NCBI RefSeq assembly: GCF_041381155.1
Contig: NC_091134.1
Coordinates: 6,376,255-6,440,254, forward strand
DNA from: Argopecten irradians
Taxonomy: Eukaryota; Mollusca; Bivalvia; Pectinida; Pectinidae
Direction of reading: 5' to 3'
Length of the DNA stretch: 64,000 nt
The notes beneath the pieces are model-generated. The model did no database searches. It had not been told where the DNA came from and saw nothing but the letters and a program-made list of their open reading frames with translations. The translations under genes were made by a program, and so were the position numbers. Positions 1 through 64,000 of this stretch are shown here, piece after piece; positions within the stretch are counted from its first letter, which is position 1, and every line of letters begins with the position of its first letter.

Positions 1-1915
1 CCCTGTGACCAGGCCAGGTGTAACTGATCCCCAGGTCCTTGTGACCAGGCCAGGTGTAACTGATCCCCAGGTCCTTGTGACCAGGCCAGGTGTAACTGAT
101 CCCATGGTCCTTGTGACCAGCTAGGCTGGGTGTTACTGATCCCCAGGTCCTTGTGACCAGGCCAGGTGTAACTGATCCCCAGGTCCTTGTGACCAGGCCA
201 GGTGTAACTGATCCCCAGGTCCTTGTGACTAGGCCAGGTGTAACTGATCCCCAGGTCCTTGTGACCAGGCCAGGTGTAACTGATCCCCAGGTCCTTGTGA
301 CCAGGCCAGGTGTAACTGATCCCAAGGTCCTTGTGACCAGCTAGGCTGGGTGTAACTGATCCCCAGGTCCTTGTGACCAGGCCAGGTGTAACTGATCCCC
401 AGGTCCTTGTGACCAGGCCAGGTGTAACTGATCCCCAGGTCCTTGTGACCAGGCCAGGTGTAACTGATCCCCAGGTCCTTGTGACCAGGCCAGGTGTAAC
501 TGATCCCCAGGTCCTTGTGACCAGGCCAGGTGTAACTGATCCCCAGGTCCTTGTGACAGCTAGGACAGGTGTAACTGATCCCCAGGTCCTTGTGACCAGG
601 CCAGGTATAACTGATCACCAGGTCCTTGTGACCAGGCCAGGTGTAACTGATCCCAAGGTCCTTGTGACCAGCTAGGCCAGGTGTAACTGATCCCCAGGTC
701 CTTGTGACCAGGCCAGGTGTAACTGATCCCCAGGTCCTTGTGACCAGGCCAGGTGTAACTGATCCCCAGGTCCTTGTGACTAGGCCAGGTGTAACTGATC
801 CCCAGGTCCTTGTGACCAGGCCAGGTGTAACTGATCCCCAGGTCCTTGTGACCAGGCCAGGTGTAACTGATCCCCAGGTCCTTGTGACCAGCTAGGCTGG
901 GTGTAACTGATCCCCAGGTCCTTGTGACCAGGCCAGGTGTAACTGATCCCCAGGTCCTTGTGACCAGGCCAGGTGTAACTGATCTCCAGGTCTCTGTGAC
1001 CAGGCCAGGTGTAACTGATCCCCAGGTCCCTGTGACCAGGACAGGTGTAACTGATCCCCAGGTCCTTGTGACCAGGCCAGGTGTAACTGATCCCCAGGTC
1101 CTTGTGACCAGGCCAGGTGTAACTGATCCCCAGGTCCTTGTGACCAGGACAGGTGTAACTGATCCTCAGGTCCTTGTGACCAGGCCAGGTATAACTGATC
1201 ACCAGGTCCTTGTGACCAGGCCAGGTGTAACTGATCTCAAGGTCCTTGTGACCAGGCCAGGTGTAACTGATCCCCAGGTCTCTGTGACCAGGCCAGGTGT
1301 AACTGATCCCCAGGTCCTTGTGACCAGGCCAGGTGTAACTGATCCCCAGGTCCTTGTGACCAGGCCAGGTGTAACTGATCCCCAGGTCCTTGTGACCAGC
1401 TAGGCTGGGTGTAACTGATCCCCAGGTCCTTGTGACTAGGCAAGGTGTAACTGATCCCCAGGTGCTTGTGACCAGGCCAGGTGTAACTGATCTCAAGGTC
1501 CTTGTGACCAGGCCAGGTGTAACTGATCCCCAGGTCCTTGTGACCAGGCCAGGTGTAACTGATCCCCAGGTCCTTGTGACCAGGCCAGGTGTAACTGATC
1601 CCCAGGTCCTTGTGACCAGGCTAGGTGTAACTGATCCCATGGTCCTTGTGACCAGCTAGGCTGGGTGTAACTGATCCCCAGGTCCTTGTGACCAGGCCAG
1701 GTGTAACTGATCCCCAGGTCTCTGTGACCAGGCCAGGTGTAACTGATCCCCAGGTCTCTGTGACCAGGACAGGTTTAACTGATCTCCATGTCTCTGTGAC
1801 CAGGTTAAGTGTAACTGATCCCCAGGTCCCTGTGACTAGGACAGGTGTAAATAATTACCAGGTCCCTGTGGAAACAGGGCAGGCGAAATAATTCCCAAGT
1901 CCCTGTGACCAGAAC
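1..1915. repeat. 36-bp minisatellite array with 220-bp higher-order period
   Basis: About 53 tandem copies of a 36-bp unit containing CCAGGTGTAACTGATCCCC. The array runs off the left edge. Variant units with a CTAGG insertion (about 40 bp) recur at about 117, 337, 669, 889, 1398 and 1653. Several are 220 bp apart (5 x 36 + 40), so the array has a higher-order structure. Units decay from about 1780 to 1915. Since 36 is a multiple of three, both strands stay open for long stretches (a 12-residue repeating peptide). These open frames are a by-product of the repeat, not genes. Confidence 0.95.
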
Positions 1916-3365
1916 TCCTATATTCTGATATAGATAGTGATATATTATCATCATATCCATATTCTATGGTGGCTGATTACGGCCATCTCATGTTGTCGCC
2001 TTGTCGTGTTGTCGCGGTCTCAAACTCTGACAACCCGAGATTAAACAAAAATGGTATTTAAGGACGGAAACTACATTCGGTCGAACACAGAAAGTGTACG
2101 GGTTGTTGCGAAAACATTGTACTTCTCAGATCCATGTGAATTATACGGCGTCTTGTGAGCGGTACAGTAGATATTGATAATGGTGGTCGTTATGTTTGTT
2201 TTGGACAAAATTAATATAAAAATGTATGTATACGCATAAAATTATTGGAAACCTACAAAAAAATATAGAAAATTATGTCCATGTGTTTTTCTGAGGCAGT
2301 GCTCCACTAGGACACAAAGGCACCATTTCGTACCCCGCCGAAAGGTATAGTAGGCCAGGTACGTATATTCGTTCTTCATAAAGTTGTATATTATATTATC
2401 CTAACTGCGAAACTTATACATTTTTTCACATATATTCTGCCATAGTTTACCAGCAAGTCAATAAATAAATTACGCATCAACAGAAAAAAATATGGTTAGT
2501 CACGATACATAAGATCTTTTGATGAACTAAAACATTTCACCAGCTTTAAAGCAATGATTTAAAGGCATGAAAACATCACACGCCAAATAACTAAATGACA
2601 GGGAAAACGAGAAACGGTGAAATGGAGTATGAACTTTTATTATTGAAGCGTACTCATGTGAGGCAGCTGTATGATTCCCTCAAACTCCATGGTGTCATCT
2701 AAAAGGTGTATGGAATCTGTTTTTCATTTCTGAAAAAAAATGAGTACATGTAAGTTACATAAATGTCGTCACTAAAGCACAAGTTAAACCAATAATAATT
2801 TAATGAACAATCTCAACTACTCGTACGAGACCATCTCTAGTACCCGTACGCACACAAAAATTGGCCTACTTAACAGCCTTTACAGTCGTTGTCAACTTTG
2901 TCCATGGATTACTTACAAACTAAGTAGGCTAGGATAATGGCAATGGTCTGGTTCTGTTACAGAGACACCGATTTGCTTCACTGATCAGTAAAACTTTCGA
3001 TTCGAACAAGAATTGCTCTGTAAAACTGCAAATCCCAACATGGTTGCAAGGTCGACTGTTATTTCTGGTATATTTAGAAAGTTCACCATTAGTGAGGTGG
3101 GCCGAGTGTATCTTCCATTTGTTAGAACTGCTTTGCATGAAAGAAACTGCTCCTAATCGGATGTTTTGCTACAGAATTTACAAGTCAGATCTTCTGCCAT
3201 AACCTTTATTATCGGAATGACAGAGTAGGCAACACGTGGATAAACTTCGATTCAGTGGAAATTGCATCTGCGATACTGTATGAATTAAAGCCATCCTACA
3301 TTTGTATGTCATTGCCTGGCCACCACTTTGTGGGACGGTCAATCTATTCTGTCTGCATAATACAG
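1916..3365. other. Gene-free AT-rich intergenic stretch
   Basis: No coding region, RNA gene or clear repeat is recognised. The sequence is AT-rich with short poly-A runs. Short open frames here (for example 2929-3138, minus) resemble no protein I recognise. Confidence 0.5.
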
Positions 3366-3510
3366 AGTGAGCTCTGTTGTGGGTAGGTATCCATTGTGAC
3401 GTCATTATTTTATAGGTGCAATTCACGTCGTTTTCTCTGAGAAGCATGACATTACGCTCGCAAACTCATGACGTCACAATCAATACCTACCCGCAAGGAC
3501 AGATAACTCA
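3366..3510. repeat. Short inverted-repeat element with two CRE palindromes
   Basis: GGGTAGGTATCCATTGTGACGTCA near 3381-3404 is matched in inverted orientation by TGACGTCACAATCAATACC near 3469-3488. Partial matching continues outward (GAGYTMTGT-like ends). Both arms contain the octamer TGACGTCA, the classic CREB/ATF site, which is itself a palindrome. It looks like a small MITE. I see no convincing target duplication. Confidence 0.55.
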
Positions 3511-4284
3511 AATATGCAATCCGATTGCAAGCCGTTCCAGTATAGTACAGTACGTCGAACGCTAACAGTAACCAATCAGACATCCATGCTATAAACCTAA
3601 TTTTTTCCCCGGTACAACGTGTCCATTGATTTGGTTATTTAGTATTGCTAAGTTACTAGTGTCAAAGTGAGTCATCAAAATATTGGAAAACAATTGAGTC
3701 AGAAACTTTTATTGTAATTTTCTTTTCTTTCTTTTAGCACCAAGTTTCTGGAATTAGTAAAATCTTCATGCACAGCGATGTGATGAGTGTCTGAATCTCC
3801 TGCAGTTCGATCTTGCCTTGCTGGCTGTTTTTTTTTTTTTTATGATGGTCATGTCGTCCATAAATCCCTAGAGTTGTATTACTCCCAAAGGTCATCAATA
3901 GTCCTGTAACCATCCTTCACCACTGAATCTAAAATGAGATTTGATTTGTAGCTATATAGTACATGATTGTCAGACACTGCAAAGGCACAGTGTTATGCAT
4001 CTGTAGTAATTCCCAGATACACTCTATCATTCTAGATCATTCTTGGTTAATTTGTGCAGACTATACATATGTATGTGTATTGTAATCCATATCGACCTGG
4101 TGGTAATATGGATCTAACTTCAATCACTTTCTCCGACTTCGCTTCTAATTCATCAAAAAGGTGGTCTTATTCGTTTAGATGAATAACTTTTTCATTCAAG
4201 ACAAAATTGGTTGTAATTTGTTTTCCGAAGATTTGAGTAAGAATACTGTGTAGTTGTACATGTATTTTGTCTGTATAGATTATA
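3511..4284. other. Gene-free stretch
   Basis: AT-rich sequence with a 13-T run near 3828. No ORF, RNA gene or repeat is recognised. Confidence 0.45.
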
Positions 4285-4436
4285 AGACTCTTTCATAAGT
4301 GGATATGAAGGATAGGGATATTCTACCCAAGGGTCACAAAAAGTAGTAAAACCCCAGGCTTGTTGAGGGTTTTGCAACATTTTGTGATCTCGAGGGTAGA
4401 ATATCCCTATCCTTCATATCCCCTTATGAAAGAGTA
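4285..4436. repeat. 150-bp fold-back (hairpin) sequence
   Basis: The left arm at about 4287-4328 (ACTCTTTCATAAGTGG, then GATATGAAGGATAGGGATAT) is repeated as its reverse complement at about 4394-4435, with a few mismatches. The match continues into the loop (GTCACAAAA / TTTTGTGAT and AAAACCCC / GAGGGTTTT). The whole stretch could form one long hairpin. It probably marks a MITE-like fold-back element. Confidence 0.7.
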
Positions 4437-5169
4437 TTTTTCTTTCATACCTCGACGCTTTATTGCAATTTTTCAACAACAATATCCCGCCATTTTGAAA
4501 TAAATTCGAAGAAATCCACAACTGAAAGTAAATTTTCCATAAATTAAAATTACGTGATGTATTCAACACGAATTCCATTGCTTGCATCTTTTATAGTAAA
4601 ACCAGTCAAGTTTGTGAAAAAAATGTTAAAATTTTACCGAGGAAATAGAAATTTATTGACTCCATGACATCACGAGGCTTAATTGCATGGGAAGCCATGC
4701 ACTACAGCCTCAGGCGACATTAGTGTATTGACCTAGACCAGCCAGTATTACACCCGTAGGTATGAACGAAATTTTCGTCCATGCCCCAACATCTGAGATC
4801 ATTCATGGCCGATGGTAATGGTACAACAACCTACCACCAAAAGTTTTATCCTAAGATGATGGAGGGACTGAGACCTGCTAACCACTCAGTGGTCTATATA
4901 TAGTAGACAAGTATAAGACTGTCAGATACTCTTTATCACATGGCCAAACAAAGATAAGTGAAAGCGAAGTTATTAGTTATATATGGTTTATTATTACAGG
5001 CCTACAGCTTCACAGGGACCATGTAACACAGGGTTATCACACACAAAATAAGCACAGATCATGCAGTATATCTGTATGACCTTATGATATTGGCGTAGTT
5101 AAAATCTCACAACACTGTTGGTACACAAACATCACACTTTTATAGAAACCTCCTCTCTACCTCAGCAAA
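4437..5169. other. Gene-free stretch; possible minus-strand poly(A) signal
   Basis: No coding region seen. On the minus strand an AATAAA hexamer occurs near 4987-4992. It could be the poly(A) signal of a very long 3' UTR of the TNFR-like gene that ends coding at 12431, but nothing else supports that. Confidence 0.3.
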
Positions 5170-5220
5170 CTCTCTCTCTCTCTCTCTCTCCCTCTCCCTC
5201 CCTCTCTCTCTCTCTCTCTT
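5170..5220. repeat. (CT)n microsatellite
   Basis: About 50 bases of almost pure CT dinucleotide repeat, with CCCTC interruptions in the middle. Confidence 0.95.
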
Positions 5221-5260
5221 CATACATCTTACAGACATACACATACTCTCAGCATAAAAT

Positions 5261-5438
5261 ACACCTTCCACACAACATACCCCATACATAAACAGCTATA
5301 TCACACACCTTTCATGTAATACACCTTCCACACAACATACCCCATACATAAACAGCTATATCACACACCTTTCATGTAATACACCTTCCACACAACATAC
5401 CCCATACATAAACAGCTATATCACACACCTTTCATGTA
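5261..5438. repeat. Three near-identical 60-bp tandem repeats
   Basis: Three head-to-tail copies of a 60-bp unit that begins ACACCTTCCACACAACATAC and contains AACAGCTATATCACACACC. Copies start at 5261, 5321 and 5381 and appear identical except at the last few bases. This suggests a recent expansion. Confidence 0.95.
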
Positions 5439-8400
5439 TGACATACTGTAAGTACTGTTTACATATACGTCTATTTTGAGGTAAACTGATTTTTATAAAC
5501 ATTTGAATGCATATACAGGACTTTATGTTTTAAATTTAATTGTTCAAAGGTCTCCCTCTTGTCCGTCAATGTACTTTTTTTTGCCCCAGCTCACCAAAAT
5601 TCGAACTTTTACAGTTTGTCTATTGGAGTTACTCCCCTTTCTTTCAGTCTATGGCAGACTCTGTCAGTACTGACAAAGTGAAGCAAAGGGAAGTAACTGA
5701 TGGATCAAAATGGTCTAGTTGATACTCCTCATAACACATACTTTTAACTACACTATGATCCTAAATCTTATCTCCACAGTACATCTACAATTGATATTTC
5801 TTTAGCTCATATTGTCAACTTTTAGGATTGGTAATTTAATATACAATCATCAATTTTGTTCTTAAACAAGCTTAAAATACCCGGTAATGATATGGTTTAT
5901 AATTCATTACATACCTGCTCTCTTGAAAAGTGTGTAAGATTATTAGTGCTTGGAGTATGAAAATGGTATTTGCTTAAAATAATAGTCTGAAAGAGATATA
6001 CGAATATTATATTCTAATCGATTTGAAATCTAGAATCGAAAAAGAACATAGGTATATGATGTTATTATGAGAGCTATGAGATTCTCTGAGAAATTTCCAC
6101 ATCAGTCATGTACTGTTTCTACAAAGCCAATTCCAACTCATCACACCAATCATACAAATCATCCATCTATTCCAAAATATACTGAGCAAACTCTGTAACC
6201 GACAAAAACACTACAACAAAATAAACTTGAGATACTGGCTATCAGAATTCTAGCCATAACTTCATGGCACTAAATAGCTACATAAAACAGCACTTAATAT
6301 GAAAACAATATACATCTTCCGCATGTTATATACGAACAGACAGAAAAATATAATGTACACTAATTCTTGATGAAAAGCATTTGGTTTTAAAATTTGATTT
6401 TTAAACATTTATTAATTGATGATTCAATGATTTTTGAACAATTCTTAATCAATGTCATTTAATGACCCTAACAAAAAATTCAAGTCATATATTAATCACA
6501 TGAATGTTTTAGGTTCTAATAAAACAGCATGTCATTTACATACATTATAATGGAGACGATTAATCTGCAATCTTCTCCAAGTTCAATAAGTACATGAAAA
6601 TATGTTGTTAACTCTCTAATATCAATGTGATTTGGAGAAAAACATCTATAATGAGTACAGGTCATTTTTGTTGGGGTCATTCCTAGACATGAAGCAATAT
6701 TATAACAGAATTAGTTAATATACAATGACATTTCTTATCTGGTGCTGCATTATATTATGAACAATTTCAGTCTATAGTAATTATAACACATTAAAATTAT
6801 GAACCCCAGGCTTTTGTTGCATGGATGCCAATATCCAAAATAAAATCTACATAAAAAACACAAATGTAAACATCCAGAAATAAACTTGTACTTTAAACAT
6901 ATCCTTTTATCAATTACAGTATATTTCTATAATCACAAAGTTTTGTTATTTATATCTACAATTGAAGTTTTGCACACAGCCAATTAATACCTAAAATAAA
7001 ACATTATCACATTTGAGGCATCAAAAACAACTCTTTACATATGTATTTTAATACATACATGAAAATCTATGTATTTCTGTTAAACCATATCATCAACCAA
7101 GGAGTCTCTCTGTTTTAATGGTATTTCAAAAGATACCGAATGCCTGCCTTCATTATACAAAAAAGCTAAAATATTTTGATAAATATCACAAGTTTGTCAT
7201 CAAGTTTACATTGACACAGTGACATTATGCATGAACACAACAGATTCGACTGTATAGTAGGCTCCAAGCTGACAAATGTATTGAATATCGACAATAAACA
7301 AATTGTGACAAAACATTCTGTTATTACAACACATGAATACATAGTACATGTATTAAAAATGTGTCAACACTTAAAATTGATCCCAATTTTATTTTTTTCA
7401 ATTAAAAATAATTGATGAACTACAGAGAACAAATGGATCCTACAGGATCTTCACGGCAGTAAGACTAACAGGGGGATAGAACATCTACAATTTTTTGTTT
7501 GTTTGTCAAATATTAGAATATAATATCTGGATAACATGACACAACCATCTGTTTACTTCTTAATTAGCTGCTCCTAATTACAACACTGAACTCCTACTGC
7601 ACGAAAATATAACTGAATTGAAATTTGAAATACAGGGCAAAACTGACTGGACAGATCGCTGTAGGAAAACTCAACTGTAACCTAAAGCTCTGTGAAATGT
7701 ATATTAAATCATTTATGATGCAATGCCAGTATAATTCATAGTAAAGACAACAAAGGTATAATAAACCATGATATAAATATATATGCCTAAAAGCCAGCAT
7801 TCAGCACTTCTTAAGCCTAAAATTAATATTGAAATGTATATGTATATGATAATGCAAATTCCTTTTTGACAGTAAGTGCAATAATGTCCTAGAATAAAAT
7901 CACATAAATAACAGGGAGCTAACAGGCTTACAACCTAATATATATATATACATGCATATGTATAACATTACTGGCATATGGTGCTGGGTCATATGTACAC
8001 TACATAATATAATATGTCATATGATTAATTATGGTATTCTCAGCCCTATTATGTCTTTGTATTATACAGAGTTGTCTGCTCCTGTTTTGATTACTTGGTA
8101 ATGTGCATACTCACAAGGACTAATCCTGTAACAGTAATGCTCTTAGTCGCTTTATAGGTGACTGCATATAACAAGCAGTACCGTGCTCACTACTGGGGTC
8201 TCTTATAGAGGTACAAAAAGTTCACTAGTGGGGTCTCTAAAATGAATTATATCCATAAGTCAGGTTCTTTAAAATGCACTATCTATATATGTGCATGTTC
8301 ATTAGTTGAGTATCCTAAAAGGTACTATATTCATCAGCAAAGTATATAGTCATAAGTGGGCTTTCTAATAGACTCTTCCATTGTGGTGTCTTTAAAAGAT

Positions 8401-9309
8401 TTACTACTTTAATAAAAGGGTCCATAAAGATATTCTATATCCACTAGTGGTGGTTCTAAAAGGTTCTCTTTATTTATTAAAGACCTTTTTCAAATGATAC
8501 TTCTATGACCATCAGTGGGGTCTATGAAAGGTAGTAATGTTTGATAAGCTAGGCCATAAGGGGTCTCTAATTGCCCTCATGATGATTTCCTAGAATATAC
8601 ATCATGTCCTTATCAATTTAATCTGATAACCTTGCGCTCAAAGACTCGACAAAATATTCTGAATGTTTGCGTTTCTATCCTGGTTAAACTATGTAACAGG
8701 AAAAAATAGTTATTGCTATCTAAATATTTCCCTTCAAAATTCATTATCATTATATCAATTACTAGAATGTTTTAAACATCACAACATGACAATTGAACAG
8801 ACATTTACTGAAACATAGATGGTTAAAACTTAAAAGACAACAAAAAATATTACAAAAGATAATCTGTTTGACAGATTTTGAAATAACACAACAAACATTA
8901 AATTATCCCTAATAAGATTTGGTATGGACAATAATAACATGATTCTGACTAAAAATGATAAAATGAAAAGTAATTTGAGTTTGTACTTTCAACATCATAA
9001 TACTGCAAAATAAACTGATTAACAGCTCTCAAGGAAGTGGAAGAGTCAACCCTATACTAAATAATTAATATGGAACTTTTAATTCTTATGATGGACAAAT
9101 TGAAACAGCTATATAAAAATATAACTGAGATTCGAGGTCATGGAGTGAAATAAATCATAATGGTTTCAAAAAATTGTAACAGTTTAATTTTGTTAGCTTG
9201 AATTCTTTACGATCACTTGCAAAAACAAAAACTTTTAAGTTGAATTGTGGCTTTCATTTCATTCTAAACATGATCTTGAATGTGATTCAATATATCCCAA
9301 TTGTTCTTT
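5439..9309. other. Long AT-rich gene-free stretch, possible 3' UTR or intergenic DNA
   Basis: No ORF with protein-like composition is seen. Between about 8180 and 8570 there are weak, degenerate repeats around CACTAGTGGGGTCTCTAAAA. The stretch lacks the transposon families found elsewhere in the window. It lies downstream of the minus-strand TNFR-like gene and may partly be its 3' UTR or downstream flank. Confidence 0.4.
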
Positions 9310-9461
9310 AAGCATTGGTTGTCATATTTTTGACATGCATTGTTGTGTAACTTACATTGGGTGTTCTAGCATATCCAATGGTGCGCACCATGATAGATAT
9401 GCTAGAACACCCAATGTATGTCATAAACCAATGCATGTCAAAAATATGACAACCAATGCTT
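9310..9461. repeat. 152-bp near-perfect palindrome (long hairpin)
   Basis: The left arm at 9310-9375 starts AAGCATTGGTTGTCATATTT. The right arm at 9396-9461 is nearly its exact reverse complement. The only sizeable mismatch is TTGTGTAACT versus its partner near 9342-9352. The short loop contains a perfect 14-bp palindrome, ATGGTGCGCACCAT (78-91 within 9300s). It could be a fold-back MITE or a hairpin-RNA locus. Confidence 0.85.
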
Positions 9462-12430
9462 ATATTTACATTTAAAGTAGTCATTATATATATATATCAT
9501 TTTAAAAATAAAATAGATAACAAATAAAGCATGGAAATAAAACTTATACGTCTGTACAGAGAAAAATATCAGTTGATGGAACAGCTTAAGATTTGGCGGG
9601 AAATACTGGGTGGCACTGGTTTCCTTTCTGTTGTCCTGAACAACTGACTAAACAATAGCAGTAGATGAAATAGTCATATCGATAAACCAAATATACAAAG
9701 ATAGATACAACACTTCAATTCATTTCAAATATTTTAACTAGTATTGATCAATTTTATGAATATTTTAGCATTTTTAGTGAATTTTCACTATATAAAACCC
9801 AGTATTTTCGTGACCTCTTGAACTCTGATTGTGGTATAAGTATGATAGAGCCTAACTGCCAATGTTAATATTGGAAAATAATATACATTGGGGTTAGTAC
9901 CAACATATAGCTACTGTGCAGTGGCAATGTAAATATTTATAATTAGTGCAAGAATTTTATACTCCTGGGTTGTTTCCTAAACATAAGTTAGTGTTATATA
10001 CCAGGACATTGTTTGTGTTTTTCACCGTGAGGTATATTAGATAAACTTCCTTTAACAGGAACTATAACAGGATATTATCAGTATTGACTGATTGGATAAA
10101 TGATGATGTAGATAACAGGAAGACTAGAACAATCAAGGAAGTGTTACCTGGGCAACCATTAATATTAATATATTACATTAATATTGGTAACTGTTAACAA
10201 ACCAGCTGTGAGGGGGAGACAACTTTTATCATTGCACAGCAGTTATATGATATCCAGGATAAATGATGCCAAAGCTAGATAACTACCGATATTCTCTCAA
10301 TCTCATTCAATATTGAAACAGGTTTAGTGTTTTCAAGATAATTATACATGCATCTTCCTTATGAAAAATTTGAATTCTCTTTGGTTACACCATCTGTACC
10401 TGGTATAATCATATTCTGACTGTTGTTGATATCATACACTTATTATCAATACATTATTGGTAGGTGAAATTATATCTGGATCTAAAATTCCCTCCTTCAG
10501 ATTGTAGGAGATTAATATCTACCAACAGAAACATTATCCGTATGGTAGCTAGTGGAAGCTTTAATTAATTCACAAGGATATAAATTGTACTTTTAGATTG
10601 GGAGAAACAATCAATATTAAACTAAGAATAACAAAATACCGAGTTATAAAAGACAAAGAAGTACAGCCTTTACACAGTATGGTACACAGTGTGTACGTAA
10701 GGAAACAGTTGTATTGTTTGATCACACTCCACAACATACGTAAGGTGTCTTGTATCACCATCACACATCCAACCTATACAGTTATGTGGCAAAAAATTAA
10801 CAGGAAGAAAATGGTTATAAAAAGGATTATAAAATGTGATTATCATAAGCTGGTAATGAGGGTGGTAAAACAGGAGTTAACTCCCCTGAGGTGATTGACA
10901 ATGAAAATATTATGCAGGAGAAATATCGCATTTCAACATGTATACTATTTCAACTGATACATCTCTATATAATAGAGTATAGCTCACATCAAACTAATGG
11001 GACTGTATATACCAGGCAAGCTGTATCCTAAATCAACAAATATCTGTGAGACATCCAGGGTTCTAAGGTCGATGTGATATATACCTACTTGGTAAAATCC
11101 GAGGATAATATATAAGGACAGGTTGCTGTGTTCTACTATAAAAGCTCTGGCTTAGTGTGATGAGGTGTTGATTAATTGTTAAATACAACAACAATATAAG
11201 TTGTGCTTCACAGTAAGTACACTTGTTCAAATATAGATTAGGACTGAATGACGAAAATCTTCAATATTATTTTCTAGTAAGTACCAGTAACAGATTGATG
11301 AATGAATTACAAAGTCTTGAAGTTTTATGTATCCTTATAAATATATATGTTTAAAACCATCTCCATAATGTTAGAGTAAAAATTTCAATTTGTATTTCTA
11401 CTACACTGTAAGGTAACCACTTATCACAAACAGTAAACTCATTAATTAACAGTTTGATGATATTAATTAGTCTACAATGACTTGAGATGTCATACTTTGC
11501 TGTATAACGGTATCAGGGGTACACAGAGAGTTCCTCCACTCAGAAAAAGGCACCACTTTCCATATCGCCGTCACAAATTGGTCCGGAATAGCATTCAAAC
11601 TTCCTTCTTTTCTGAAATGCACCACATCCATAATATTGATACTCATTATAGAATCTGTACCTCTGTGAAGTAACCTTTGCCTCCTCGATTCAGCTCACCA
11701 AACTCTGTTACAATCACAGAGCACTGATCATGAGGAATAGATCACAGCTAGCTACTGTTATTAGTCCTAACTCAGATCCTTTATCTCTACAGGTTCATTC
11801 CTTACAGGTTACAGCTGAACCATCTATGTAGCTACATCTCTATTCATATATAGCACTTTGTCTTCTCTAGCTACAGCAGCAGTTTTGATTGTAACACTGG
11901 CATAATTTTAGCTAACGATCTACAGTATGCGTGTTGTACCTCTAATTGGATAGAACTGATTTACCAAAGAAGCTGATGTGGGTGCAATTATGGGCACGGC
12001 ACCCTGTCTCACTTGCTCTTTATGGCATATCACAGGGCTGTGCTATGCCAACATGCATTTAGCAAAATCACAACAGATTCTACCCGAGAACTTTCCCTCT
12101 ACTTATCCACTGCTCGATGGGTGGTAAACCAATAAACTAAGCATTCAAGTCTTACGAAAGGCTGCCAGGTGTGAGAGATAGCAACACAAGCACTCGAATT
12201 CAACAGGTTTTAGATGATGAACATGTCACTATCATTTGACAGTCATGTGACATGTCTTTCTAGGTCTGGTCCTAGATAATTGGCTACCAGTATCCATGAA
12301 ACTCTAACACAGTCTTAGTAAATTGCACAATCATGTTTCAAGTTAGGATATTTCTTCAGGAGAAGGCAAGTTTAAATCTGCTGATTAGAAACAGCTTTCA
12401 GAGTCAGACCCAAACCCCTTGTTCTGTTTG
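9462..12430. other. Gene-free stretch downstream of the TNFR-like coding end
   Basis: No coding region recognised. The part next to 12431 is expected to be the 3' UTR of the minus-strand TNFR-like gene. The open frame 10598-10894 (plus, 98 codons) is basic, resembles nothing I know and has no supporting signals. Confidence 0.4.
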
Positions 12431-12945
12431 TCAGCTCTTCCCCGACGAATCCTGGGAGTAATTTGAAGCTATAGAATTGTCTTTTGAGTCCTTCGCAGCA
12501 TTATTATAATTAGACGGATCAACACTTTCATACGCCTCATCTTTGTAGGCATCTTTATCCACAAAATCAGACTTTTTCTCCATGTCCAAATAATGTGGTG
12601 AGACTTTTTCATCACCCATATAATTAGCCCCGCCCTTGTCATCCTCAGAATCTTTCAGTCTATGTTTGTCTATCTCCGCGTAATTTGTAGGCATCAAGTG
12701 CTTCTTATCTGTCACATGATTTAACGATACAAAATGGTCGTTTTCTGTCCTCTGTAGTGAGGAGTTTGCCGATTGGCTGCCATGCTTTGGCTGAGTTTCC
12801 TCCTCATTTTCCTTTGGTGTGTTTTCACCATGCTCCAAAGCTGCAGCACCTGGCTGAAAATAGCCACGGTTCTGATGTCTGAACTCGTCAGTTGACATAT
12901 TTGTAGGACTTGTTGGGAAATGTGGTGGGAGGTCATTATCTTCGG
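12431..12945 (-). CDS. TNFR-like coding exon 11 (C-terminal tail)
   Basis: 515 nt ending at TGA (12431-12433), phase 1 in. It encodes a 171-residue hydrophilic tail rich in Asp, Lys, Ser and Asn. Tyrosine-containing motifs (TNYAEI, AYESV, SNYSQ) could be phosphorylation sites. No death domain or known TRAF-binding consensus was recognised. Acceptor TTTTTCTCAG. Confidence 0.82.
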
Positions 12946-15900
12946 CTGAGAAAAAAAAATAACAAATTGATATAACATGACCAGTAAAACGGGTAAGACA
13001 ATATTACATCACAAAAATATGATGTCTAAATAAGATATTTAAGGTTTTGATGATAGTACCTTAGGTTATGACAGGATGGAAGGATAGCACATTTTTAGTT
13101 TCTTTGTATCCAACATCCATATGAAATAACATAGACCAAATCGACATTCTCAGAGGCGAAGGGATCCAATGTCATGCGAGCGCTAATTTTTTGGCATTTT
13201 TATTTTTTAATGCAAAATATTTACATTGATTTAATCATACTTACCCCGGTATATTAATTTTGCACCCTTTCATTGAAAAAAAAAAAATCTTAACAGCAAT
13301 GTTATTAAAAGATAAAAAAAATAAAAACAAACAAACAAACAAAGTTTAATGATTCAACTGAGCCCCTGTCATATCAAAATTTAATCTAAAATGGAAAAAA
13401 CAGACTATCTCTATATCAAAACTTTGATTCGCATTTGGAAATTATTGGTCTTAAATTATAGGGCTGTAACGAGTATTCGAGTACTCGAGTATTCACGAAT
13501 CATTGAGAAAGATCAGATACGAATATTTGTTACTCCTGATATTTGTGGATCGCGATCATTCAAAAGCAACAAGAGGCCATTGGCCTCGTAGCACTATGGT
13601 CCAGTTAATTAATGTTCAATGATTGGTTTTGACTAATATTATTGATTATCACTCATATGCACTGTTTAAACTAATAATTAATTAGGACAATTCAAATGAC
13701 CACTGGCATTTAATTGTTATCAATGTTGGTATTAAAACAATCATAAAATTTTTTCAAGACAGATGTCATTCATCAAATGTTAAGTTATATATAGATCAAC
13801 GGTTTTATAAACAAGAGATCCCAGAGGGATCTTGGCGCCCACCAAAGAATGATCTATGTCTGAAAAAGGAAAGATGGATCTTTTCTCTGCTTTTTAATTT
13901 TTTCAGACATACTACATATAAAATTTGAGACAGATCGCTTCAGCACATTCTGAGAAATAGCAGTAACAAACTTCAAAGATCAAAATCAAAGATGGCGGCC
14001 ATCTTGTTGACCAATTGGTCCCAAAATGCTATATGCACTACTAGGGCCCTAGGGGAACCTGCAAATAAAATTTGAGACAGATCTCTTCAGTACTTTCTGA
14101 GAAAAAGCGATAACAAACTTAAAATATCAAAATCCAAGATGGCTGCCTGGCGACCATCTTGTTGACCAATTGGTCCCAAAATGCAACATGCACAACTAAG
14201 GCCCTAGGGGAACCTGTATATGAAATTTGAGACATATCCCTTCAGTACTTTCTGAGATATAGCGATAACAATCTTTGAATATCAAAATCCAAGATGGCTG
14301 CCAGGCGGCCATTTTGTTGACCGATCGTTCCCAAAACGCAATATGCACAACTAGGTCCCTAGGGGAACCTACATATGAAATTTGAGAAAGATCCCTTCAG
14401 TACTTTCTGAGATATAATGATAACAAACTTTAATTATCAAAATCCAAGATGCCTGGCGGCCATCTTGTAAACCGATTGGTCCCAAAATGCAATATGCACA
14501 ACTAGGGCCCTAGGGAAACCTACATATGAAATTTGAGAAAGATCCCTTCAGTACTTTCTGAGATATAGCGATAAAAAACTTTAACTACCAAAATCCAAGA
14601 TGGCTGCCTGGCGGCAATCTTGTTAACCGATTGGTCCCAAAATGCAATATGCACAACTAGGGCCCTAGGAAAACCTACATATAAAATTTGAGACAGATCC
14701 CTTCAGTACTTTGTGAGAAATAGCGATAACAAGAATTGTTAACGGACGGACGGACGGACGGACGGACGGAAGGACTGACGGAATGACGGACCACGGACAA
14801 AAAGCGATTTGAACAGCCCACCATCTGTTGATGGTGGGATAAAACAAGAGGCCAATGGCCTCGTAGCACGATGGTCCAGTTAATTAATGTTTAACAATTG
14901 GTTTTGACTAATATTCTTGATTATCACTCATATGCACTGTTTTAAACTAATAATTAATTAGGACAATTCAAATGACCACTGGTATTTAATTGTTATCAAT
15001 GTTGGTATTAAAACAATCATAAAATTCTTTCAAGACAGATGTCATTCATCACATTATATATAGATCAATAGTTTTATAAAAAGATTGATTTGTGCAGAAC
15101 AGTTTTTTTCTGAGCAGGATTTTAGTGTGAGCGTATGCAGAAGCAGCATCTTCTTAGTAAGAATATTGTTGGGACCAACTCAAATAGCATCAACTTAACT
15201 TCAATATTAGAAAATTTAATAAAATTCAAAATTTAACAATGCTGTTTATTCAAATTTATCAGAATATTGTTATATGATAAAAAATAATTGGGGAAACTGT
15301 TTCCTGTATGATTGCTTATCGGTATCACACATGAACAACTATGTATAATCAACACACATGTACAACTATGTATAATCAAAGTGTTAAGTTGACTAGACTT
15401 TTAAAAGATACCTGCTGGAGGAGGGCTTAATTCATTATAGGTGTCAAAAAAATCAATGATGTTTGGCTTTCCCGGTTATAAGAGGTAAACTGAAGTTGCT
15501 TCAATACCTTGAAATTAATTACAGTCAAACCTCGATGATTCGAACTTCGATGAATCGAATTTCTCGCTGTATCGAACTTTTTGTCCGGTCCCGAATTTCT
15601 TCCCCTATATAACATTACTAACTAACCCATGTATGAATCGAAGTTTTATGAATCGAAGTTCTCGATGTATCGAACTTTTTTCATGGACCATTTGTTATAG
15701 AATCATAGGTAACTGACACTCGATGATTCGAACAAAAATTTACCTGTACAGATCAGGTGTTCGCCGATACCCCGCGGCATGCTGTCACACCTAGATGTCT
15801 CGCGACGGCCATTCGCCAGACAATAGGGATTATGACAGCTTGTGTTGCTAGCTTGATATCATAATTAATACCATTAATATCACTAATCAGACCGATACCC

Positions 15901-18900
15901 GGTGCTTTGTTTTTACAAGCTGCGTTATTATGTCATTAGTACGGCAAAGATACAGTTAGTCGTTATTGATGTTCGCCGCCGCCATTGTAGCGGTTTGTAG
16001 GATTTACGGAACGGTAAATAGCGAGCCACATTATTAGTAACTCATACTCAAAACTGTTACATTGCACAACTTTGGCATAAATACTGGAGCAAATCGATCA
16101 TATCGAAGTATTTTGTAGGTGTTGTAGCGCTTTCGGTTCCTCTTTTTTAGTTTCGTTTTTACAACGTGTTTTCGTTTAAATATTCATTCCGTAATATTAA
16201 CCATCGTTTAAATATATAGTCGCCAAACGAACACTTATACATGGGTTAGGCCTAGTACACGCAAGTCTTGTTTATAATATACATATGTATTGCTAACGAT
16301 AGCAATACATGTGATTAATTGCATACTTCGTTTTTATTTTGTTTTGCTTGTGGTAAATACAATGATTATAAAGTTTACGGAACGAAGACGACATGTACAC
16401 AACTACCACAGTTGGTCATGGTAAAAAAAAACATCGGTCTAATTTCAACCACGAATAATTCGAAGTCTCGATGTTTCGAATGTCCCTTACAACTACTGTA
16501 TAATCACAATTAAGATAACAATGCACAAGTTGTATTGGCTGGGTCTCAACAACGGAATGTGTATGTGTACTACGGGTCAACAAATTGACATTGGCAGCTA
16601 CAGTTACTTCCTTTCCCAGTTGACAGTAAATTGGTATATGTAACCACATTTACACACACATATACTTTCTAGATGAAAAATGATGACACCTGCGAGGTAA
16701 TTATGATGAGGAGAATAGAAAAATAATGGCTTAATTCAATTTATAGGTGTTTCTCATTTATATATTACTATAGACAAAGAAGGAATGAAATAAAAATAGA
16801 GATGTTTGTGATCAGTTCGGGTCCTGGTACATGTCTAATTTCAGGTCAATGGTGTAAACTGAGATCCTGTTTTGCTTCAATACGATTGCTAAATTGCCTA
16901 AAAAAATTGAACTTATTTTTTTTTTTCTGAGCAGGATTTTAGTGTGAGCGTATGCAGAAGCAGCATCTTCTTAGTAAGAATATTGTTGGGACCAATTCAA
17001 ATAGCATCAACTTAACTTTAATATTCGAAAATTTAATAAAATTCAAAATTTATCAGAATATTGTTATATGATAAAAAATAATTGGGGAAACTTTTTCCTG
17101 TATGATTGCTAATCGGTATCACACATGTACAACTATGTATAATCAAAGTGTTAAGTTGACCAGACTTTCAAATGATACCTGCTGGATGAGGGCTTAATTC
17201 ATTATAGGTGACAAAAAAGATGTTTGACTGTCCTGGTTATAATAGGTAAACTGAATTTGCTTCAATACGTTGAAATTTATAACTTATCTTTTATCCCATT
17301 TTCTTCAACACAATATAAATTTCACAATTAAAATAACAATGCACAAGTTGTATTGGCTGGGTCTCGGCACAATGGAATGTGTACTACGGGTCATCAAATT
17401 GACATTGGCAGCTACAGTCGAGCCTTTCCCAGGGCCTTGATAACAAAATACATTAATTAACTCTCAACCATTGTTTTTCCCTTTAACAGTAAATGGTATA
17501 TGTAACACATTTACACACACATATAGGCCTATAAACAGCATCTAGATGAAACTAGGGCACCTGACTTGTGACACTGTCCAGGGAATATAGATTATCCAAC
17601 ACAAGTAATTATGATGTCATATGACACTTTGAGTAACATATTTAAGAATAGAAAAATAATGAATATTTCTTAATTGCCTTAATCTTTTCTTAAACTATAT
17701 TTCTTTTGTATGAAGTGGTACCGTGGGCCATATAATTTCCCATAATGCATTGTGTTTCTCATTTAAATATTACTATAGACAAAGAAGGAATGAAATATAT
17801 TTTAATTCCTCAAAAATACAGTTTATGTCTGTTTGTCGCCAAGTTTGATCAGTTCTGTCCTTATCTATAACTACATGTCTGTGCCAAATTTCATTGCTGT
17901 TAATGGTGTATAACTTGAGATATCCTGTTCACAAGGTGATTTTCAAAGCTAGGGGGTATGCTATAAGCTACGCTCCATCGTGCTAAAAAATTATACCTTC
18001 TTTAATGCTGTCATAACTCAAAAATGTGAAAGAATGTACACTAAAGTCTGAATATCATCGATGTTTTCACTTTGAAGTAGACCGGAAGTACACAAGAGCT
18101 GCGTGAAGTAAAGCTAGCAACATGTTATTTTCGTACCCATGCTTCGATGCAATGTTGTGAATTCCTCATAAAATAATAATGATAAAACATAATTATTGAC
18201 TTCTAGAGATGTAAAAGATTATTATCGATTTCGTTTTCATTACGGATCGGAAATATGTAAAAATACGAATATATTATATTAGGCAACTATATAGAGTACT
18301 ATATTAGAGTACTATAGATGTGAACCCCATGTCAAAAACGAAAGGTAGGCTAATTGAGTCAAAATCATAAATCACCTGATTAAAAATAAAAACTATAGGT
18401 CTAGAACTAAATAAATTGTAACTACTCTTATAGGTTTTAAATATTTTTTTTTCTTAATTTCAATGTTTTTCTGTATTTGAAATGTTTTGATATGGTGATT
18501 TATGCCTTACCATGATAATTTATATACAGTGTACCAGTTCACAGATGGTTTGACTTTGATTCATGCCGTAATTGATGTGCAGTAGTATTTTTGAGATGAC
18601 GTCATTTCAAAATTCAAATGATTTGATTTTTTTACAGTTACAGTGACTGAATCCTGCTGTACTTCACGTGTAATCAGAGGGATCTTGGCGCCCACCAAAG
18701 AATGATCTATATCTGACAAAGGAAACATGGATCTTTTCTCTACTTTTTCAACTTTTTCAAACATACTATGGTACATATAAAATTTGAGACAGATCGCTTC
18801 AGTACCTTTTGAGAAATAGCGGAAACAAACTTCAACTATCAAAATCCAAGATGACTCCTTGGCGGCCATCTTGTTAATCAATCGGTCCCAAATCACAATA

Positions 18901-21900
18901 TGCACAACTAAGGCCCTAGGGGAACCTACATGTGAAATTTGAGAAAGATCCATTCAATACTTTCTGAGAAATAGCGATAACAATCTTTGAATATAAAAAT
19001 CCAAGATGGCTGCCTGGCAGCAATCTTGTTGACCGATCGGTCCCAAATCACAATATGCACAACTAGCGCCCTAGGGGAACCTACATATGAATTTTGAGAC
19101 AGATCCCTTCAGTACTTTCTGAGAAATAGCGATAACAAACTTTGAATAACAAAATCCAAGATGGCTGCCTGGCGGCCATCTTGTTGACCGATTGGTCCCA
19201 AAATGCAATATGCACAACTAGGTCCCTAGGGGAACCTACATATGAAATTTGAGACAGATCCCTTCAGTACTATCTGAGAAATAGCCATAACAATCTTTAA
19301 CTATCAAAATCGAAGATGGCGGCTGGCGGCTATCTTGTTCACCGATTGGTCCAAAAATGCAATATGCACAACAAGGGCCCTAGGGGAACCTACATATTGA
19401 TCCCTTCAGCACTTTTTGAGAAATAGGGATATAAAACCTTAACTATCAAAATCCAAGATGGCCGCCTGGAATCCCTTCAGTAGTTCTCAAGAAATATCGA
19501 TAACAAACTCCAACTGCCAAAATCAAAGATGGCTGCCTGGCGGCCATCTTGTTTTTCCGATCAGCCTCAAAATCTGTATGGCACAACAAGGGATCAAGGG
19601 TAACCTCCATGTGAAGTTTGAACAAAATCCCTTCAGTAGTTCTCAAGAAATATCGATAACAAACTTCAACTGCCAAAATCAAAGATGGCTGCCTGGCGGC
19701 CATCTTGTTTTTCCGATCAGCCTCAAAATTTGTATGGCACAAATATGGACAAAGGGGACCCTCCATGTGAAGTTTGAACAAAATCCCTGCAGCAGTTTTT
19801 AAGAAATAGTGATAAAAAGCATTGTTTACGGAGGGAAGACGGACGATGGATGACAGACGACGGACTGCGGACGACGGACTGCGGACGACGGACAGCGGAC
19901 TACGGACGACGGACGACGGACCACGGACCAGGGCGATTTGAATAGCCCACCATGTGATGATGGTGGGCTGATGATAAGGAATGTAAAACTGCTAAAATTG
20001 GTTTTATTATCAATCAAACATTTATCAATATAAGACCATTATTGATTTATCAATAAAAACAGTTTTACTTCAATTGAATCTTTTGCTTGTATCTAACTGG
20101 TGATTCGTGGTCCGATCTGTGAATCGTCAACCCTGAATCGTGGATCGGATCGAATCGCAACATGTTGGACAATCCACAGCCCTATTAAATTATCTAATTT
20201 CATTGATGAAGATGCCTGTATTATGCCAGTTCTGTTATACCCTTATTCTTTTCAACATATCTGTTTTCGGAAAAAAGGATACTAGGCTTTACATTGAATT
20301 AACATTCAACAGTTTTTTTACAATTATATTTAATGAAGTAATATACGTACTTAATATTCATTTCATCATAAGTACTAATTTTAGAAAATATCAGACCTGT
20401 TACAGTATTAATCAAAATGTAACTAATCTGAGAGAAAAAAAATAAAACAAAAATGAAATTAAAATTTGATTGGTTTATATTTGTTTACTATTATTAATTT
20501 CATCATTTAATCAACATTTAGTCTAAAACCTACATTAAAATTCCGTAAAATTAATCCCCTTTAAAAACACATGATCCGGATCCATTATTACAATTACCCA
20601 AAATGGCAGCCATAACGATTGCAAAGTTTGTGATGTCCATGGATAGATAGGCCTATTAAACATTAAAAACGTGAGTAAATCATTTACAGTTGTAAGCAGT
20701 GTTTGTTTTTGAAGTAATACTTACTATCTATAATGCACAAAATTCTTTGAAAGGTCAGATGATTGTTTAATAAGCAGCCGATCGACCTCCGACTCAGTTG
20801 TAGGCTAATTCACCTTTGTACCTTACACACATGAATGTATGAATGACTGATAAATAGGAATGCTGGTGTTGGTCAGTGAGTGTTCACACCTCTATATCTA
20901 TATATGATACGTTGTAGACCCCGTTTCCAGTTTTAACACAACACCTCTTTGTTTACTTCATTATCAAGCCATGGCCAGTGCTTCACGGCCTGGTTTGTAG
21001 ATATGGCTAGGATTGGCGGATTTAACTGTATGGAACGTCTGAAAAAAATCTGTATTTGCAGATTTTTTTTAAGGTGCGCTGCATTTTTTTAAAAACTTTT
21101 TTCTCAACTTAGACATTTTAGGAGCGGGTTTCCTGACGAACAACTGATTAATTTGGTGTGGCCTAAGCATTGTCAACATTTATATTCTTTTAATCACACA
21201 TGTACAGTTGTTAAAATTGAGAAAGGTAATAACCAGAAAGTAATAAATGCCCTACCTTATATTGAATTGAGCCGAGACTAGACTGGACAGTAATGATGTG
21301 TTGACAACATTTTGTACCTCCAATTTTACGACAATAGCAATATGTATCAGAGTAAAATGACTTACTACAGAGGATGGGCGAGGACTGCTGTTTGACCTCT
21401 GTGTCTATACCGTCAGACACGCGGTCGTCCCTGGCGTGAATGGGCTGTTGGCTGATACCAGGACCGGGGCACAGGTAAGTCGATGACGGATAATGATGCA
21501 TGGCTGTGAAAATAAGGTGTCATGATAAAATGGTTATATTCATAAATTGCTGGACACAAATGGTAGTTTACACAAATGTTTTACTATACCTTGAGATTTT
21601 AATAAATGTTTTACTCAATGGTATACGGGTCAAGCCTTGACATTATTATGTACTGATCACATCATTTTATCTTGAGGTCCTTTTAATCTTTTCTGTACCT
21701 TGTTACAATACAATTTGTCCTCATTACCTTGACCTTCACTGATCAATACTACTGTGACCTTGACCTGTCCACAAGCACTTTGACCTCTCTGAACAACCTT
21801 GAACCTAACAGATTTATAAACTTTTATTATAAACCTCAATCTTCCATTACAACATTTACCTCTCTTTTTCACTTTAGCCTCAACTGCTCCCATACGAATG

Positions 21901-24900
21901 TGACCTTGACATGTTACCTTTGACCTTGACTTACCCTCCAAGTTGTCAGATGTAAGACTAGCACTGCCACCACTACCGGGTGTGTGTGGCGTGGTGTCCT
22001 GGACCGGGTGTGATATTTGTCGCGGTAGTTTCACTCGCAAACCTTCCTGACAAGGAGTTATTGCACTCACATAGCCACTACTGGGGTTAGGTGCAGACCA
22101 CTGATTTGGTAACAGGGGTGGCTGGTTTGGGACTCGCGTCGGTGAATGGTGTGGGGGAGGGTTAGGTGGTACAAGTGGTACCCGCTCCGGGCCATTAGCA
22201 TGTCCATTCATAGGGGGCAGCATTGTACCCATCTCCTCATATAGCTTTTCATGATCATCAGCAATGCCATTCCGGTGACCTTTCAATTGGATGTTGTTGT
22301 GGTTCTTTGCTGTACATATAAAGTTTTCATCAGAGGATTTTAAATTTGGTCATCTTTTACAATAAAACATCATAAATTTATTAACAAGTTGAAATGAAAG
22401 ACCCCATTTACCTTAAAGTAATTGAGCTGGTCCTTTGCCTTGTATGATACAGTAAACTTTACTCAAATACTTCATTTTATAATATACACAAAATTCTATT
22501 TGACCATACTAACAAATGCAAAAAAACTGTTTATAAATAATGTACAATACTTTCATTCACTTTCTATACATATCTGTTCAGTCTATACCCTACTTAATAC
22601 TTATACGTACCAAACGGCTTTTTCAGCATTTCTTTACACTTGAGGCCTCTACAGTAGCACAGAACCACGATCAAAATAATCACAATTAGGATTATCAGGA
22701 CGACTACCAACACTGCGATACTGAAATGGAAATAACATACACCATGACGACCATGAAAACAGGATAAATTGTGAGGTGATCGACCACTTACAGAAATCGT
22801 GATTCCATGATTACCATGAAATGATAACTAGATAGTGGTAACTAAAACTGTGAGAGTGGACAACTAATACCGCCCGCTGCACAAATTTAGTAATAACTCG
22901 ATTAACAGGGGACATTGCAGAACCCTATATACAATGTAGTTTACTCAACTCCCCTTTATGTCAAGAATTTGTATACCAATTTTACTAAAATCTGTCAAGT
23001 ACTGTGTAGTGGTTTAATTTCGCGGGTGAGAATTTTCGCGGGTTTTGTGAGCAGATCTTATTCCCAGGTATAAATTTTTGTGCTTCATCATATATGAACT
23101 GCAACAATTTTGAGACTCTATCATTGTTAGAAAATTTCACACACAGTATTTAATTTCATGCTGATTGATCTGAATGCCAATATAGCAAAATTGAATCCCC
23201 CGTGAACAATAGCAACTATATAGTAGTTTAGGAGGAGTTCACCGGACAAAGTGAGACAGACGGATGGATATCCTGATCCCAGTATATCCCCCCTTAACTT
23301 TGTGGCGGAGGTATAACAATACTGAAATAGTGACATGATTAAGAAAACTGAAACAGTGAGTGACGGACCACCACCACATTAACACTGTACTTACATGGTA
23401 ATAGCTACTGATGATAGGCCTTCCTCTCCTTTGTTGCGACCACCAACTTTGGGCGTAGCGGTCGTCGGTTTGGGTGTAGCTTTATAAAATAAATATGGTC
23501 ATTAAAACATTCATCAACATTACTATCCTGATGACTGAGGAGGACTACGTATTACAATTTTTGGCAATTAAATCAAATATCTCAAACATGTTAATTCACA
23601 GTAGAATTTCTTTTCCTGTTATTATAGCTGCCCTCAGCCTAATTCCATTTACCTATATTTCTGAAACTATCAAGTAACCTAACTTGCATAGTGCTTTTGA
23701 AAAGTACTTCCCTTCAGAGAAGAGTGTTCATCAAATTGGCTCCTCAGAATGGGCAGATGTTGTCCTAGTACAGAACTAACCTCATTATGGACAATCTTAC
23801 TGGTGTAATGTATTCGAAAGAGAAACAAAGATCTTTATATAACAGTCAATAGTTAATTAATCTTTTTGACAAACAAATTCTAACGGTAAGGACATGTTTG
23901 ATATGTACATATTTCTTAACGTGCATTAAAAAAGCTTCATGAAGATATCATTTGACTCTTTAAATGACATTGATTGGGAGTTCATGTTCATTTACTGAAC
24001 AAAATGGGCAGCATATAGTATTCTAGAAATTCTAGGTGAATCTAACAAGAGGCCCAGAGGGCCTGTATCGCTCACCTGGTTTTTTGTTAGTAATTATCAC
24101 AAGACTCTGACAATTAGAAAAATAAGCAAAATTGACTCCCAAAGTTTAATTTTGAATCACAACCATACAATGATGCTATTGATACCATACAAATATGCTA
24201 TCCAATACATAGGTTCAGAGACAAAGTAATTTATATGAAAGTAGTAGACTAATTGACCTTTTTGACCTCGCATCTATTGCCGTCTAAGGCCCCGGGGGTC
24301 AGCCCTATCATTTGTACAATTTCAAATCCCAACCCTATAAGGATGCTACCATTGCATTATAAGTGCTCTTCCATTCTTAGTTGCAGAGAAGAAGTCATTT
24401 ATATGGAAATAGCTAAATTAACCCCTTTTGACTCCACCTTTCAGGCCCCCGGGGGGTCAGCACCATCATTTGCAAAATTTTGAATCCAAACCCTATAAGG
24501 TTGTAACCATTGCATTATGAGCGTAATCCCATGTTAAGTTGCAGAGAAAAAGTCATTTATATGGAAATTGACCACTTTTGACCCCTTTTGACCCCGCCTC
24601 TCAGGCCCCCGGGGGGGTCAGCCCTATCATTTGCACAATTTTGAATCCCCACACTATAAGGATGCTACCATTGTATTATGGGTGCTATACCATGCTTAGT
24701 TTCAGAGAAGAAGTCGTTTATATGGAAATAGCCAAATTGGCCCCTTTTGACCCCGCCCCTCAGGCCCCCGGGGGGGGGGGGGTCAGCCCCATCATTTGCA
24801 CAATTTGGAATCCCCACCCTATAGGGATGCTACCATTGCATTATGGGTGCTATACCATGCTTAGTTGCAGAGAAGAAGTCGTTTATATGGAAATAGCCAA

Positions 24901-27900
24901 ATTGGCCCCTTTTGACCCCGCCCCTCAGGTCCCCGGGGGATCAGCCCCATCATTTGTACAATTTTGAATCCCCACCCTATAAGGACGCTACCATTGCATT
25001 ATGGGTGCTATCCCATGCTTGGTTTCCCCGCCCCTCAAGCCCCCGGGAAGGTCAGCCCTATCAATTGCACAATTTGGAATCCCCACCCTATAGGGATGCT
25101 ACCATTGCATTATGGGTGCTATACCATGCTTAGTTGCAGAGAAGAAGTCATTTATATGGAAAAAGCCAAATTGACCTCTTTTGACCCCGCCCCTCAAGCC
25201 CCCGGGAAGGTCAGCCCTATCAATTGCACAATTTTGAATCCCCACCCTATAAGGATGCTACCATTGCATTATGGGTGCTATACCATGCTCAATTTCGGAG
25301 AAGAAGTCGTTTATATGGAAATAGCCAAATTGGCCCCTTTTGACCCCGCCCCTCAGGTCCCCGGGGGATCAGCCCCATCATTTGTACAATTTTCAGTTAG
25401 TAGCCCATAAGGATGCTACCAGTCAAATTTTGTTGAAATCCGACCAGCGGTTATGGAGAAGAAGTCGATTGTTGACGGACGACGGACGCCGGACGCCGGA
25501 CGCTGCGGTATCCCATAAGCTCACCTCGGTCCTTCGGACCAGGTGAGCAAATAATATACTTACTTATCAGCGTGTGTACAAATTGGTAATGATTTATACA
25601 AAAAGTATACTTACTTGGTTTGACTTGGGGTGTTGTTGGGGCGGGTGTTGGAGCCGGTGTTTGGGGTTTAGCAGTTTCAGGAGTTGTAGCCAGGTTTTCA
25701 TTCACATAGTTACTGTAATCACAACACAAAGATGGGGTACAGATAAAACAAATGTAATTATAAATATACAGCTGCTTAAATCAACTCGGACAATGATGAT
25801 AATTTGGTATCATAATTCTTCTCCTTAAATTAACTATTTTTGTTAATCTTTCATTGTTACAGTTAACATTACATACTCATTAATATTATTTAACTGAAAA
25901 ATCCAGACATCCTCCCTCAGTATGTCAATATAGTGGTTCATTTAAACCTCATGCTTTAATTAAAACTAATAATTAGATTTTAGTGATGAGAGTTTATGTA
26001 TATACAGGTACAATTTTTAGCAAAATCAAAGCTAAAACACTGATGCTACATGTTTGTTTGTAGGTGTTGAACATCCTTTTAACAGTCAGGTTCATTTAAG
26101 ACTAGCTAGTATACGGATCTGTAGAAAACCCGGAGAAAACCCATCAACCATTGTCCAATATTGGCTTCAAACTCACAAATGGAGGACTAGTGGTAAAGTG
26201 TTAAAATACCATGATCGTTCAGTCTCTGGGCCACTGCAGTCCATATATCAACAAATATATGTCACAAAATCAAAACACCACACCACACTGTATATAGTAT
26301 CCACGGCATAGAAATACATTGTCATGGTGACAGTGACAGAGAAATACATTGTCATGGTGACAGTGACAGAGAAATACATTGTCATGGTGACAGTGACAGA
26401 GAAATACATTGTCATGGTGACAGTGACAGAGAAATACATTGTCATGGTGACAGTGACAGAGAAGGCTATGTTTATACTTACATAAAGGCAGTTTCGTTGT
26501 ACTCGCACGGACCACATTTATTACCAAGTTTGTACGTCAAATGTGGACAAGGTTCACATTCTGTAAAACACGAACAAAGCATAATAATTTCTGGACAATA
26601 TACATTTTGTTTACATCGGGGGAAATTAACTATATTTTGTTTATGCTCTATAGATAGAGATTTGGAATGCAAGGTACATTGCAATGTGATATTTATCAGG
26701 AATACCAAAAAGATGACCTATTCAGTGACTTATAATTACAGTATAAACATGCCTTTTATATTGGTGAGGGAGCCAAGTTTTGCATTTTACAATCACAATC
26801 ACAGGTTTTGAAGCAAATGAGAAATGAAATTTCGCTAATCTGGCTTCAAAACAAACTTTAGTCCAAAACTGACTTAAGTCTAAGTTTTCATATAAGTTAC
26901 ATAAGGAGAAAAAACTTAAAGTTTTGACTTAAGTCAGCACTTTTTTTTTGAGAAATCAGAGCCAGGTGATTAAGTCAATCAGCTTTAGAACAACAGAGCG
27001 CTGACAATGGTGGTGTAATAGTTACCCCCAGTAAGAACGTTGAGCTGCTGGTTTGGTGGACAACCTGCCTTCTTCAGGTTACATTCACACGATGTCTCTC
27101 CCCAAAAACACTTAGTGATGTCACATTTACAGTACTTGGCACAAAATATTTGGGGATCTTTTTCTCGAGAGGGTACAGTGTCTGAAAATAGGAGAATAAA
27201 ATTAACTGTATTGACAAAATAAGGTCCATGACAATTTGGACAAGGAAAATCAGAGTGGTTCTTGCTCAAATGAATTTATTTCAAATCCTATGTAGAGGTG
27301 CCAATGACTTCCTTATAATTACCACATATCAATGATTATATATTGCCCTGTAAGGAGGAATGAAGTGTGCTTCTAACAGAATCAATTACTTACAAATCAG
27401 ATATGATTCTAACATTGTCAACTGCTAACAAATCAGAAATGCTTCAAACATTATCAATTACTAACAAATAAGAAATGCTTCAAACATTATCAACTACTAA
27501 CAAATCAGAAATGCTTCTAACATTGTCAACTACTAACAAATCAGAAATGCTTCTAACATTGTCAACTACTTACAAATCAGATATGCTTCTAACATTATCA
27601 ACTACTAACAAATAAGAAATGCTTCAAACATTATCAACTACTAACAAATAAGAAATGCTTCAAACATTATCAACTACTAACAAATCAGAAATGCTTCTAA
27701 CATTGTCAACTACTAACAAATCAGAAATGCTTCTAACATTGTCAACTACTTACAAATCAGAAATGCTTCTAACAGAATCAACTACTTACAAATCAGAAAT
27801 GCTTCTAACAGAATCAACTACTAACAAATCAGAAATGCTTCTAACATTGTCAACTACTAACAAATCAGAAATGCTTCTAACAGAATCAACTACTTACAAA

Positions 27901-30900
27901 TCAGAAATGCTTCAAACATTATCAACTAGTTACAAATCAGAAATGCTTCAAACATTATCAACTACTTACAAATCAGAAATGCTTCAAACATTATCAACTA
28001 CTAACAAATCAGAAATGCTTCAAACATTATCAACTACTTACAAATCAGAAATGCTTCTAACATTGTCAACTACTAACAAATCAGAAATGCTTCAAACATT
28101 ATCAACTACTAACAAATCAGAAATGCTTCTAACATTGTCAACTACTAACAAATCAGAAATGCTTCTAACATTGTCAACTACTAACAAATCAGAAATGCTT
28201 CAAACATTATCAACTACTTACAAATCAGAAATGCTTCAAACATTGTCAACTACTAACAAATCAGAAATGCTTCTAACATTGTCAACTACTAACAAATCAG
28301 AAATGCTTCTAACAGAATCAACTACTTACAAATCAGAAATGCTTCAAACATTGTCAACTACTTACAAATCAGAAATGCTTCTAACATTGTCAACTACTAA
28401 CAAATCAGAAATGCTTCAAACATTATCAACTACTTACAAATCAGAAATGCTTCAAACATTATCAACTACTTACAAATCAGAAATGCTTCAAACATTATCA
28501 ACTTCTAACAGATCAGAAATGCTTCAAACATTATCAACTAGCTACAAATCAGAAATGCTTCAAACATTATCAACTACTTACAAATCAGAAATGCTTCAAA
28601 CATTATCAACTACTTACAAATCAGAAATGCTTCTAACATTGTCAACTACTAACAAATCAGAAATGCTTCTAACATTGTCAACTACTTACAAATCAGAAAT
28701 GCTTCTAACAAAAGAATCAACTACTTACAAATCAGAAATGCTTCAAACATTATCAACTACTTACAAATAGAAATGTCAAACATTATCAACTACTTACAAA
28801 TCAGAAATGCTTCTAACAGATTATCAACTACTTACAAATCAGAAATGCTTCTAACATTATCAACTACTTACAAATCAGAAATGCTTCAAACATTATCAAC
28901 TACTTACAAATCAGAAATGCTTCAAACATTATCAACTACTTACAAATCAGAAATGCTTCAAACATTATCAACTACTACAAATCAGAAATGCTTCTAACAT
29001 TGTCAACTACTACAAATCAGAAATGCTTCAAACATTGTCAACTACTACACAAATCAGAAATGCTTCAAACATTATCAACTACTAACAAATCAGAAATGCT
29101 TCAAACATTGTCAACTACTTACAAATCAGAAATGCTTCAAACATTGTCAACTACTTACAAATCAGAAATGCTTCAAACATTGTCAACTACTTACAAATCA
29201 GAAATGCTTCAAACATTATCAACTACTTACAAATCAGAAATGCTTCTAACATTATATGATCAACTGCTCACAAATGTTATAACATACCACTAGTGGAACA
29301 CCTGGCTTCCTGGAGCCTAAAACATTTGCGGTGACTGTCAAGTTTGAGGACGGACGATATGAGGTCAGGCTGGACAAGATCTCCCGGGCAATCTTCACAC
29401 GTCTCCTTCTCATAACTCTTGGCACACTCCTTAATCTGTTGTCCTGATTTACAAATCATACCACAACTCAAGATTCAGGTTTCAAGGAAAACAGAAACAA
29501 CTCAAAATCAAAGTTAAAGTTAAACTTCATTAACTCAATATTGGATTTTAGTGTACTTCAACTTATTTTGTTAGGACAATCAAAAGACCTCCAATTAACA
29601 GTTTTTAAATTACACGAATTTGAATGTGATCACATGTAGAGCTTTATACAGACAACTAACCTAATTATAAGGCTAAAATGCATTTTTCTCTTTCATTGTA
29701 AATCTCTATCAATGTTCTGTATTGAATGTATTTTCAATTTAAATTACAAAGATCTAGAGTATGACGGGAATGTGGCCAATTTAAGATTAAACTCCAAACA
29801 AATGTTAACTGATGATACAGAGAATTTGTGGCCATACAGATAGAATAGATAATTATGATGGTAGTTATAAGTGCATACCATGGTGGCAGTTGAAGACTGG
29901 TTTACAAATTTTGGTGCCTCGCTGATAGGTGCTGGTCAGGACAATTTCACTTCCATCACTACCAGCAACATGGAACACAATCTACAAAATAACATCAATG
30001 TTCATTATAAATATGATAATTATATAAAGCCTCACATAAGAGGCCCAGGGGACCTGTATCCTCTTCCTAGAAGGATATTTATGTATACGTTACTGGCTGA
30101 ATTGGGTTTGAATTCCATTTGTAACTTTTTGACCAGTAGTACAGTGATTTAAAAGAAATGCTGATGTACGTTGGGCATTGAACACTGCATCATGGCCAGG
30201 TAAGATAAAATAAATGGACAGATACAGCTTTAGAGAATCTGGCTACTTAAGTTTGTATGTGGGCCCTAATAATTATATATATATAGCTCGAGCTCCAGCA
30301 GAAGATTTCTGAAAAGTGTGAAATAGTACTACCTTTAGGCTTTATATAAAAGGTACAAATAAGGAGTTACATCCTAGACGTCCTATAATGTATATTAATC
30401 AAGACCAATAAAATTTGACATGCGTATATTCTAATTAAGAGACCTTGATAAACATATGACTGATGCTGCTAATAGAGGTGTTCAGGCTAGTTAACAGTGC
30501 TCGGATAACAACATGCTAATTCAGCGTTTCCAAGGAATAGTATGTGACTCAATCAATTTTTAATGAAACTAGTACCTTGGAGCAACATCAAACTCTTCCA
30601 AAAAATCAATAACTGTTTTTGTGTGATCATGATTTCATACGTTAACTTAACTGCAGACCTACAGCACAACATGTTAATCAGCATGTTCAAGACAATTTTT
30701 CTTATGATAAATAGTATATATATATATATAATATACAAGACTAGAGTAGTCCTGGCTTCATTTACATAAATTACTATACTGGTATATATATGATACAGCC
30801 ATACAGAAGTTTACAATCTATCTTATAAGCTTCAAAACATTCTGTAAACCAGAAAACCAGGGGCAGCGATCGATGGCCGAACATGTGAGTTGTTATGAAC

Positions 30901-31183
30901 TTAGGACGTTTCGAAATATGATTACGGTCAATATCTACCAAGCTAGATTGCGAGTTTGATACCTACATATAAGCACACACAGTTACCAGGTACTTGTAAC
31001 TGCGGGTTGCTGGTTATTCACTGGGAATATATATATACTACGGCTTTAATCTGTTTCCTTAACGTGACATATCAACTGGCTGTTAATATGATAGAAATCA
31101 AACAAACCAAACTCTAAAACCAGAATACTTACAAAAGAGTGGAGAATTAAGAGGAGATGCCAGTAATGGTCGGCTACCAACAT
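12431..31183 (-). CDS. TNF receptor superfamily-like type I membrane receptor, 11 coding exons
   Basis: Eleven minus-strand exons (31133-31183, 29879-29981, 29288-29443, 27026-27181, 26482-26560, 25615-25712, 23395-23479, 22611-22720, 21935-22309, 21366-21503, 12431-12945) join with GT-AG introns and consistent phases to 621 codons plus TGA. Residues 1-17 and the start of exon 2 form a hydrophobic signal peptide. About 45-180 is Cys-rich, with TNFR-type spacing (CHHGQQIKEC, CEDC, GCPPNQQL, CEPCPHLTYK, CGPCEYN). About 182-235 is a Pro/Thr-rich stalk. About 240-264 is a strong transmembrane helix (VLVVVLIILIVIILIVVL) followed by CYCRGLKCK. The rest is a ~355-residue cytoplasmic tail that is Pro-rich, then acidic and polar, with tyrosines (NYAEI, YESV). 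I see no death domain. The family binds trimeric TNF-like ligands at the cell surface; the ligand and pathway here are unknown. The start ATG has ACC before it. Confidence 0.85.
13569..13810 (+). mobile_element. 5' fragment of a Helentron-like element (TAGCACGATGG family)
   Basis: Starts ACAAGAGGCCATTGGCCTCG, a 5' hairpin, followed by TAGCACTATGG. It is about 242 bp long and nearly identical to the first 235 bp of the element at 14844. It stops exactly where a different element begins (13811). Confidence 0.7.
13811..14842 (+). mobile_element. Pearl/Helentron-type non-autonomous element (GCCCACC family)
   Basis: The 5' end is ACAAGAGATCCCAGAGGGAT, with a stem-loop, then CTTGGCGCCCACC. The core has about five ~155-bp tandem repeats, each with AAGATGGCTGCC/GGCCATCTTGTT. 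A (GACG)n tract follows at 14742-14770. The 3' end has hairpin CCCACCATCTGTTGATGGTG and TAA. This matches the published 'pearl' layout in bivalves (tandem core, ACGG-type microsatellite, conserved flanks), later linked to Helentron-associated elements. No ORF; non-autonomous. Confidence 0.78.
14844..17986 (+). mobile_element. Large Helentron-like element (TAGCACGATGG family) with internal duplication
   Basis: The 5' end is ACAAGAGGCCAATGGCCTCG then TAGCACGATGG. The 3' end is CTACGCTCCATCGTGCTAA, complementary to the 5' arm. The interior carries a tandem duplication of about 0.82-0.84 kb (15105-15515 with 16505-16660, against 16921-17277 with 17324-17520). The first copy is split by a Tigger-like insertion. 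No ORF recognised. Confidence 0.65.
15522..16498. mobile_element. Tigger/pogo-like (Tc1/mariner) non-autonomous transposon
   Basis: Begins CAGTCAAACCTCGATGATTC, the typical Tigger/pogo terminal repeat, and ends with a degraded inverted version (ATTCGAAGTCTCGATG...CTACTG). TA dinucleotides flank both ends (15520-15521, 16499-16500). The flanks join cleanly when compared with the uninterrupted second copy near 17270-17330, which supports the insertion boundaries. 977 bp, no transposase ORF. Confidence 0.8.
18674..19975 (+). mobile_element. Second pearl/Helentron-type element (GCCCACC family), 5' truncated
   Basis: Begins within the 5' hairpin (CAGAGGGATCTTGGCGCCC); the ACAAGAGATC start is missing. 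It has about seven ~155-bp core repeats with AAGATGGC motifs, of which the last two or three are a different subtype (GATCAGCCTCAAAAT). A degenerate GACGGAC tract runs from 19838 to 19925. The 3' hairpin is CCCACCATGTGATGATGGTG. Open frames of about 110 codons on both strands at 19446-19802 are repeat artefacts. Confidence 0.75.
20185..21365. other. Intron 10 sequence without recognised features
   Basis: AT-rich intronic DNA between the hAT right flank and exon 10. No ORF or repeat recognised. Confidence 0.5.
21366..21503 (-). CDS. TNFR-like coding exon 10
   Basis: 138 nt, phase 1 to 1. It encodes MHHYPSSTYLCPGPGISQQ and an acidic stretch. Acceptor TTTTCACAG, donor GTAAGT. The next intron, about 8.4 kb, holds the nested transposon stack. 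Confidence 0.8.
21720..21934. promoter_or_regulatory. Cluster of nuclear-receptor half sites in intron 9
   Basis: Within about 215 bp, directly downstream of the exon 9 donor, there are several TGACCTTGA / TGACCTT motifs (about 21729, 21751, 21901, 21921). On the minus strand these read TCAAGGTCA, the extended half site bound by ERR/FTZ-F1-type receptors. It is a motif match only. Related TGACCTTTGACC (DR1) motifs occur elsewhere in the window (35346, 63061), so this could be a low-complexity tendency. Confidence 0.3.
21935..22309 (-). CDS. TNFR-like coding exon 9 (Pro-rich cytoplasmic region)
   Basis: 375 nt, phase 1 to 1. It encodes a Pro-rich, low-complexity cytoplasmic segment (VPLVPPNPPPHHSPTR, PNQPPLLPNQ). 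Acceptor ATGTACAG, donor GTAAGT. The intron just after the donor is rich in TCAAGGTCA-like sites. Confidence 0.82.
22611..22720 (-). CDS. TNFR-like coding exon 8 (transmembrane helix)
   Basis: 110 nt, phase 2 to 1. It encodes an uninterrupted run of Ile/Val/Leu of about 20 residues, then CYCRGLKCKEMLKKPF, a basic stop-transfer segment with possible palmitoylated cysteines. Acceptor CCATTTCAG, donor GTACGT. Confidence 0.88.
23395..23479 (-). CDS. TNFR-like coding exon 7 (stalk to membrane)
   Basis: 85 nt, phase 1 to 2. It continues the Thr/Pro stalk (TPKPTTATPKVGG) and starts the hydrophobic segment (SSVAIT). Acceptor TTTATAAAG, donor GTAAGT. Confidence 0.8.
24045..25550 (+). mobile_element. 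Pearl/Helentron-type element (CTCACCTGG family) in intron 6
   Basis: The 5' end is ACAAGAGGCCCAGAGGGCCT, then CGCTCACCTGG. The core has about seven ~158-bp repeats (key words CCCTATAAGGATGCTACCAT, TTTATATGGAAATAGCC), one unit near 25021 being shortened. A GACGGACGACGGACG tract starts at 25473. The 3' end is a perfect hairpin, AGCTCACCTCGGTCC-TTC-GGACCAGGTGAGC-like, which carries the complement of the 5' arm. Open frames of 70-148 codons inside are repeat artefacts. Confidence 0.82.
25615..25712 (-). CDS. TNFR-like coding exon 6 (Pro/Thr stalk)
   Basis: 98 nt, phase 2 to 1. It encodes a low-complexity juxtamembrane stalk with repeated PTPAPT-like motifs, probably O-glycosylated. Acceptor GTGATTACAG, donor GTAAGT. 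Confidence 0.8.
26051..26240 (-). mobile_element. Diverged tRNA-derived SINE
   Basis: Plus-strand reading shows CATCCTTTTAACAGTCAGG, TTCATTTAAG, AAAACCCGGAGAAAA, CTTCAAACTC, GGACTAGTGGTAAAGTGTT and GGGCCAC. The order matches the better-preserved SINE at 53395-53612, whose tRNA-like head lies on the minus strand. It is old and degraded. Confidence 0.55.
26311..26463. repeat. Five copies of a 30-bp tandem repeat beside exon 5
   Basis: Five near-identical units of AAATACATTGTCATGGTGAC plus AGTGACAGAG, ending about 20 bp from the exon 5 donor. Because 30 is a multiple of three, both strands stay open (a YFSVTVTMTM repeat on the minus strand), but this is intronic. Confidence 0.93.
26482..26560 (-). 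CDS. TNFR-like coding exon 5 (last Cys-rich segment)
   Basis: 79 nt, phase 1 to 2. It encodes ECEPCPHLTYKLGNKCGPC and a possible N-glycosylation site, NET. Acceptor GTTTTACAG, donor GTAAGT. A 30-bp tandem repeat begins about 20 bases into the following intron. Confidence 0.85.
27026..27181 (-). CDS. TNFR-like coding exon 4 (Cys-rich domain)
   Basis: 156 nt, the same length and phase (1 to 1) as exon 3, which suggests a modular exon. It encodes a nine-cysteine segment (FCAKYCKCDITKC, CECNLKKAGCPPNQQ). Acceptor CTATTTTCAG, donor GTAACT. Confidence 0.85.
27385..29262. repeat. 36-bp minisatellite filling intron 3
   Basis: About 52 tandem copies of a 36-bp unit of the form AACTACTAACAAATCAGAAA + TGCTTCAAACATTATC. 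Variants carry CTAACATTGTC or CTAACAGAATC in the second half and TAC/AAC in the first. It leaves a 371-codon frame (27655-28770, plus) that is purely repetitive and antisense to the receptor gene. I do not call it a gene. Confidence 0.95.
29288..29443 (-). CDS. TNFR-like coding exon 3 (Cys-rich domain)
   Basis: 156 nt, phase 1 to 1. It encodes a Cys-rich segment (QQIKECAKSY, CEDCPGD, RKCFRLQEARC). The acceptor is GTAAATCAG, poor in pyrimidines; the donor is GTATGT. The 36-bp minisatellite of intron 3 begins about 25 bases beyond the donor. Confidence 0.8.
29879..29981 (-). CDS. TNFR-like coding exon 2
   Basis: 103 nt, acceptor TTATTTTGTAG, donor GTATGC. It encodes the end of the signal region and the first cysteines (KICKPVFNCHH). 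Phase 0 in, phase 1 out. Confidence 0.8.
30034..30080 (+). mobile_element. Solitary 5' end fragment of a CTCACCTGG-family pearl-type element
   Basis: ATAAGAGGCCCAGGGGACCTGTATCCTCTTCC matches the start of the elements at 24045 and 57671 with substitutions. No core repeats follow. It is a degraded relic just upstream of TNFR-like exon 2. Confidence 0.45.
31133..31183 (-). CDS. TNFR-like coding exon 1 (signal peptide)
   Basis: Seventeen codons, beginning with ATG at 31183 and rich in Leu/Ile (HLLLILHSF); the donor GTAAGT follows. An acceptor (TGTGTTACAG) lies just upstream at about 31201-31202, so this is probably not the first transcribed exon. A 4-codon upstream ORF starts at 31200 and ends 2 bases before the main ATG. 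It exits in phase 0. Confidence 0.75.
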
Positions 31184-31564
31184 GGTCAGTGTTTAAACAT
31201 CTGTAACACAAGACTTCATTATAATTATTACGTTATATTGCATTCCAAATAAAGTTGATGTCTAGTGCTGCGTGATATGTCTGCAACATGATTTATTGCA
31301 CTAATACAATTTGTTATTTACAGTAAGAGTGACCATGCATGACCTCTGACCTAAAGAGCTAGAGAAATCCCAATCAAACACTGAAAATAAGTTTATAAAA
31401 ACTCTTCATAAATTTGAGTTTGATATTGGCCCAAAATTACTGGAACTCTAGCATTGACATTTTAAGTTTCAGCAATATAACATGTATAACCTTATTTATT
31501 ATCTTTTTGGTATATGAGACCTAGAGGTCACTCAGTACACAATTTGAGTTTGATTTCTCAATTA

Positions 31565-32081
31565 CAGTAAAACCCCTGTAACTCGAACAGCAGGGGACCA
31601 GATCAGCAATTCAAGGAATACAGGTATTCAACTCATTCGGGGTTGGTTAGTGGTCACGACCGATCATCAACAGTTATTTAATTATTATAAAATGTCTGGT
31701 CTCAAACTATGACAAACAATGCATGTCAATGACATTAAAATTACTATAATTTTCAGCATTGTGAATTTTTATGAATTTTCAAAGTGGTTTTTGACAGCCA
31801 ATAGCAAATTTAAAAAATTTATGTATTATTACATAAAAATAAGCGCTTGAAAATTTCTCTGGGGCTGAACACCTGTTCGAGAAATATGGTTTACTATATA
31901 TAAATATTTAATGAAAAGGGGATATATTTCTGTTAGAGGAATAAGGGGTATTCGGCCAATAGCTATTCAATTGCAAGTTATCCGGTGGATTTGTTAGAAG
32001 AATATATAGGGACACTTTGACGAATAAGGGGGTATATTTGAGTAATGTGGGTTGGAGTTAGAGAGCTCGAGGTTTATGCTG
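31565..32081. mobile_element. TA-flanked MITE (Tc1/mariner-pogo type)
   Basis: The ends CAGTAAAACCCCTGTAACTC and GAGTTAGAGAGCTCGAGG...TTTATGCTG are imperfect inverted repeats flanked by TA on both sides (31563-31564, 32082-32083). 517 bp, AT-rich, no ORF. It lies about 380 bp upstream of the receptor start codon. Confidence 0.65.
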
Positions 32082-32149
32082 TAATTCAGGAAAAAAATCA
32101 TTTGTGATCGATCCTGTCACAAACAGCAGACATGTACATTGAAGCTTAA

Positions 32150-32487
32150 AGTGAACAGTCGGGCAAGGATGGCTAAAGTCGGTAAAAATGGTGTGAATGT
32201 ATCCAGTATAATTTCTTATGAAATGGAAAATTTAAAATCTCTCGTCAAAATCTGTCTGCGTAGGAAGAAATTAATTTAAAGTATGGAAATTCTAAAACGT
32301 CCTCCCGGCTCACTATGTCCGTGGTTACATTTCCACGCAGCCTCGCTTTCAATGCTTTCAACTTTTCTTTACTTTAATGGTCAGAACTGGGAAACTAAGC
32401 AGAACTTGGCCGTCGTATTAATATGTGAGAACTTTTGGAAGGCCAATGAACGCATTTAGACTGGTTTTCTTTGCCCGACTATTCACT
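32150..32487. mobile_element. TTAA-flanked MITE
   Basis: Terminal inverted repeats AGTGAACAGTCGGGCAA (left) and TTTGCCCGACTATTCACT (right) are flanked by TTAA at 32146-32149 and 32488-32491, as for piggyBac/Kolobok-type insertions. 338 bp, non-coding. Confidence 0.75.
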
Positions 32488-33132
32488 TTAAAGCTTGCAA
32501 TTGGTACATATGTACTATAAGGTAGTATATATATATATGGTGTATGTAGCATGCATGGTATAATATGGTCTATATACTAGACTGGTCATATGGCCACCAG
32601 TCTTTAGAATATTAATAAGTCACAAAATTTTGGCTTAATTATTTTTGTTTCTCTACTACATGCCTAATTTTATAGAGACTGGTCAAATCCGGAGTTTTAA
32701 ACTAAGGGGAGATAACATATAGCTAGTAAAGAGCTCTGCTGAGAAAGTCTTATCAGCAACTTATAAATTAGGTCTGATGAACAGTCTAGGTATATACGAC
32801 CAGTAATACAGTAATCTTTTTATAAATTGACACTTCTTCACGTGTTATATTAACTTAAAAACTTTAGTACTGTATTCGACCTAATATCACCCCTATCCCT
32901 ATAAGTGTCCCTTCCCCTTTTTTAGGCTTCAATTACTTCAAATTAAATGCAGACTGAAATTATTTAAAATTTATTGGTTTCCTTACTGATTTCTTATGCA
33001 AATTGATTCACAATAAATATGTGACGAATAATTTCATGAAAGGCTCGTCAAAATTTGTTTCTATTAGTGTCTTTGTATTTACTTTAATTTTTAAGCGCCC
33101 TTGGTAATTATTGGATCAAATACGGTACATAT

Positions 33133-33256
33133 TGGGCAATCAAAACATATACTGTATATAGGAATTCAAAGGAGCTAATTATATATGGGCAATCAAAACA
33201 TATACTGTATATAGGAATTCAAAGAAGCTAATTATATATGGGCAATCAAAACACAC
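33133..33256. repeat. 53-54-bp tandem repeat, 2.3 copies
   Basis: Units begin TGGGCAATCAAAACATATAC at 33133, 33186 and 33240 (last one partial). They are almost identical. Confidence 0.9.
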
Positions 33257-33290
33257 AAAGACGTTGTTGATATTTAAGTTCATATACAAT

Positions 33291-33612
33291 ATACTGTTTA
33301 TGTACTAACAATATTATTTCCCATTCATAATAATAACAGGAAGATGACAAGATGTAAGTAAACCTCTGAAGTTATAACAGGTCTAAAAGGTGACAAATTT
33401 TTAAGTACCGATATATGTGTCCATTCACAGAAATCAGTTAAGTACATATGTTTAAGTGTGCATGAAGCCATATCCGAGTGTATTAATTATTACACAGTGT
33501 GTATATAAGTGTAAGTGAAAGAATCTGAAGATGTTATACTGTTTATGTACTAACAATATTATTTCCCATTCATAATAATAACAGGAAGATGACAAGATGT
33601 AAGTAAACCTCT
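33291..33612. repeat. Direct duplication of a 77-bp segment
   Basis: 33291-33367 and 33536-33612 look identical. Each contains ...ATAATAATAACAG / GAAGATGACAAGAT / GTAAGTAAACC, i.e. a 14-nt stretch bounded by acceptor-like and donor-like motifs on the plus strand. The sequence between the copies is not repeated. Confidence 0.85.
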
Positions 33613-34775
33613 AGCTACATGTACAGGAAACTATGTAAATCTAGGTCACATTACATTGGCCATGACATGTCCATATGATCTATAGCATGAATGTCGATAT
33701 AAAACCACAAAACCAGAAATAGATCTACTAATGTACACACTACAATAATATAACACTAACAATCTCACACCAGCTGAAAGCCAATGAGAGTACTAGTGTT
33801 CCTGGTCTATTTTTTACCAAAAATGATAAACTAGGAGTGTCACTCAAGATCTCACAATACAAAATGCATGTTATAAATATAAATCATCCATGAACAAGGG
33901 CCCATCTAAGAGGTACAATGGTCATAATCATCTCGCAACTTAGATTTGGCACAAGTTGCATAGAAACAGAAATATGTTTCTCAAGATAGCGACTTTCAAA
34001 TTTAAACTTTGATGTGTATTCAAGATGATGGCAGTGGCGGCAATCTTTGATTTCAAATCAATCAGAAAAATAACAACACTAACTTAACTTGGATAATGTG
34101 TCAATCTAGGATCATTTATTTAAATAAATTTCGGGCAAGTTTCATCTACATTGCACTTTAAACCCCCTAATTAAACTTAAAGATTGGACCCTGGCTATTA
34201 ATATGACATTAATTCAATCAAAGCTAACCATGCAGGGCACATAAAAAAACACCCTCCCCCTTACATGTATACGTAGTACTATAGATTTGATCTGGCTTAA
34301 AACTTTGTAATTGTGTAAGGGGTGAGTGTTGATCAAAATTTTCAGCAGGTCAAATATGTCAGGACCTTCGATAAATTAATTCGCTATTGAACTAGAAACC
34401 ATTCAATGATGACATCGATCATCACATATCAATATCACATACATGTACAATGGATCGATATCTATCAGGAATATTTTGATAGTGGGATTATATCTGTTAT
34501 ATGCATGGGTGTCATAAATTTAATTATAAATATACCATCATGGGGTATGCATCTATAAGTTCTATAGCAAGTAGATGGCCATCATATTATGTTACATATT
34601 TATAGATGTTGGGAAAGAGGGGAGGGGGGTTAATTAAGAGGGTTTTGTAACACCAATACTGAACAGGAAATAGCTCGTGATCGGAAAGACAGGAAATAGA
34701 ACAAATATGTAATGCAAAACATACTGCATTGATTCATAGTCTAATCGCATAACATTAATCAGTTACGTATATATA

Positions 34776-34905
34776 TGTAGCGGGATTGGACTGGATCGAT
34801 CATCGGTGACCAGGTAGCTCAGTCGGTAGAGCACTCGGCTAGTATTCTGAGGGTCCCGGGTTCGAATCCCGGTCTGGCCGCTACATTTTCTCCTCTCCTG
34901 TTACA
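34776..34905 (+). repeat. Left LTR of the tRNA-bearing TRIM
   Basis: 130 bp, TGTAGC...GTTACA. It differs from the right LTR at two sites (GGATCG versus GGGTCG; ACTCGG versus ACTCAG). The tRNA-like region occupies its centre. Confidence 0.75.
34808..34880 (+). tRNA. tRNA-like gene, probable Thr(AGT)-type, in left LTR
   Basis: The 73-nt sequence folds as a cloverleaf. The acceptor GACCAGG/TCTGGCC has one A-C mismatch and one G-T pair. The D arm is GCTC/GAGC, the anticodon stem CTCGG/CTGAG, and the T arm CCGGG-TTCGAAT-CCCGG. Box A (TAGCTCAGTCGG) and box B (GGTTCGAATCC) fit the Pol III consensus. The anticodon loop CTAGTATT has 8 rather than 7 bases; the base after T33 reads AGT (Thr). The extra base suggests a tRNA-derived promoter module rather than a working tRNA. 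Confidence 0.65.
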
Positions 34906-34909
34906 GAAT

Positions 34910-34920
34910 TGGCGCCCAAC
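34910..34920 (+). promoter_or_regulatory. Primer-binding site of the TRIM
   Basis: TGGCGCCCAAC, four bases after the LTR end, is complementary to the 3' end of tRNA-Lys including CCA, as known from Lys-primed retroelements. It does not match the element's own tRNA-like sequence beyond TGGCG. Confidence 0.65.
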
Positions 34921-34998
34921 TAAATAACCCACGGTGGTGGTGTTTGGAAGGGTCTCGTGTGTCTTCGAGGGCGAAGACTTCGAGAAAGGAGGGAGGAG

Positions 34999-35128
34999 TG
35001 TAGCGGGATTGGACTGGGTCGATCATCGGTGACCAGGTAGCTCAGTCGGTAGAGCACTCAGCTAGTATTCTGAGGGTCCCGGGTTCGAATCCCGGTCTGG
35101 CCGCTACATTTTCTCCTCTCCTGTTACA
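34999..35128 (+). repeat. Right LTR of the tRNA-bearing TRIM
   Basis: 130 bp, preceded directly by the purine tract. A short partial repeat of its end (ACTCCTGTTACATAT, 35134-35150) follows. Confidence 0.75.
35031..35103 (+). tRNA. tRNA-like gene, probable Thr(AGT)-type, in right LTR
   Basis: Identical to the left copy except CTCAG in the anticodon stem, which pairs perfectly with CTGAG. It has the same 8-base loop and intact A and B boxes. Confidence 0.65.
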
Positions 35129-35153
35129 TATTACTACTCCTGTTACATATATA

Positions 35154-36849
35154 CTAAAACGTCAGTACGAACAGCACGCATATATATAATAAAGGTTAGA
35201 CGTACCAGACAACCTACATCGCTAATACATTGTATACATATTTATTGCATGTTTCCACCCTCAGGCAAAATCTGTGCACCGACTGACATCCGATATGACC
35301 TGTATGCCGATATATCTAGTTGTTTATTTGTACAACGGGAGCCCTTGACCTTTGACCTCGTCTGGCCGGTCATAAAAGTATTTGAGAATTCAGAATTTCA
35401 GAGTATTGAGACTTTTCTTCTCAAATTGTAATATTATATGCAAGATACCAGCACGATCCTAAAACATAAAAGAGTTGCCAAGGGTGAGGCATATCTTTGT
35501 TTATGATGAATAAATAGGCCTAACTAATTCACATTCATGGCAAGCACAAGGCCCTTCATGTGCTACTCACGGTGGATCGAGTCATAATTCATGATATTTA
35601 TACCATTTATATGATTATAAGACGATTTAAAAACTTACCGGGACGAGTTCCGAACGTTTAATCCAAAAATAACAAACAGAATCGTCGTTTAAAGTGAGTG
35701 TTCTCACGATGTTTCCTCCATGTTTTTACGACGAATCCTCTGGTTGACCTATTTCCAATAAATTGCACGGTGTGTAAGCTGTACTGCTTCAGTAGGCCTA
35801 CTACCACACGGCACGGATAGAACTATAACCAATGACATTCATAAGTTGTAGTGGTCAATACGAATTTTATTAGATTGATACTAATTTATCTTAAAGATGT
35901 ATCGGAATCAGAAAGATCTACAAGGTGTACTTAGATATGAACATTCAGACCCGTCTTGATTCGTCTTGATTTACAATTTTACTTACATAAAATTAATCAG
36001 TTTACACACCGCACCGGAAAAGTGGAAAACAGGTGCGCTTGCGCGCGCATCCTTCCCGAAAAAATAAAGTACTCGTCCACTCGTCGTACACGACGGGGAA
36101 CCTATGCTATATACATCGTCCAGTGCAAGGATTTATAAGTGCGAAGGATTCGTGACTGTCTCTTTACATTACTAAACACCACGCGAGACGCCTATGAACC
36201 GGGAATAAAAACCGTTTTTCTCAACAAATACTTGTCTTATCGAGTCAAACGAAACACCATTGTAAAGTTTATTAAATTTCATGACGTATGTTACTTGCTT
36301 TAAAGACGGAATATTTAGAGGATATGTCTTAAATTTTCGTTAAAAAAGATCGACAGTTCATGAAATGACGGCCCCGCTTCAGAAAGTAAGACGGTAACCA
36401 TCGCACCCGCAAGCTACATCAAAGGCTGCGCCGGCGGGTATCAAAGGAAAATCAGTCGTCGCCCAACGTCACGGTCAGTGCACAAACACAAAAGCGCCTG
36501 CCATGGACTTCCCCAAAACCCAGTGTGACTTATCCTTCTCATATACGTCCTTGTCCAGTGGCATCAACTTGACACTAAAGATTTGTATTTCTGTACCTTG
36601 TAACTACAATGAACATAAATATACATCTACTAGAATTATCAAACTTTTTATACACTAAGATAATTTTAAGATATTTTATTACTTCCATCAAGGATTTATA
36701 AATATTACACCCTTGCTTTTTTATTTGGCAAAGAAAAAAATGGTTCCATTGGCAAAAAATAGGGTCGATAGGTAGATATTTTTTACATATAATAGCGATG
36801 AGTTTACTAAACAGATATATGGCTCTTAATATTATAAAATGATTAAACA
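35154..36849. other. Stretch without recognised genes
   Basis: Apart from the possible 5' UTR exon donor at 35639, no feature is recognised. 36330-36520 is more GC-rich than its surroundings and could be promoter-associated, but no motif supports this. A DR1-like TGACCTTTGACC occurs near 35346. Confidence 0.35.
35640..35800 (-). other. Possible 5' untranslated first exon of the TNFR-like gene
   Basis: On the minus strand a good donor, CGTCCCG|GTAAGT, lies at about 35639/35638, and the first coding exon is preceded by an acceptor at 31201-31202. The two could be joined across a 4.4-kb intron. The upstream limit is a guess and no promoter motif was identified, so transcript evidence would be needed. 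Confidence 0.3.
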
Positions 36850-37230
36850 CAGGGCTCGAATTTCAGACTGTTTTACTTGCTTTTTGCAAGTAGATATACC
36901 AGAAAAGCAAGTGAAAAAACATGCACTTGCTGAATCGCTGAAATGACATCTTTGGTAAGCTTCTTGGCTTGTTTGATGAACGTTGATGCTTTCTTCAACT
37001 GGTATAGTACTATACATATGCGTACTATTTGTTAAAAACTTCCGGTTGCGTTAAAAGGTGTCTATATTTGACACTTGATAATCGTTCGTTAGTTCCTGTA
37101 ATATTGATTATGTACATATACGGTACATCATGGTGACCCTATTGGGTGTTAAAAATAACCTCTCCATTTAAAATGTTAGTGGTTGTTTAACAGTTCATAC
37201 TACCACTACACTGTTCAGTTGACTAACTCA

Positions 37231-40125
37231 TTAGTAGAACGTTGGTCGAAATTTGGTTGGGTGGTTGACCCACAATTTGTTCAGTCTGGATTTAAAGCAA
37301 TTAAGCGTTGGTGATGTAACCACTTCCTCTGAGAGCGAGTTCCATGTATTAATTACTCGATTACTGAAGAAATTTCCGGTTGAGTTTAGCCTAAATCGTT
37401 TTTTGAAGAGTTTTTTCGAGTGTCCTCTAGTTGCTATACCCGTTAGTTCTCTGAACATAGTTGTTTGATCCAGAATGTCTATTTTGTTTAAAATCTTGTA
37501 GACTTGAATCACATCTGCCCTGTTTCTTCTATATTCTAAACTTGGTAGCCCGAGTGTCTTGATACGCTCTGAATACGATAAGTTTTTAATTGTTGGTATC
37601 CTTTTAGTTGCTCTTCGTTGTACGTTTTCCAGTGTAATTTTATCACGTGTCAACATTGGTGACCAGATTGTAGTTGCGTACTCCAAATGGGGACGAATTA
37701 AAGTTTTGTATAGAGTAATAAACATGGTCGGACTCATGTAGGTGAAGGTGCGGAACACTATTCCCAACATCCTATTCGCTTTTAAGGCTGCTGCATTACA
37801 TTGTGCTGTGAATTTGAGTTGGTTGTCTATAGTGACTCCAAGATCCTTTTCCATGGTTACTCGAGAGATAGTAGTCGTGTTGCCTTGTGTTGTGAGGGTG
37901 TAATTGTGGTTTCCCAGATTGTTTCCAATTTCCAAGAATTTACATTTGTCTGTGTTAAGGCTCATTAACCATGTCGACGTCCAGTCACACATTTTGTTGA
38001 TATTTTCTTGCAGCTTAGAACGGTCATCATCTGATGTGATTTTTGCTGATAGTTTAGTGTCATCTGCAAATAGCTTTATTGTGCAGTCCAACATATCTGG
38101 CATATCGTTAACGTAAATTAGGAATAGGATTGGTCCCAGCACACTCCCTTGTGGCACGCCACTGGTGACGGGTAGTTCTGTCGATAGTTGACCATTGACC
38201 GTGACACTTTGAACGTTGTTGGCCAGGAATGCAGTTATCCAACTTAGAATTTTCCCTCCAATATTGTAGCTTCTCAATTTGTGGATAAGAAATCTGTGTG
38301 AAACCTTGTCAAACGCTTTACTAAAGTCTAAATATATCACGTCGATGTTACTTCCTGAGTCTAGTCCACTATACCAATCTTCAAGTGTTTCTAATAGTTG
38401 TGTAATGCAGGATCTTCCTGGCCTAAACCCATGTTGGTGTGGAGTAAAGAGATTGTTGTTGTCCATATGCTCTAGAAGAATATCTCTGATTATTCGTTGC
38501 ATAATTTTTGATGGTACTGAAGTTAGGCTGATGGGCCTGTAATTATTAGCTTCTTTTTTTGCTCCTTTTTTGAAAATTGGTGTAACTATTGCTCTGTTCC
38601 AATCTTTTGGTAATGTTGATTCATCGAGTGATTTCCTGTAAATTATGGATAGAGGTTTTTTGATGACATCAGCAGTTTCACAAATGAATTTGGGGTGTAG
38701 ATTATCTGGTCCAGGAGATTTATTGGGGTTAATTCTTTTAATTGCTTTGAAGACAGTTTCTTCGCTTATGAAGATATCCGTCAGTACGCTGTTGACTTGT
38801 CTTGGAATAACCACTGGCAATGGTAGATCCCCGTCATTAACGAAGACACTGGCAAAGAAAGTGTTCAGGACATTCGCAGTTTCTTCGTTATTTGTTGTAA
38901 TTGTTCCGTTTCCGGCTTCGATACCCCCTATCGTTGATTTAGTCTTGGTTTTGGATCGGACTCGGGACCAAAAAAGTTTCGGATTTGTTTTGATTTTCAG
39001 AGATAAATCCTCTTCGTACTTATATTTTGATTTTCTAATGATTTTTGTTGCATTGTTACGGGCTACTTGGTAGCTTTGGAAGTTCTCAGGAGTCTTGCTA
39101 TTAAGGTATTTGTACCATTTTCGTCTTTTCAATGCTATTCCTGCACGAGCTTCCTTGTCAATTTCTGGATTGTGAGGTCGACTGGAGTGTTGTACCCTAC
39201 TCACTGGTATATGCTTTTCTATAATGGTTTGGAGATGTTCAGTAAAGTACGTCCAGGCGTTCTCAATACCATCTATATTGTTTAGGAAGTCACAGTCAAT
39301 GGTGTACAAATCTTCCTTGATTGCTTCGTAGTCTCCTCTCTGGAAATTTAGCTTCCTCACATTGATGTTTTTGTTTACTGGATTGGTGTAGCAGATCGTT
39401 TTAAATATGATACCCACATGGTCGCTTTTGCCAATACTATCTAGGTACGCGATGTCTTCTATCATTTCCTCCTCATTTGTGAATATTAAGTCTAGTAGCG
39501 ATGGGATTTGGTTCTCCCGAAGTCTTGTTGGTTGTCTTAGATGTTGATGCAGGAATTTGTTCCTAATAGTTTCAAGAAATTTACTTGCGGGGTTGTTCGG
39601 ACCTGCCATTGATACTTGAAGTTCCCAATTAATTTCCTTGTAATTAAAATCTCCTAACAGCAATATATGGGTTGGCTTGTTGTTGTCTATCCCATTAATA
39701 ATTCTGTTCAGAAGCATGTTGTTTTCTTCAGTGCTATTCGGGCTCCTATAGATACAACATATATGAAGGATGTCTCTGTTTTGTAGCTTGATCTCACATT
39801 TGACATAATCTAGACAATGGTGTTCCTTAATTTGTTCTGCATTCAGATTATTAGTAATATAAATAATGGTTCCCCGCGATTCACTACTTCCGAGGTATGA
39901 CGTGTACCCGTCAATGTTGTACAAAGCTGTGTCGATAGGTAACGTTGTGAACTTTGGGAAGATTTCAGTCAGGCATATGATTCCAGGTTTTTCTATAGAA
40001 ATGAGGTTTTCCAATTCAAGTTTTTTGGTAGTGGTTAGAGTATCCACATTTGAGTAGTAAATTTTGATGTTTTGAATTGTTGCGGGGGCTGATTTTTCCT
40101 TGTTAAAACTGATAAAACTTGTCTC
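37231..40125 (-). CDS. LINE ORF2: AP endonuclease plus reverse transcriptase
   Basis: The frame opens immediately after the ORF1 stop (TAG, 40126-40128) and runs to 37231. There is no ATG before the endonuclease domain (KIYYSNVDTL...); a GTG lies at 40045-40047. Counting from that GTG (938 codons), the endonuclease shows PGIICLTEIF near 21-30, YRSPN near 100 and LGDFNY near 131-136, with a later SDHVGIIF. The reverse transcriptase shows NKSPGPD, DFSKAFDKVSH, GVPQGSVLGPILF and the catalytic FADDTKL near 658. The C-terminal part has the thumb-like LIRPHLEYA...W region. The enzyme nicks target DNA and copies the element RNA there. Sharing a frame with ORF1 suggests UAG readthrough or reinitiation, or one nonsense mutation in a fused ORF. 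Confidence 0.88.
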   Translation of the reverse strand, partial: ETSFISFNKEKSAPATIQNIKIYYSNVDTLTTTKKLELENLISIEKPGIICLTEIFPKFTTLPIDTALYNIDGYTSYLGSSESRGTIIYITNNLNAEQIKEHHCLDYVKCEIKLQNRDILHICCIYRSPNSTEENNMLLNRIINGIDNNKPTHILLLGDFNYKEINWELQVSMAGPNNPASKFLETIRNKFLHQHLRQPTRLRENQIPSLLDLIFTNEEEMIEDIAYLDSIGKSDHVGIIFKTICYTNPVNKNINVRKLNFQRGDYEAIKEDLYTIDCDFLNNIDGIENAWTYFTEHLQTIIEKHIPVSRVQHSSRPHNPEIDKEARAGIALKRRKWYKYLNSKTPENFQSYQVARNNATKIIRKSKYKYEEDLSLKIKTNPKLFWSRVRSKTKTKSTIGGIEAGNGTITTNNEETANVLNTFFASVFVNDGDLPLPVVIPRQVNSVLTDIFISEETVFKAIKRINPNKSPGPDNLHPKFICETADVIKKPLSIIYRKSLDESTLPKDWNRAIVTPIFKKGAKKEANNYRPISLTSVPSKIMQRIIRDILLEHMDNNNLFTPHQHGFRPGRSCITQLLETLEDWYSGLDSGSNIDVIYLDFSKAFDKVSHRFLIHKLRSYNIGGKILSWITAFLANNVQSVTVNGQLSTELPVTSGVPQGSVLGPILFLIYVNDMPDMLDCTIKLFADDTKLSAKITSDDDRSKLQENINKMCDWTSTWLMSLNTDKCKFLEIGNNLGNHNYTLTTQGNTTTISRVTMEKDLGVTIDNQLKFTAQCNAAALKANRMLGIVFRTFTYMSPTMFITLYKTLIRPHLEYATTIWSPMLTRDKITLENVQRRATKRIPTIKNLSYSERIKTLGLPSLEYRRNRADVIQVYKILNKIDILDQTTMFRELTGIATRGHSKKLFKKRFRLNSTGNFFSNRVINTWNSLSEEVVTSPTLNCFKSRLNKLWVNHPTKFRPTFY

Positions 40126-41439
40126 CTAGTCTGTTTCCTCCCTATTGCCAGGAGGAGACATTGCTGTCATCTCTAAATTTTCACTATCAACATGTGTGTT
40201 GTTGTAGATCAGGGTTTGTTCGTTGTCGTCATACATAGTTGTGTTGTGGTAGGCTGAGTAGCTACTTGTTGACGGGTCCACGCTCATCATTCTTGCCAGT
40301 ATTGGACTTATTGGTAGTTTGGCATTTCCACTGTTACTGGGATATCGATGAGGATTTTGTTGAGTACTCATCATGGTTGGTTCAAAAAAATTGGTACAAG
40401 TAGCACCAGGGGCAGCAGAATGATTGGGAATGTTCGACAATGACATGTTTTGTGGTCCTTTTGAACCTGTCTTTGGGTTTGGCATGGGTCGGGATGGGCC
40501 TGTGGCGGAGCATTCCCCACGCATCAGGTTACCTTCCCTTCCTGTTGCCAATAAGACAGTGTGATCATTTTCTGGTTCCCTTGGTATAGTTGGAATAGGT
40601 GGAGTTGGCCTTTTATCCTTTCTTTCGTTCTTTCTTTCTTGCCTCTGTTCTCTTGTTAGGTCCCTGGTTAGGATCACTTTCCTAAAGGGTCCTTGTAGTG
40701 TGTCTTTGATTGTATGCGCCTTCTGGAGGAGATGTTTTCTTTGTTTCTTATCTTTCATCACTAGGATAGTAGGCCTGATGTAGTTATTTTTTGGTTTTCC
40801 CATTCTGTATATTGCGGCTTTATTTAATTCCTCGACCCCTAAGGCTAGACATATATGTCGGATTTGATCCTCATCCTCTGTCTTCCTTGATTGTGGACTT
40901 TCTTCATTGGATGGTTCAGGAACATTAAACAATATAAGATTAAATTCTTTGCTTTTCCTTTCCTCAAGTTCTTTCATCCTGTTATCCACTAATTTGGTTA
41001 CATTGGTTTTCATAGTGGTTTCAATGGTAGATTTAGTCTGACTAATCTCTCTTTGAATGGTGAGTTTAGTGTCCATTTCCAACTTGGTTATTCGTGTATC
41101 GATACCAGTAATTCTCTTTTCGTTGGATACGTATAATTCCTTAATTGACTTATCAATTTTGTCGAGGGTGGGCTGTACCCGGGTACAGGTTCTGCACTTG
41201 TAGGCTATTCCTGTTGATACACTGTTTACCATGTGTTGGTAGACTTCGTCTGGTACTTTGGTACACTGTTGACAAAAATTTTGCCTGCAGTTCTCACACT
41301 CTAGATGTTTAGTGTTTGTGTTTAGGGGAAGATCACATTTAGCACAAAAATTGTTAGTGTCATTAAGACCCCTCTTCCTTTTGTTTTGTGTAGATTCACT
41401 GTTACATATATCCAGTCTCTGTACACTCACTTTCGTCAT
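40126..41439 (-). CDS. LINE ORF1: PHD-type zinc finger, coiled coil and RNA-binding-like domain
   Basis: 437 codons. Residues about 32-85 are a Cys-rich PHD/RING-like finger (CAKCDLPL, LECENCRQNFCQQC, YKCRTC). About 90-165 is a coiled coil with heptads. About 165-280 resembles the RRM-like/CTD core of LINE ORF1 proteins (EFNLILFNVPE, ICLALGVEE, KVILTRDLTREQRQERKNER). The C-terminal part is polar and low complexity. It is presumed to be the nucleic-acid-binding chaperone of the ribonucleoprotein. The start is uncertain: an overlapping frame begins MSVTSINSNMDDESEC about 30 bp upstream and ends soon after the ATG used here, so the true N-terminus may be frameshifted. Confidence 0.78.
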   Translation of the reverse strand: MTKVSVQRLDICNSESTQNKRKRGLNDTNNFCAKCDLPLNTNTKHLECENCRQNFCQQCTKVPDEVYQHMVNSVSTGIAYKCRTCTRVQPTLDKIDKSIKELYVSNEKRITGIDTRITKLEMDTKLTIQREISQTKSTIETTMKTNVTKLVDNRMKELEERKSKEFNLILFNVPEPSNEESPQSRKTEDEDQIRHICLALGVEELNKAAIYRMGKPKNNYIRPTILVMKDKKQRKHLLQKAHTIKDTLQGPFRKVILTRDLTREQRQERKNERKDKRPTPPIPTIPREPENDHTVLLATGREGNLMRGECSATGPSRPMPNPKTGSKGPQNMSLSNIPNHSAAPGATCTNFFEPTMMSTQQNPHRYPSNSGNAKLPISPILARMMSVDPSTSSYSAYHNTTMYDDNEQTLIYNNTHVDSENLEMTAMSPPGNREETD

Positions 41440-41517
41440 CCATATTTGAATTAATACTTGTTACTGACATTGTTCCTTGATAAGTTTTATTACAACTTTG
41501 CGTAGCCAGTGTTTAGT

Positions 41518-42183
41518 TTATGTCTCCCCTGGATGAATACCATCATATAGTAAGCTGTACGAGATACGTTTGGTAACACGACTCTTATTGCTTTTCCTAG
41601 TCGTTGTTAGATCCTCATTGAATTTAGGTGCAAGTGTTCCCAGTCCAGTATTGAGAACGCGAATTCCATTGTTTAGTTCATCAATTTCCAGCTGCAGGGT
41701 ATTAGTACTGTTTATAAACTGTGTTCCAACCTGGTGCCCCTTGGGTTTGTTCCATAGGGTTATGGAGTAATATGGACACTCTAATACAACAATTGACAGT
41801 TTTTCTCCATGCTTTTGTTTCAAAGGAGTAAGCCGATTTAGTTGCTCCAGAATGTCAGAGGGCGAGACTCCAGTATTAATATCCAACACATTAGCGGTTT
41901 TTCTGGTTAGATCACATGTTCCACACCAAAGTGCAATTAACACAGGGCCACGAGCCAGAATATAATCCAGATTCTCAATAATATGATTAATTAGAAATCT
42001 TGTTCCCTTACCGGGATACACATGCCATTCAATAGATTTTTCGGTGTTGTTCCTATAGTTAACTTGATTACGAAGTTGTCTCCCTTTACTATCTGAGATA
42101 ACAACAAGTCTTCGGGTAGACCGGATATTGTTTACCTCTGTTGCAGTTTTTTCTAAATATTTGTTTAGCCTAGCTATACTCAT
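41518..42183 (-). CDS. LINE-encoded SGNH/GDSL-type esterase
   Basis: 221 codons. Block I is VVISDSKGRQ (about 27-36, Ser32 the likely nucleophile). A block III-like segment is LWCGTCDLT (about 107-115). The catalytic dyad YDGIHPGE lies at the C-terminus (Asp214, His217). SGNH esterase domains are known in ORF1 proteins of CR1-group LINEs; here the domain is a separate ORF, 78 bp upstream of ORF1 and in the same frame. The role in transposition is not established (membrane or lipid interaction has been proposed). Confidence 0.75.
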   Translation of the reverse strand: MSIARLNKYLEKTATEVNNIRSTRRLVVISDSKGRQLRNQVNYRNNTEKSIEWHVYPGKGTRFLINHIIENLDYILARGPVLIALWCGTCDLTRKTANVLDINTGVSPSDILEQLNRLTPLKQKHGEKLSIVVLECPYYSITLWNKPKGHQVGTQFINSTNTLQLEIDELNNGIRVLNTGLGTLAPKFNEDLTTTRKSNKSRVTKRISYSLLYDGIHPGET

Positions 42184-43129
42184 TTAGAAAGTCATAAAGG
42201 TTCCAGGTATATAGATTTTTGTTGGTTAGTGATTCAGTTTCGTCTATGATGCCTAGTCCAGTATACTCACGTGAACATAGTTCAGTATTCGCGTGTTCCC
42301 TTCCTTCGCGTTTTTTCTTCACACTGATGTTATAGATGGTAATTGTACATGGTGTATGAAGTGCTTAAATTAGATAGCATGAATACACAATACATTAGTG
42401 TACATGAACTAAACGTATTTTATAATTATGTAGTCCGTTTTTCGCGGGGACCCGTCATGCAGAAGACATGCAGAGGACATGTTAACACGATTGTAGGATT
42501 TAACCTGATCGCAAGTCGTTGGTAGCTGGAATCAGCCGCGCTCACATAACTTTTGTTACATAATTGGATATGTTTCAGACTTTCCAAACCATTTATACAG
42601 CCAATATTGTCGAATTTCTTCGTTGGTTCCTTCTTCAAATTTTCCTCGCGTCCGCCATTGATGCGCGCGCAACCGGAATCAAATTATGTTAGCAAGTAGT
42701 TTTTTCATGGACAACTGTAAAAATGACATATCGATTGTGAAATATTGTTCTAATATATGAAAATATGAAGACACAGTTCTTACAATAATGTTGTTCGTAT
42801 ACATAATGTACCCATACACCTCATATCATCATGCAAAAATAATTGATTTTATATTTAACAAAACTGTGATTTGAATTCCGATATTTAATTGCAAGTTAAT
42901 TTTTTTAGCAAGTACGAATTTAGAGCACTTGCTATTTTTAGCAAGTGACAAAAAATGTAAAATTCGAGCCCTGAAACATTGGAATCTTTCACTCTTCGTT
43001 GACTCGCTATTTAGCAATGAATAAATGGAGACTTGACTAAGAAAGAATGTATTAACAACTCAGATTGGCATAGAATAAAACTTTTAATAGAAGTCTCCCT
43101 TTAAGTACAGAAAAAAATTAGGGTTGGGG

Positions 43130-43319
43130 TGTAGTGTAGTGACATTAATTGTTCAAGGTGTGTTGTCGCTACATCATGTGTAACCTTGTTGTCCGCTTTT
43201 AGGATGACGTCCGGAACTCTGTATCCGGTTTCCGGGTTTTACTGTTAGAATAAATTAGTAAGATCACCGCCATTTGCACGAGTTGTGTTTTGAATATCGA
43301 CGGAACCCAAGATATTACA
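43130..43319 (+). repeat. 5' LTR of the Gypsy element
   Basis: Begins TGTAGTGTAGTGACATTAA and ends GATATTACA. It is about 190 bp, short for the group. The leader starts ACTGGCGACGAGG, the likely primer-binding site. Contains AATAAA near 43251, a possible polyadenylation signal. Confidence 0.88.
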
Positions 43320-43320
43320 A

Positions 43321-43334
43321 CTGGCGACGAGGTT
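43321..43334 (+). promoter_or_regulatory. Probable primer-binding site of the Gypsy element
   Basis: CTGGCGACGAGG lies one or two bases after the LTR end. The position and the TGGCG start fit a tRNA primer site; the tRNA was not identified. Confidence 0.45.
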
Positions 43335-43378
43335 GATTTTGTCAACCAACTCAGTGTTTATGTATATATATAAGCACT

Positions 43379-44311
43379 ATGGCGAAAGTAGGACGGATAG
43401 GCGAGTTCGTGGAGGGGAAAGAAGATTTCAATTGTTACATCGAACGGCTCGAGCAATTTTTTGCAGCCAATGACATTGCCGATGATAAACGTGTTGCTGT
43501 GTTTCTAGCCGTGGTAGGGGCTGACACATACGCGTTATTGAGAAACATTCTGACGCCAGACCTCCCAAGTACGAAGTCCTATGATGAAATAAAGACTGCA
43601 TTGTCAGGACATTTCGCACCAAAACCCCTCGTAATAGCTGAACGGTTTAAGTTTCACAGTAGGAAACAGCAAGTGGGGGAATCCGTGTCTGATTGTGTTG
43701 TGAGTCTTAAGAAATTAGCCAAAGACTGTGACTTTCAAGATTTTCTGAATCAAGCCCTACGTGATAGACTGGTTTGTGGGTTGATGAGTGAGGTAATCCA
43801 AAAGAAACTGTTGGCCGAAAAAGATTTGGATCTTGCCAAGGCAACCGAGATAGCGTTAGCTGTAGAGATGGCGACCAAAAACACAGAGGAGATGGGACAG
43901 CCTGTATCGGTAACTCAGTCGGTCAATTATGTAAACTGTAAGTCTAATCGGAGTCGTATGGGAAAATCTTTGAAACTAGGTCAAAGTGAGAAGTCTAAAA
44001 AGCCAGACAATCTGAAGTTGTGTTTTCGGTGTGGAGGAAAACATGCACAGTCGGACTGTAAGTTTATCAAAGAGAAGTGCTACTCTTGTCAGCAGATTGG
44101 ACATATTGGGAAAAAATGTCCAAACAAAAGGTCCAAAGGTCATGTAGGTGCTCAGAATAAGTATGTCGTAGTAGAGGAATGTGACAGGGACAATGACGAT
44201 GAAGATGGATTCTTATTTGGACTATATTCAGTGAATGATTTGGACAATTCAGGATACAAGGTAAATCTAAAGCTGGACGGTAATCCGGTCGAGTTCGAGG
44301 TGCGGCAGTAA
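43379..44311 (+). CDS. Gypsy gag polyprotein (ends at a damaged protease junction)
   Basis: 310 codons. Residues about 15-170 have the retrotransposon-gag capsid-like fold signature (YIERLEQFFAAND, ALSGHFAPKP, FKFHSRKQQVGESVSD). Two zinc knuckles follow: CFRCGGKHAQSDC (about 215-227, CX2CX3HX4C) and CYSCQQIGHIGKKC (about 234-247, CX2CX4HX4C). The frame stops at TAA (44309-44311), just where the protease domain should begin. The Asp-Thr-Gly triad expected after EFEV is absent and the pol frame continues one frame over, so a small deletion probably broke an original single gag-pol frame. Confidence 0.85.
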   Translation: MAKVGRIGEFVEGKEDFNCYIERLEQFFAANDIADDKRVAVFLAVVGADTYALLRNILTPDLPSTKSYDEIKTALSGHFAPKPLVIAERFKFHSRKQQVGESVSDCVVSLKKLAKDCDFQDFLNQALRDRLVCGLMSEVIQKKLLAEKDLDLAKATEIALAVEMATKNTEEMGQPVSVTQSVNYVNCKSNRSRMGKSLKLGQSEKSKKPDNLKLCFRCGGKHAQSDCKFIKEKCYSCQQIGHIGKKCPNKRSKGHVGAQNKYVVVEECDRDNDDEDGFLFGLYSVNDLDNSGYKVNLKLDGNPVEFEVRQ

Positions 44312-47300
44312 CCATGTGCGCGGAGAATGTGTACAACCGGTACTTTTCTCATCTGCCCTTGCAAAAACCGACCGTAAGGCTTAGAGACTATGGTGAAGGA
44401 CGCGTACCATTACTTGGTGATATATTAGTTCCAGTGAACTATGGTAGTCAGAATTATGTGTTACCATTACGTGTTGTTTGTGGCGATCGACCGTCATTGC
44501 TAGGTAGAAACTGGCTAAAACACGTTAAGTTAGGCTGGCCAAGTATTTTTGCCTTGAAGCGTTATCCGAAATCCGATGGTGTGAAATCTGAAGTCGACAA
44601 GCTGCTTGCGAAGCATCATAAACTGTTTGAAAAGGGTTTAGGAACCATAACCGAGTTCAAAGCGCAGGTCAAGGTCAAAGATGGTGTGCAGCCGATATTT
44701 TGTAAGGCAAGACCGCTGCCTTTCTCATTGAAGGAACGCGTTGAGAAAGAACTCGAACGACTACAGAGCGAAGGAGCTTTATCGCGAGTCGAGCGAAGCG
44801 ATTGGGCGACCCCGATAGTTGTCGTGCCAAAATCGGACAAATCGATACGCCTCTGTGGTGATTTTAAAGTGACTGTGAATAGGTGTCTGGACGAACAGCA
44901 ATATCCACTACCAAATGTGGAAGAGATGTTTGCTCAACTAGGCGGTGGACAAAAATTCACGAAGTTGGATCTATCGCAGGCATATCAGCAATTGAGCCTG
45001 GACGAACAATCAAAGCAATACCTGACAATCAACACACATCTAGGTCTGTTTCGATATCACAAATTAGCATTTGGTGTGTCGTCAGCTTCAGCCATCTTCT
45101 AGTCAGTCATGGATCAAATTCTACAAGGAATACCGCATGTAATGTGTCGTATAGACGATATCTTGATAACTGCTCCGACCGATCGTGAACACATAGAAAT
45201 CCTGAGCGAGGTATTGAGCCGACTCGACAAGCACCATGTTTTGTTGCGTAAAGACAAATGTCTGTTCATGCAAGATTCTGTGGTTTATATGGGCCATAGG
45301 GTTAACAGTGATGGAATTCACCCTACCGAGGCTAAAGTCAAAGCAATTAAGGAAGCACCAAGTCCAACGAATGTAACTGAACTGAAATCGTTTCTCGGGC
45401 TTTTGAACTATTATGGTCAGTATCTTCCAAATCTCTCGACTACGCTCCAGCCATTACATGAGCTGTTGAGGCAAGACAAACCATGGAACTGGACATCAGA
45501 TTGTGAAGAAGCGTTCAAAGCATGTAAGTTTCAGTTGTCCAATGAGCGTGTTCTAGTACATTACGACATCAACAAGCCTTTGAGATTGGCTTGTGACGCG
45601 TCTGCCTACGGAGTAGGAGCTGTGATCTCCCATATCAGCGAAACTGGTGAGGAATGACCGATAGCCTATGCATCGAGGACACTTTCGAAGAGTGAAAAGA
45701 ACTATGCCCAAATCGAGAAAGAGGCACTCGCGTTAGTGTTCGGGGTCAGGAAATTTCACAAGTACCTCTATGGCCGTAGGTTTACGTTAGTGACTGATCA
45801 CAAACCGTTAACAACGATTCTGGGTCCGAAGAACGGTGTTCCGACGTTAGCTGTTGCTCGCATGCAGAGGTGGGCTCTCATCTTATCTGCGTATCAGTAC
45901 GATATTGTATACTGGAAATCCGAGGATCATGTGAATGCTGATGCATTATCGCGCTTGCCACTCAAGTCTGATGAGAAGTCTGAAGAATTGGACATTTACC
46001 ATTTCACACTACTGGATGACTTGCCGATTATGTCTGAATATATAGCGACAGAGACACGACGCGACCCTGTACTCTCGAAAGTACTTGACTACACCCTTAG
46101 GGGATGGCCGAATTATACATCAGATAGCGATCTACAGCCGTACTTCCAACGCAAAGATGAACTGTCAAGTGAGCAAGGATGCGTGTTGTGGGGTTTGCGT
46201 GTTGTTATACCGCCAACTTATCACGAGAGACTTCTGTCAGATCTTCATGACCAGCATGTTGGAATGAGTTGTATGAAAGCGCTAGGCCGGAGTTATCTGT
46301 GGTGGCCTAATCTGGACAAAGACATTGAGAGCATGGTGAAAGCCTGTAGTGCTTGTCAGGCTACGCGAAACATGTCTCCAGTAGCTCCGCTTCATTCCTG
46401 GTCATGGCCTACACGTGTGTGGCAACGTCTACATATAGACTTTGCGGAGAAAGACAAACAAAACTTTTTGGTCGTTATTGATAGTCATTCAAAGTGGATC
46501 GAGGTGACTCACATGACAACGACCACCTCTAGTAGAACGATTGAGGTTCTGCGTTCACTATTTGGTTCGTATGGTCTACCAGAGGAGATTGTCTCCGACA
46601 ATGGGCCGCAATTCACATCCAGTGAATTTGAATTGTTCCTTAGCAAAAACGGAGTGAAGCATACGGTCGTGGCACCGTACCATCCTGCTTCCAACGGAGC
46701 TGCCGAACGATCGGTACAGATACTTAAGCGTGTGTTGAGAAGCAAGTTTTTGATGAGAATGGTCAGCTTTCTATTCAGCATAGACTCAGTAATTTCTTGC
46801 TGAAGTATCGATCCACACCGCATTCGGTAACTGGAGTACCGCCCGCTGAATTGTTTCTTAAGCAACAAATCCGAACCCAGTTATCAATGCTGAAACCAAA
46901 TCTAGGAAGGCGTGTGGCAGGTAAGCAAGCCGAACAGAAACGCCAACATGACAAAGGACGCGTTAAAGTTCGAACATTCTCACCTAAGCAGACTGTACGT
47001 GTTAGGAATTTCCGTGGGGGTCATGAGAAATGGATTCCGGGCAAGATTGTGAAGCAATTAGGTCCTCTTGCGTACCTCGTGCGCGGCGGACCAAACATTC
47101 GTTACGCACATGTCGATCATATCTTAGCATCGGGGGAAGAACTGTTAAATGAGGAAGTGCCTATGACAAAAGACAGTCCATTTGTGTTACCCGAGACAAT
47201 CGCTAGATCTCCGAAACTAGTCGTTTCTTTACCGCCAGAATCTCTAAATGTAAAGGAACCACCAGCGATGCCCTCTCCGGCAAAAGTAACACATAATGAC

Positions 47301-47438
47301 AGTAGTCCAAAAGGAGTTCTGCCAGCTCCCACTACCAGTCCTATGCCTATTGTAAGCCCGCCATATCCCAGTCCGATGACTCCTGTACGCCGCAATCCAC
47401 CAAGGACGCGCCAGGCACCATCAAGACTTGATCTGTGA
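44312..47438 (+). pseudogene. Gypsy pol (PR-RT-RNase H-INT), broken
   Basis: Remnant protease (LLGDILVPVNY, SLLGRNWL), then reverse transcriptase (FTKLDLSQAYQQL; RIDDILI, a variant of the YxDD box), RNase H (LACDASAYGVGAV, YASRTLSKSEKNY, TDHKPL) and integrase (HHCC zinc domain VGMSCMKALGRSYLWWP...CSACQ; catalytic Asp in LHIDFAE, Asp in SDNGPQFTS, Glu in NGAAERS; a GPY/F-like end GPLAYLVR). Breaks: TAG at 45100-45102 in RT, TGA at 45655-45657 at the start of RNase H, and a one-base frameshift in a T run near 46747-46751 in INT. It ends at TGA 47436-47438. Confidence 0.9.
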
Positions 47439-47657
47439 ACTGTTGATTGTGTTAAATAATATTAACTGTGTTTAAAGTGTTTTTCTAAGAATTTTGATAA
47501 AAAGTTAAATTTTGGAAAAAGATAATGAAGATCAAGTAGGTCTTTTGAGGATAATTTTTTTATGGACAGAGTAAGTTGATTTGTTCAGCAAGTTTGTGAA
47601 TGACTTTAAAGAGTTCTGAACGATACACACTGTGCTCTGTGTCAGGAACATTAACGT

Positions 47658-47672
47658 TAAAAGGGGGAGGAG
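47658..47672 (+). promoter_or_regulatory. Polypurine tract of the Gypsy element
   Basis: AAAAGGGGGAGGAG lies directly against the 3' LTR, where plus-strand priming occurs in LTR elements. Confidence 0.7.
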
Positions 47673-47865
47673 CGTAGTGTAGTGACATTAATCGTTCAAG
47701 GTGTGTTGTCGCTACATCATGTGTATCCTTGTTGTCCGCTTTTAGGATGACGTCCGGAATTCTGTATCCGGTTTTCGGGTTTTACTGTTAGAATAAATTA
47801 GTAGTAAGATCACCGCCATTTGCACGAGTTGTGTTTTGAATATCGACGGAACCCAAGATATTACA
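47673..47865 (+). repeat. 3' LTR of the Gypsy element
   Basis: About 193 bp. It matches the 5' LTR except for about five substitutions and an extra AGT. The first base is C rather than T. Confidence 0.88.
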
Positions 47866-48628
47866 CGGGGGTCAAAAATTAGGGTCGGTCGGGTAACCCT
47901 AAACATACATCCCCCCCCCCCTAATACAATATATAAAATTGATATTAAATTGTATACATATTAAATATATAGTAGATATTCACAAAAATAGAGGATGTAA
48001 ATGTAAGACTATTTCAAACAAATATTGTTGACCTGAGGGTTTAATAGCATTCTATGATCCTGAGAGTAGAATGATTCAAGAGTGCATTTAATGTATTTTT
48101 CTCTCATATATGTACCTCCATGTTATACAAATTCACATTTATTACATCCGACTACCGGTATTTTAAAATAAGTTGGAATAAAACCACGACTGCACGTGAC
48201 GTCAATTCTCCATACTTGAAAATTGTGTGGCATTTTTAATACTAATTACCTTCGTTTGCATTTATTACAGTAAAATCGGACTAAGTTATCCTGACAGCGT
48301 GCACGTTAATTTTTACGACTGAGAAAGGACATGGAAAATAAAAAGTTATTGCGTATGAACGCAATACTATTGCGTGCAAATACAATATTAAAAAAAAATA
48401 CTGTAATAATTTTGAGTTCGTGTATTGGCTGAGAAAGGAAGTATCACTACCTAAAAAGGAGGAAGAAATAAAACAGATAGGGAAGAGGGGACGAGAACAG
48501 TGGAGCAAGAAAGAAAGGAGAAGGAAGGAGATTGGGAAAACTCGCGATAAAGGGAGAAAAGGATAGAAAGAGGAAGGCGAGTGAGATATAGACAGAAGAG
48601 AAGATTGAAGGTAGCATTGGTTATGTTA
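47866..48628. repeat. Intergenic stretch with a fragment of the GGCTGGGAAAGG element family
   Basis: 48310-48440 contains GCTGAGAAAGGACATGG..., AAAGTTATTGCGTATGAAC and GCAATACTATTGCGTGC, resembling the ends of the element at 51298-52741. A C-run (10) is at 47912. No gene seen. Confidence 0.5.
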
Positions 48629-48752
48629 GTCCGCTACACCTGATTATATTATTAGGATTTTTTTTGAAATGCCTAATATACATAAGGCAAACCAAGCAAA
48701 AAAAAAAAAAGAAAATTAAAAACGCCTAATTATATAGACAGGTTTAGCGGAC
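48629..48752. mobile_element. 124-bp TA-flanked miniature inverted-repeat element
   Basis: Ends GTCCGCTACACCTG and CAGGTTTAGCGGAC are inverted repeats flanked by TA. The interior is also partly self-complementary (CCTAAT / ATTAGG). Confidence 0.65.
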
Positions 48753-49502
48753 TATGGTTATGTCTATTGTTATCTATTTTTTTCATCCTTAATCGTTGTA
48801 CATGAAAGCAACGATATTCTATCAATAGTCTATATTATAATGACGTAATATGACTTGACGAGAAATAAATTGTTACAGTAATTTCACTTCGAATAGCACT
48901 ATATTTTCAACACTACCGTTTTAAACCAACGTTCATGTACATACATGTATGTCGATGTACAAATTATCCTGCTCAAGAGTCCGGTTTCAAGAGTAACGAT
49001 CACCGAATCTCTAACCTTTCACAAATCATTATAAATGTCATTAACAATGACAGATCCATGTTTTTGTAAACTCGTTTTGTTGTTTAACATTTGGTTTGAT
49101 GCTTGTAATGTTTATTTGTTTGTCACCCCGTTATGACCCTATCTGATATAAAGGCCCATCCCGATTTAAAGGCTCATCATACGTGTTTACCGTGGTAATT
49201 TTCTAAAACAATGAGAACTTATCATGCATCCTATAATGCAGGCATGTTAGCGTGCCGATTATGTGTGCGGTGTGCAATAGATGAATGTCCATTACACCAT
49301 TCCATTAAACAGATTGCCCGAGATGGCGACTTGAGCTAAAAAGGATATAAAGATTTAGAAATCAATACTCTACATCACGGAATTATACAAAAGGTCGTAA
49401 CAGTAACAATCATGCGATTTCCACACGGGGAAACAAAATAAACATATTGATATAGATGGTGTTTTGTTATCAGAATGATGTTGTAATTGACACAATTACT
49501 AC
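48753..49502. other. Gene-free stretch
   Basis: AT-rich, no ORF or repeat recognised. Confidence 0.45.
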
Positions 49503-49612
49503 CTGACCGCACTCGCAGCCGCAACCTGAACGACATTGGCCATAACACATCTCCCCTTGGTCGCTCCGGTTGTCGCAGCCGTACTCCCAGCCGTCCCTCG
49601 CTCCCATTTGTC
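49503..49612 (-). CDS. Possible Cys-rich exon of an unidentified gene
   Basis: A locally GC-rich block. The minus-strand frame encodes ARDGWEYGCDNRSDQGEMCY then GQCRSGCGCECGQ, with six cysteines in about 32 residues, and is followed directly by a donor-like CAG|GTAGTAAT. The upstream acceptor is weak (AAACGAG, no pyrimidine tract), so the 5' limit is uncertain. The composition looks like an extracellular Cys-rich module. I do not recognise the family and found no other exon of the same gene. Confidence 0.3.
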
Positions 49613-49688
49613 CTCGTTTTGATTTAGAACATGTTTGTCAAAGTCTGTGTACTGGTGTTCGTTTTAATAAAAAAAACCTTCTGTGATT

Positions 49689-50003
49689 GTTTCCTTTATC
49701 ATGATCTGTCGACTGACGGAGAGAAGATATCACTTACAGCTACTCGAAAGATTTCCTTTATCATGATCTGTCGACTGACGGAGAGAAGAGATCACTTACA
49801 GCTACTCGAAAGGTTTCTTTTATCATGATCTGTCGACTGACGGAGAGGAGGAGAGATCACTTACAGCTACTCGAAAGATTTCCTTTATCATGATCTGTCG
49901 ACTGACGGAGAGAAGAGATCAATTACAGCTACTCGAAAGGTTTCCTTTATCATGATCTGTCGACTGACGGAGAGAAGAGATCACTTACAGCTACTCGAAA
50001 GGT
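49689..50003. repeat. Five copies of a 61-65-bp tandem repeat
   Basis: Units run TTTCCTTTATCATGATCTGT, CGACTGACGGAGAGAAGAGA, TCACTTACAGCTACTCGAAA. One copy has an extra GGA. The copies are more than 95% alike by eye. Confidence 0.93.
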
Positions 50004-51297
50004 CATGAGTAGCAGGTTGATGAATACTGCGTGGAAGTTTTACGGCTGATATCCACAAAAACACTGGGAAATACTGTACGCGATAGGAATATGCACCGTG
50101 GTTTAGTTATTACTACCTCGGTGACCTTTGACATTGACCCGCTTTTGACCTTATGGTGAGTGTCGTTATTGAAGAGAACGATTATTTTTCAAACAGGTTC
50201 TATTTTCATTGATTTGAGTCTTAGTGCAAAAATATAGAGTTCAAACAATATAAACGTCTCTTTCACAAATTTTTGGCTTCTTGGCCTTCTTCAATTACAT
50301 AGAAACACAAGAAAAGCTAGGTGAAATCCATCTTGAACCTTTTGATATGATGCCATAGTAACATACATAAAAATATAGAGCACTATTTTGATGTCTTCTA
50401 ATAATGCCTGTTTGAAAAGGTTTAAGGATTTGTTTACGATTCTGACACCTTTAATTGTTGATCTTTCTAGCTTTGTGGATGTAGATACTTCAGGATCCAT
50501 CCTTATCAACGTGGAGAATAGTCATAATTTGTTTTGCTGTTCCAACAAAAACTGAGACTATTCCTCTGTATGAAACGTGTATGTATGAGCGTGTTAGTTG
50601 GTTCCTGATGTTCAGCTATTCCATCTGATCAAAAACCATAAGTATAACTTGGCCTGATGAGGAATGCTCTTGATTTATTGTCCCTTATTTGGATGAGACA
50701 TGTCGTAATCTATGGACATATCAACTTTCTACCCAGTAAGGAAGAGGATCTGGTACAATATGACCGGGTGAGGATGTGGTGTTTTGGACAGAGTACTTAG
50801 TAAGACAACAATATGAAAAAGACAACGATTGCACTATTTGTAGAGTCCTAAGACACCTACCACAGGAGAGACAGTCCATTGGATAATTATAAAGTAAACT
50901 CAGCCATCAACTACACAAGTACAGTGTTACGATCATAGACTATGGAGTGTGGACCAGGGACACTAGAGAGAGACGCTTTATTTCTCACGCTTTGTGACAC
51001 TCTAAACACGTGTCATTATAATCGTCCATATGTTTTACTTCCCTACAGACTGTGGTAACAGAGGGGTATTCTATGGTGGGCACGCCCCTAGAGGGGAAAT
51101 TATACGGTAGCTTATTTAGCATGCCAATTTTCATTCAGTGTGATCTTTAAATTGTCAACGTTTATTATTTTTAGTAAGAATCTGTATGATCTACATACAT
51201 TGTACCTCCATGTTCTGTTCTTTTGTAGGATTCTTTGAGGTTACAGTTTGTAAACATTGCTAGTCAATTTATTGGCTCTTACTATTACTTATAACTA
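50004..51297. other. Gene-free stretch
   Basis: No gene recognised. TGACCTTTGAC (DR1-like) at 50123. Confidence 0.4.
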
Positions 51298-52741
51298 CGG
51301 TGGCTGGGAAAGGTAATGAAAAATAGAAAGTTATTGCATGCGAACTCAATAGTATTTCGTGCGAACGCAATAGTATTGCGTGTCAGCGCAGTACTATTGT
51401 GTGTGTGTTCGCAATGATATACCACTGAGTAAGTATAAGAAAACACCGAAAACTGTGAAATAGGCAAGGTAATGAATTGTTCGAGGCCCGTATATTCCAT
51501 AGTTTGAGGTGTTTCTCATACTTGAAACATGGCACCGAATGTCACTAGTACTCTCCACTATTACACTGGGAATTGTTTAACTATTCCACTGCTGCAGGTA
51601 ACCCTAAAACTATCAATTTAAACCTTGAGACCCATTCACGATTTATTGCATTACCTCACTCGAGAACAAGAATCACGATTTGCATGATTTTTCTGAAAGA
51701 TCCATGCGTAAGTACTATATGGTGCGCACACTAAAACATTTACTCAGTTTAGTTTTCACTGTTCAACATAGAGGACAATAAATATGTAGCTCTGTATGCA
51801 GATTTGAACACATCAGTGATGATTTTTGGATATAAATTTGAAGTGGATTGGGCAAAAATCTTTTCTATGCAGCACAGGCCTTATAGGGAGCTAATCAAAA
51901 TTTAAAAGAAGAAAAAAACCCAAAATATTCTCGGATTATTTTGGATCATAATACTACCGGTAAATATACACAAAAGTGAAATAATGTGACAAATTAAAAG
52001 AGTGTGTTTTTGAAATATTCCTTGGGAATTATTATCTTCATGAAAAGAGATGGAATGTATTTTTTTAATTGATAGATGCCATTTTGTATGGTATATGAAG
52101 TGATTTGGACAACGAAATATGGAATAATCATGTCTTAAGCATCTGTAATTTCATTTTGGCAGAAAATTCAGCATTTGTCTTATGGAATTGAATTTCAATC
52201 TTCTCTCTTGTGGATTTAAAATGAATTATTTTTTTAGGTTATGGACACAGTGGCTGTGAAAGAAATTATGAAATTTATTTTCGAATGAAGTGATAAAAAT
52301 TGTGTATCGGTATTACGAAAATAAGTTTACAAATATATCACACCTTTGACAAGTACAATGCTTATTCTTTAATCCATCTCTCCGTGGATTTAATGAATGA
52401 GGATGTACTTTTGACTACATGCTAAGCTATGTTCACCAGTCTTTACATTTACCTTAAACTGTGGAATAGTTACCTTTTCCCGTGGAATAGTTCACAAACT
52501 ATTCCACAGGAAAAGCTAACTATTCAACAGCAGTAGATGATAATAGTAGACTTTGCTCCAACTATACCTCAAGCTTCATGTACAACAATAGATGACATCA
52601 CAGCCATATTTTTAATTGGCAGTTAATTGTCAAGTTTACTATTGTGTTCACATGCAATGATTAATTATTGCGTTCGCATGCAATAGTATTGCATTAGCAC
52701 GCAATAACTTTTCATTTTTTCATGTCCTTTCCCAGCCACCG
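51298..52741. mobile_element. 1.44-kb TIR element, TA-flanked, non-autonomous
   Basis: The left end CGGTGGCTGGGAAAGG is exactly inverted at the right end (CCTTTCCCAGCCACCG). Homology extends about 60 bp inward (AAAGTTATTGCRTGC). TA occurs on both sides (51296-51297, 52742-52743). Sub-terminal regions contain several copies of the palindrome-like GCGAACGCAATAGTATTGCG. A second inner inverted pair (AACTATTCCACTGCTG / AACTATTCAACAGCAGTAG) is present. No transposase ORF. Confidence 0.75.
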
Positions 52742-53350
52742 TATATAACGGCAAAGGATGTCGACATGTTGAAAAAAATTAGATTTATAAAATACAAGAA
52801 GCACGTTTAAGAATTCAAACATTTTTTAATAAATCACACAAATATACAAAATAAATGAATATTCTTTGAATGAAAAACATTGGGTGGTGCTGTAAAAGTT
52901 ATATATATAAAAAAAATTACAATTGTAATTAAAGAATTACACCATCATAAAAAGTAGTTCATTGTATATACTTTATTCATTCATTTATGGTGTAATCCGT
53001 TGTGAATTGATCAGAATGGAATAGTTTCTTATGACGAGTATCAAACAGTTGTTATGTTTGGATTTAAAGCTGGACACAAAATAACATTTTAATACCGCTA
53101 ACGTAAGGTACATTAACGAAGAAAGAAACTTTGTGCTTCATAAAACATTCATTTCTTGGAAGACGGATATACGAAACCAAAGTCAACAATTCCGTAACAA
53201 GTTTATATAACATTACTTTTTACTTCAGCAGACATATAAACTACTTCTTATAATACGATATACAATTTTTTGAATAATTATACTGTAGTATTTTCTTTTC
53301 ATTTTCATTAATCGGTATTCCATTGATTACTACAAAGTCGTTATAAGATG
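52742..53350. other. Gene-free stretch
   Basis: AT-rich, nothing recognised. Confidence 0.45.
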
Positions 53351-53351
53351 A

Positions 53352-53698
53352 TATAAAGACAGCGATAGTAACCCGGGGGTGGGGTGGATATATTGGTTTT
53401 TGATTGGTTAGTTTAACGTCCTTTTAGCAGCCAGGGTCATTTAAGGACGTGTCAGGTTTGTTCGTGGAGGAAACCCGAGAACATGGAGAAAAAATACCGA
53501 TCAGCGGTCAGTACCTGGCAGCTGCCCCACATGGGGTTCGAACTCGCAACCCAGTGGTGGAGGGTTTATGGTAATATGTTGGTACTTAGCCATTGGGACA
53601 CCGCGGGGTGGAGTATAAATAATAGCGACAGCGATAGTAACCCATGAAATGCATGTATAGAGGACGGGGTGGATATAAAGACAGTGATAGTAACCCAT
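53352..53698. repeat. Dispersed ~35-bp repeats GTGGATATAAAGACAGYGATAGTAACCC
   Basis: The phrase ATATAAAGACAGCGATAGTAACCC occurs near 53350-53372 and, in related forms, near 53618-53642 and 53670-53694. A SINE sits between the first two, so a short tandem array was probably split by it. Confidence 0.6.
53395..53612 (-). mobile_element. tRNA-derived SINE
   Basis: Read on the minus strand, it has a tRNA-like head (GCGGTGTCCCAATGGCTAAG; box B GAGTTCGAACCCC). The body follows with CAGCTGCCAGGTACTGACCG, then CGGGTTTCCTCCACGAAC, CCTTAAATGACCCTGGCTGC and the tail TAAAAGGACGTTAAACTAA. This organisation fits SINEs widely seen in bivalves. GGGGTGGATATA / GGGGTGGAGTATA at the two edges may be the target duplication. 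Confidence 0.7.
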
Positions 53699-53729
53699 GG
53701 GAAATCGAGGATGACAATGGAGATATATT

Positions 53730-55904
53730 TTATTTGTGGATACCAGCCAATTTGTAGAACCACATTATGGGTGTTCTGCCGTATTTATCCTCTGCCTGAC
53801 TGTCTGCTTTGTTTCGTAGTAGAACATCAGTGATCGCTTCCATTTGACCTTTAACAGATATGTGTAAAGGTGTTTCTCCTTCCACGTCTCTACAGTTGAC
53901 ACAAGCTCCACACTTTATCAATTTCGCCACCAGGTCACAATTGTTTCGCATAACTGCATGATGCAGAGGAGATTTCGAAGACGCGTCGTGTCTGTTAACG
54001 TCAACGTTTCGGTCTAAGAGGGACTCAATTACATCGGAAGGGCAATTACTTATCGCAGAACAAAGGAGATCTTCATTTGAGGTGTTAGACAGATTAACGT
54101 CAGCACCGTTATCCAGAAGACATCGAAAAATAGCAATGTTCGCGCGTGAAACTGACAGATATAGCAAGGTCTTGTCATCGTTGCACTTTAAGTTGGGATT
54201 AGCACCACGTTCAAGAAGCAATTTCACTATCTTTGTTGAATTTTGTTCGGGTTGATTCAGAGCTTGATCAGATTCGTATTTTGTACGTTTGTGTTTAAGC
54301 GCAATTTTGACAGCCATGTTAAGGGGAGCTACACTTGCTGCGTCACTTTGATCTTGATTTACACTTGCATGGTGCTCTAGAAGTTCGTTCACAATATCTA
54401 CATCTCCCTTTCGAATAGCATGCTTCAATGCTGTGTGGTTTCTGATGTCAATTAAATCTACACTCGCTCCAGCCTCCAATAACTCTCTAACAATTTTACG
54501 GATTTCCTTTATAGGTCGTGAATTGTTTCGACACACCCACATTAACGCCGACTTCTTTGTCTTATCACATATATTTAGAGCCGCCCCATTCTTTAGCAGG
54601 TCGCGTGTTAGTCTGAACATTTCCATGCGACAGCTCCAGGCTAATAATGGGATGCTATTCTCATTTCCATATTCCAATGTTTTGTCCTCGGAACACTTCT
54701 TCATGAATACTTTGAGAAAACGTCTATTCCGTAGAGCGGAATGGTAAAATATGTCCTCTATATTATTGTTTTTAAGTTCTCGACACATTCTTTGTGCCAA
54801 CCGATTATAATCCGAGCGTTCCAGTACAATAGCGTGTTCATTAGGCACTGCAGCAGTGTCTACTATTCTGACGTAACTTCTAAGAAATGTACTGGAACAG
54901 TATTGAAATAAAAACTCTGTCGACTCCTCTCCCAATATAAAAGTTACTAAGTCCTCGAATACAGAATGGAGAAATGAAAAGGTCCTTCCATTTTTTGTAA
55001 GGTAAACTCCGTTCAAGGCATCAAGAGCATTCATCACCTTCTTCTGCGTCTTTTCCCGGTCTATTCCCAGCAGTTCCATCACCCGATCAACACGATCTCT
55101 TTCTGGGGAATCAGGGCTGATGTACCTGATGGATAGCAGGTTCCTATACACAGCACATAGAGCCAGGGCACAGAAATGTGGAGGATTATGCTCTCGCATT
55201 CGGATAAAAGTTTCTTTTATAACGTCAAACGGCGAGGAGAAGAACTCTGATGGATTTCGATGGCGTATTTCCCCGACCTTACAAAACGCGTGACACAGTA
55301 ATGGAAAACAATGCAGGGTTGGCATCTGGAGTGGGGAATTAAAACGAACCCCACTTCTAGATAAGTAATGCGAAAGCATATCTTTCTTTTCTTGATCTGA
55401 AAGAGCATGTTCATCATCAGTCAACTCAATGCCAAACTTTCGCCAGTTTGTTAAAGTTTTGCTGCTAGATACGAATCTATCATTTATGATTTCTGAGCGG
55501 ACAGCGAGAAGCACTTTTGTTGTACGACTCTCTATACAATGTTTAATGTTGTCCTCGTGCTTCTCCAACTTCTCAACCCCAGTTAGACTGATACATTCAC
55601 TTCCTATAGGATCATCTATAACAAACGCTTGCCATTTTGCATCGTCCCAATAGTACACTATTTCTGACGGTTTAGTACATGGGTACACTGTATACCCATC
55701 TTTTTTAAGACCCAGAGAAACAAATCTGAGAGCTGTAGATTTCCCGCTTCCCTGTGGACCAGTGATGATCAACATATTGTTTTTCTTAGATGCATCCCGA
55801 ACGCTCCTTAAGCCTTTAGTCACAAATACATCATCTGCATGCTTTTCCCACATGGCAACTGTGTTCTGCATGATTTCTACAGTAAAAAAATGTTTGATTT
55901 TCAC
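53730..55904 (-). CDS. nSTAND-like P-loop NTPase with ankyrin repeats
   Basis: 724 codons in one open frame. Residues about 19-30 (WEKHADDVFVTKG) and the Walker A GPQGSGKST (49-57), with Walker B-like AFVIDDPIG (93-101), match the nSTAND3-type NTPase common in molluscs. About 100-400 is the helical remainder. About 420-720 is a series of roughly eight ankyrin repeats (LLEAGASVDLIDIRNHTALK, LLERGANPN, LLDNGADVN, KSPLHHAV, ETPLHISV, GRTPIMWF). Such proteins are thought to act as cytosolic sensors or scaffolds; the ligand is unknown. An acceptor-like TTTTTTTACTGTAG ends just before codon 10, so the first residues may be intron and an upstream exon may exist. ATG at 55904 or 55871 is otherwise the start. 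Confidence 0.82.
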   Translation of the reverse strand: MKIKHFFTVEIMQNTVAMWEKHADDVFVTKGLRSVRDASKKNNMLIITGPQGSGKSTALRFVSLGLKKDGYTVYPCTKPSEIVYYWDDAKWQAFVIDDPIGSECISLTGVEKLEKHEDNIKHCIESRTTKVLLAVRSEIINDRFVSSSKTLTNWRKFGIELTDDEHALSDQEKKDMLSHYLSRSGVRFNSPLQMPTLHCFPLLCHAFCKVGEIRHRNPSEFFSSPFDVIKETFIRMREHNPPHFCALALCAVYRNLLSIRYISPDSPERDRVDRVMELLGIDREKTQKKVMNALDALNGVYLTKNGRTFSFLHSVFEDLVTFILGEESTEFLFQYCSSTFLRSYVRIVDTAAVPNEHAIVLERSDYNRLAQRMCRELKNNNIEDIFYHSALRNRRFLKVFMKKCSEDKTLEYGNENSIPLLAWSCRMEMFRLTRDLLKNGAALNICDKTKKSALMWVCRNNSRPIKEIRKIVRELLEAGASVDLIDIRNHTALKHAIRKGDVDIVNELLEHHASVNQDQSDAASVAPLNMAVKIALKHKRTKYESDQALNQPEQNSTKIVKLLLERGANPNLKCNDDKTLLYLSVSRANIAIFRCLLDNGADVNLSNTSNEDLLCSAISNCPSDVIESLLDRNVDVNRHDASSKSPLHHAVMRNNCDLVAKLIKCGACVNCRDVEGETPLHISVKGQMEAITDVLLRNKADSQAEDKYGRTPIMWFYKLAGIHK

Positions 55905-56100
55905 CTATATTAGTCTTCAAATTTGATTTGATTTATCAGAAATAAGTAAAAGCAATGTACTGCAATTAAAAAAAAAACCATTGACACAAATCGATTTAAA
56001 TATAATAAAACGAAGAGAATAGTATTACAAATTACCTTGAAAAGTACAAGAACAGGACAAATGATTCCTGAAGAGCAAGTGTATTACCAATCTTGATAAC
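55905..56100. other. Upstream region of the nSTAND-ankyrin gene
   Basis: AT-rich. A donor-like TTTTCAAG|GTAATT on the minus strand near 56034 could end an upstream exon; its frame would be compatible with joining to the acceptor near 55877. No promoter motif recognised. Confidence 0.25.
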
Positions 56101-56198
56101 AAAGGAAGGGTATCACTTTGGGCCGTTTTACGGCCACTCAGTGATAAGCAAAATATTTTGCATGAATATACATTAGGGTCAGCTGCATATTGTATGCT
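56101..56198 (+). repeat. Left copy of an inverted repeat with a conserved hairpin
   Basis: GGTATCACTTTGGGCCGTTT, then TACGGCCACTCAGTGATA. It forms a two-level stem: TATCACT/AGTGATA outside, GGCCGT/ACGGCC inside. The reverse complement recurs at 63119-63193 with the same hairpin; this copy has an extra 26 bp before GGGTCAGCT. Confidence 0.75.
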
Positions 56199-57537
56199 GA
56201 AAACTAGAATTTTTCAACGGTTTGATAGCTTGAAATTGATGTTTAGTACTAAATACGGATCTTGACATGACCTGCTTAAGATGACAGATTACATCCTATG
56301 GTCACATTTGCAAGGATTTTAAATTATTTAGACTTGTTTTATGAGCTTAATTTCAAGTAACGCCTTCACTGAGGTAGGATGTTAGAATTATGCCTGCTGT
56401 CCCACTGCGTGATCGTGAAAGGCGACTCAATTTGGAATCTTTATTTCACGGTTATTGAGATGAAAATATTTTATTTTTTTTTCAACCATTTCAAAGCTTT
56501 GGAGTGTTTAGCACTTGATTTGTAGTTTGTCACGATCTACTTTAGATTATTACATTTTAGGGTCACATTTGCTGGGTCACGTGTATAAATTAGGTCACAT
56601 TCAATGAATGTTATTGTCTGTCAACTAAGTATCTTGTGGATTGTCCATATTTAAGGCAAGTGTTTAAGCTATTTAAATTTGTTGTAATAGAACATATTAA
56701 GCAACACCTATATTGCAAGTATGATGTTAGAATTGTGTCTGCTGCCTCATTGCATGATCGGAAAAGGCGACTAAATTTGGGATCTCAATTCTAGTGGCTA
56801 CCTAGATCAAAATATATTGGATTTCTGTCTGAAATATCATAGAGAAGGTTTCTTTCTCATAAAAAACTTTCCTTTCACTTTATACAAGTTAATAATAATA
56901 AGACAATACTCTCTTATGATGAACACTAGATGTTGAATGCATGATATTGTTTGGTAAAGCCACGAGATAAAGGTTCCATATTTAGTCGACTTTGATGATC
57001 ATGCTATGGAGCAGCAGGCACAATTCTAACAAAATACTTGCAATGCAGGTATTGCTTGAGATTATCTCATAAACAAACTTAAATAGCTTAATCATTTGCT
57101 TTTTATATATAAAAATCCAGAAGATACATAATTGAAAAATGCACTTTCATTGAATATGACCTAATTCTTCCCCGTCATCCCGCTCATATGACCCTAAGCT
57201 GCCACCATCTTAACAAGATCATTACAGAAAATAAAACTCTAAATGTCACTCTGAAGGTATGGAATGGATGAAAATGTACACTATTCTCATATAGGTAACC
57301 ATGAAATTAAGATTCAAAATTTAGTCGCCTTTCACGATCATATAGTGGGACAGCAGGAATAATTCTAAAATTCTACCTCAGTGAAGGCGTTGCTTGAAAT
57401 TAAGCTCATAAAACAAGTCTAAATAATTTAAATTCCTGCTTTAAGCATTGTAAAATAGCATATGCTTAGTGGACAGTTGATACCATTCATTGAATATGAC
57501 CTAAATCAAATCTTTAAAAAATCCTAGTTTTCAGCAA
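56199..57537. repeat. Large fold-back (palindromic) element
   Basis: GCTGAAAACTAG at 56199 is inverted near 57525-57537. The segment with GTTAGAATTATGCCTGCTGT, CCC and GATCGTGAAAGGCGACT (about 56380-56440) is inverted at about 57315-57385. A second direct copy (about 56725-56790) is inverted at about 56985-57035. All pairs centre near 56,870-56,880. Four copies of one motif, two in each orientation, thus make a long imperfect hairpin. No ORF. Confidence 0.7.
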
Positions 57538-57670
57538 AAATAAAAAAAAGTTTTTAATGCTGAAATAGAAAAAAATGCTTAATAAGTTCACTCTGACCTA
57601 CTTTTTGAACTTTTCATCAGTTTTCTTAACGAAACTTCACAAACCTAATATTTACAGGCAAAATCTGCAA
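57538..57670. other. Short AT-rich spacer
   Basis: Nothing recognised between the fold-back and the pearl-type array. Confidence 0.4.
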
Positions 57671-60600
57671 ACAAGAGGCCCAGAGGGCCTGTATCGCTCA
57701 CCTGGTTTGTAATGCCAAGTAATGTTCTGAATACAAGTTCATTGTTTCTTTTCTGAAGGAATTTGAATATTTACCTCTAATTCCCCTATTGGGCCCCACT
57801 CTTTCTGTTCCAGGGGGTCAAAGCAAAAATTTATACGAACTCTGTTAACCCCAAGGATGTTTCTGGCCAAATTTGGTTACAATCCATGCAGAACTCTAGG
57901 ACAAGTAGCGATTTTCAGGATTTACCTCTATTTCCCCTATTGGGCCCCGCCCCTCCTGCCCCCAGGGGGGTCAGAGCTAAAATTTATACAAGTTTTGTTT
58001 CCCTTCACCAAAGGATGTTTGTGGCCAAATTTGGTTACAATCAATGCAGAACTCTAGGACAAGTAGCGATTTATAGGAATTACCTCTATTACCCCTATTG
58101 GGCCCCACCCTCCTGCCCCAGGGGGGTCAGGGTCACCATTTATGCAAAATCTGATCCCCTTCCCCCAAGAAGTTTCTGGCCAAATTTGGTTGCAATCCAT
58201 GCAGAACTCTAGGTCAAGTAGCGATTTATAGGAATTACCTCTATTACCCCTATTGGGCCCCGCCCCTCCTGGCCCAGGGGTGTCAGGGTCACCATTTATG
58301 CAAAATCTGATCCCCTTCCCCTAAGGAAGTTTCTGGCCAAATTTGGTTGCAATCCATGCAGAACTCTAGGACAAGTAGCGATTTATAGGATTTACCTCTA
58401 TTACCCCTATTGGGCCCCGCCCCTCCTGCCCCAGGGGGGTCAGGGTCACCATTTATGCAAAATCTGATCCCCTTCCCCTAAGGAAATTTCTTGCCAAATT
58501 TGGTTGCAATGCATGCAGAACTCTAGGACAAGTGGCGATTTATAGGATTTACCTCTATTACCCCTATTGGGCCCGCCCCTCCTGGCCCAGGGGGGTCAGG
58601 GTCACCAATTATGCAAAATCAGATCCCCTTCCCCTAAGGAAGTTTCTGGCCAAATTTGGTTGCAATCCATGCAGAACTCTAGGACAAGTAGCGATTTATA
58701 GGATTTACCTCTATTTCCCCTATTGGGCCCCGCCCCGCCTGCCCCAGGGGGTCAGGGTTATCATTTATGCAAAATCTGATCCCCTTCCCCCAAGGATGTT
58801 TCTGGCCAAATATGGTTGCAATCCATCCAGAACTCTAGGACAAGTAGCGATTTATAGGATTTACCTCTTTTACCCCTATTGGGCCCCGCCCCTCCTGCCC
58901 CAAGGGGGGGTCAGGGTCACCATTTATGCAAAATCTGATCTCCTTCCCCTAAGGAAGTTTCTGGCCAAATCTGGTTGCAATCCATGCAGAACTCTAGGAC
59001 AAGTAGCGATTTATAGGATTGACCTCTATTTCCCCTATTGGGCCCCACCCTCCTGCCCCAGGGGGGTCAGGGTCACCATTTATGCAAAATCTGATCCCCT
59101 TCCCCCAAGAATTTTCTGGCGAAATTTGGTTGCATTCCAGCCAGAACTCTATGACAAGTAGCGATTTATAGGATTTACCTCTATTACCCCTATTGGGCCC
59201 CGCCCCTCCTGCCCCAGGGGGGTCAGGGTCACCATTTATGCAAAATCTGATCCCCTTCCCCTAAGGAAATTTCTTGCCAAATTTGGTTGCAATGCATGCA
59301 GAACTCTAGGACAAGTGGCGATTTATAGGATTTACCTCTATTACCCCTATTGGGCCCGCCCCTCCTGGCCCAGGGGGGTCAGGGTCACCAATTATGCAAA
59401 ATCTGATCCCCTTCCCCCAAGGATGTTTCTGGCCAAATATGGTTGCAATCCATCCAGAACTCTAGGACAAGTAGCGATTTATAGGATTTACCTCTTTTAC
59501 CCCTATTGGGCCCCGCCCCTCCTGCCCCAAGGGGGGGGGGGGGGGGGGGGGGGGGGGGTCAGGGTCACCATTTATGCAAAATCTGATCTCCTTCCCCTAA
59601 GGAAGTTTCTGGCCAAATCTGGTTGCAATCCATGCAGAACTCTAGGACAAGTAGCGATTTATAGGATTGACCTCTATTTCCCCTATTGGGCCCCACCCTC
59701 CTGCCCCAGGGGGGTCAGGGTCACCATTTATGCAAAATCTGATCCCCTTCCCCCAAGAATTTTCTGGCAAAATTTGGTTGCATTCCAGCCAGAACTCTAT
59801 GACAAGTAGCGATTTATAGGATTTACCTCTATTACCCCTATTGGGCCCCGCCCCTCCTGCCCCAGGGGGGTCAGGGTCACCATTTATGCAAAATCTGATC
59901 CCCTTCCCCTAAGGAAATTTCTTGCCAAATTTGGTTGCAATGCATGCAGAACTCTAGGACAAGTGGCGATTTATAGGAATTACCTCTATTACCCCTATTG
60001 GGCCCGCCCCTCCTGGCCCAGGGGGGTCAGGGTCACCAATTATGCAAAATCTGACCCCCTTCCCCTAAGGAAGTTTCTGGCCAAATTTGGTTCAATGCAT
60101 GCAGAACTCTAGGACAAGTGGCGATTTATAGGATTTACCTCTATTACCCCTATTGGGCCCGCCCCTCCTGGCCCAGGGGGGTCAGGGTCACCAATTATGC
60201 AAAATCTGATCCCCTTCCCCTAAGGAAGTTTCTGGCCAAATTTGGTTGCAATCCATGCAGAACTCTAGGACAAGTAGCGATTTATAGGATTTACCTCTAT
60301 TTCCCCTATTGGGCCCCGCCCCGCCTGCCCCAGGGGGTCAGGGTCTTCATTTATGCAAAATCTGATCCCCTTCCCCCAAGGATGTTTCTGGCCAAATATG
60401 GTTGCAATCCATCCAGAACTCTAGGACAAGTAGCGATTTATAGGATTTACCTCTTTTACCCCTATTGGGCCCCGCCCCTCCTGCCCCAAGGGGGGGGTCA
60501 GGGTCACCATTTATGCAAAATCTGATCTCCTTCCCCTAAGGAAGTTTCTGGCCAAATTTGGTTGCAATCCATGCAGAACTCTAGGACAAGTAGCGATTTA

Positions 60601-63008
60601 TAGGATTGACCTCTATTTCCCCTATTGGGCCCCACCCTCCTGCCCCAGGGGGGTCAGGGTCACCATTTATGCAAAATCTGATCCCCTTCCCCCAAGAATT
60701 TTCTGGCCAAATTTGGTTGCAATCCATGGTGAACTCTACGATAAGTAGCAATTGATAGGATTTACCTCTATTACCCCTATTGAGCCCCGCCCCTCCTGCC
60801 CCGGGGGGGGTCAGGGTCACCATTTATGCAAAATCTGATCCCCTTCCCCTAAGGAAGTTTCTGGCCAAAGTTGGTTGCAATCCATGCAGAACTCTAGGAC
60901 AAGTAGCGATTTATAGGATTTACCTCTATTACCCTTATTTGGCCCCGCCCCTCCTGCCCCTGGGGGGGTCAGGGTCACCATTTATGCAAAATCAGTTCCC
61001 ATTCCCCAAAGGATGTTGCTGGCCAAATTTGGATGCATTCCATGCAGAACTCTACGTCAAGTAGCGATTTATAGGACTTACCTCTAATTCCCCTATTGGG
61101 CCCCGCCCCGCCTGTCCCAGGGGGTCAGGGTCACCATTTATGCAAAATCTGATCCCCTTCCCCCAAGGATGTTTCTTTCCGAATTTGGTTACAATCAAGC
61201 CAGAACTCTAGGACAAGTAGCGATTTATAGGATTTACCTCTATTACCCCTATTGGGCCCCGCCCCTCCTGCCCCAGGGGGGTCAGGGTCACCATTTATGC
61301 AAAATCTGATCCCCTTCCCCTAAGGAAATTTCTTGCCAAATTTGGTTGCAATGCATGCAGAACTCTAGGACAAATAGCGATTTATAGGATTTACCTCTAT
61401 TTCCCCTATTGGGCCCAGCCCTCCTGCCCCAGGGGGGTCAGGGTCACCATTTATGCAAAATCTGATCCCCTTTCCCTAACGAAGTTTCTGGCCAAATATG
61501 GTTGCAATCCATCAAGAACTCTAGGACAAGTAGCGATTTATAGGATTTACCTCCATTACCCCTATTGGGCCTCGCCCCTCCTGCCCAGGGGGGTCAGGGT
61601 TACCATTTATGCAAAATCTGATCCCCTTCCCCTAAGGATGTTTCTGGCCAAATTTGGTTACAATCCATGCAGAACTCTAGGACAAGTAGCGATTTATAGG
61701 ATTTACCTCTATTACCCCTATTGGGCCCCGCCCCTCCTGGCCCAGGGGTGTCAGGGCCACCATTTATGCAAAATCTGATCCCCTTCCCCTAAGGAAGTTT
61801 CTGGCCAAATTTGGTTGCAATCCATGCAGAACTCTAGGACAAGTAGCGATTTATAGGATTTACCTCTATTTCCCCTATTGGGCCCCGCCCCGCCTGCCCC
61901 AGGGGGGTCAGGGTCACCATTTGTGCGAAATCTGATCTCCTTCCCCTAAGGAAGTTTCTGGCCAAATTTGGTTGCAATCCATGCAGAACTCTAGGACAAG
62001 TAGCGATTTGTAGGATTTACCTCTATTTCCCCTATTGGGCCCCACCCTCCTACCCCAGGGGGGTCAGGGTCACCATTTATGCAAAATCTGAACCCCTTCC
62101 CCCAAGAATTTTCTGGCCAAATTTGGTTACAATCCATGCAGAACTCTAGGACAAGTAGCGATTTATAGGATTTACCTTTATTTCCCCTATTGGGCCCAGC
62201 CGCTCCTGCCCCAGGGGGATCAGGGTCACCATTTATGCAAAATCTGATCCCCTTTCCCTAAGGAAGTTTCTGGCCAAATATGGTTGCAATCCATCTAGAA
62301 CTCTAGGACAAATAGCGATTTATAGGATTTACCTCTATTACCCCTATTGGGCCTCGCCCCTCCTGCGCCAGGGGGGTCAGGGTTACCATTTATGCAAAAT
62401 CTGATCCCCTTCCCCTAAGATTGTTTCTGGCCAAATTTGGTTACAATCCATGCATAACACTAGGACAAGTAGCGATTTATAGGATTTACCTCTATTACCC
62501 CTATTGGGCCCCGCCCCTCCTGCGCCAGGGGGGTCAGGGTCACCATTTATGCAAAATCTGATCCCCTTCCCCTAAGGAAGTGTCTTGCCAAATTTGGTTG
62601 CAATGCATGCAGAACTCTAGGACAAGTGGCGATTTATAGGATTTACCTCTATTACCCCTATTGGGCCCCGCCCCTCCTGCCCCAGGGGGGTCAGGGTCAC
62701 CATTTATGCAAAATCTGATCCCCTTCCCCTAAGGAAGTTTCTGGCCAAATTTGGTTGCAATCTATGCAGAACTCTAGGACAAGTAGCGATTTATAGGATT
62801 TACCTCTATTACCCCTATTGGACCCCGCCCCTCCTGCCCTAGGGGTGTCAGGGTCACCATTTATGCAAAATCTGATCCCCCCCCCCCTAAGGAAGTTTCT
62901 GACCTAATTTTGTTAAAATCCATGCAGTTCTTTATGACAAGTAGTGATTTAAAGGAAATGTTGACGGACGGACGACGGACGACGGACGCCGCGCCATGGC
63001 AAAAGCTA
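57671..63008 (+). mobile_element. Giant pearl/Helentron-type array (CTCACCTGG family), 3' end truncated
   Basis: The 5' end is ACAAGAGGCCCAGAGGGCCT, then CGCTCACCTGG, as in the element at 24045. About 33 tandem units of ~157 bp follow (GCGATTTATAGGATTTACCT ... CAAATTTGGTTGCAATCCAT). A GACGGACGACGGACGCC tract comes at 62963-62990, then GCGCCATGGCAAAAGCT. The terminal hairpin seen at 25518-25549 is missing. Unit variants (for example CTTGCC...GCAATGCATGC...GTGGCG at about 58487, 59270, 59930, 61330, 62587) recur in blocks, showing segmental amplification. A 28-G run lies at 59531-59558. Open frames up to 209 codons are repeat artefacts. Confidence 0.85.
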
Positions 63009-63118
63009 AAAATGTTATCAATTAATTAGGACTTAAACAATGAAAATTTGAATTTTCACCCTTTGACCTTTGACCTCTGAAATTACCATGAGCGCAGAAA
63101 AAATCGGATATTCTGAGT

Positions 63119-63193
63119 AGCATACAATATGTAGCTGATCCTTGTGTATCACTGAGTGGCCGTAAAACGGCCCAAAGTGATACCCCTCCTTTT
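63119..63193 (-). repeat. Right copy of the conserved-hairpin inverted repeat
   Basis: Reverse complement of 56101-56198, with the same TATCACT...GGCCGT/ACGGCC...AGTGATA hairpin. With the left copy it encloses the fold-back and the pearl-type array. Confidence 0.72.
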
Positions 63194-64000
63194 ATAATGA
63201 GCGACAAAAATATATCATTGCGTTTAATGCACATCGTGTTAAATTAATGATTTAGGATTTATCAACAGTTCTATCTGAATTCAATTTACTGTACAACAAA
63301 ACCAGATAAAAAAACTGATCTTTACTGCATAAGTTATTCATGATTTAAGTGTATGCGTAGTGACTTCAGTGAACATTATTGAAATCTTTCGAGATATATT
63401 TCTTAGAAATCATTTTAAGAATGGTAATACCTGCCATTGAATTCACAATAGTTGATTATCACAATGCACACTTACTTGTTGGATCTTTATTTCTGCCTTC
63501 CAGAAGTGGCGGCGATATGGGAGCTAGAAGAGATATGTTGTGATTACAAAAGTCTGTCTACAGATTCCTATTTATACCTGTTCTATGCTACACACCGATC
63601 GACATTCTATGAATGTCCTTTTAATATCACCAAAATTTCCGTCTGTGTTACTATGGTAATGAAAATAAATATGACTTCAATTTAGAGGTCACAGTGAATA
63701 TTTTATATTCGGAAGAGGGCGAATTAAGACGGCTTATCACTTAATATGTTTTCAAACATGATTCATATTAATGACCTATGATTTTATGATCAAACAAGTA
63801 TATTATACTATATTTCAACTGAGACAAACTGCCCATCTAATGGACACAATAGAACAGTAGATCTACCAAAGTCATGAATATTACCTCCGTGGAAATATCT
63901 AAACCGTTTTCGTTTTTTTTTTAAATTTAATTTTGCATGACCATTAAACCATTAATTAAAGTAGAATACTTTAACGTTACCTGAATGAAGTATGTTTCCG
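63194..64000. other. Right-edge stretch without recognised features
   Basis: AT-rich; the open frame at 63452-63685 has no recognised similarity. A TGACCTTTGACC DR1-like motif lies just before, at 63061. Confidence 0.4.

Follow-up and report, generated by a model that had tools for sequence, protein, structure and literature searches.

A miniature LTR retrotransposon with tRNA-like sequences in its repeats, very probably of the Helenus kind, in the scallop Argopecten irradians

The element and its surroundings

The window analysed here is a stretch of 64,000 nucleotides from the genome of Argopecten irradians (NCBI RefSeq assembly GCF_041381155.1, contig NC_091134.1, positions 6,376,255 to 6,440,254 of the forward strand). 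At 34776-35128 it holds a compact element of 353 bp, made up of a 130-bp LTR, a 93-bp internal region and a second 130-bp LTR, and these limits, which had been given in the original prediction, stand. Reading of the sequence together with a repeat search places the 5' LTR (TGTAGCGGG...CTGTTACA) at 34776-34905 and the 3' LTR at 34999-35128, both, like all stranded features of the element, on the plus strand. The two direct repeats of 130 nt are offset by 223 bp and are identical at 128 of 130 positions (two differences). Both start with TGTAG and end with TTACA, in keeping with the predicted TG...CA limits. The internal region (34906-34998; sequence, repeats and a frame scan) is without a long frame. 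It includes a primer-binding site, TGGCGCCCAAC, at 34910-34920, starting four bases past the first LTR, and a polypurine tract of 17 nt, GAGAAAGGAGGGAGGAG, at 34982-34998, which adjoins the 3' LTR; a primer site after the first repeat and a purine tract before the second had both been foreseen. The primer site is of a type that we take to be Lys (tRNA-Lys). There is no sign of coding potential, the longest stop-to-stop frame within the element being 67 codons, which agrees with the earlier statement that no ORF is present.

As had been proposed, each LTR carries a sequence that resembles a tRNA and has boxes A and B. The sequence occupies 34808-34881 in the 5' LTR and 35031-35104 in the 3' LTR; both copies are called by ARAGORN and score 48.4 and 49.6 bits, respectively, against the Rfam tRNA model (RF00005), for which the gathering score is 29 bits. 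A box A-like motif, TAGCTCAGTCGG (34815-34826), and a box B-like motif, GGTTCGAATCC (34859-34869), can be read directly from the sequence, and motifs for these boxes are given in PMC10886601. ARAGORN assigns both copies an undefined type with a four-base anticodon, and the cmscan alignment contains one non-standard pair in the acceptor stem. About five bases beyond the tRNA-like sequence in both LTRs lies a TTTT, which may be a weak Pol III terminator in the 5' LTR (34886-34889) and the terminator of genomic RNA in the 3' LTR (35109-35112). The minimum-energy fold of the tRNA-like part differs from the full cloverleaf, and the energy of this part folded alone lends no support (z -0.49, with 60 of 200 shuffles folding as well). 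A bacterial promoter/terminator scan is irrelevant here.

The flanks of the window copy reveal a target-site duplication that was probably altered after insertion. On the left side, TATA at 34772-34775 can be assigned as the 5' duplication from the sequence and from the 4-bp duplications at sister copies, and at the right edge of the element, 35128, the duplication looks imperfect (TATA/TATT). A repeat search places a tandem duplication across this LTR/flank junction (35118-35150, plus strand), in which CTCCTGTTACATAT occurs twice, 19 bp apart, at 35118-35131 and again at 35137-35150. The extension at the right edge is absent from the 38 other loci whose right end was in view. We read the right edge as the trace of a tandem duplication, about 20 bp in size, that arose after insertion and in which one base was lost from the first copy; the original target duplication would then have been TATA/TATA, with its 3' member now in the second copy at 35148-35151.

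The rest of the window contains further repeats and one long gene-like frame. A LINE at 37231-41460, on the minus strand, encodes endonuclease and reverse transcriptase in an ORF of 964 aa and has a 444-aa ORF upstream of it. A single-exon ORF at 53730-55904 encodes 724 aa with an nSTAND3 NTPase and ankyrin repeats, and its closest matches are scallop proteins (Mizuhopecten yessoensis, 62% over 98%; Ylistrum balloti, 58% over 98%; Pecten maximus, 66% over 60%). Long tandem arrays are found at 4-1912, 27368-29255, 57849-62956, 13912-14732 and 18772-19469, with periods of 36 bp (about 52 copies; two arrays with different units), 156 bp (about 32 copies) and 155 bp.

Copies across the genome and their mode of insertion

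The element is present in many copies. Searching the 846-Mb genome with a 48-base LTR end gave 1268 matches with up to three mismatches, and the LTR/primer-site junction gave 677 at the same threshold; reversed controls gave 0 in both cases, and chance can be excluded because the LTR-end pattern is met 1268 times against 0 for its reversed form. The 40 best matches to the window copy were collected, a sample that leans towards young, full-length copies. Exact 4-bp duplications flank 27 of these 40, or 26 of 38 once two loci are dropped, namely L024, whose flanks are the same as those of L002, and L038, where an array is cut at the locus edge. When each left flank was paired with the right flank of another copy, exact duplications arose 2.3 times on average and at most 8 times in 2000 such shuffles. 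The LTR pair is identical in 13 of the 37 two-LTR copies in this sample, picked as it was by likeness to the window copy, and at least those insertions therefore look recent. L002 and L024 have the same flanks on different contigs (C12 and C10) and seem to represent one insertion that was either copied with its surroundings or assembled twice.

A second census, which includes the window copy, was sampled by LTR end rather than by likeness to that copy. Its 70 loci (L041-L070 and L089-L128), among the first-listed, exact-match places of the 1268, reduce to 63 distinct sites: 31 have the order LTR-internal-LTR, 3 are complete elements in two pieces, 14 are truncated or rearranged, and 15 are solo LTRs, a share that is somewhat overstated because 12 listed C3-C6 sites already collected among L004-L038, together with the last three listed C7 places, were left out. 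Exact 4-bp duplications flank 22 of the 31 two-LTR sites (shuffled mean 1.2) and 12 of the 15 solo LTRs (shuffled mean 1.3), with a shuffled maximum of 6 in each case. They are missing at nine two-LTR sites and three solo LTRs, and are present at one of the 14 truncated or rearranged sites. The three two-piece sites, initially labelled as possible arrays, are single elements whose internal region was matched in two pieces, and two of the three have exact duplications.

These data bear on whether the repeats could be a duplicated tRNA locus, that is, a real tRNA gene in tandem copies with a 223-bp period. The original prediction had set this out as the case against itself, expecting tandem clusters only, with neither solo LTRs nor target duplications. 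Tandem arrays do occur: L008 comprises six LTRs and five internal regions in near-identical units, L028 is a three-LTR array, and L038 is cut within an array. However, 15 of the 63 sites are lone LTRs and 31 consist of exactly two LTRs around one internal region, exact 4-bp duplications flanking most of them, and L008 itself is flanked by CATG/CACG, as for one insertion amplified later. The non-standard pair in the acceptor stem and the window copies' want of a defined anticodon also fit a real tRNA gene poorly. The solo LTRs and target duplications thus speak for an LTR retrotransposon, and we regard a duplicated tRNA locus as having almost no chance of being correct. Dispersed copies, solo LTRs and short target duplications, which had been named beforehand as the evidence to look for, are all present in the genome.

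Two copies have unusual flanks. In L025 the first two LTR bases are AA instead of TG and the element is flanked by a 14-bp repeat, TTTGACATCAAAAC, in place of 4 bp, while the three-LTR array L028 is flanked by a 9-bp repeat, GTAACATTG. Perhaps these were repair-mediated insertions.

Another origin to be weighed is a SINE that acquired a repeat by accident and was mobilised by a LINE. Such an element would account for the tRNA head with its A and B boxes, and a LINE lies close by at 37231-41460. However, the fixed length of the 4-bp duplications, the TG...CA ends and the solo LTRs all argue against a SINE, as do the correctly placed primer site and purine tract and the lack of an A-rich tail at the right end; we consider this origin wildly improbable. 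The LTR structure, the primer site and purine tract, the dispersed and near-identical copies, the exact 4-bp duplications and the solo LTRs together show integration by an LTR-element integrase with later LTR-LTR recombination. Retrotransposition of this kind is established as far as sequence can establish it.

Place among known elements

We hold with high confidence that the locus is best explained as a miniature LTR retrotransposon (TRIM) that is non-autonomous, belongs to the Helenus kind and resides in a scallop genome. Kojima (2024, Biology 13:119, PMC10886601) gave the name Helenus to TRIMs with a tRNA-like sequence in their LTRs, with 51 families in bivalves and records from three scallops. 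The kind of element is thus already known, and the view in the original prediction that no such animal family had been described is wrong. Members measure 311-1263 bp and have a primer site and a purine tract, and in animals their target duplications are of 4 bp (PMC10886601). The primer sites of bivalve families include tRNA-Lys as well as other types, with which our Lys-type assignment of TGGCGCCCAAC agrees (PMC10886601). Solo LTRs have been reported for fungal families, and tandem arrays for LTR-11_DR (PMC10886601).

Compared by published description, the window element shows no structural difference from Helenus. TRNA-like sequences with boxes A and B are found in both of its LTRs; it has two LTRs, is short (353 bp, inside the range of 311-1263 bp) and is without coding sequence; and a primer site follows the 5' LTR and a polypurine tract precedes the 3' LTR. 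Duplications of 4 bp are found at 26 of 38, 22 of 31 two-LTR and 12 of 15 solo copies. Solo LTRs, tandem arrays, a scallop host and a Lys-type primer site unrelated to the carried tRNA complete the likeness. For this last trait, which the original prediction had pointed out, Kojima's report provides support, as it notes no complementarity of the primer site to the carried tRNA in Helenus (PMC10886601). The assignment to Helenus is a very probable one that draws on structure and host rather than on a letter-level alignment with a published family.

The type of the carried tRNA varies between copies. Among 15 further loci, ARAGORN called five as tRNA-Thr AGT (L080, L086, L095, L098 and L101), three as undefined, one as Val and one as Glu, and made no call in the remaining five. 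Thr is the type named for seven bivalve Helenus families that are able to encode tRNA-Thr (PMC10886601). The loci L079-L087 are variants whose LTR identity ranges from about 95% down to 78%, some of them called tRNA-Thr AGT; they keep the primer-site context, a conservation that is there by selection since they were retrieved by that context.

Several other TRIMs share parts of this design. Cassandra, a plant TRIM, likewise has a Pol III gene with its promoter in the LTRs, and the analysis supports the original comparison with it, in which a TRIM-like element has LTRs that hold a tRNA gene. Cassandra also forms tandem arrays, according to the available part of PMC7215508, which is a likeness to arrays of the L008 type. 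It differs in being a plant element and in carrying 5S rRNA rather than tRNA; an Rfam scan of the window found only the tRNA family reaching its gathering score, and no 5S rRNA. An animal example with a fragment of a Pol III gene in the LTRs of a TRIM is Ajax of nemerteans (PMC10886601), which differs in carrying 5S rRNA, in its 5-bp duplications and in its length of 421-434 bp (PMC10886601). A bivalve TRIM, biv-TRIM (Satovic et al. 2019), is similar in its solo repeats and tandem arrays (PMC6934838). Its repeats are given as 202-218 bp and its internal region as 77-80 bp, with no unambiguous primer site, and the available excerpt of that report makes no mention of a tRNA in the repeats (PMC6934838). 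Membership in biv-TRIM was considered and rejected, the window element having repeats of 130 bp and an internal region of 93 bp against 202-218 bp and 77-80 bp.

Transcription, mobilisation and significance

How such an element may be transcribed and moved can be outlined from its parts, and for both Pol III use and a Gypsy-type partner we offer an inferred scheme. Pol III would start in the 5' LTR, slightly upstream of the tRNA boxes, leak past the first TTTT there and stop at the second, in the 3' LTR; R would measure about 90 nt and take in the whole tRNA-like sequence. A cellular tRNA of the Lys type would prime reverse transcription, and a Gypsy-type element would supply Gag, reverse transcriptase and integrase in trans. 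For Helenus, a functional Pol III promoter is expected, although according to Kojima it cannot be concluded without experiment (PMC10886601).

The difficulty in the Pol III step is that the TTTT in each LTR would end Pol III transcripts early. With TTTT after the tRNA-like part in both LTRs, a genomic RNA made by Pol III would have to be a read-through product. The motif is well kept, in 115 of 116 LTRs with at least 97% identity, 39 of 40 with 93-97% and 18 of 20 below 93%, counts in which many LTRs had been gathered with a pattern that includes TTTT. It is possible, though at somewhat less than even chances, that genomic RNA arises only when Pol III leaks past a weak TTTT within R, a signal that the polymerase would pass over in the 5' LTR but heed in the 3' LTR. 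That RNA would also have to escape tRNA end-processing at two tRNA-like folds, and a short tRNA-like RNA would be the main transcript, with transposable RNA a minor one. The required escape from end-processing would explain the imperfect acceptor stem and the ill-defined anticodon. The main text of PMC10886601 does not use the words read-through, termination or TTTT and mentions a terminator once, for Cassandra. Cassandra carries terminators and its RNA runs from the 5' LTR to the 3' LTR (PMC10886601 and the available part of PMC7215508), and some read-through is therefore already implied there. Its RNA has a terminal repeat of 18 bp (PMC10886601), as against the roughly 90 nt proposed for the window element.

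Alternatively, the genomic RNA of a Helenus-type TRIM could be made by Pol II from elsewhere in the LTR, with the tRNA-like part as a passenger, a decoy or an RNA-structure element. Such an origin would replace just one part of the best explanation, its transcription step. Pol II would be consistent with the TTTT just after the tRNA-like part, which should halt Pol III in the 5' LTR, and with the state of the boxes in diverged copies, box A and box B each being intact in 11 of the 20 collected LTRs below 93% identity. However, transcription from its own Pol III promoter has been reported for Cassandra, the parallel in plants (PMC10886601), and of the 116 LTRs with 97% identity or more, 112 have an intact box A and 111 an intact box B, which is weak evidence since the patterns or likeness used to pick most sites include the boxes. 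In the 37 LTRs below 97% identity, mean conservation is 0.963 in box A, 0.978 in box B and 0.942 elsewhere in the tRNA part, while the 5' flank reaches 0.903, TTTT 0.993 and the 3' flank 0.997; no conclusion can be taken from this comparison because most sites were picked with a pattern that covers box B, TTTT and the LTR end. On balance, we consider transcription by Pol II unlikely.

Mobilisation of animal Helenus by Gypsy elements that share the primer-site region has been inferred by Kojima (PMC10886601). Searching for an autonomous partner among the 10 other sites with the primer-site context TNACANANTTGGCGCCCAACV did not find one: nine have Helenus LTR matches on both sides, and the tenth (L088) is an LTR remnant of 52 bases, for which 10 kb of sequence showed neither a second LTR nor a frame of 120 codons. 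The window itself holds a Gypsy-type LTR element at about 43131-47803, with LTRs of about 190 bp that start with TGTAGTGTAG and end with TTACA. Pieces of a gag zinc knuckle, reverse transcriptase, RNase H and integrase can be recognised in it, in frames that are split by stops. It has the TGTAG...TTACA ends and a GGAGGAG purine tract in common with the window TRIM. It was considered as a partner and dropped, its primer-site region being CTGGCGACGAGG as against TGGCGCCCAAC; because the two differ, partnership cannot be claimed.

The window element is genuine, belongs to a published kind and is both young and numerous. Its value lies in the confirmation by numbers that a chromosome-scale scallop assembly provides: LTR ends number 1268, some insertions have LTRs identical to each other, and solo LTRs leave behind single tRNA-like loci. 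Helenus loci can inflate predictions of tRNA genes, as some copies are called tRNA-Thr by ARAGORN. Being young and numerous, the copies also make a practical test case for the use of Pol III by an animal TRIM.
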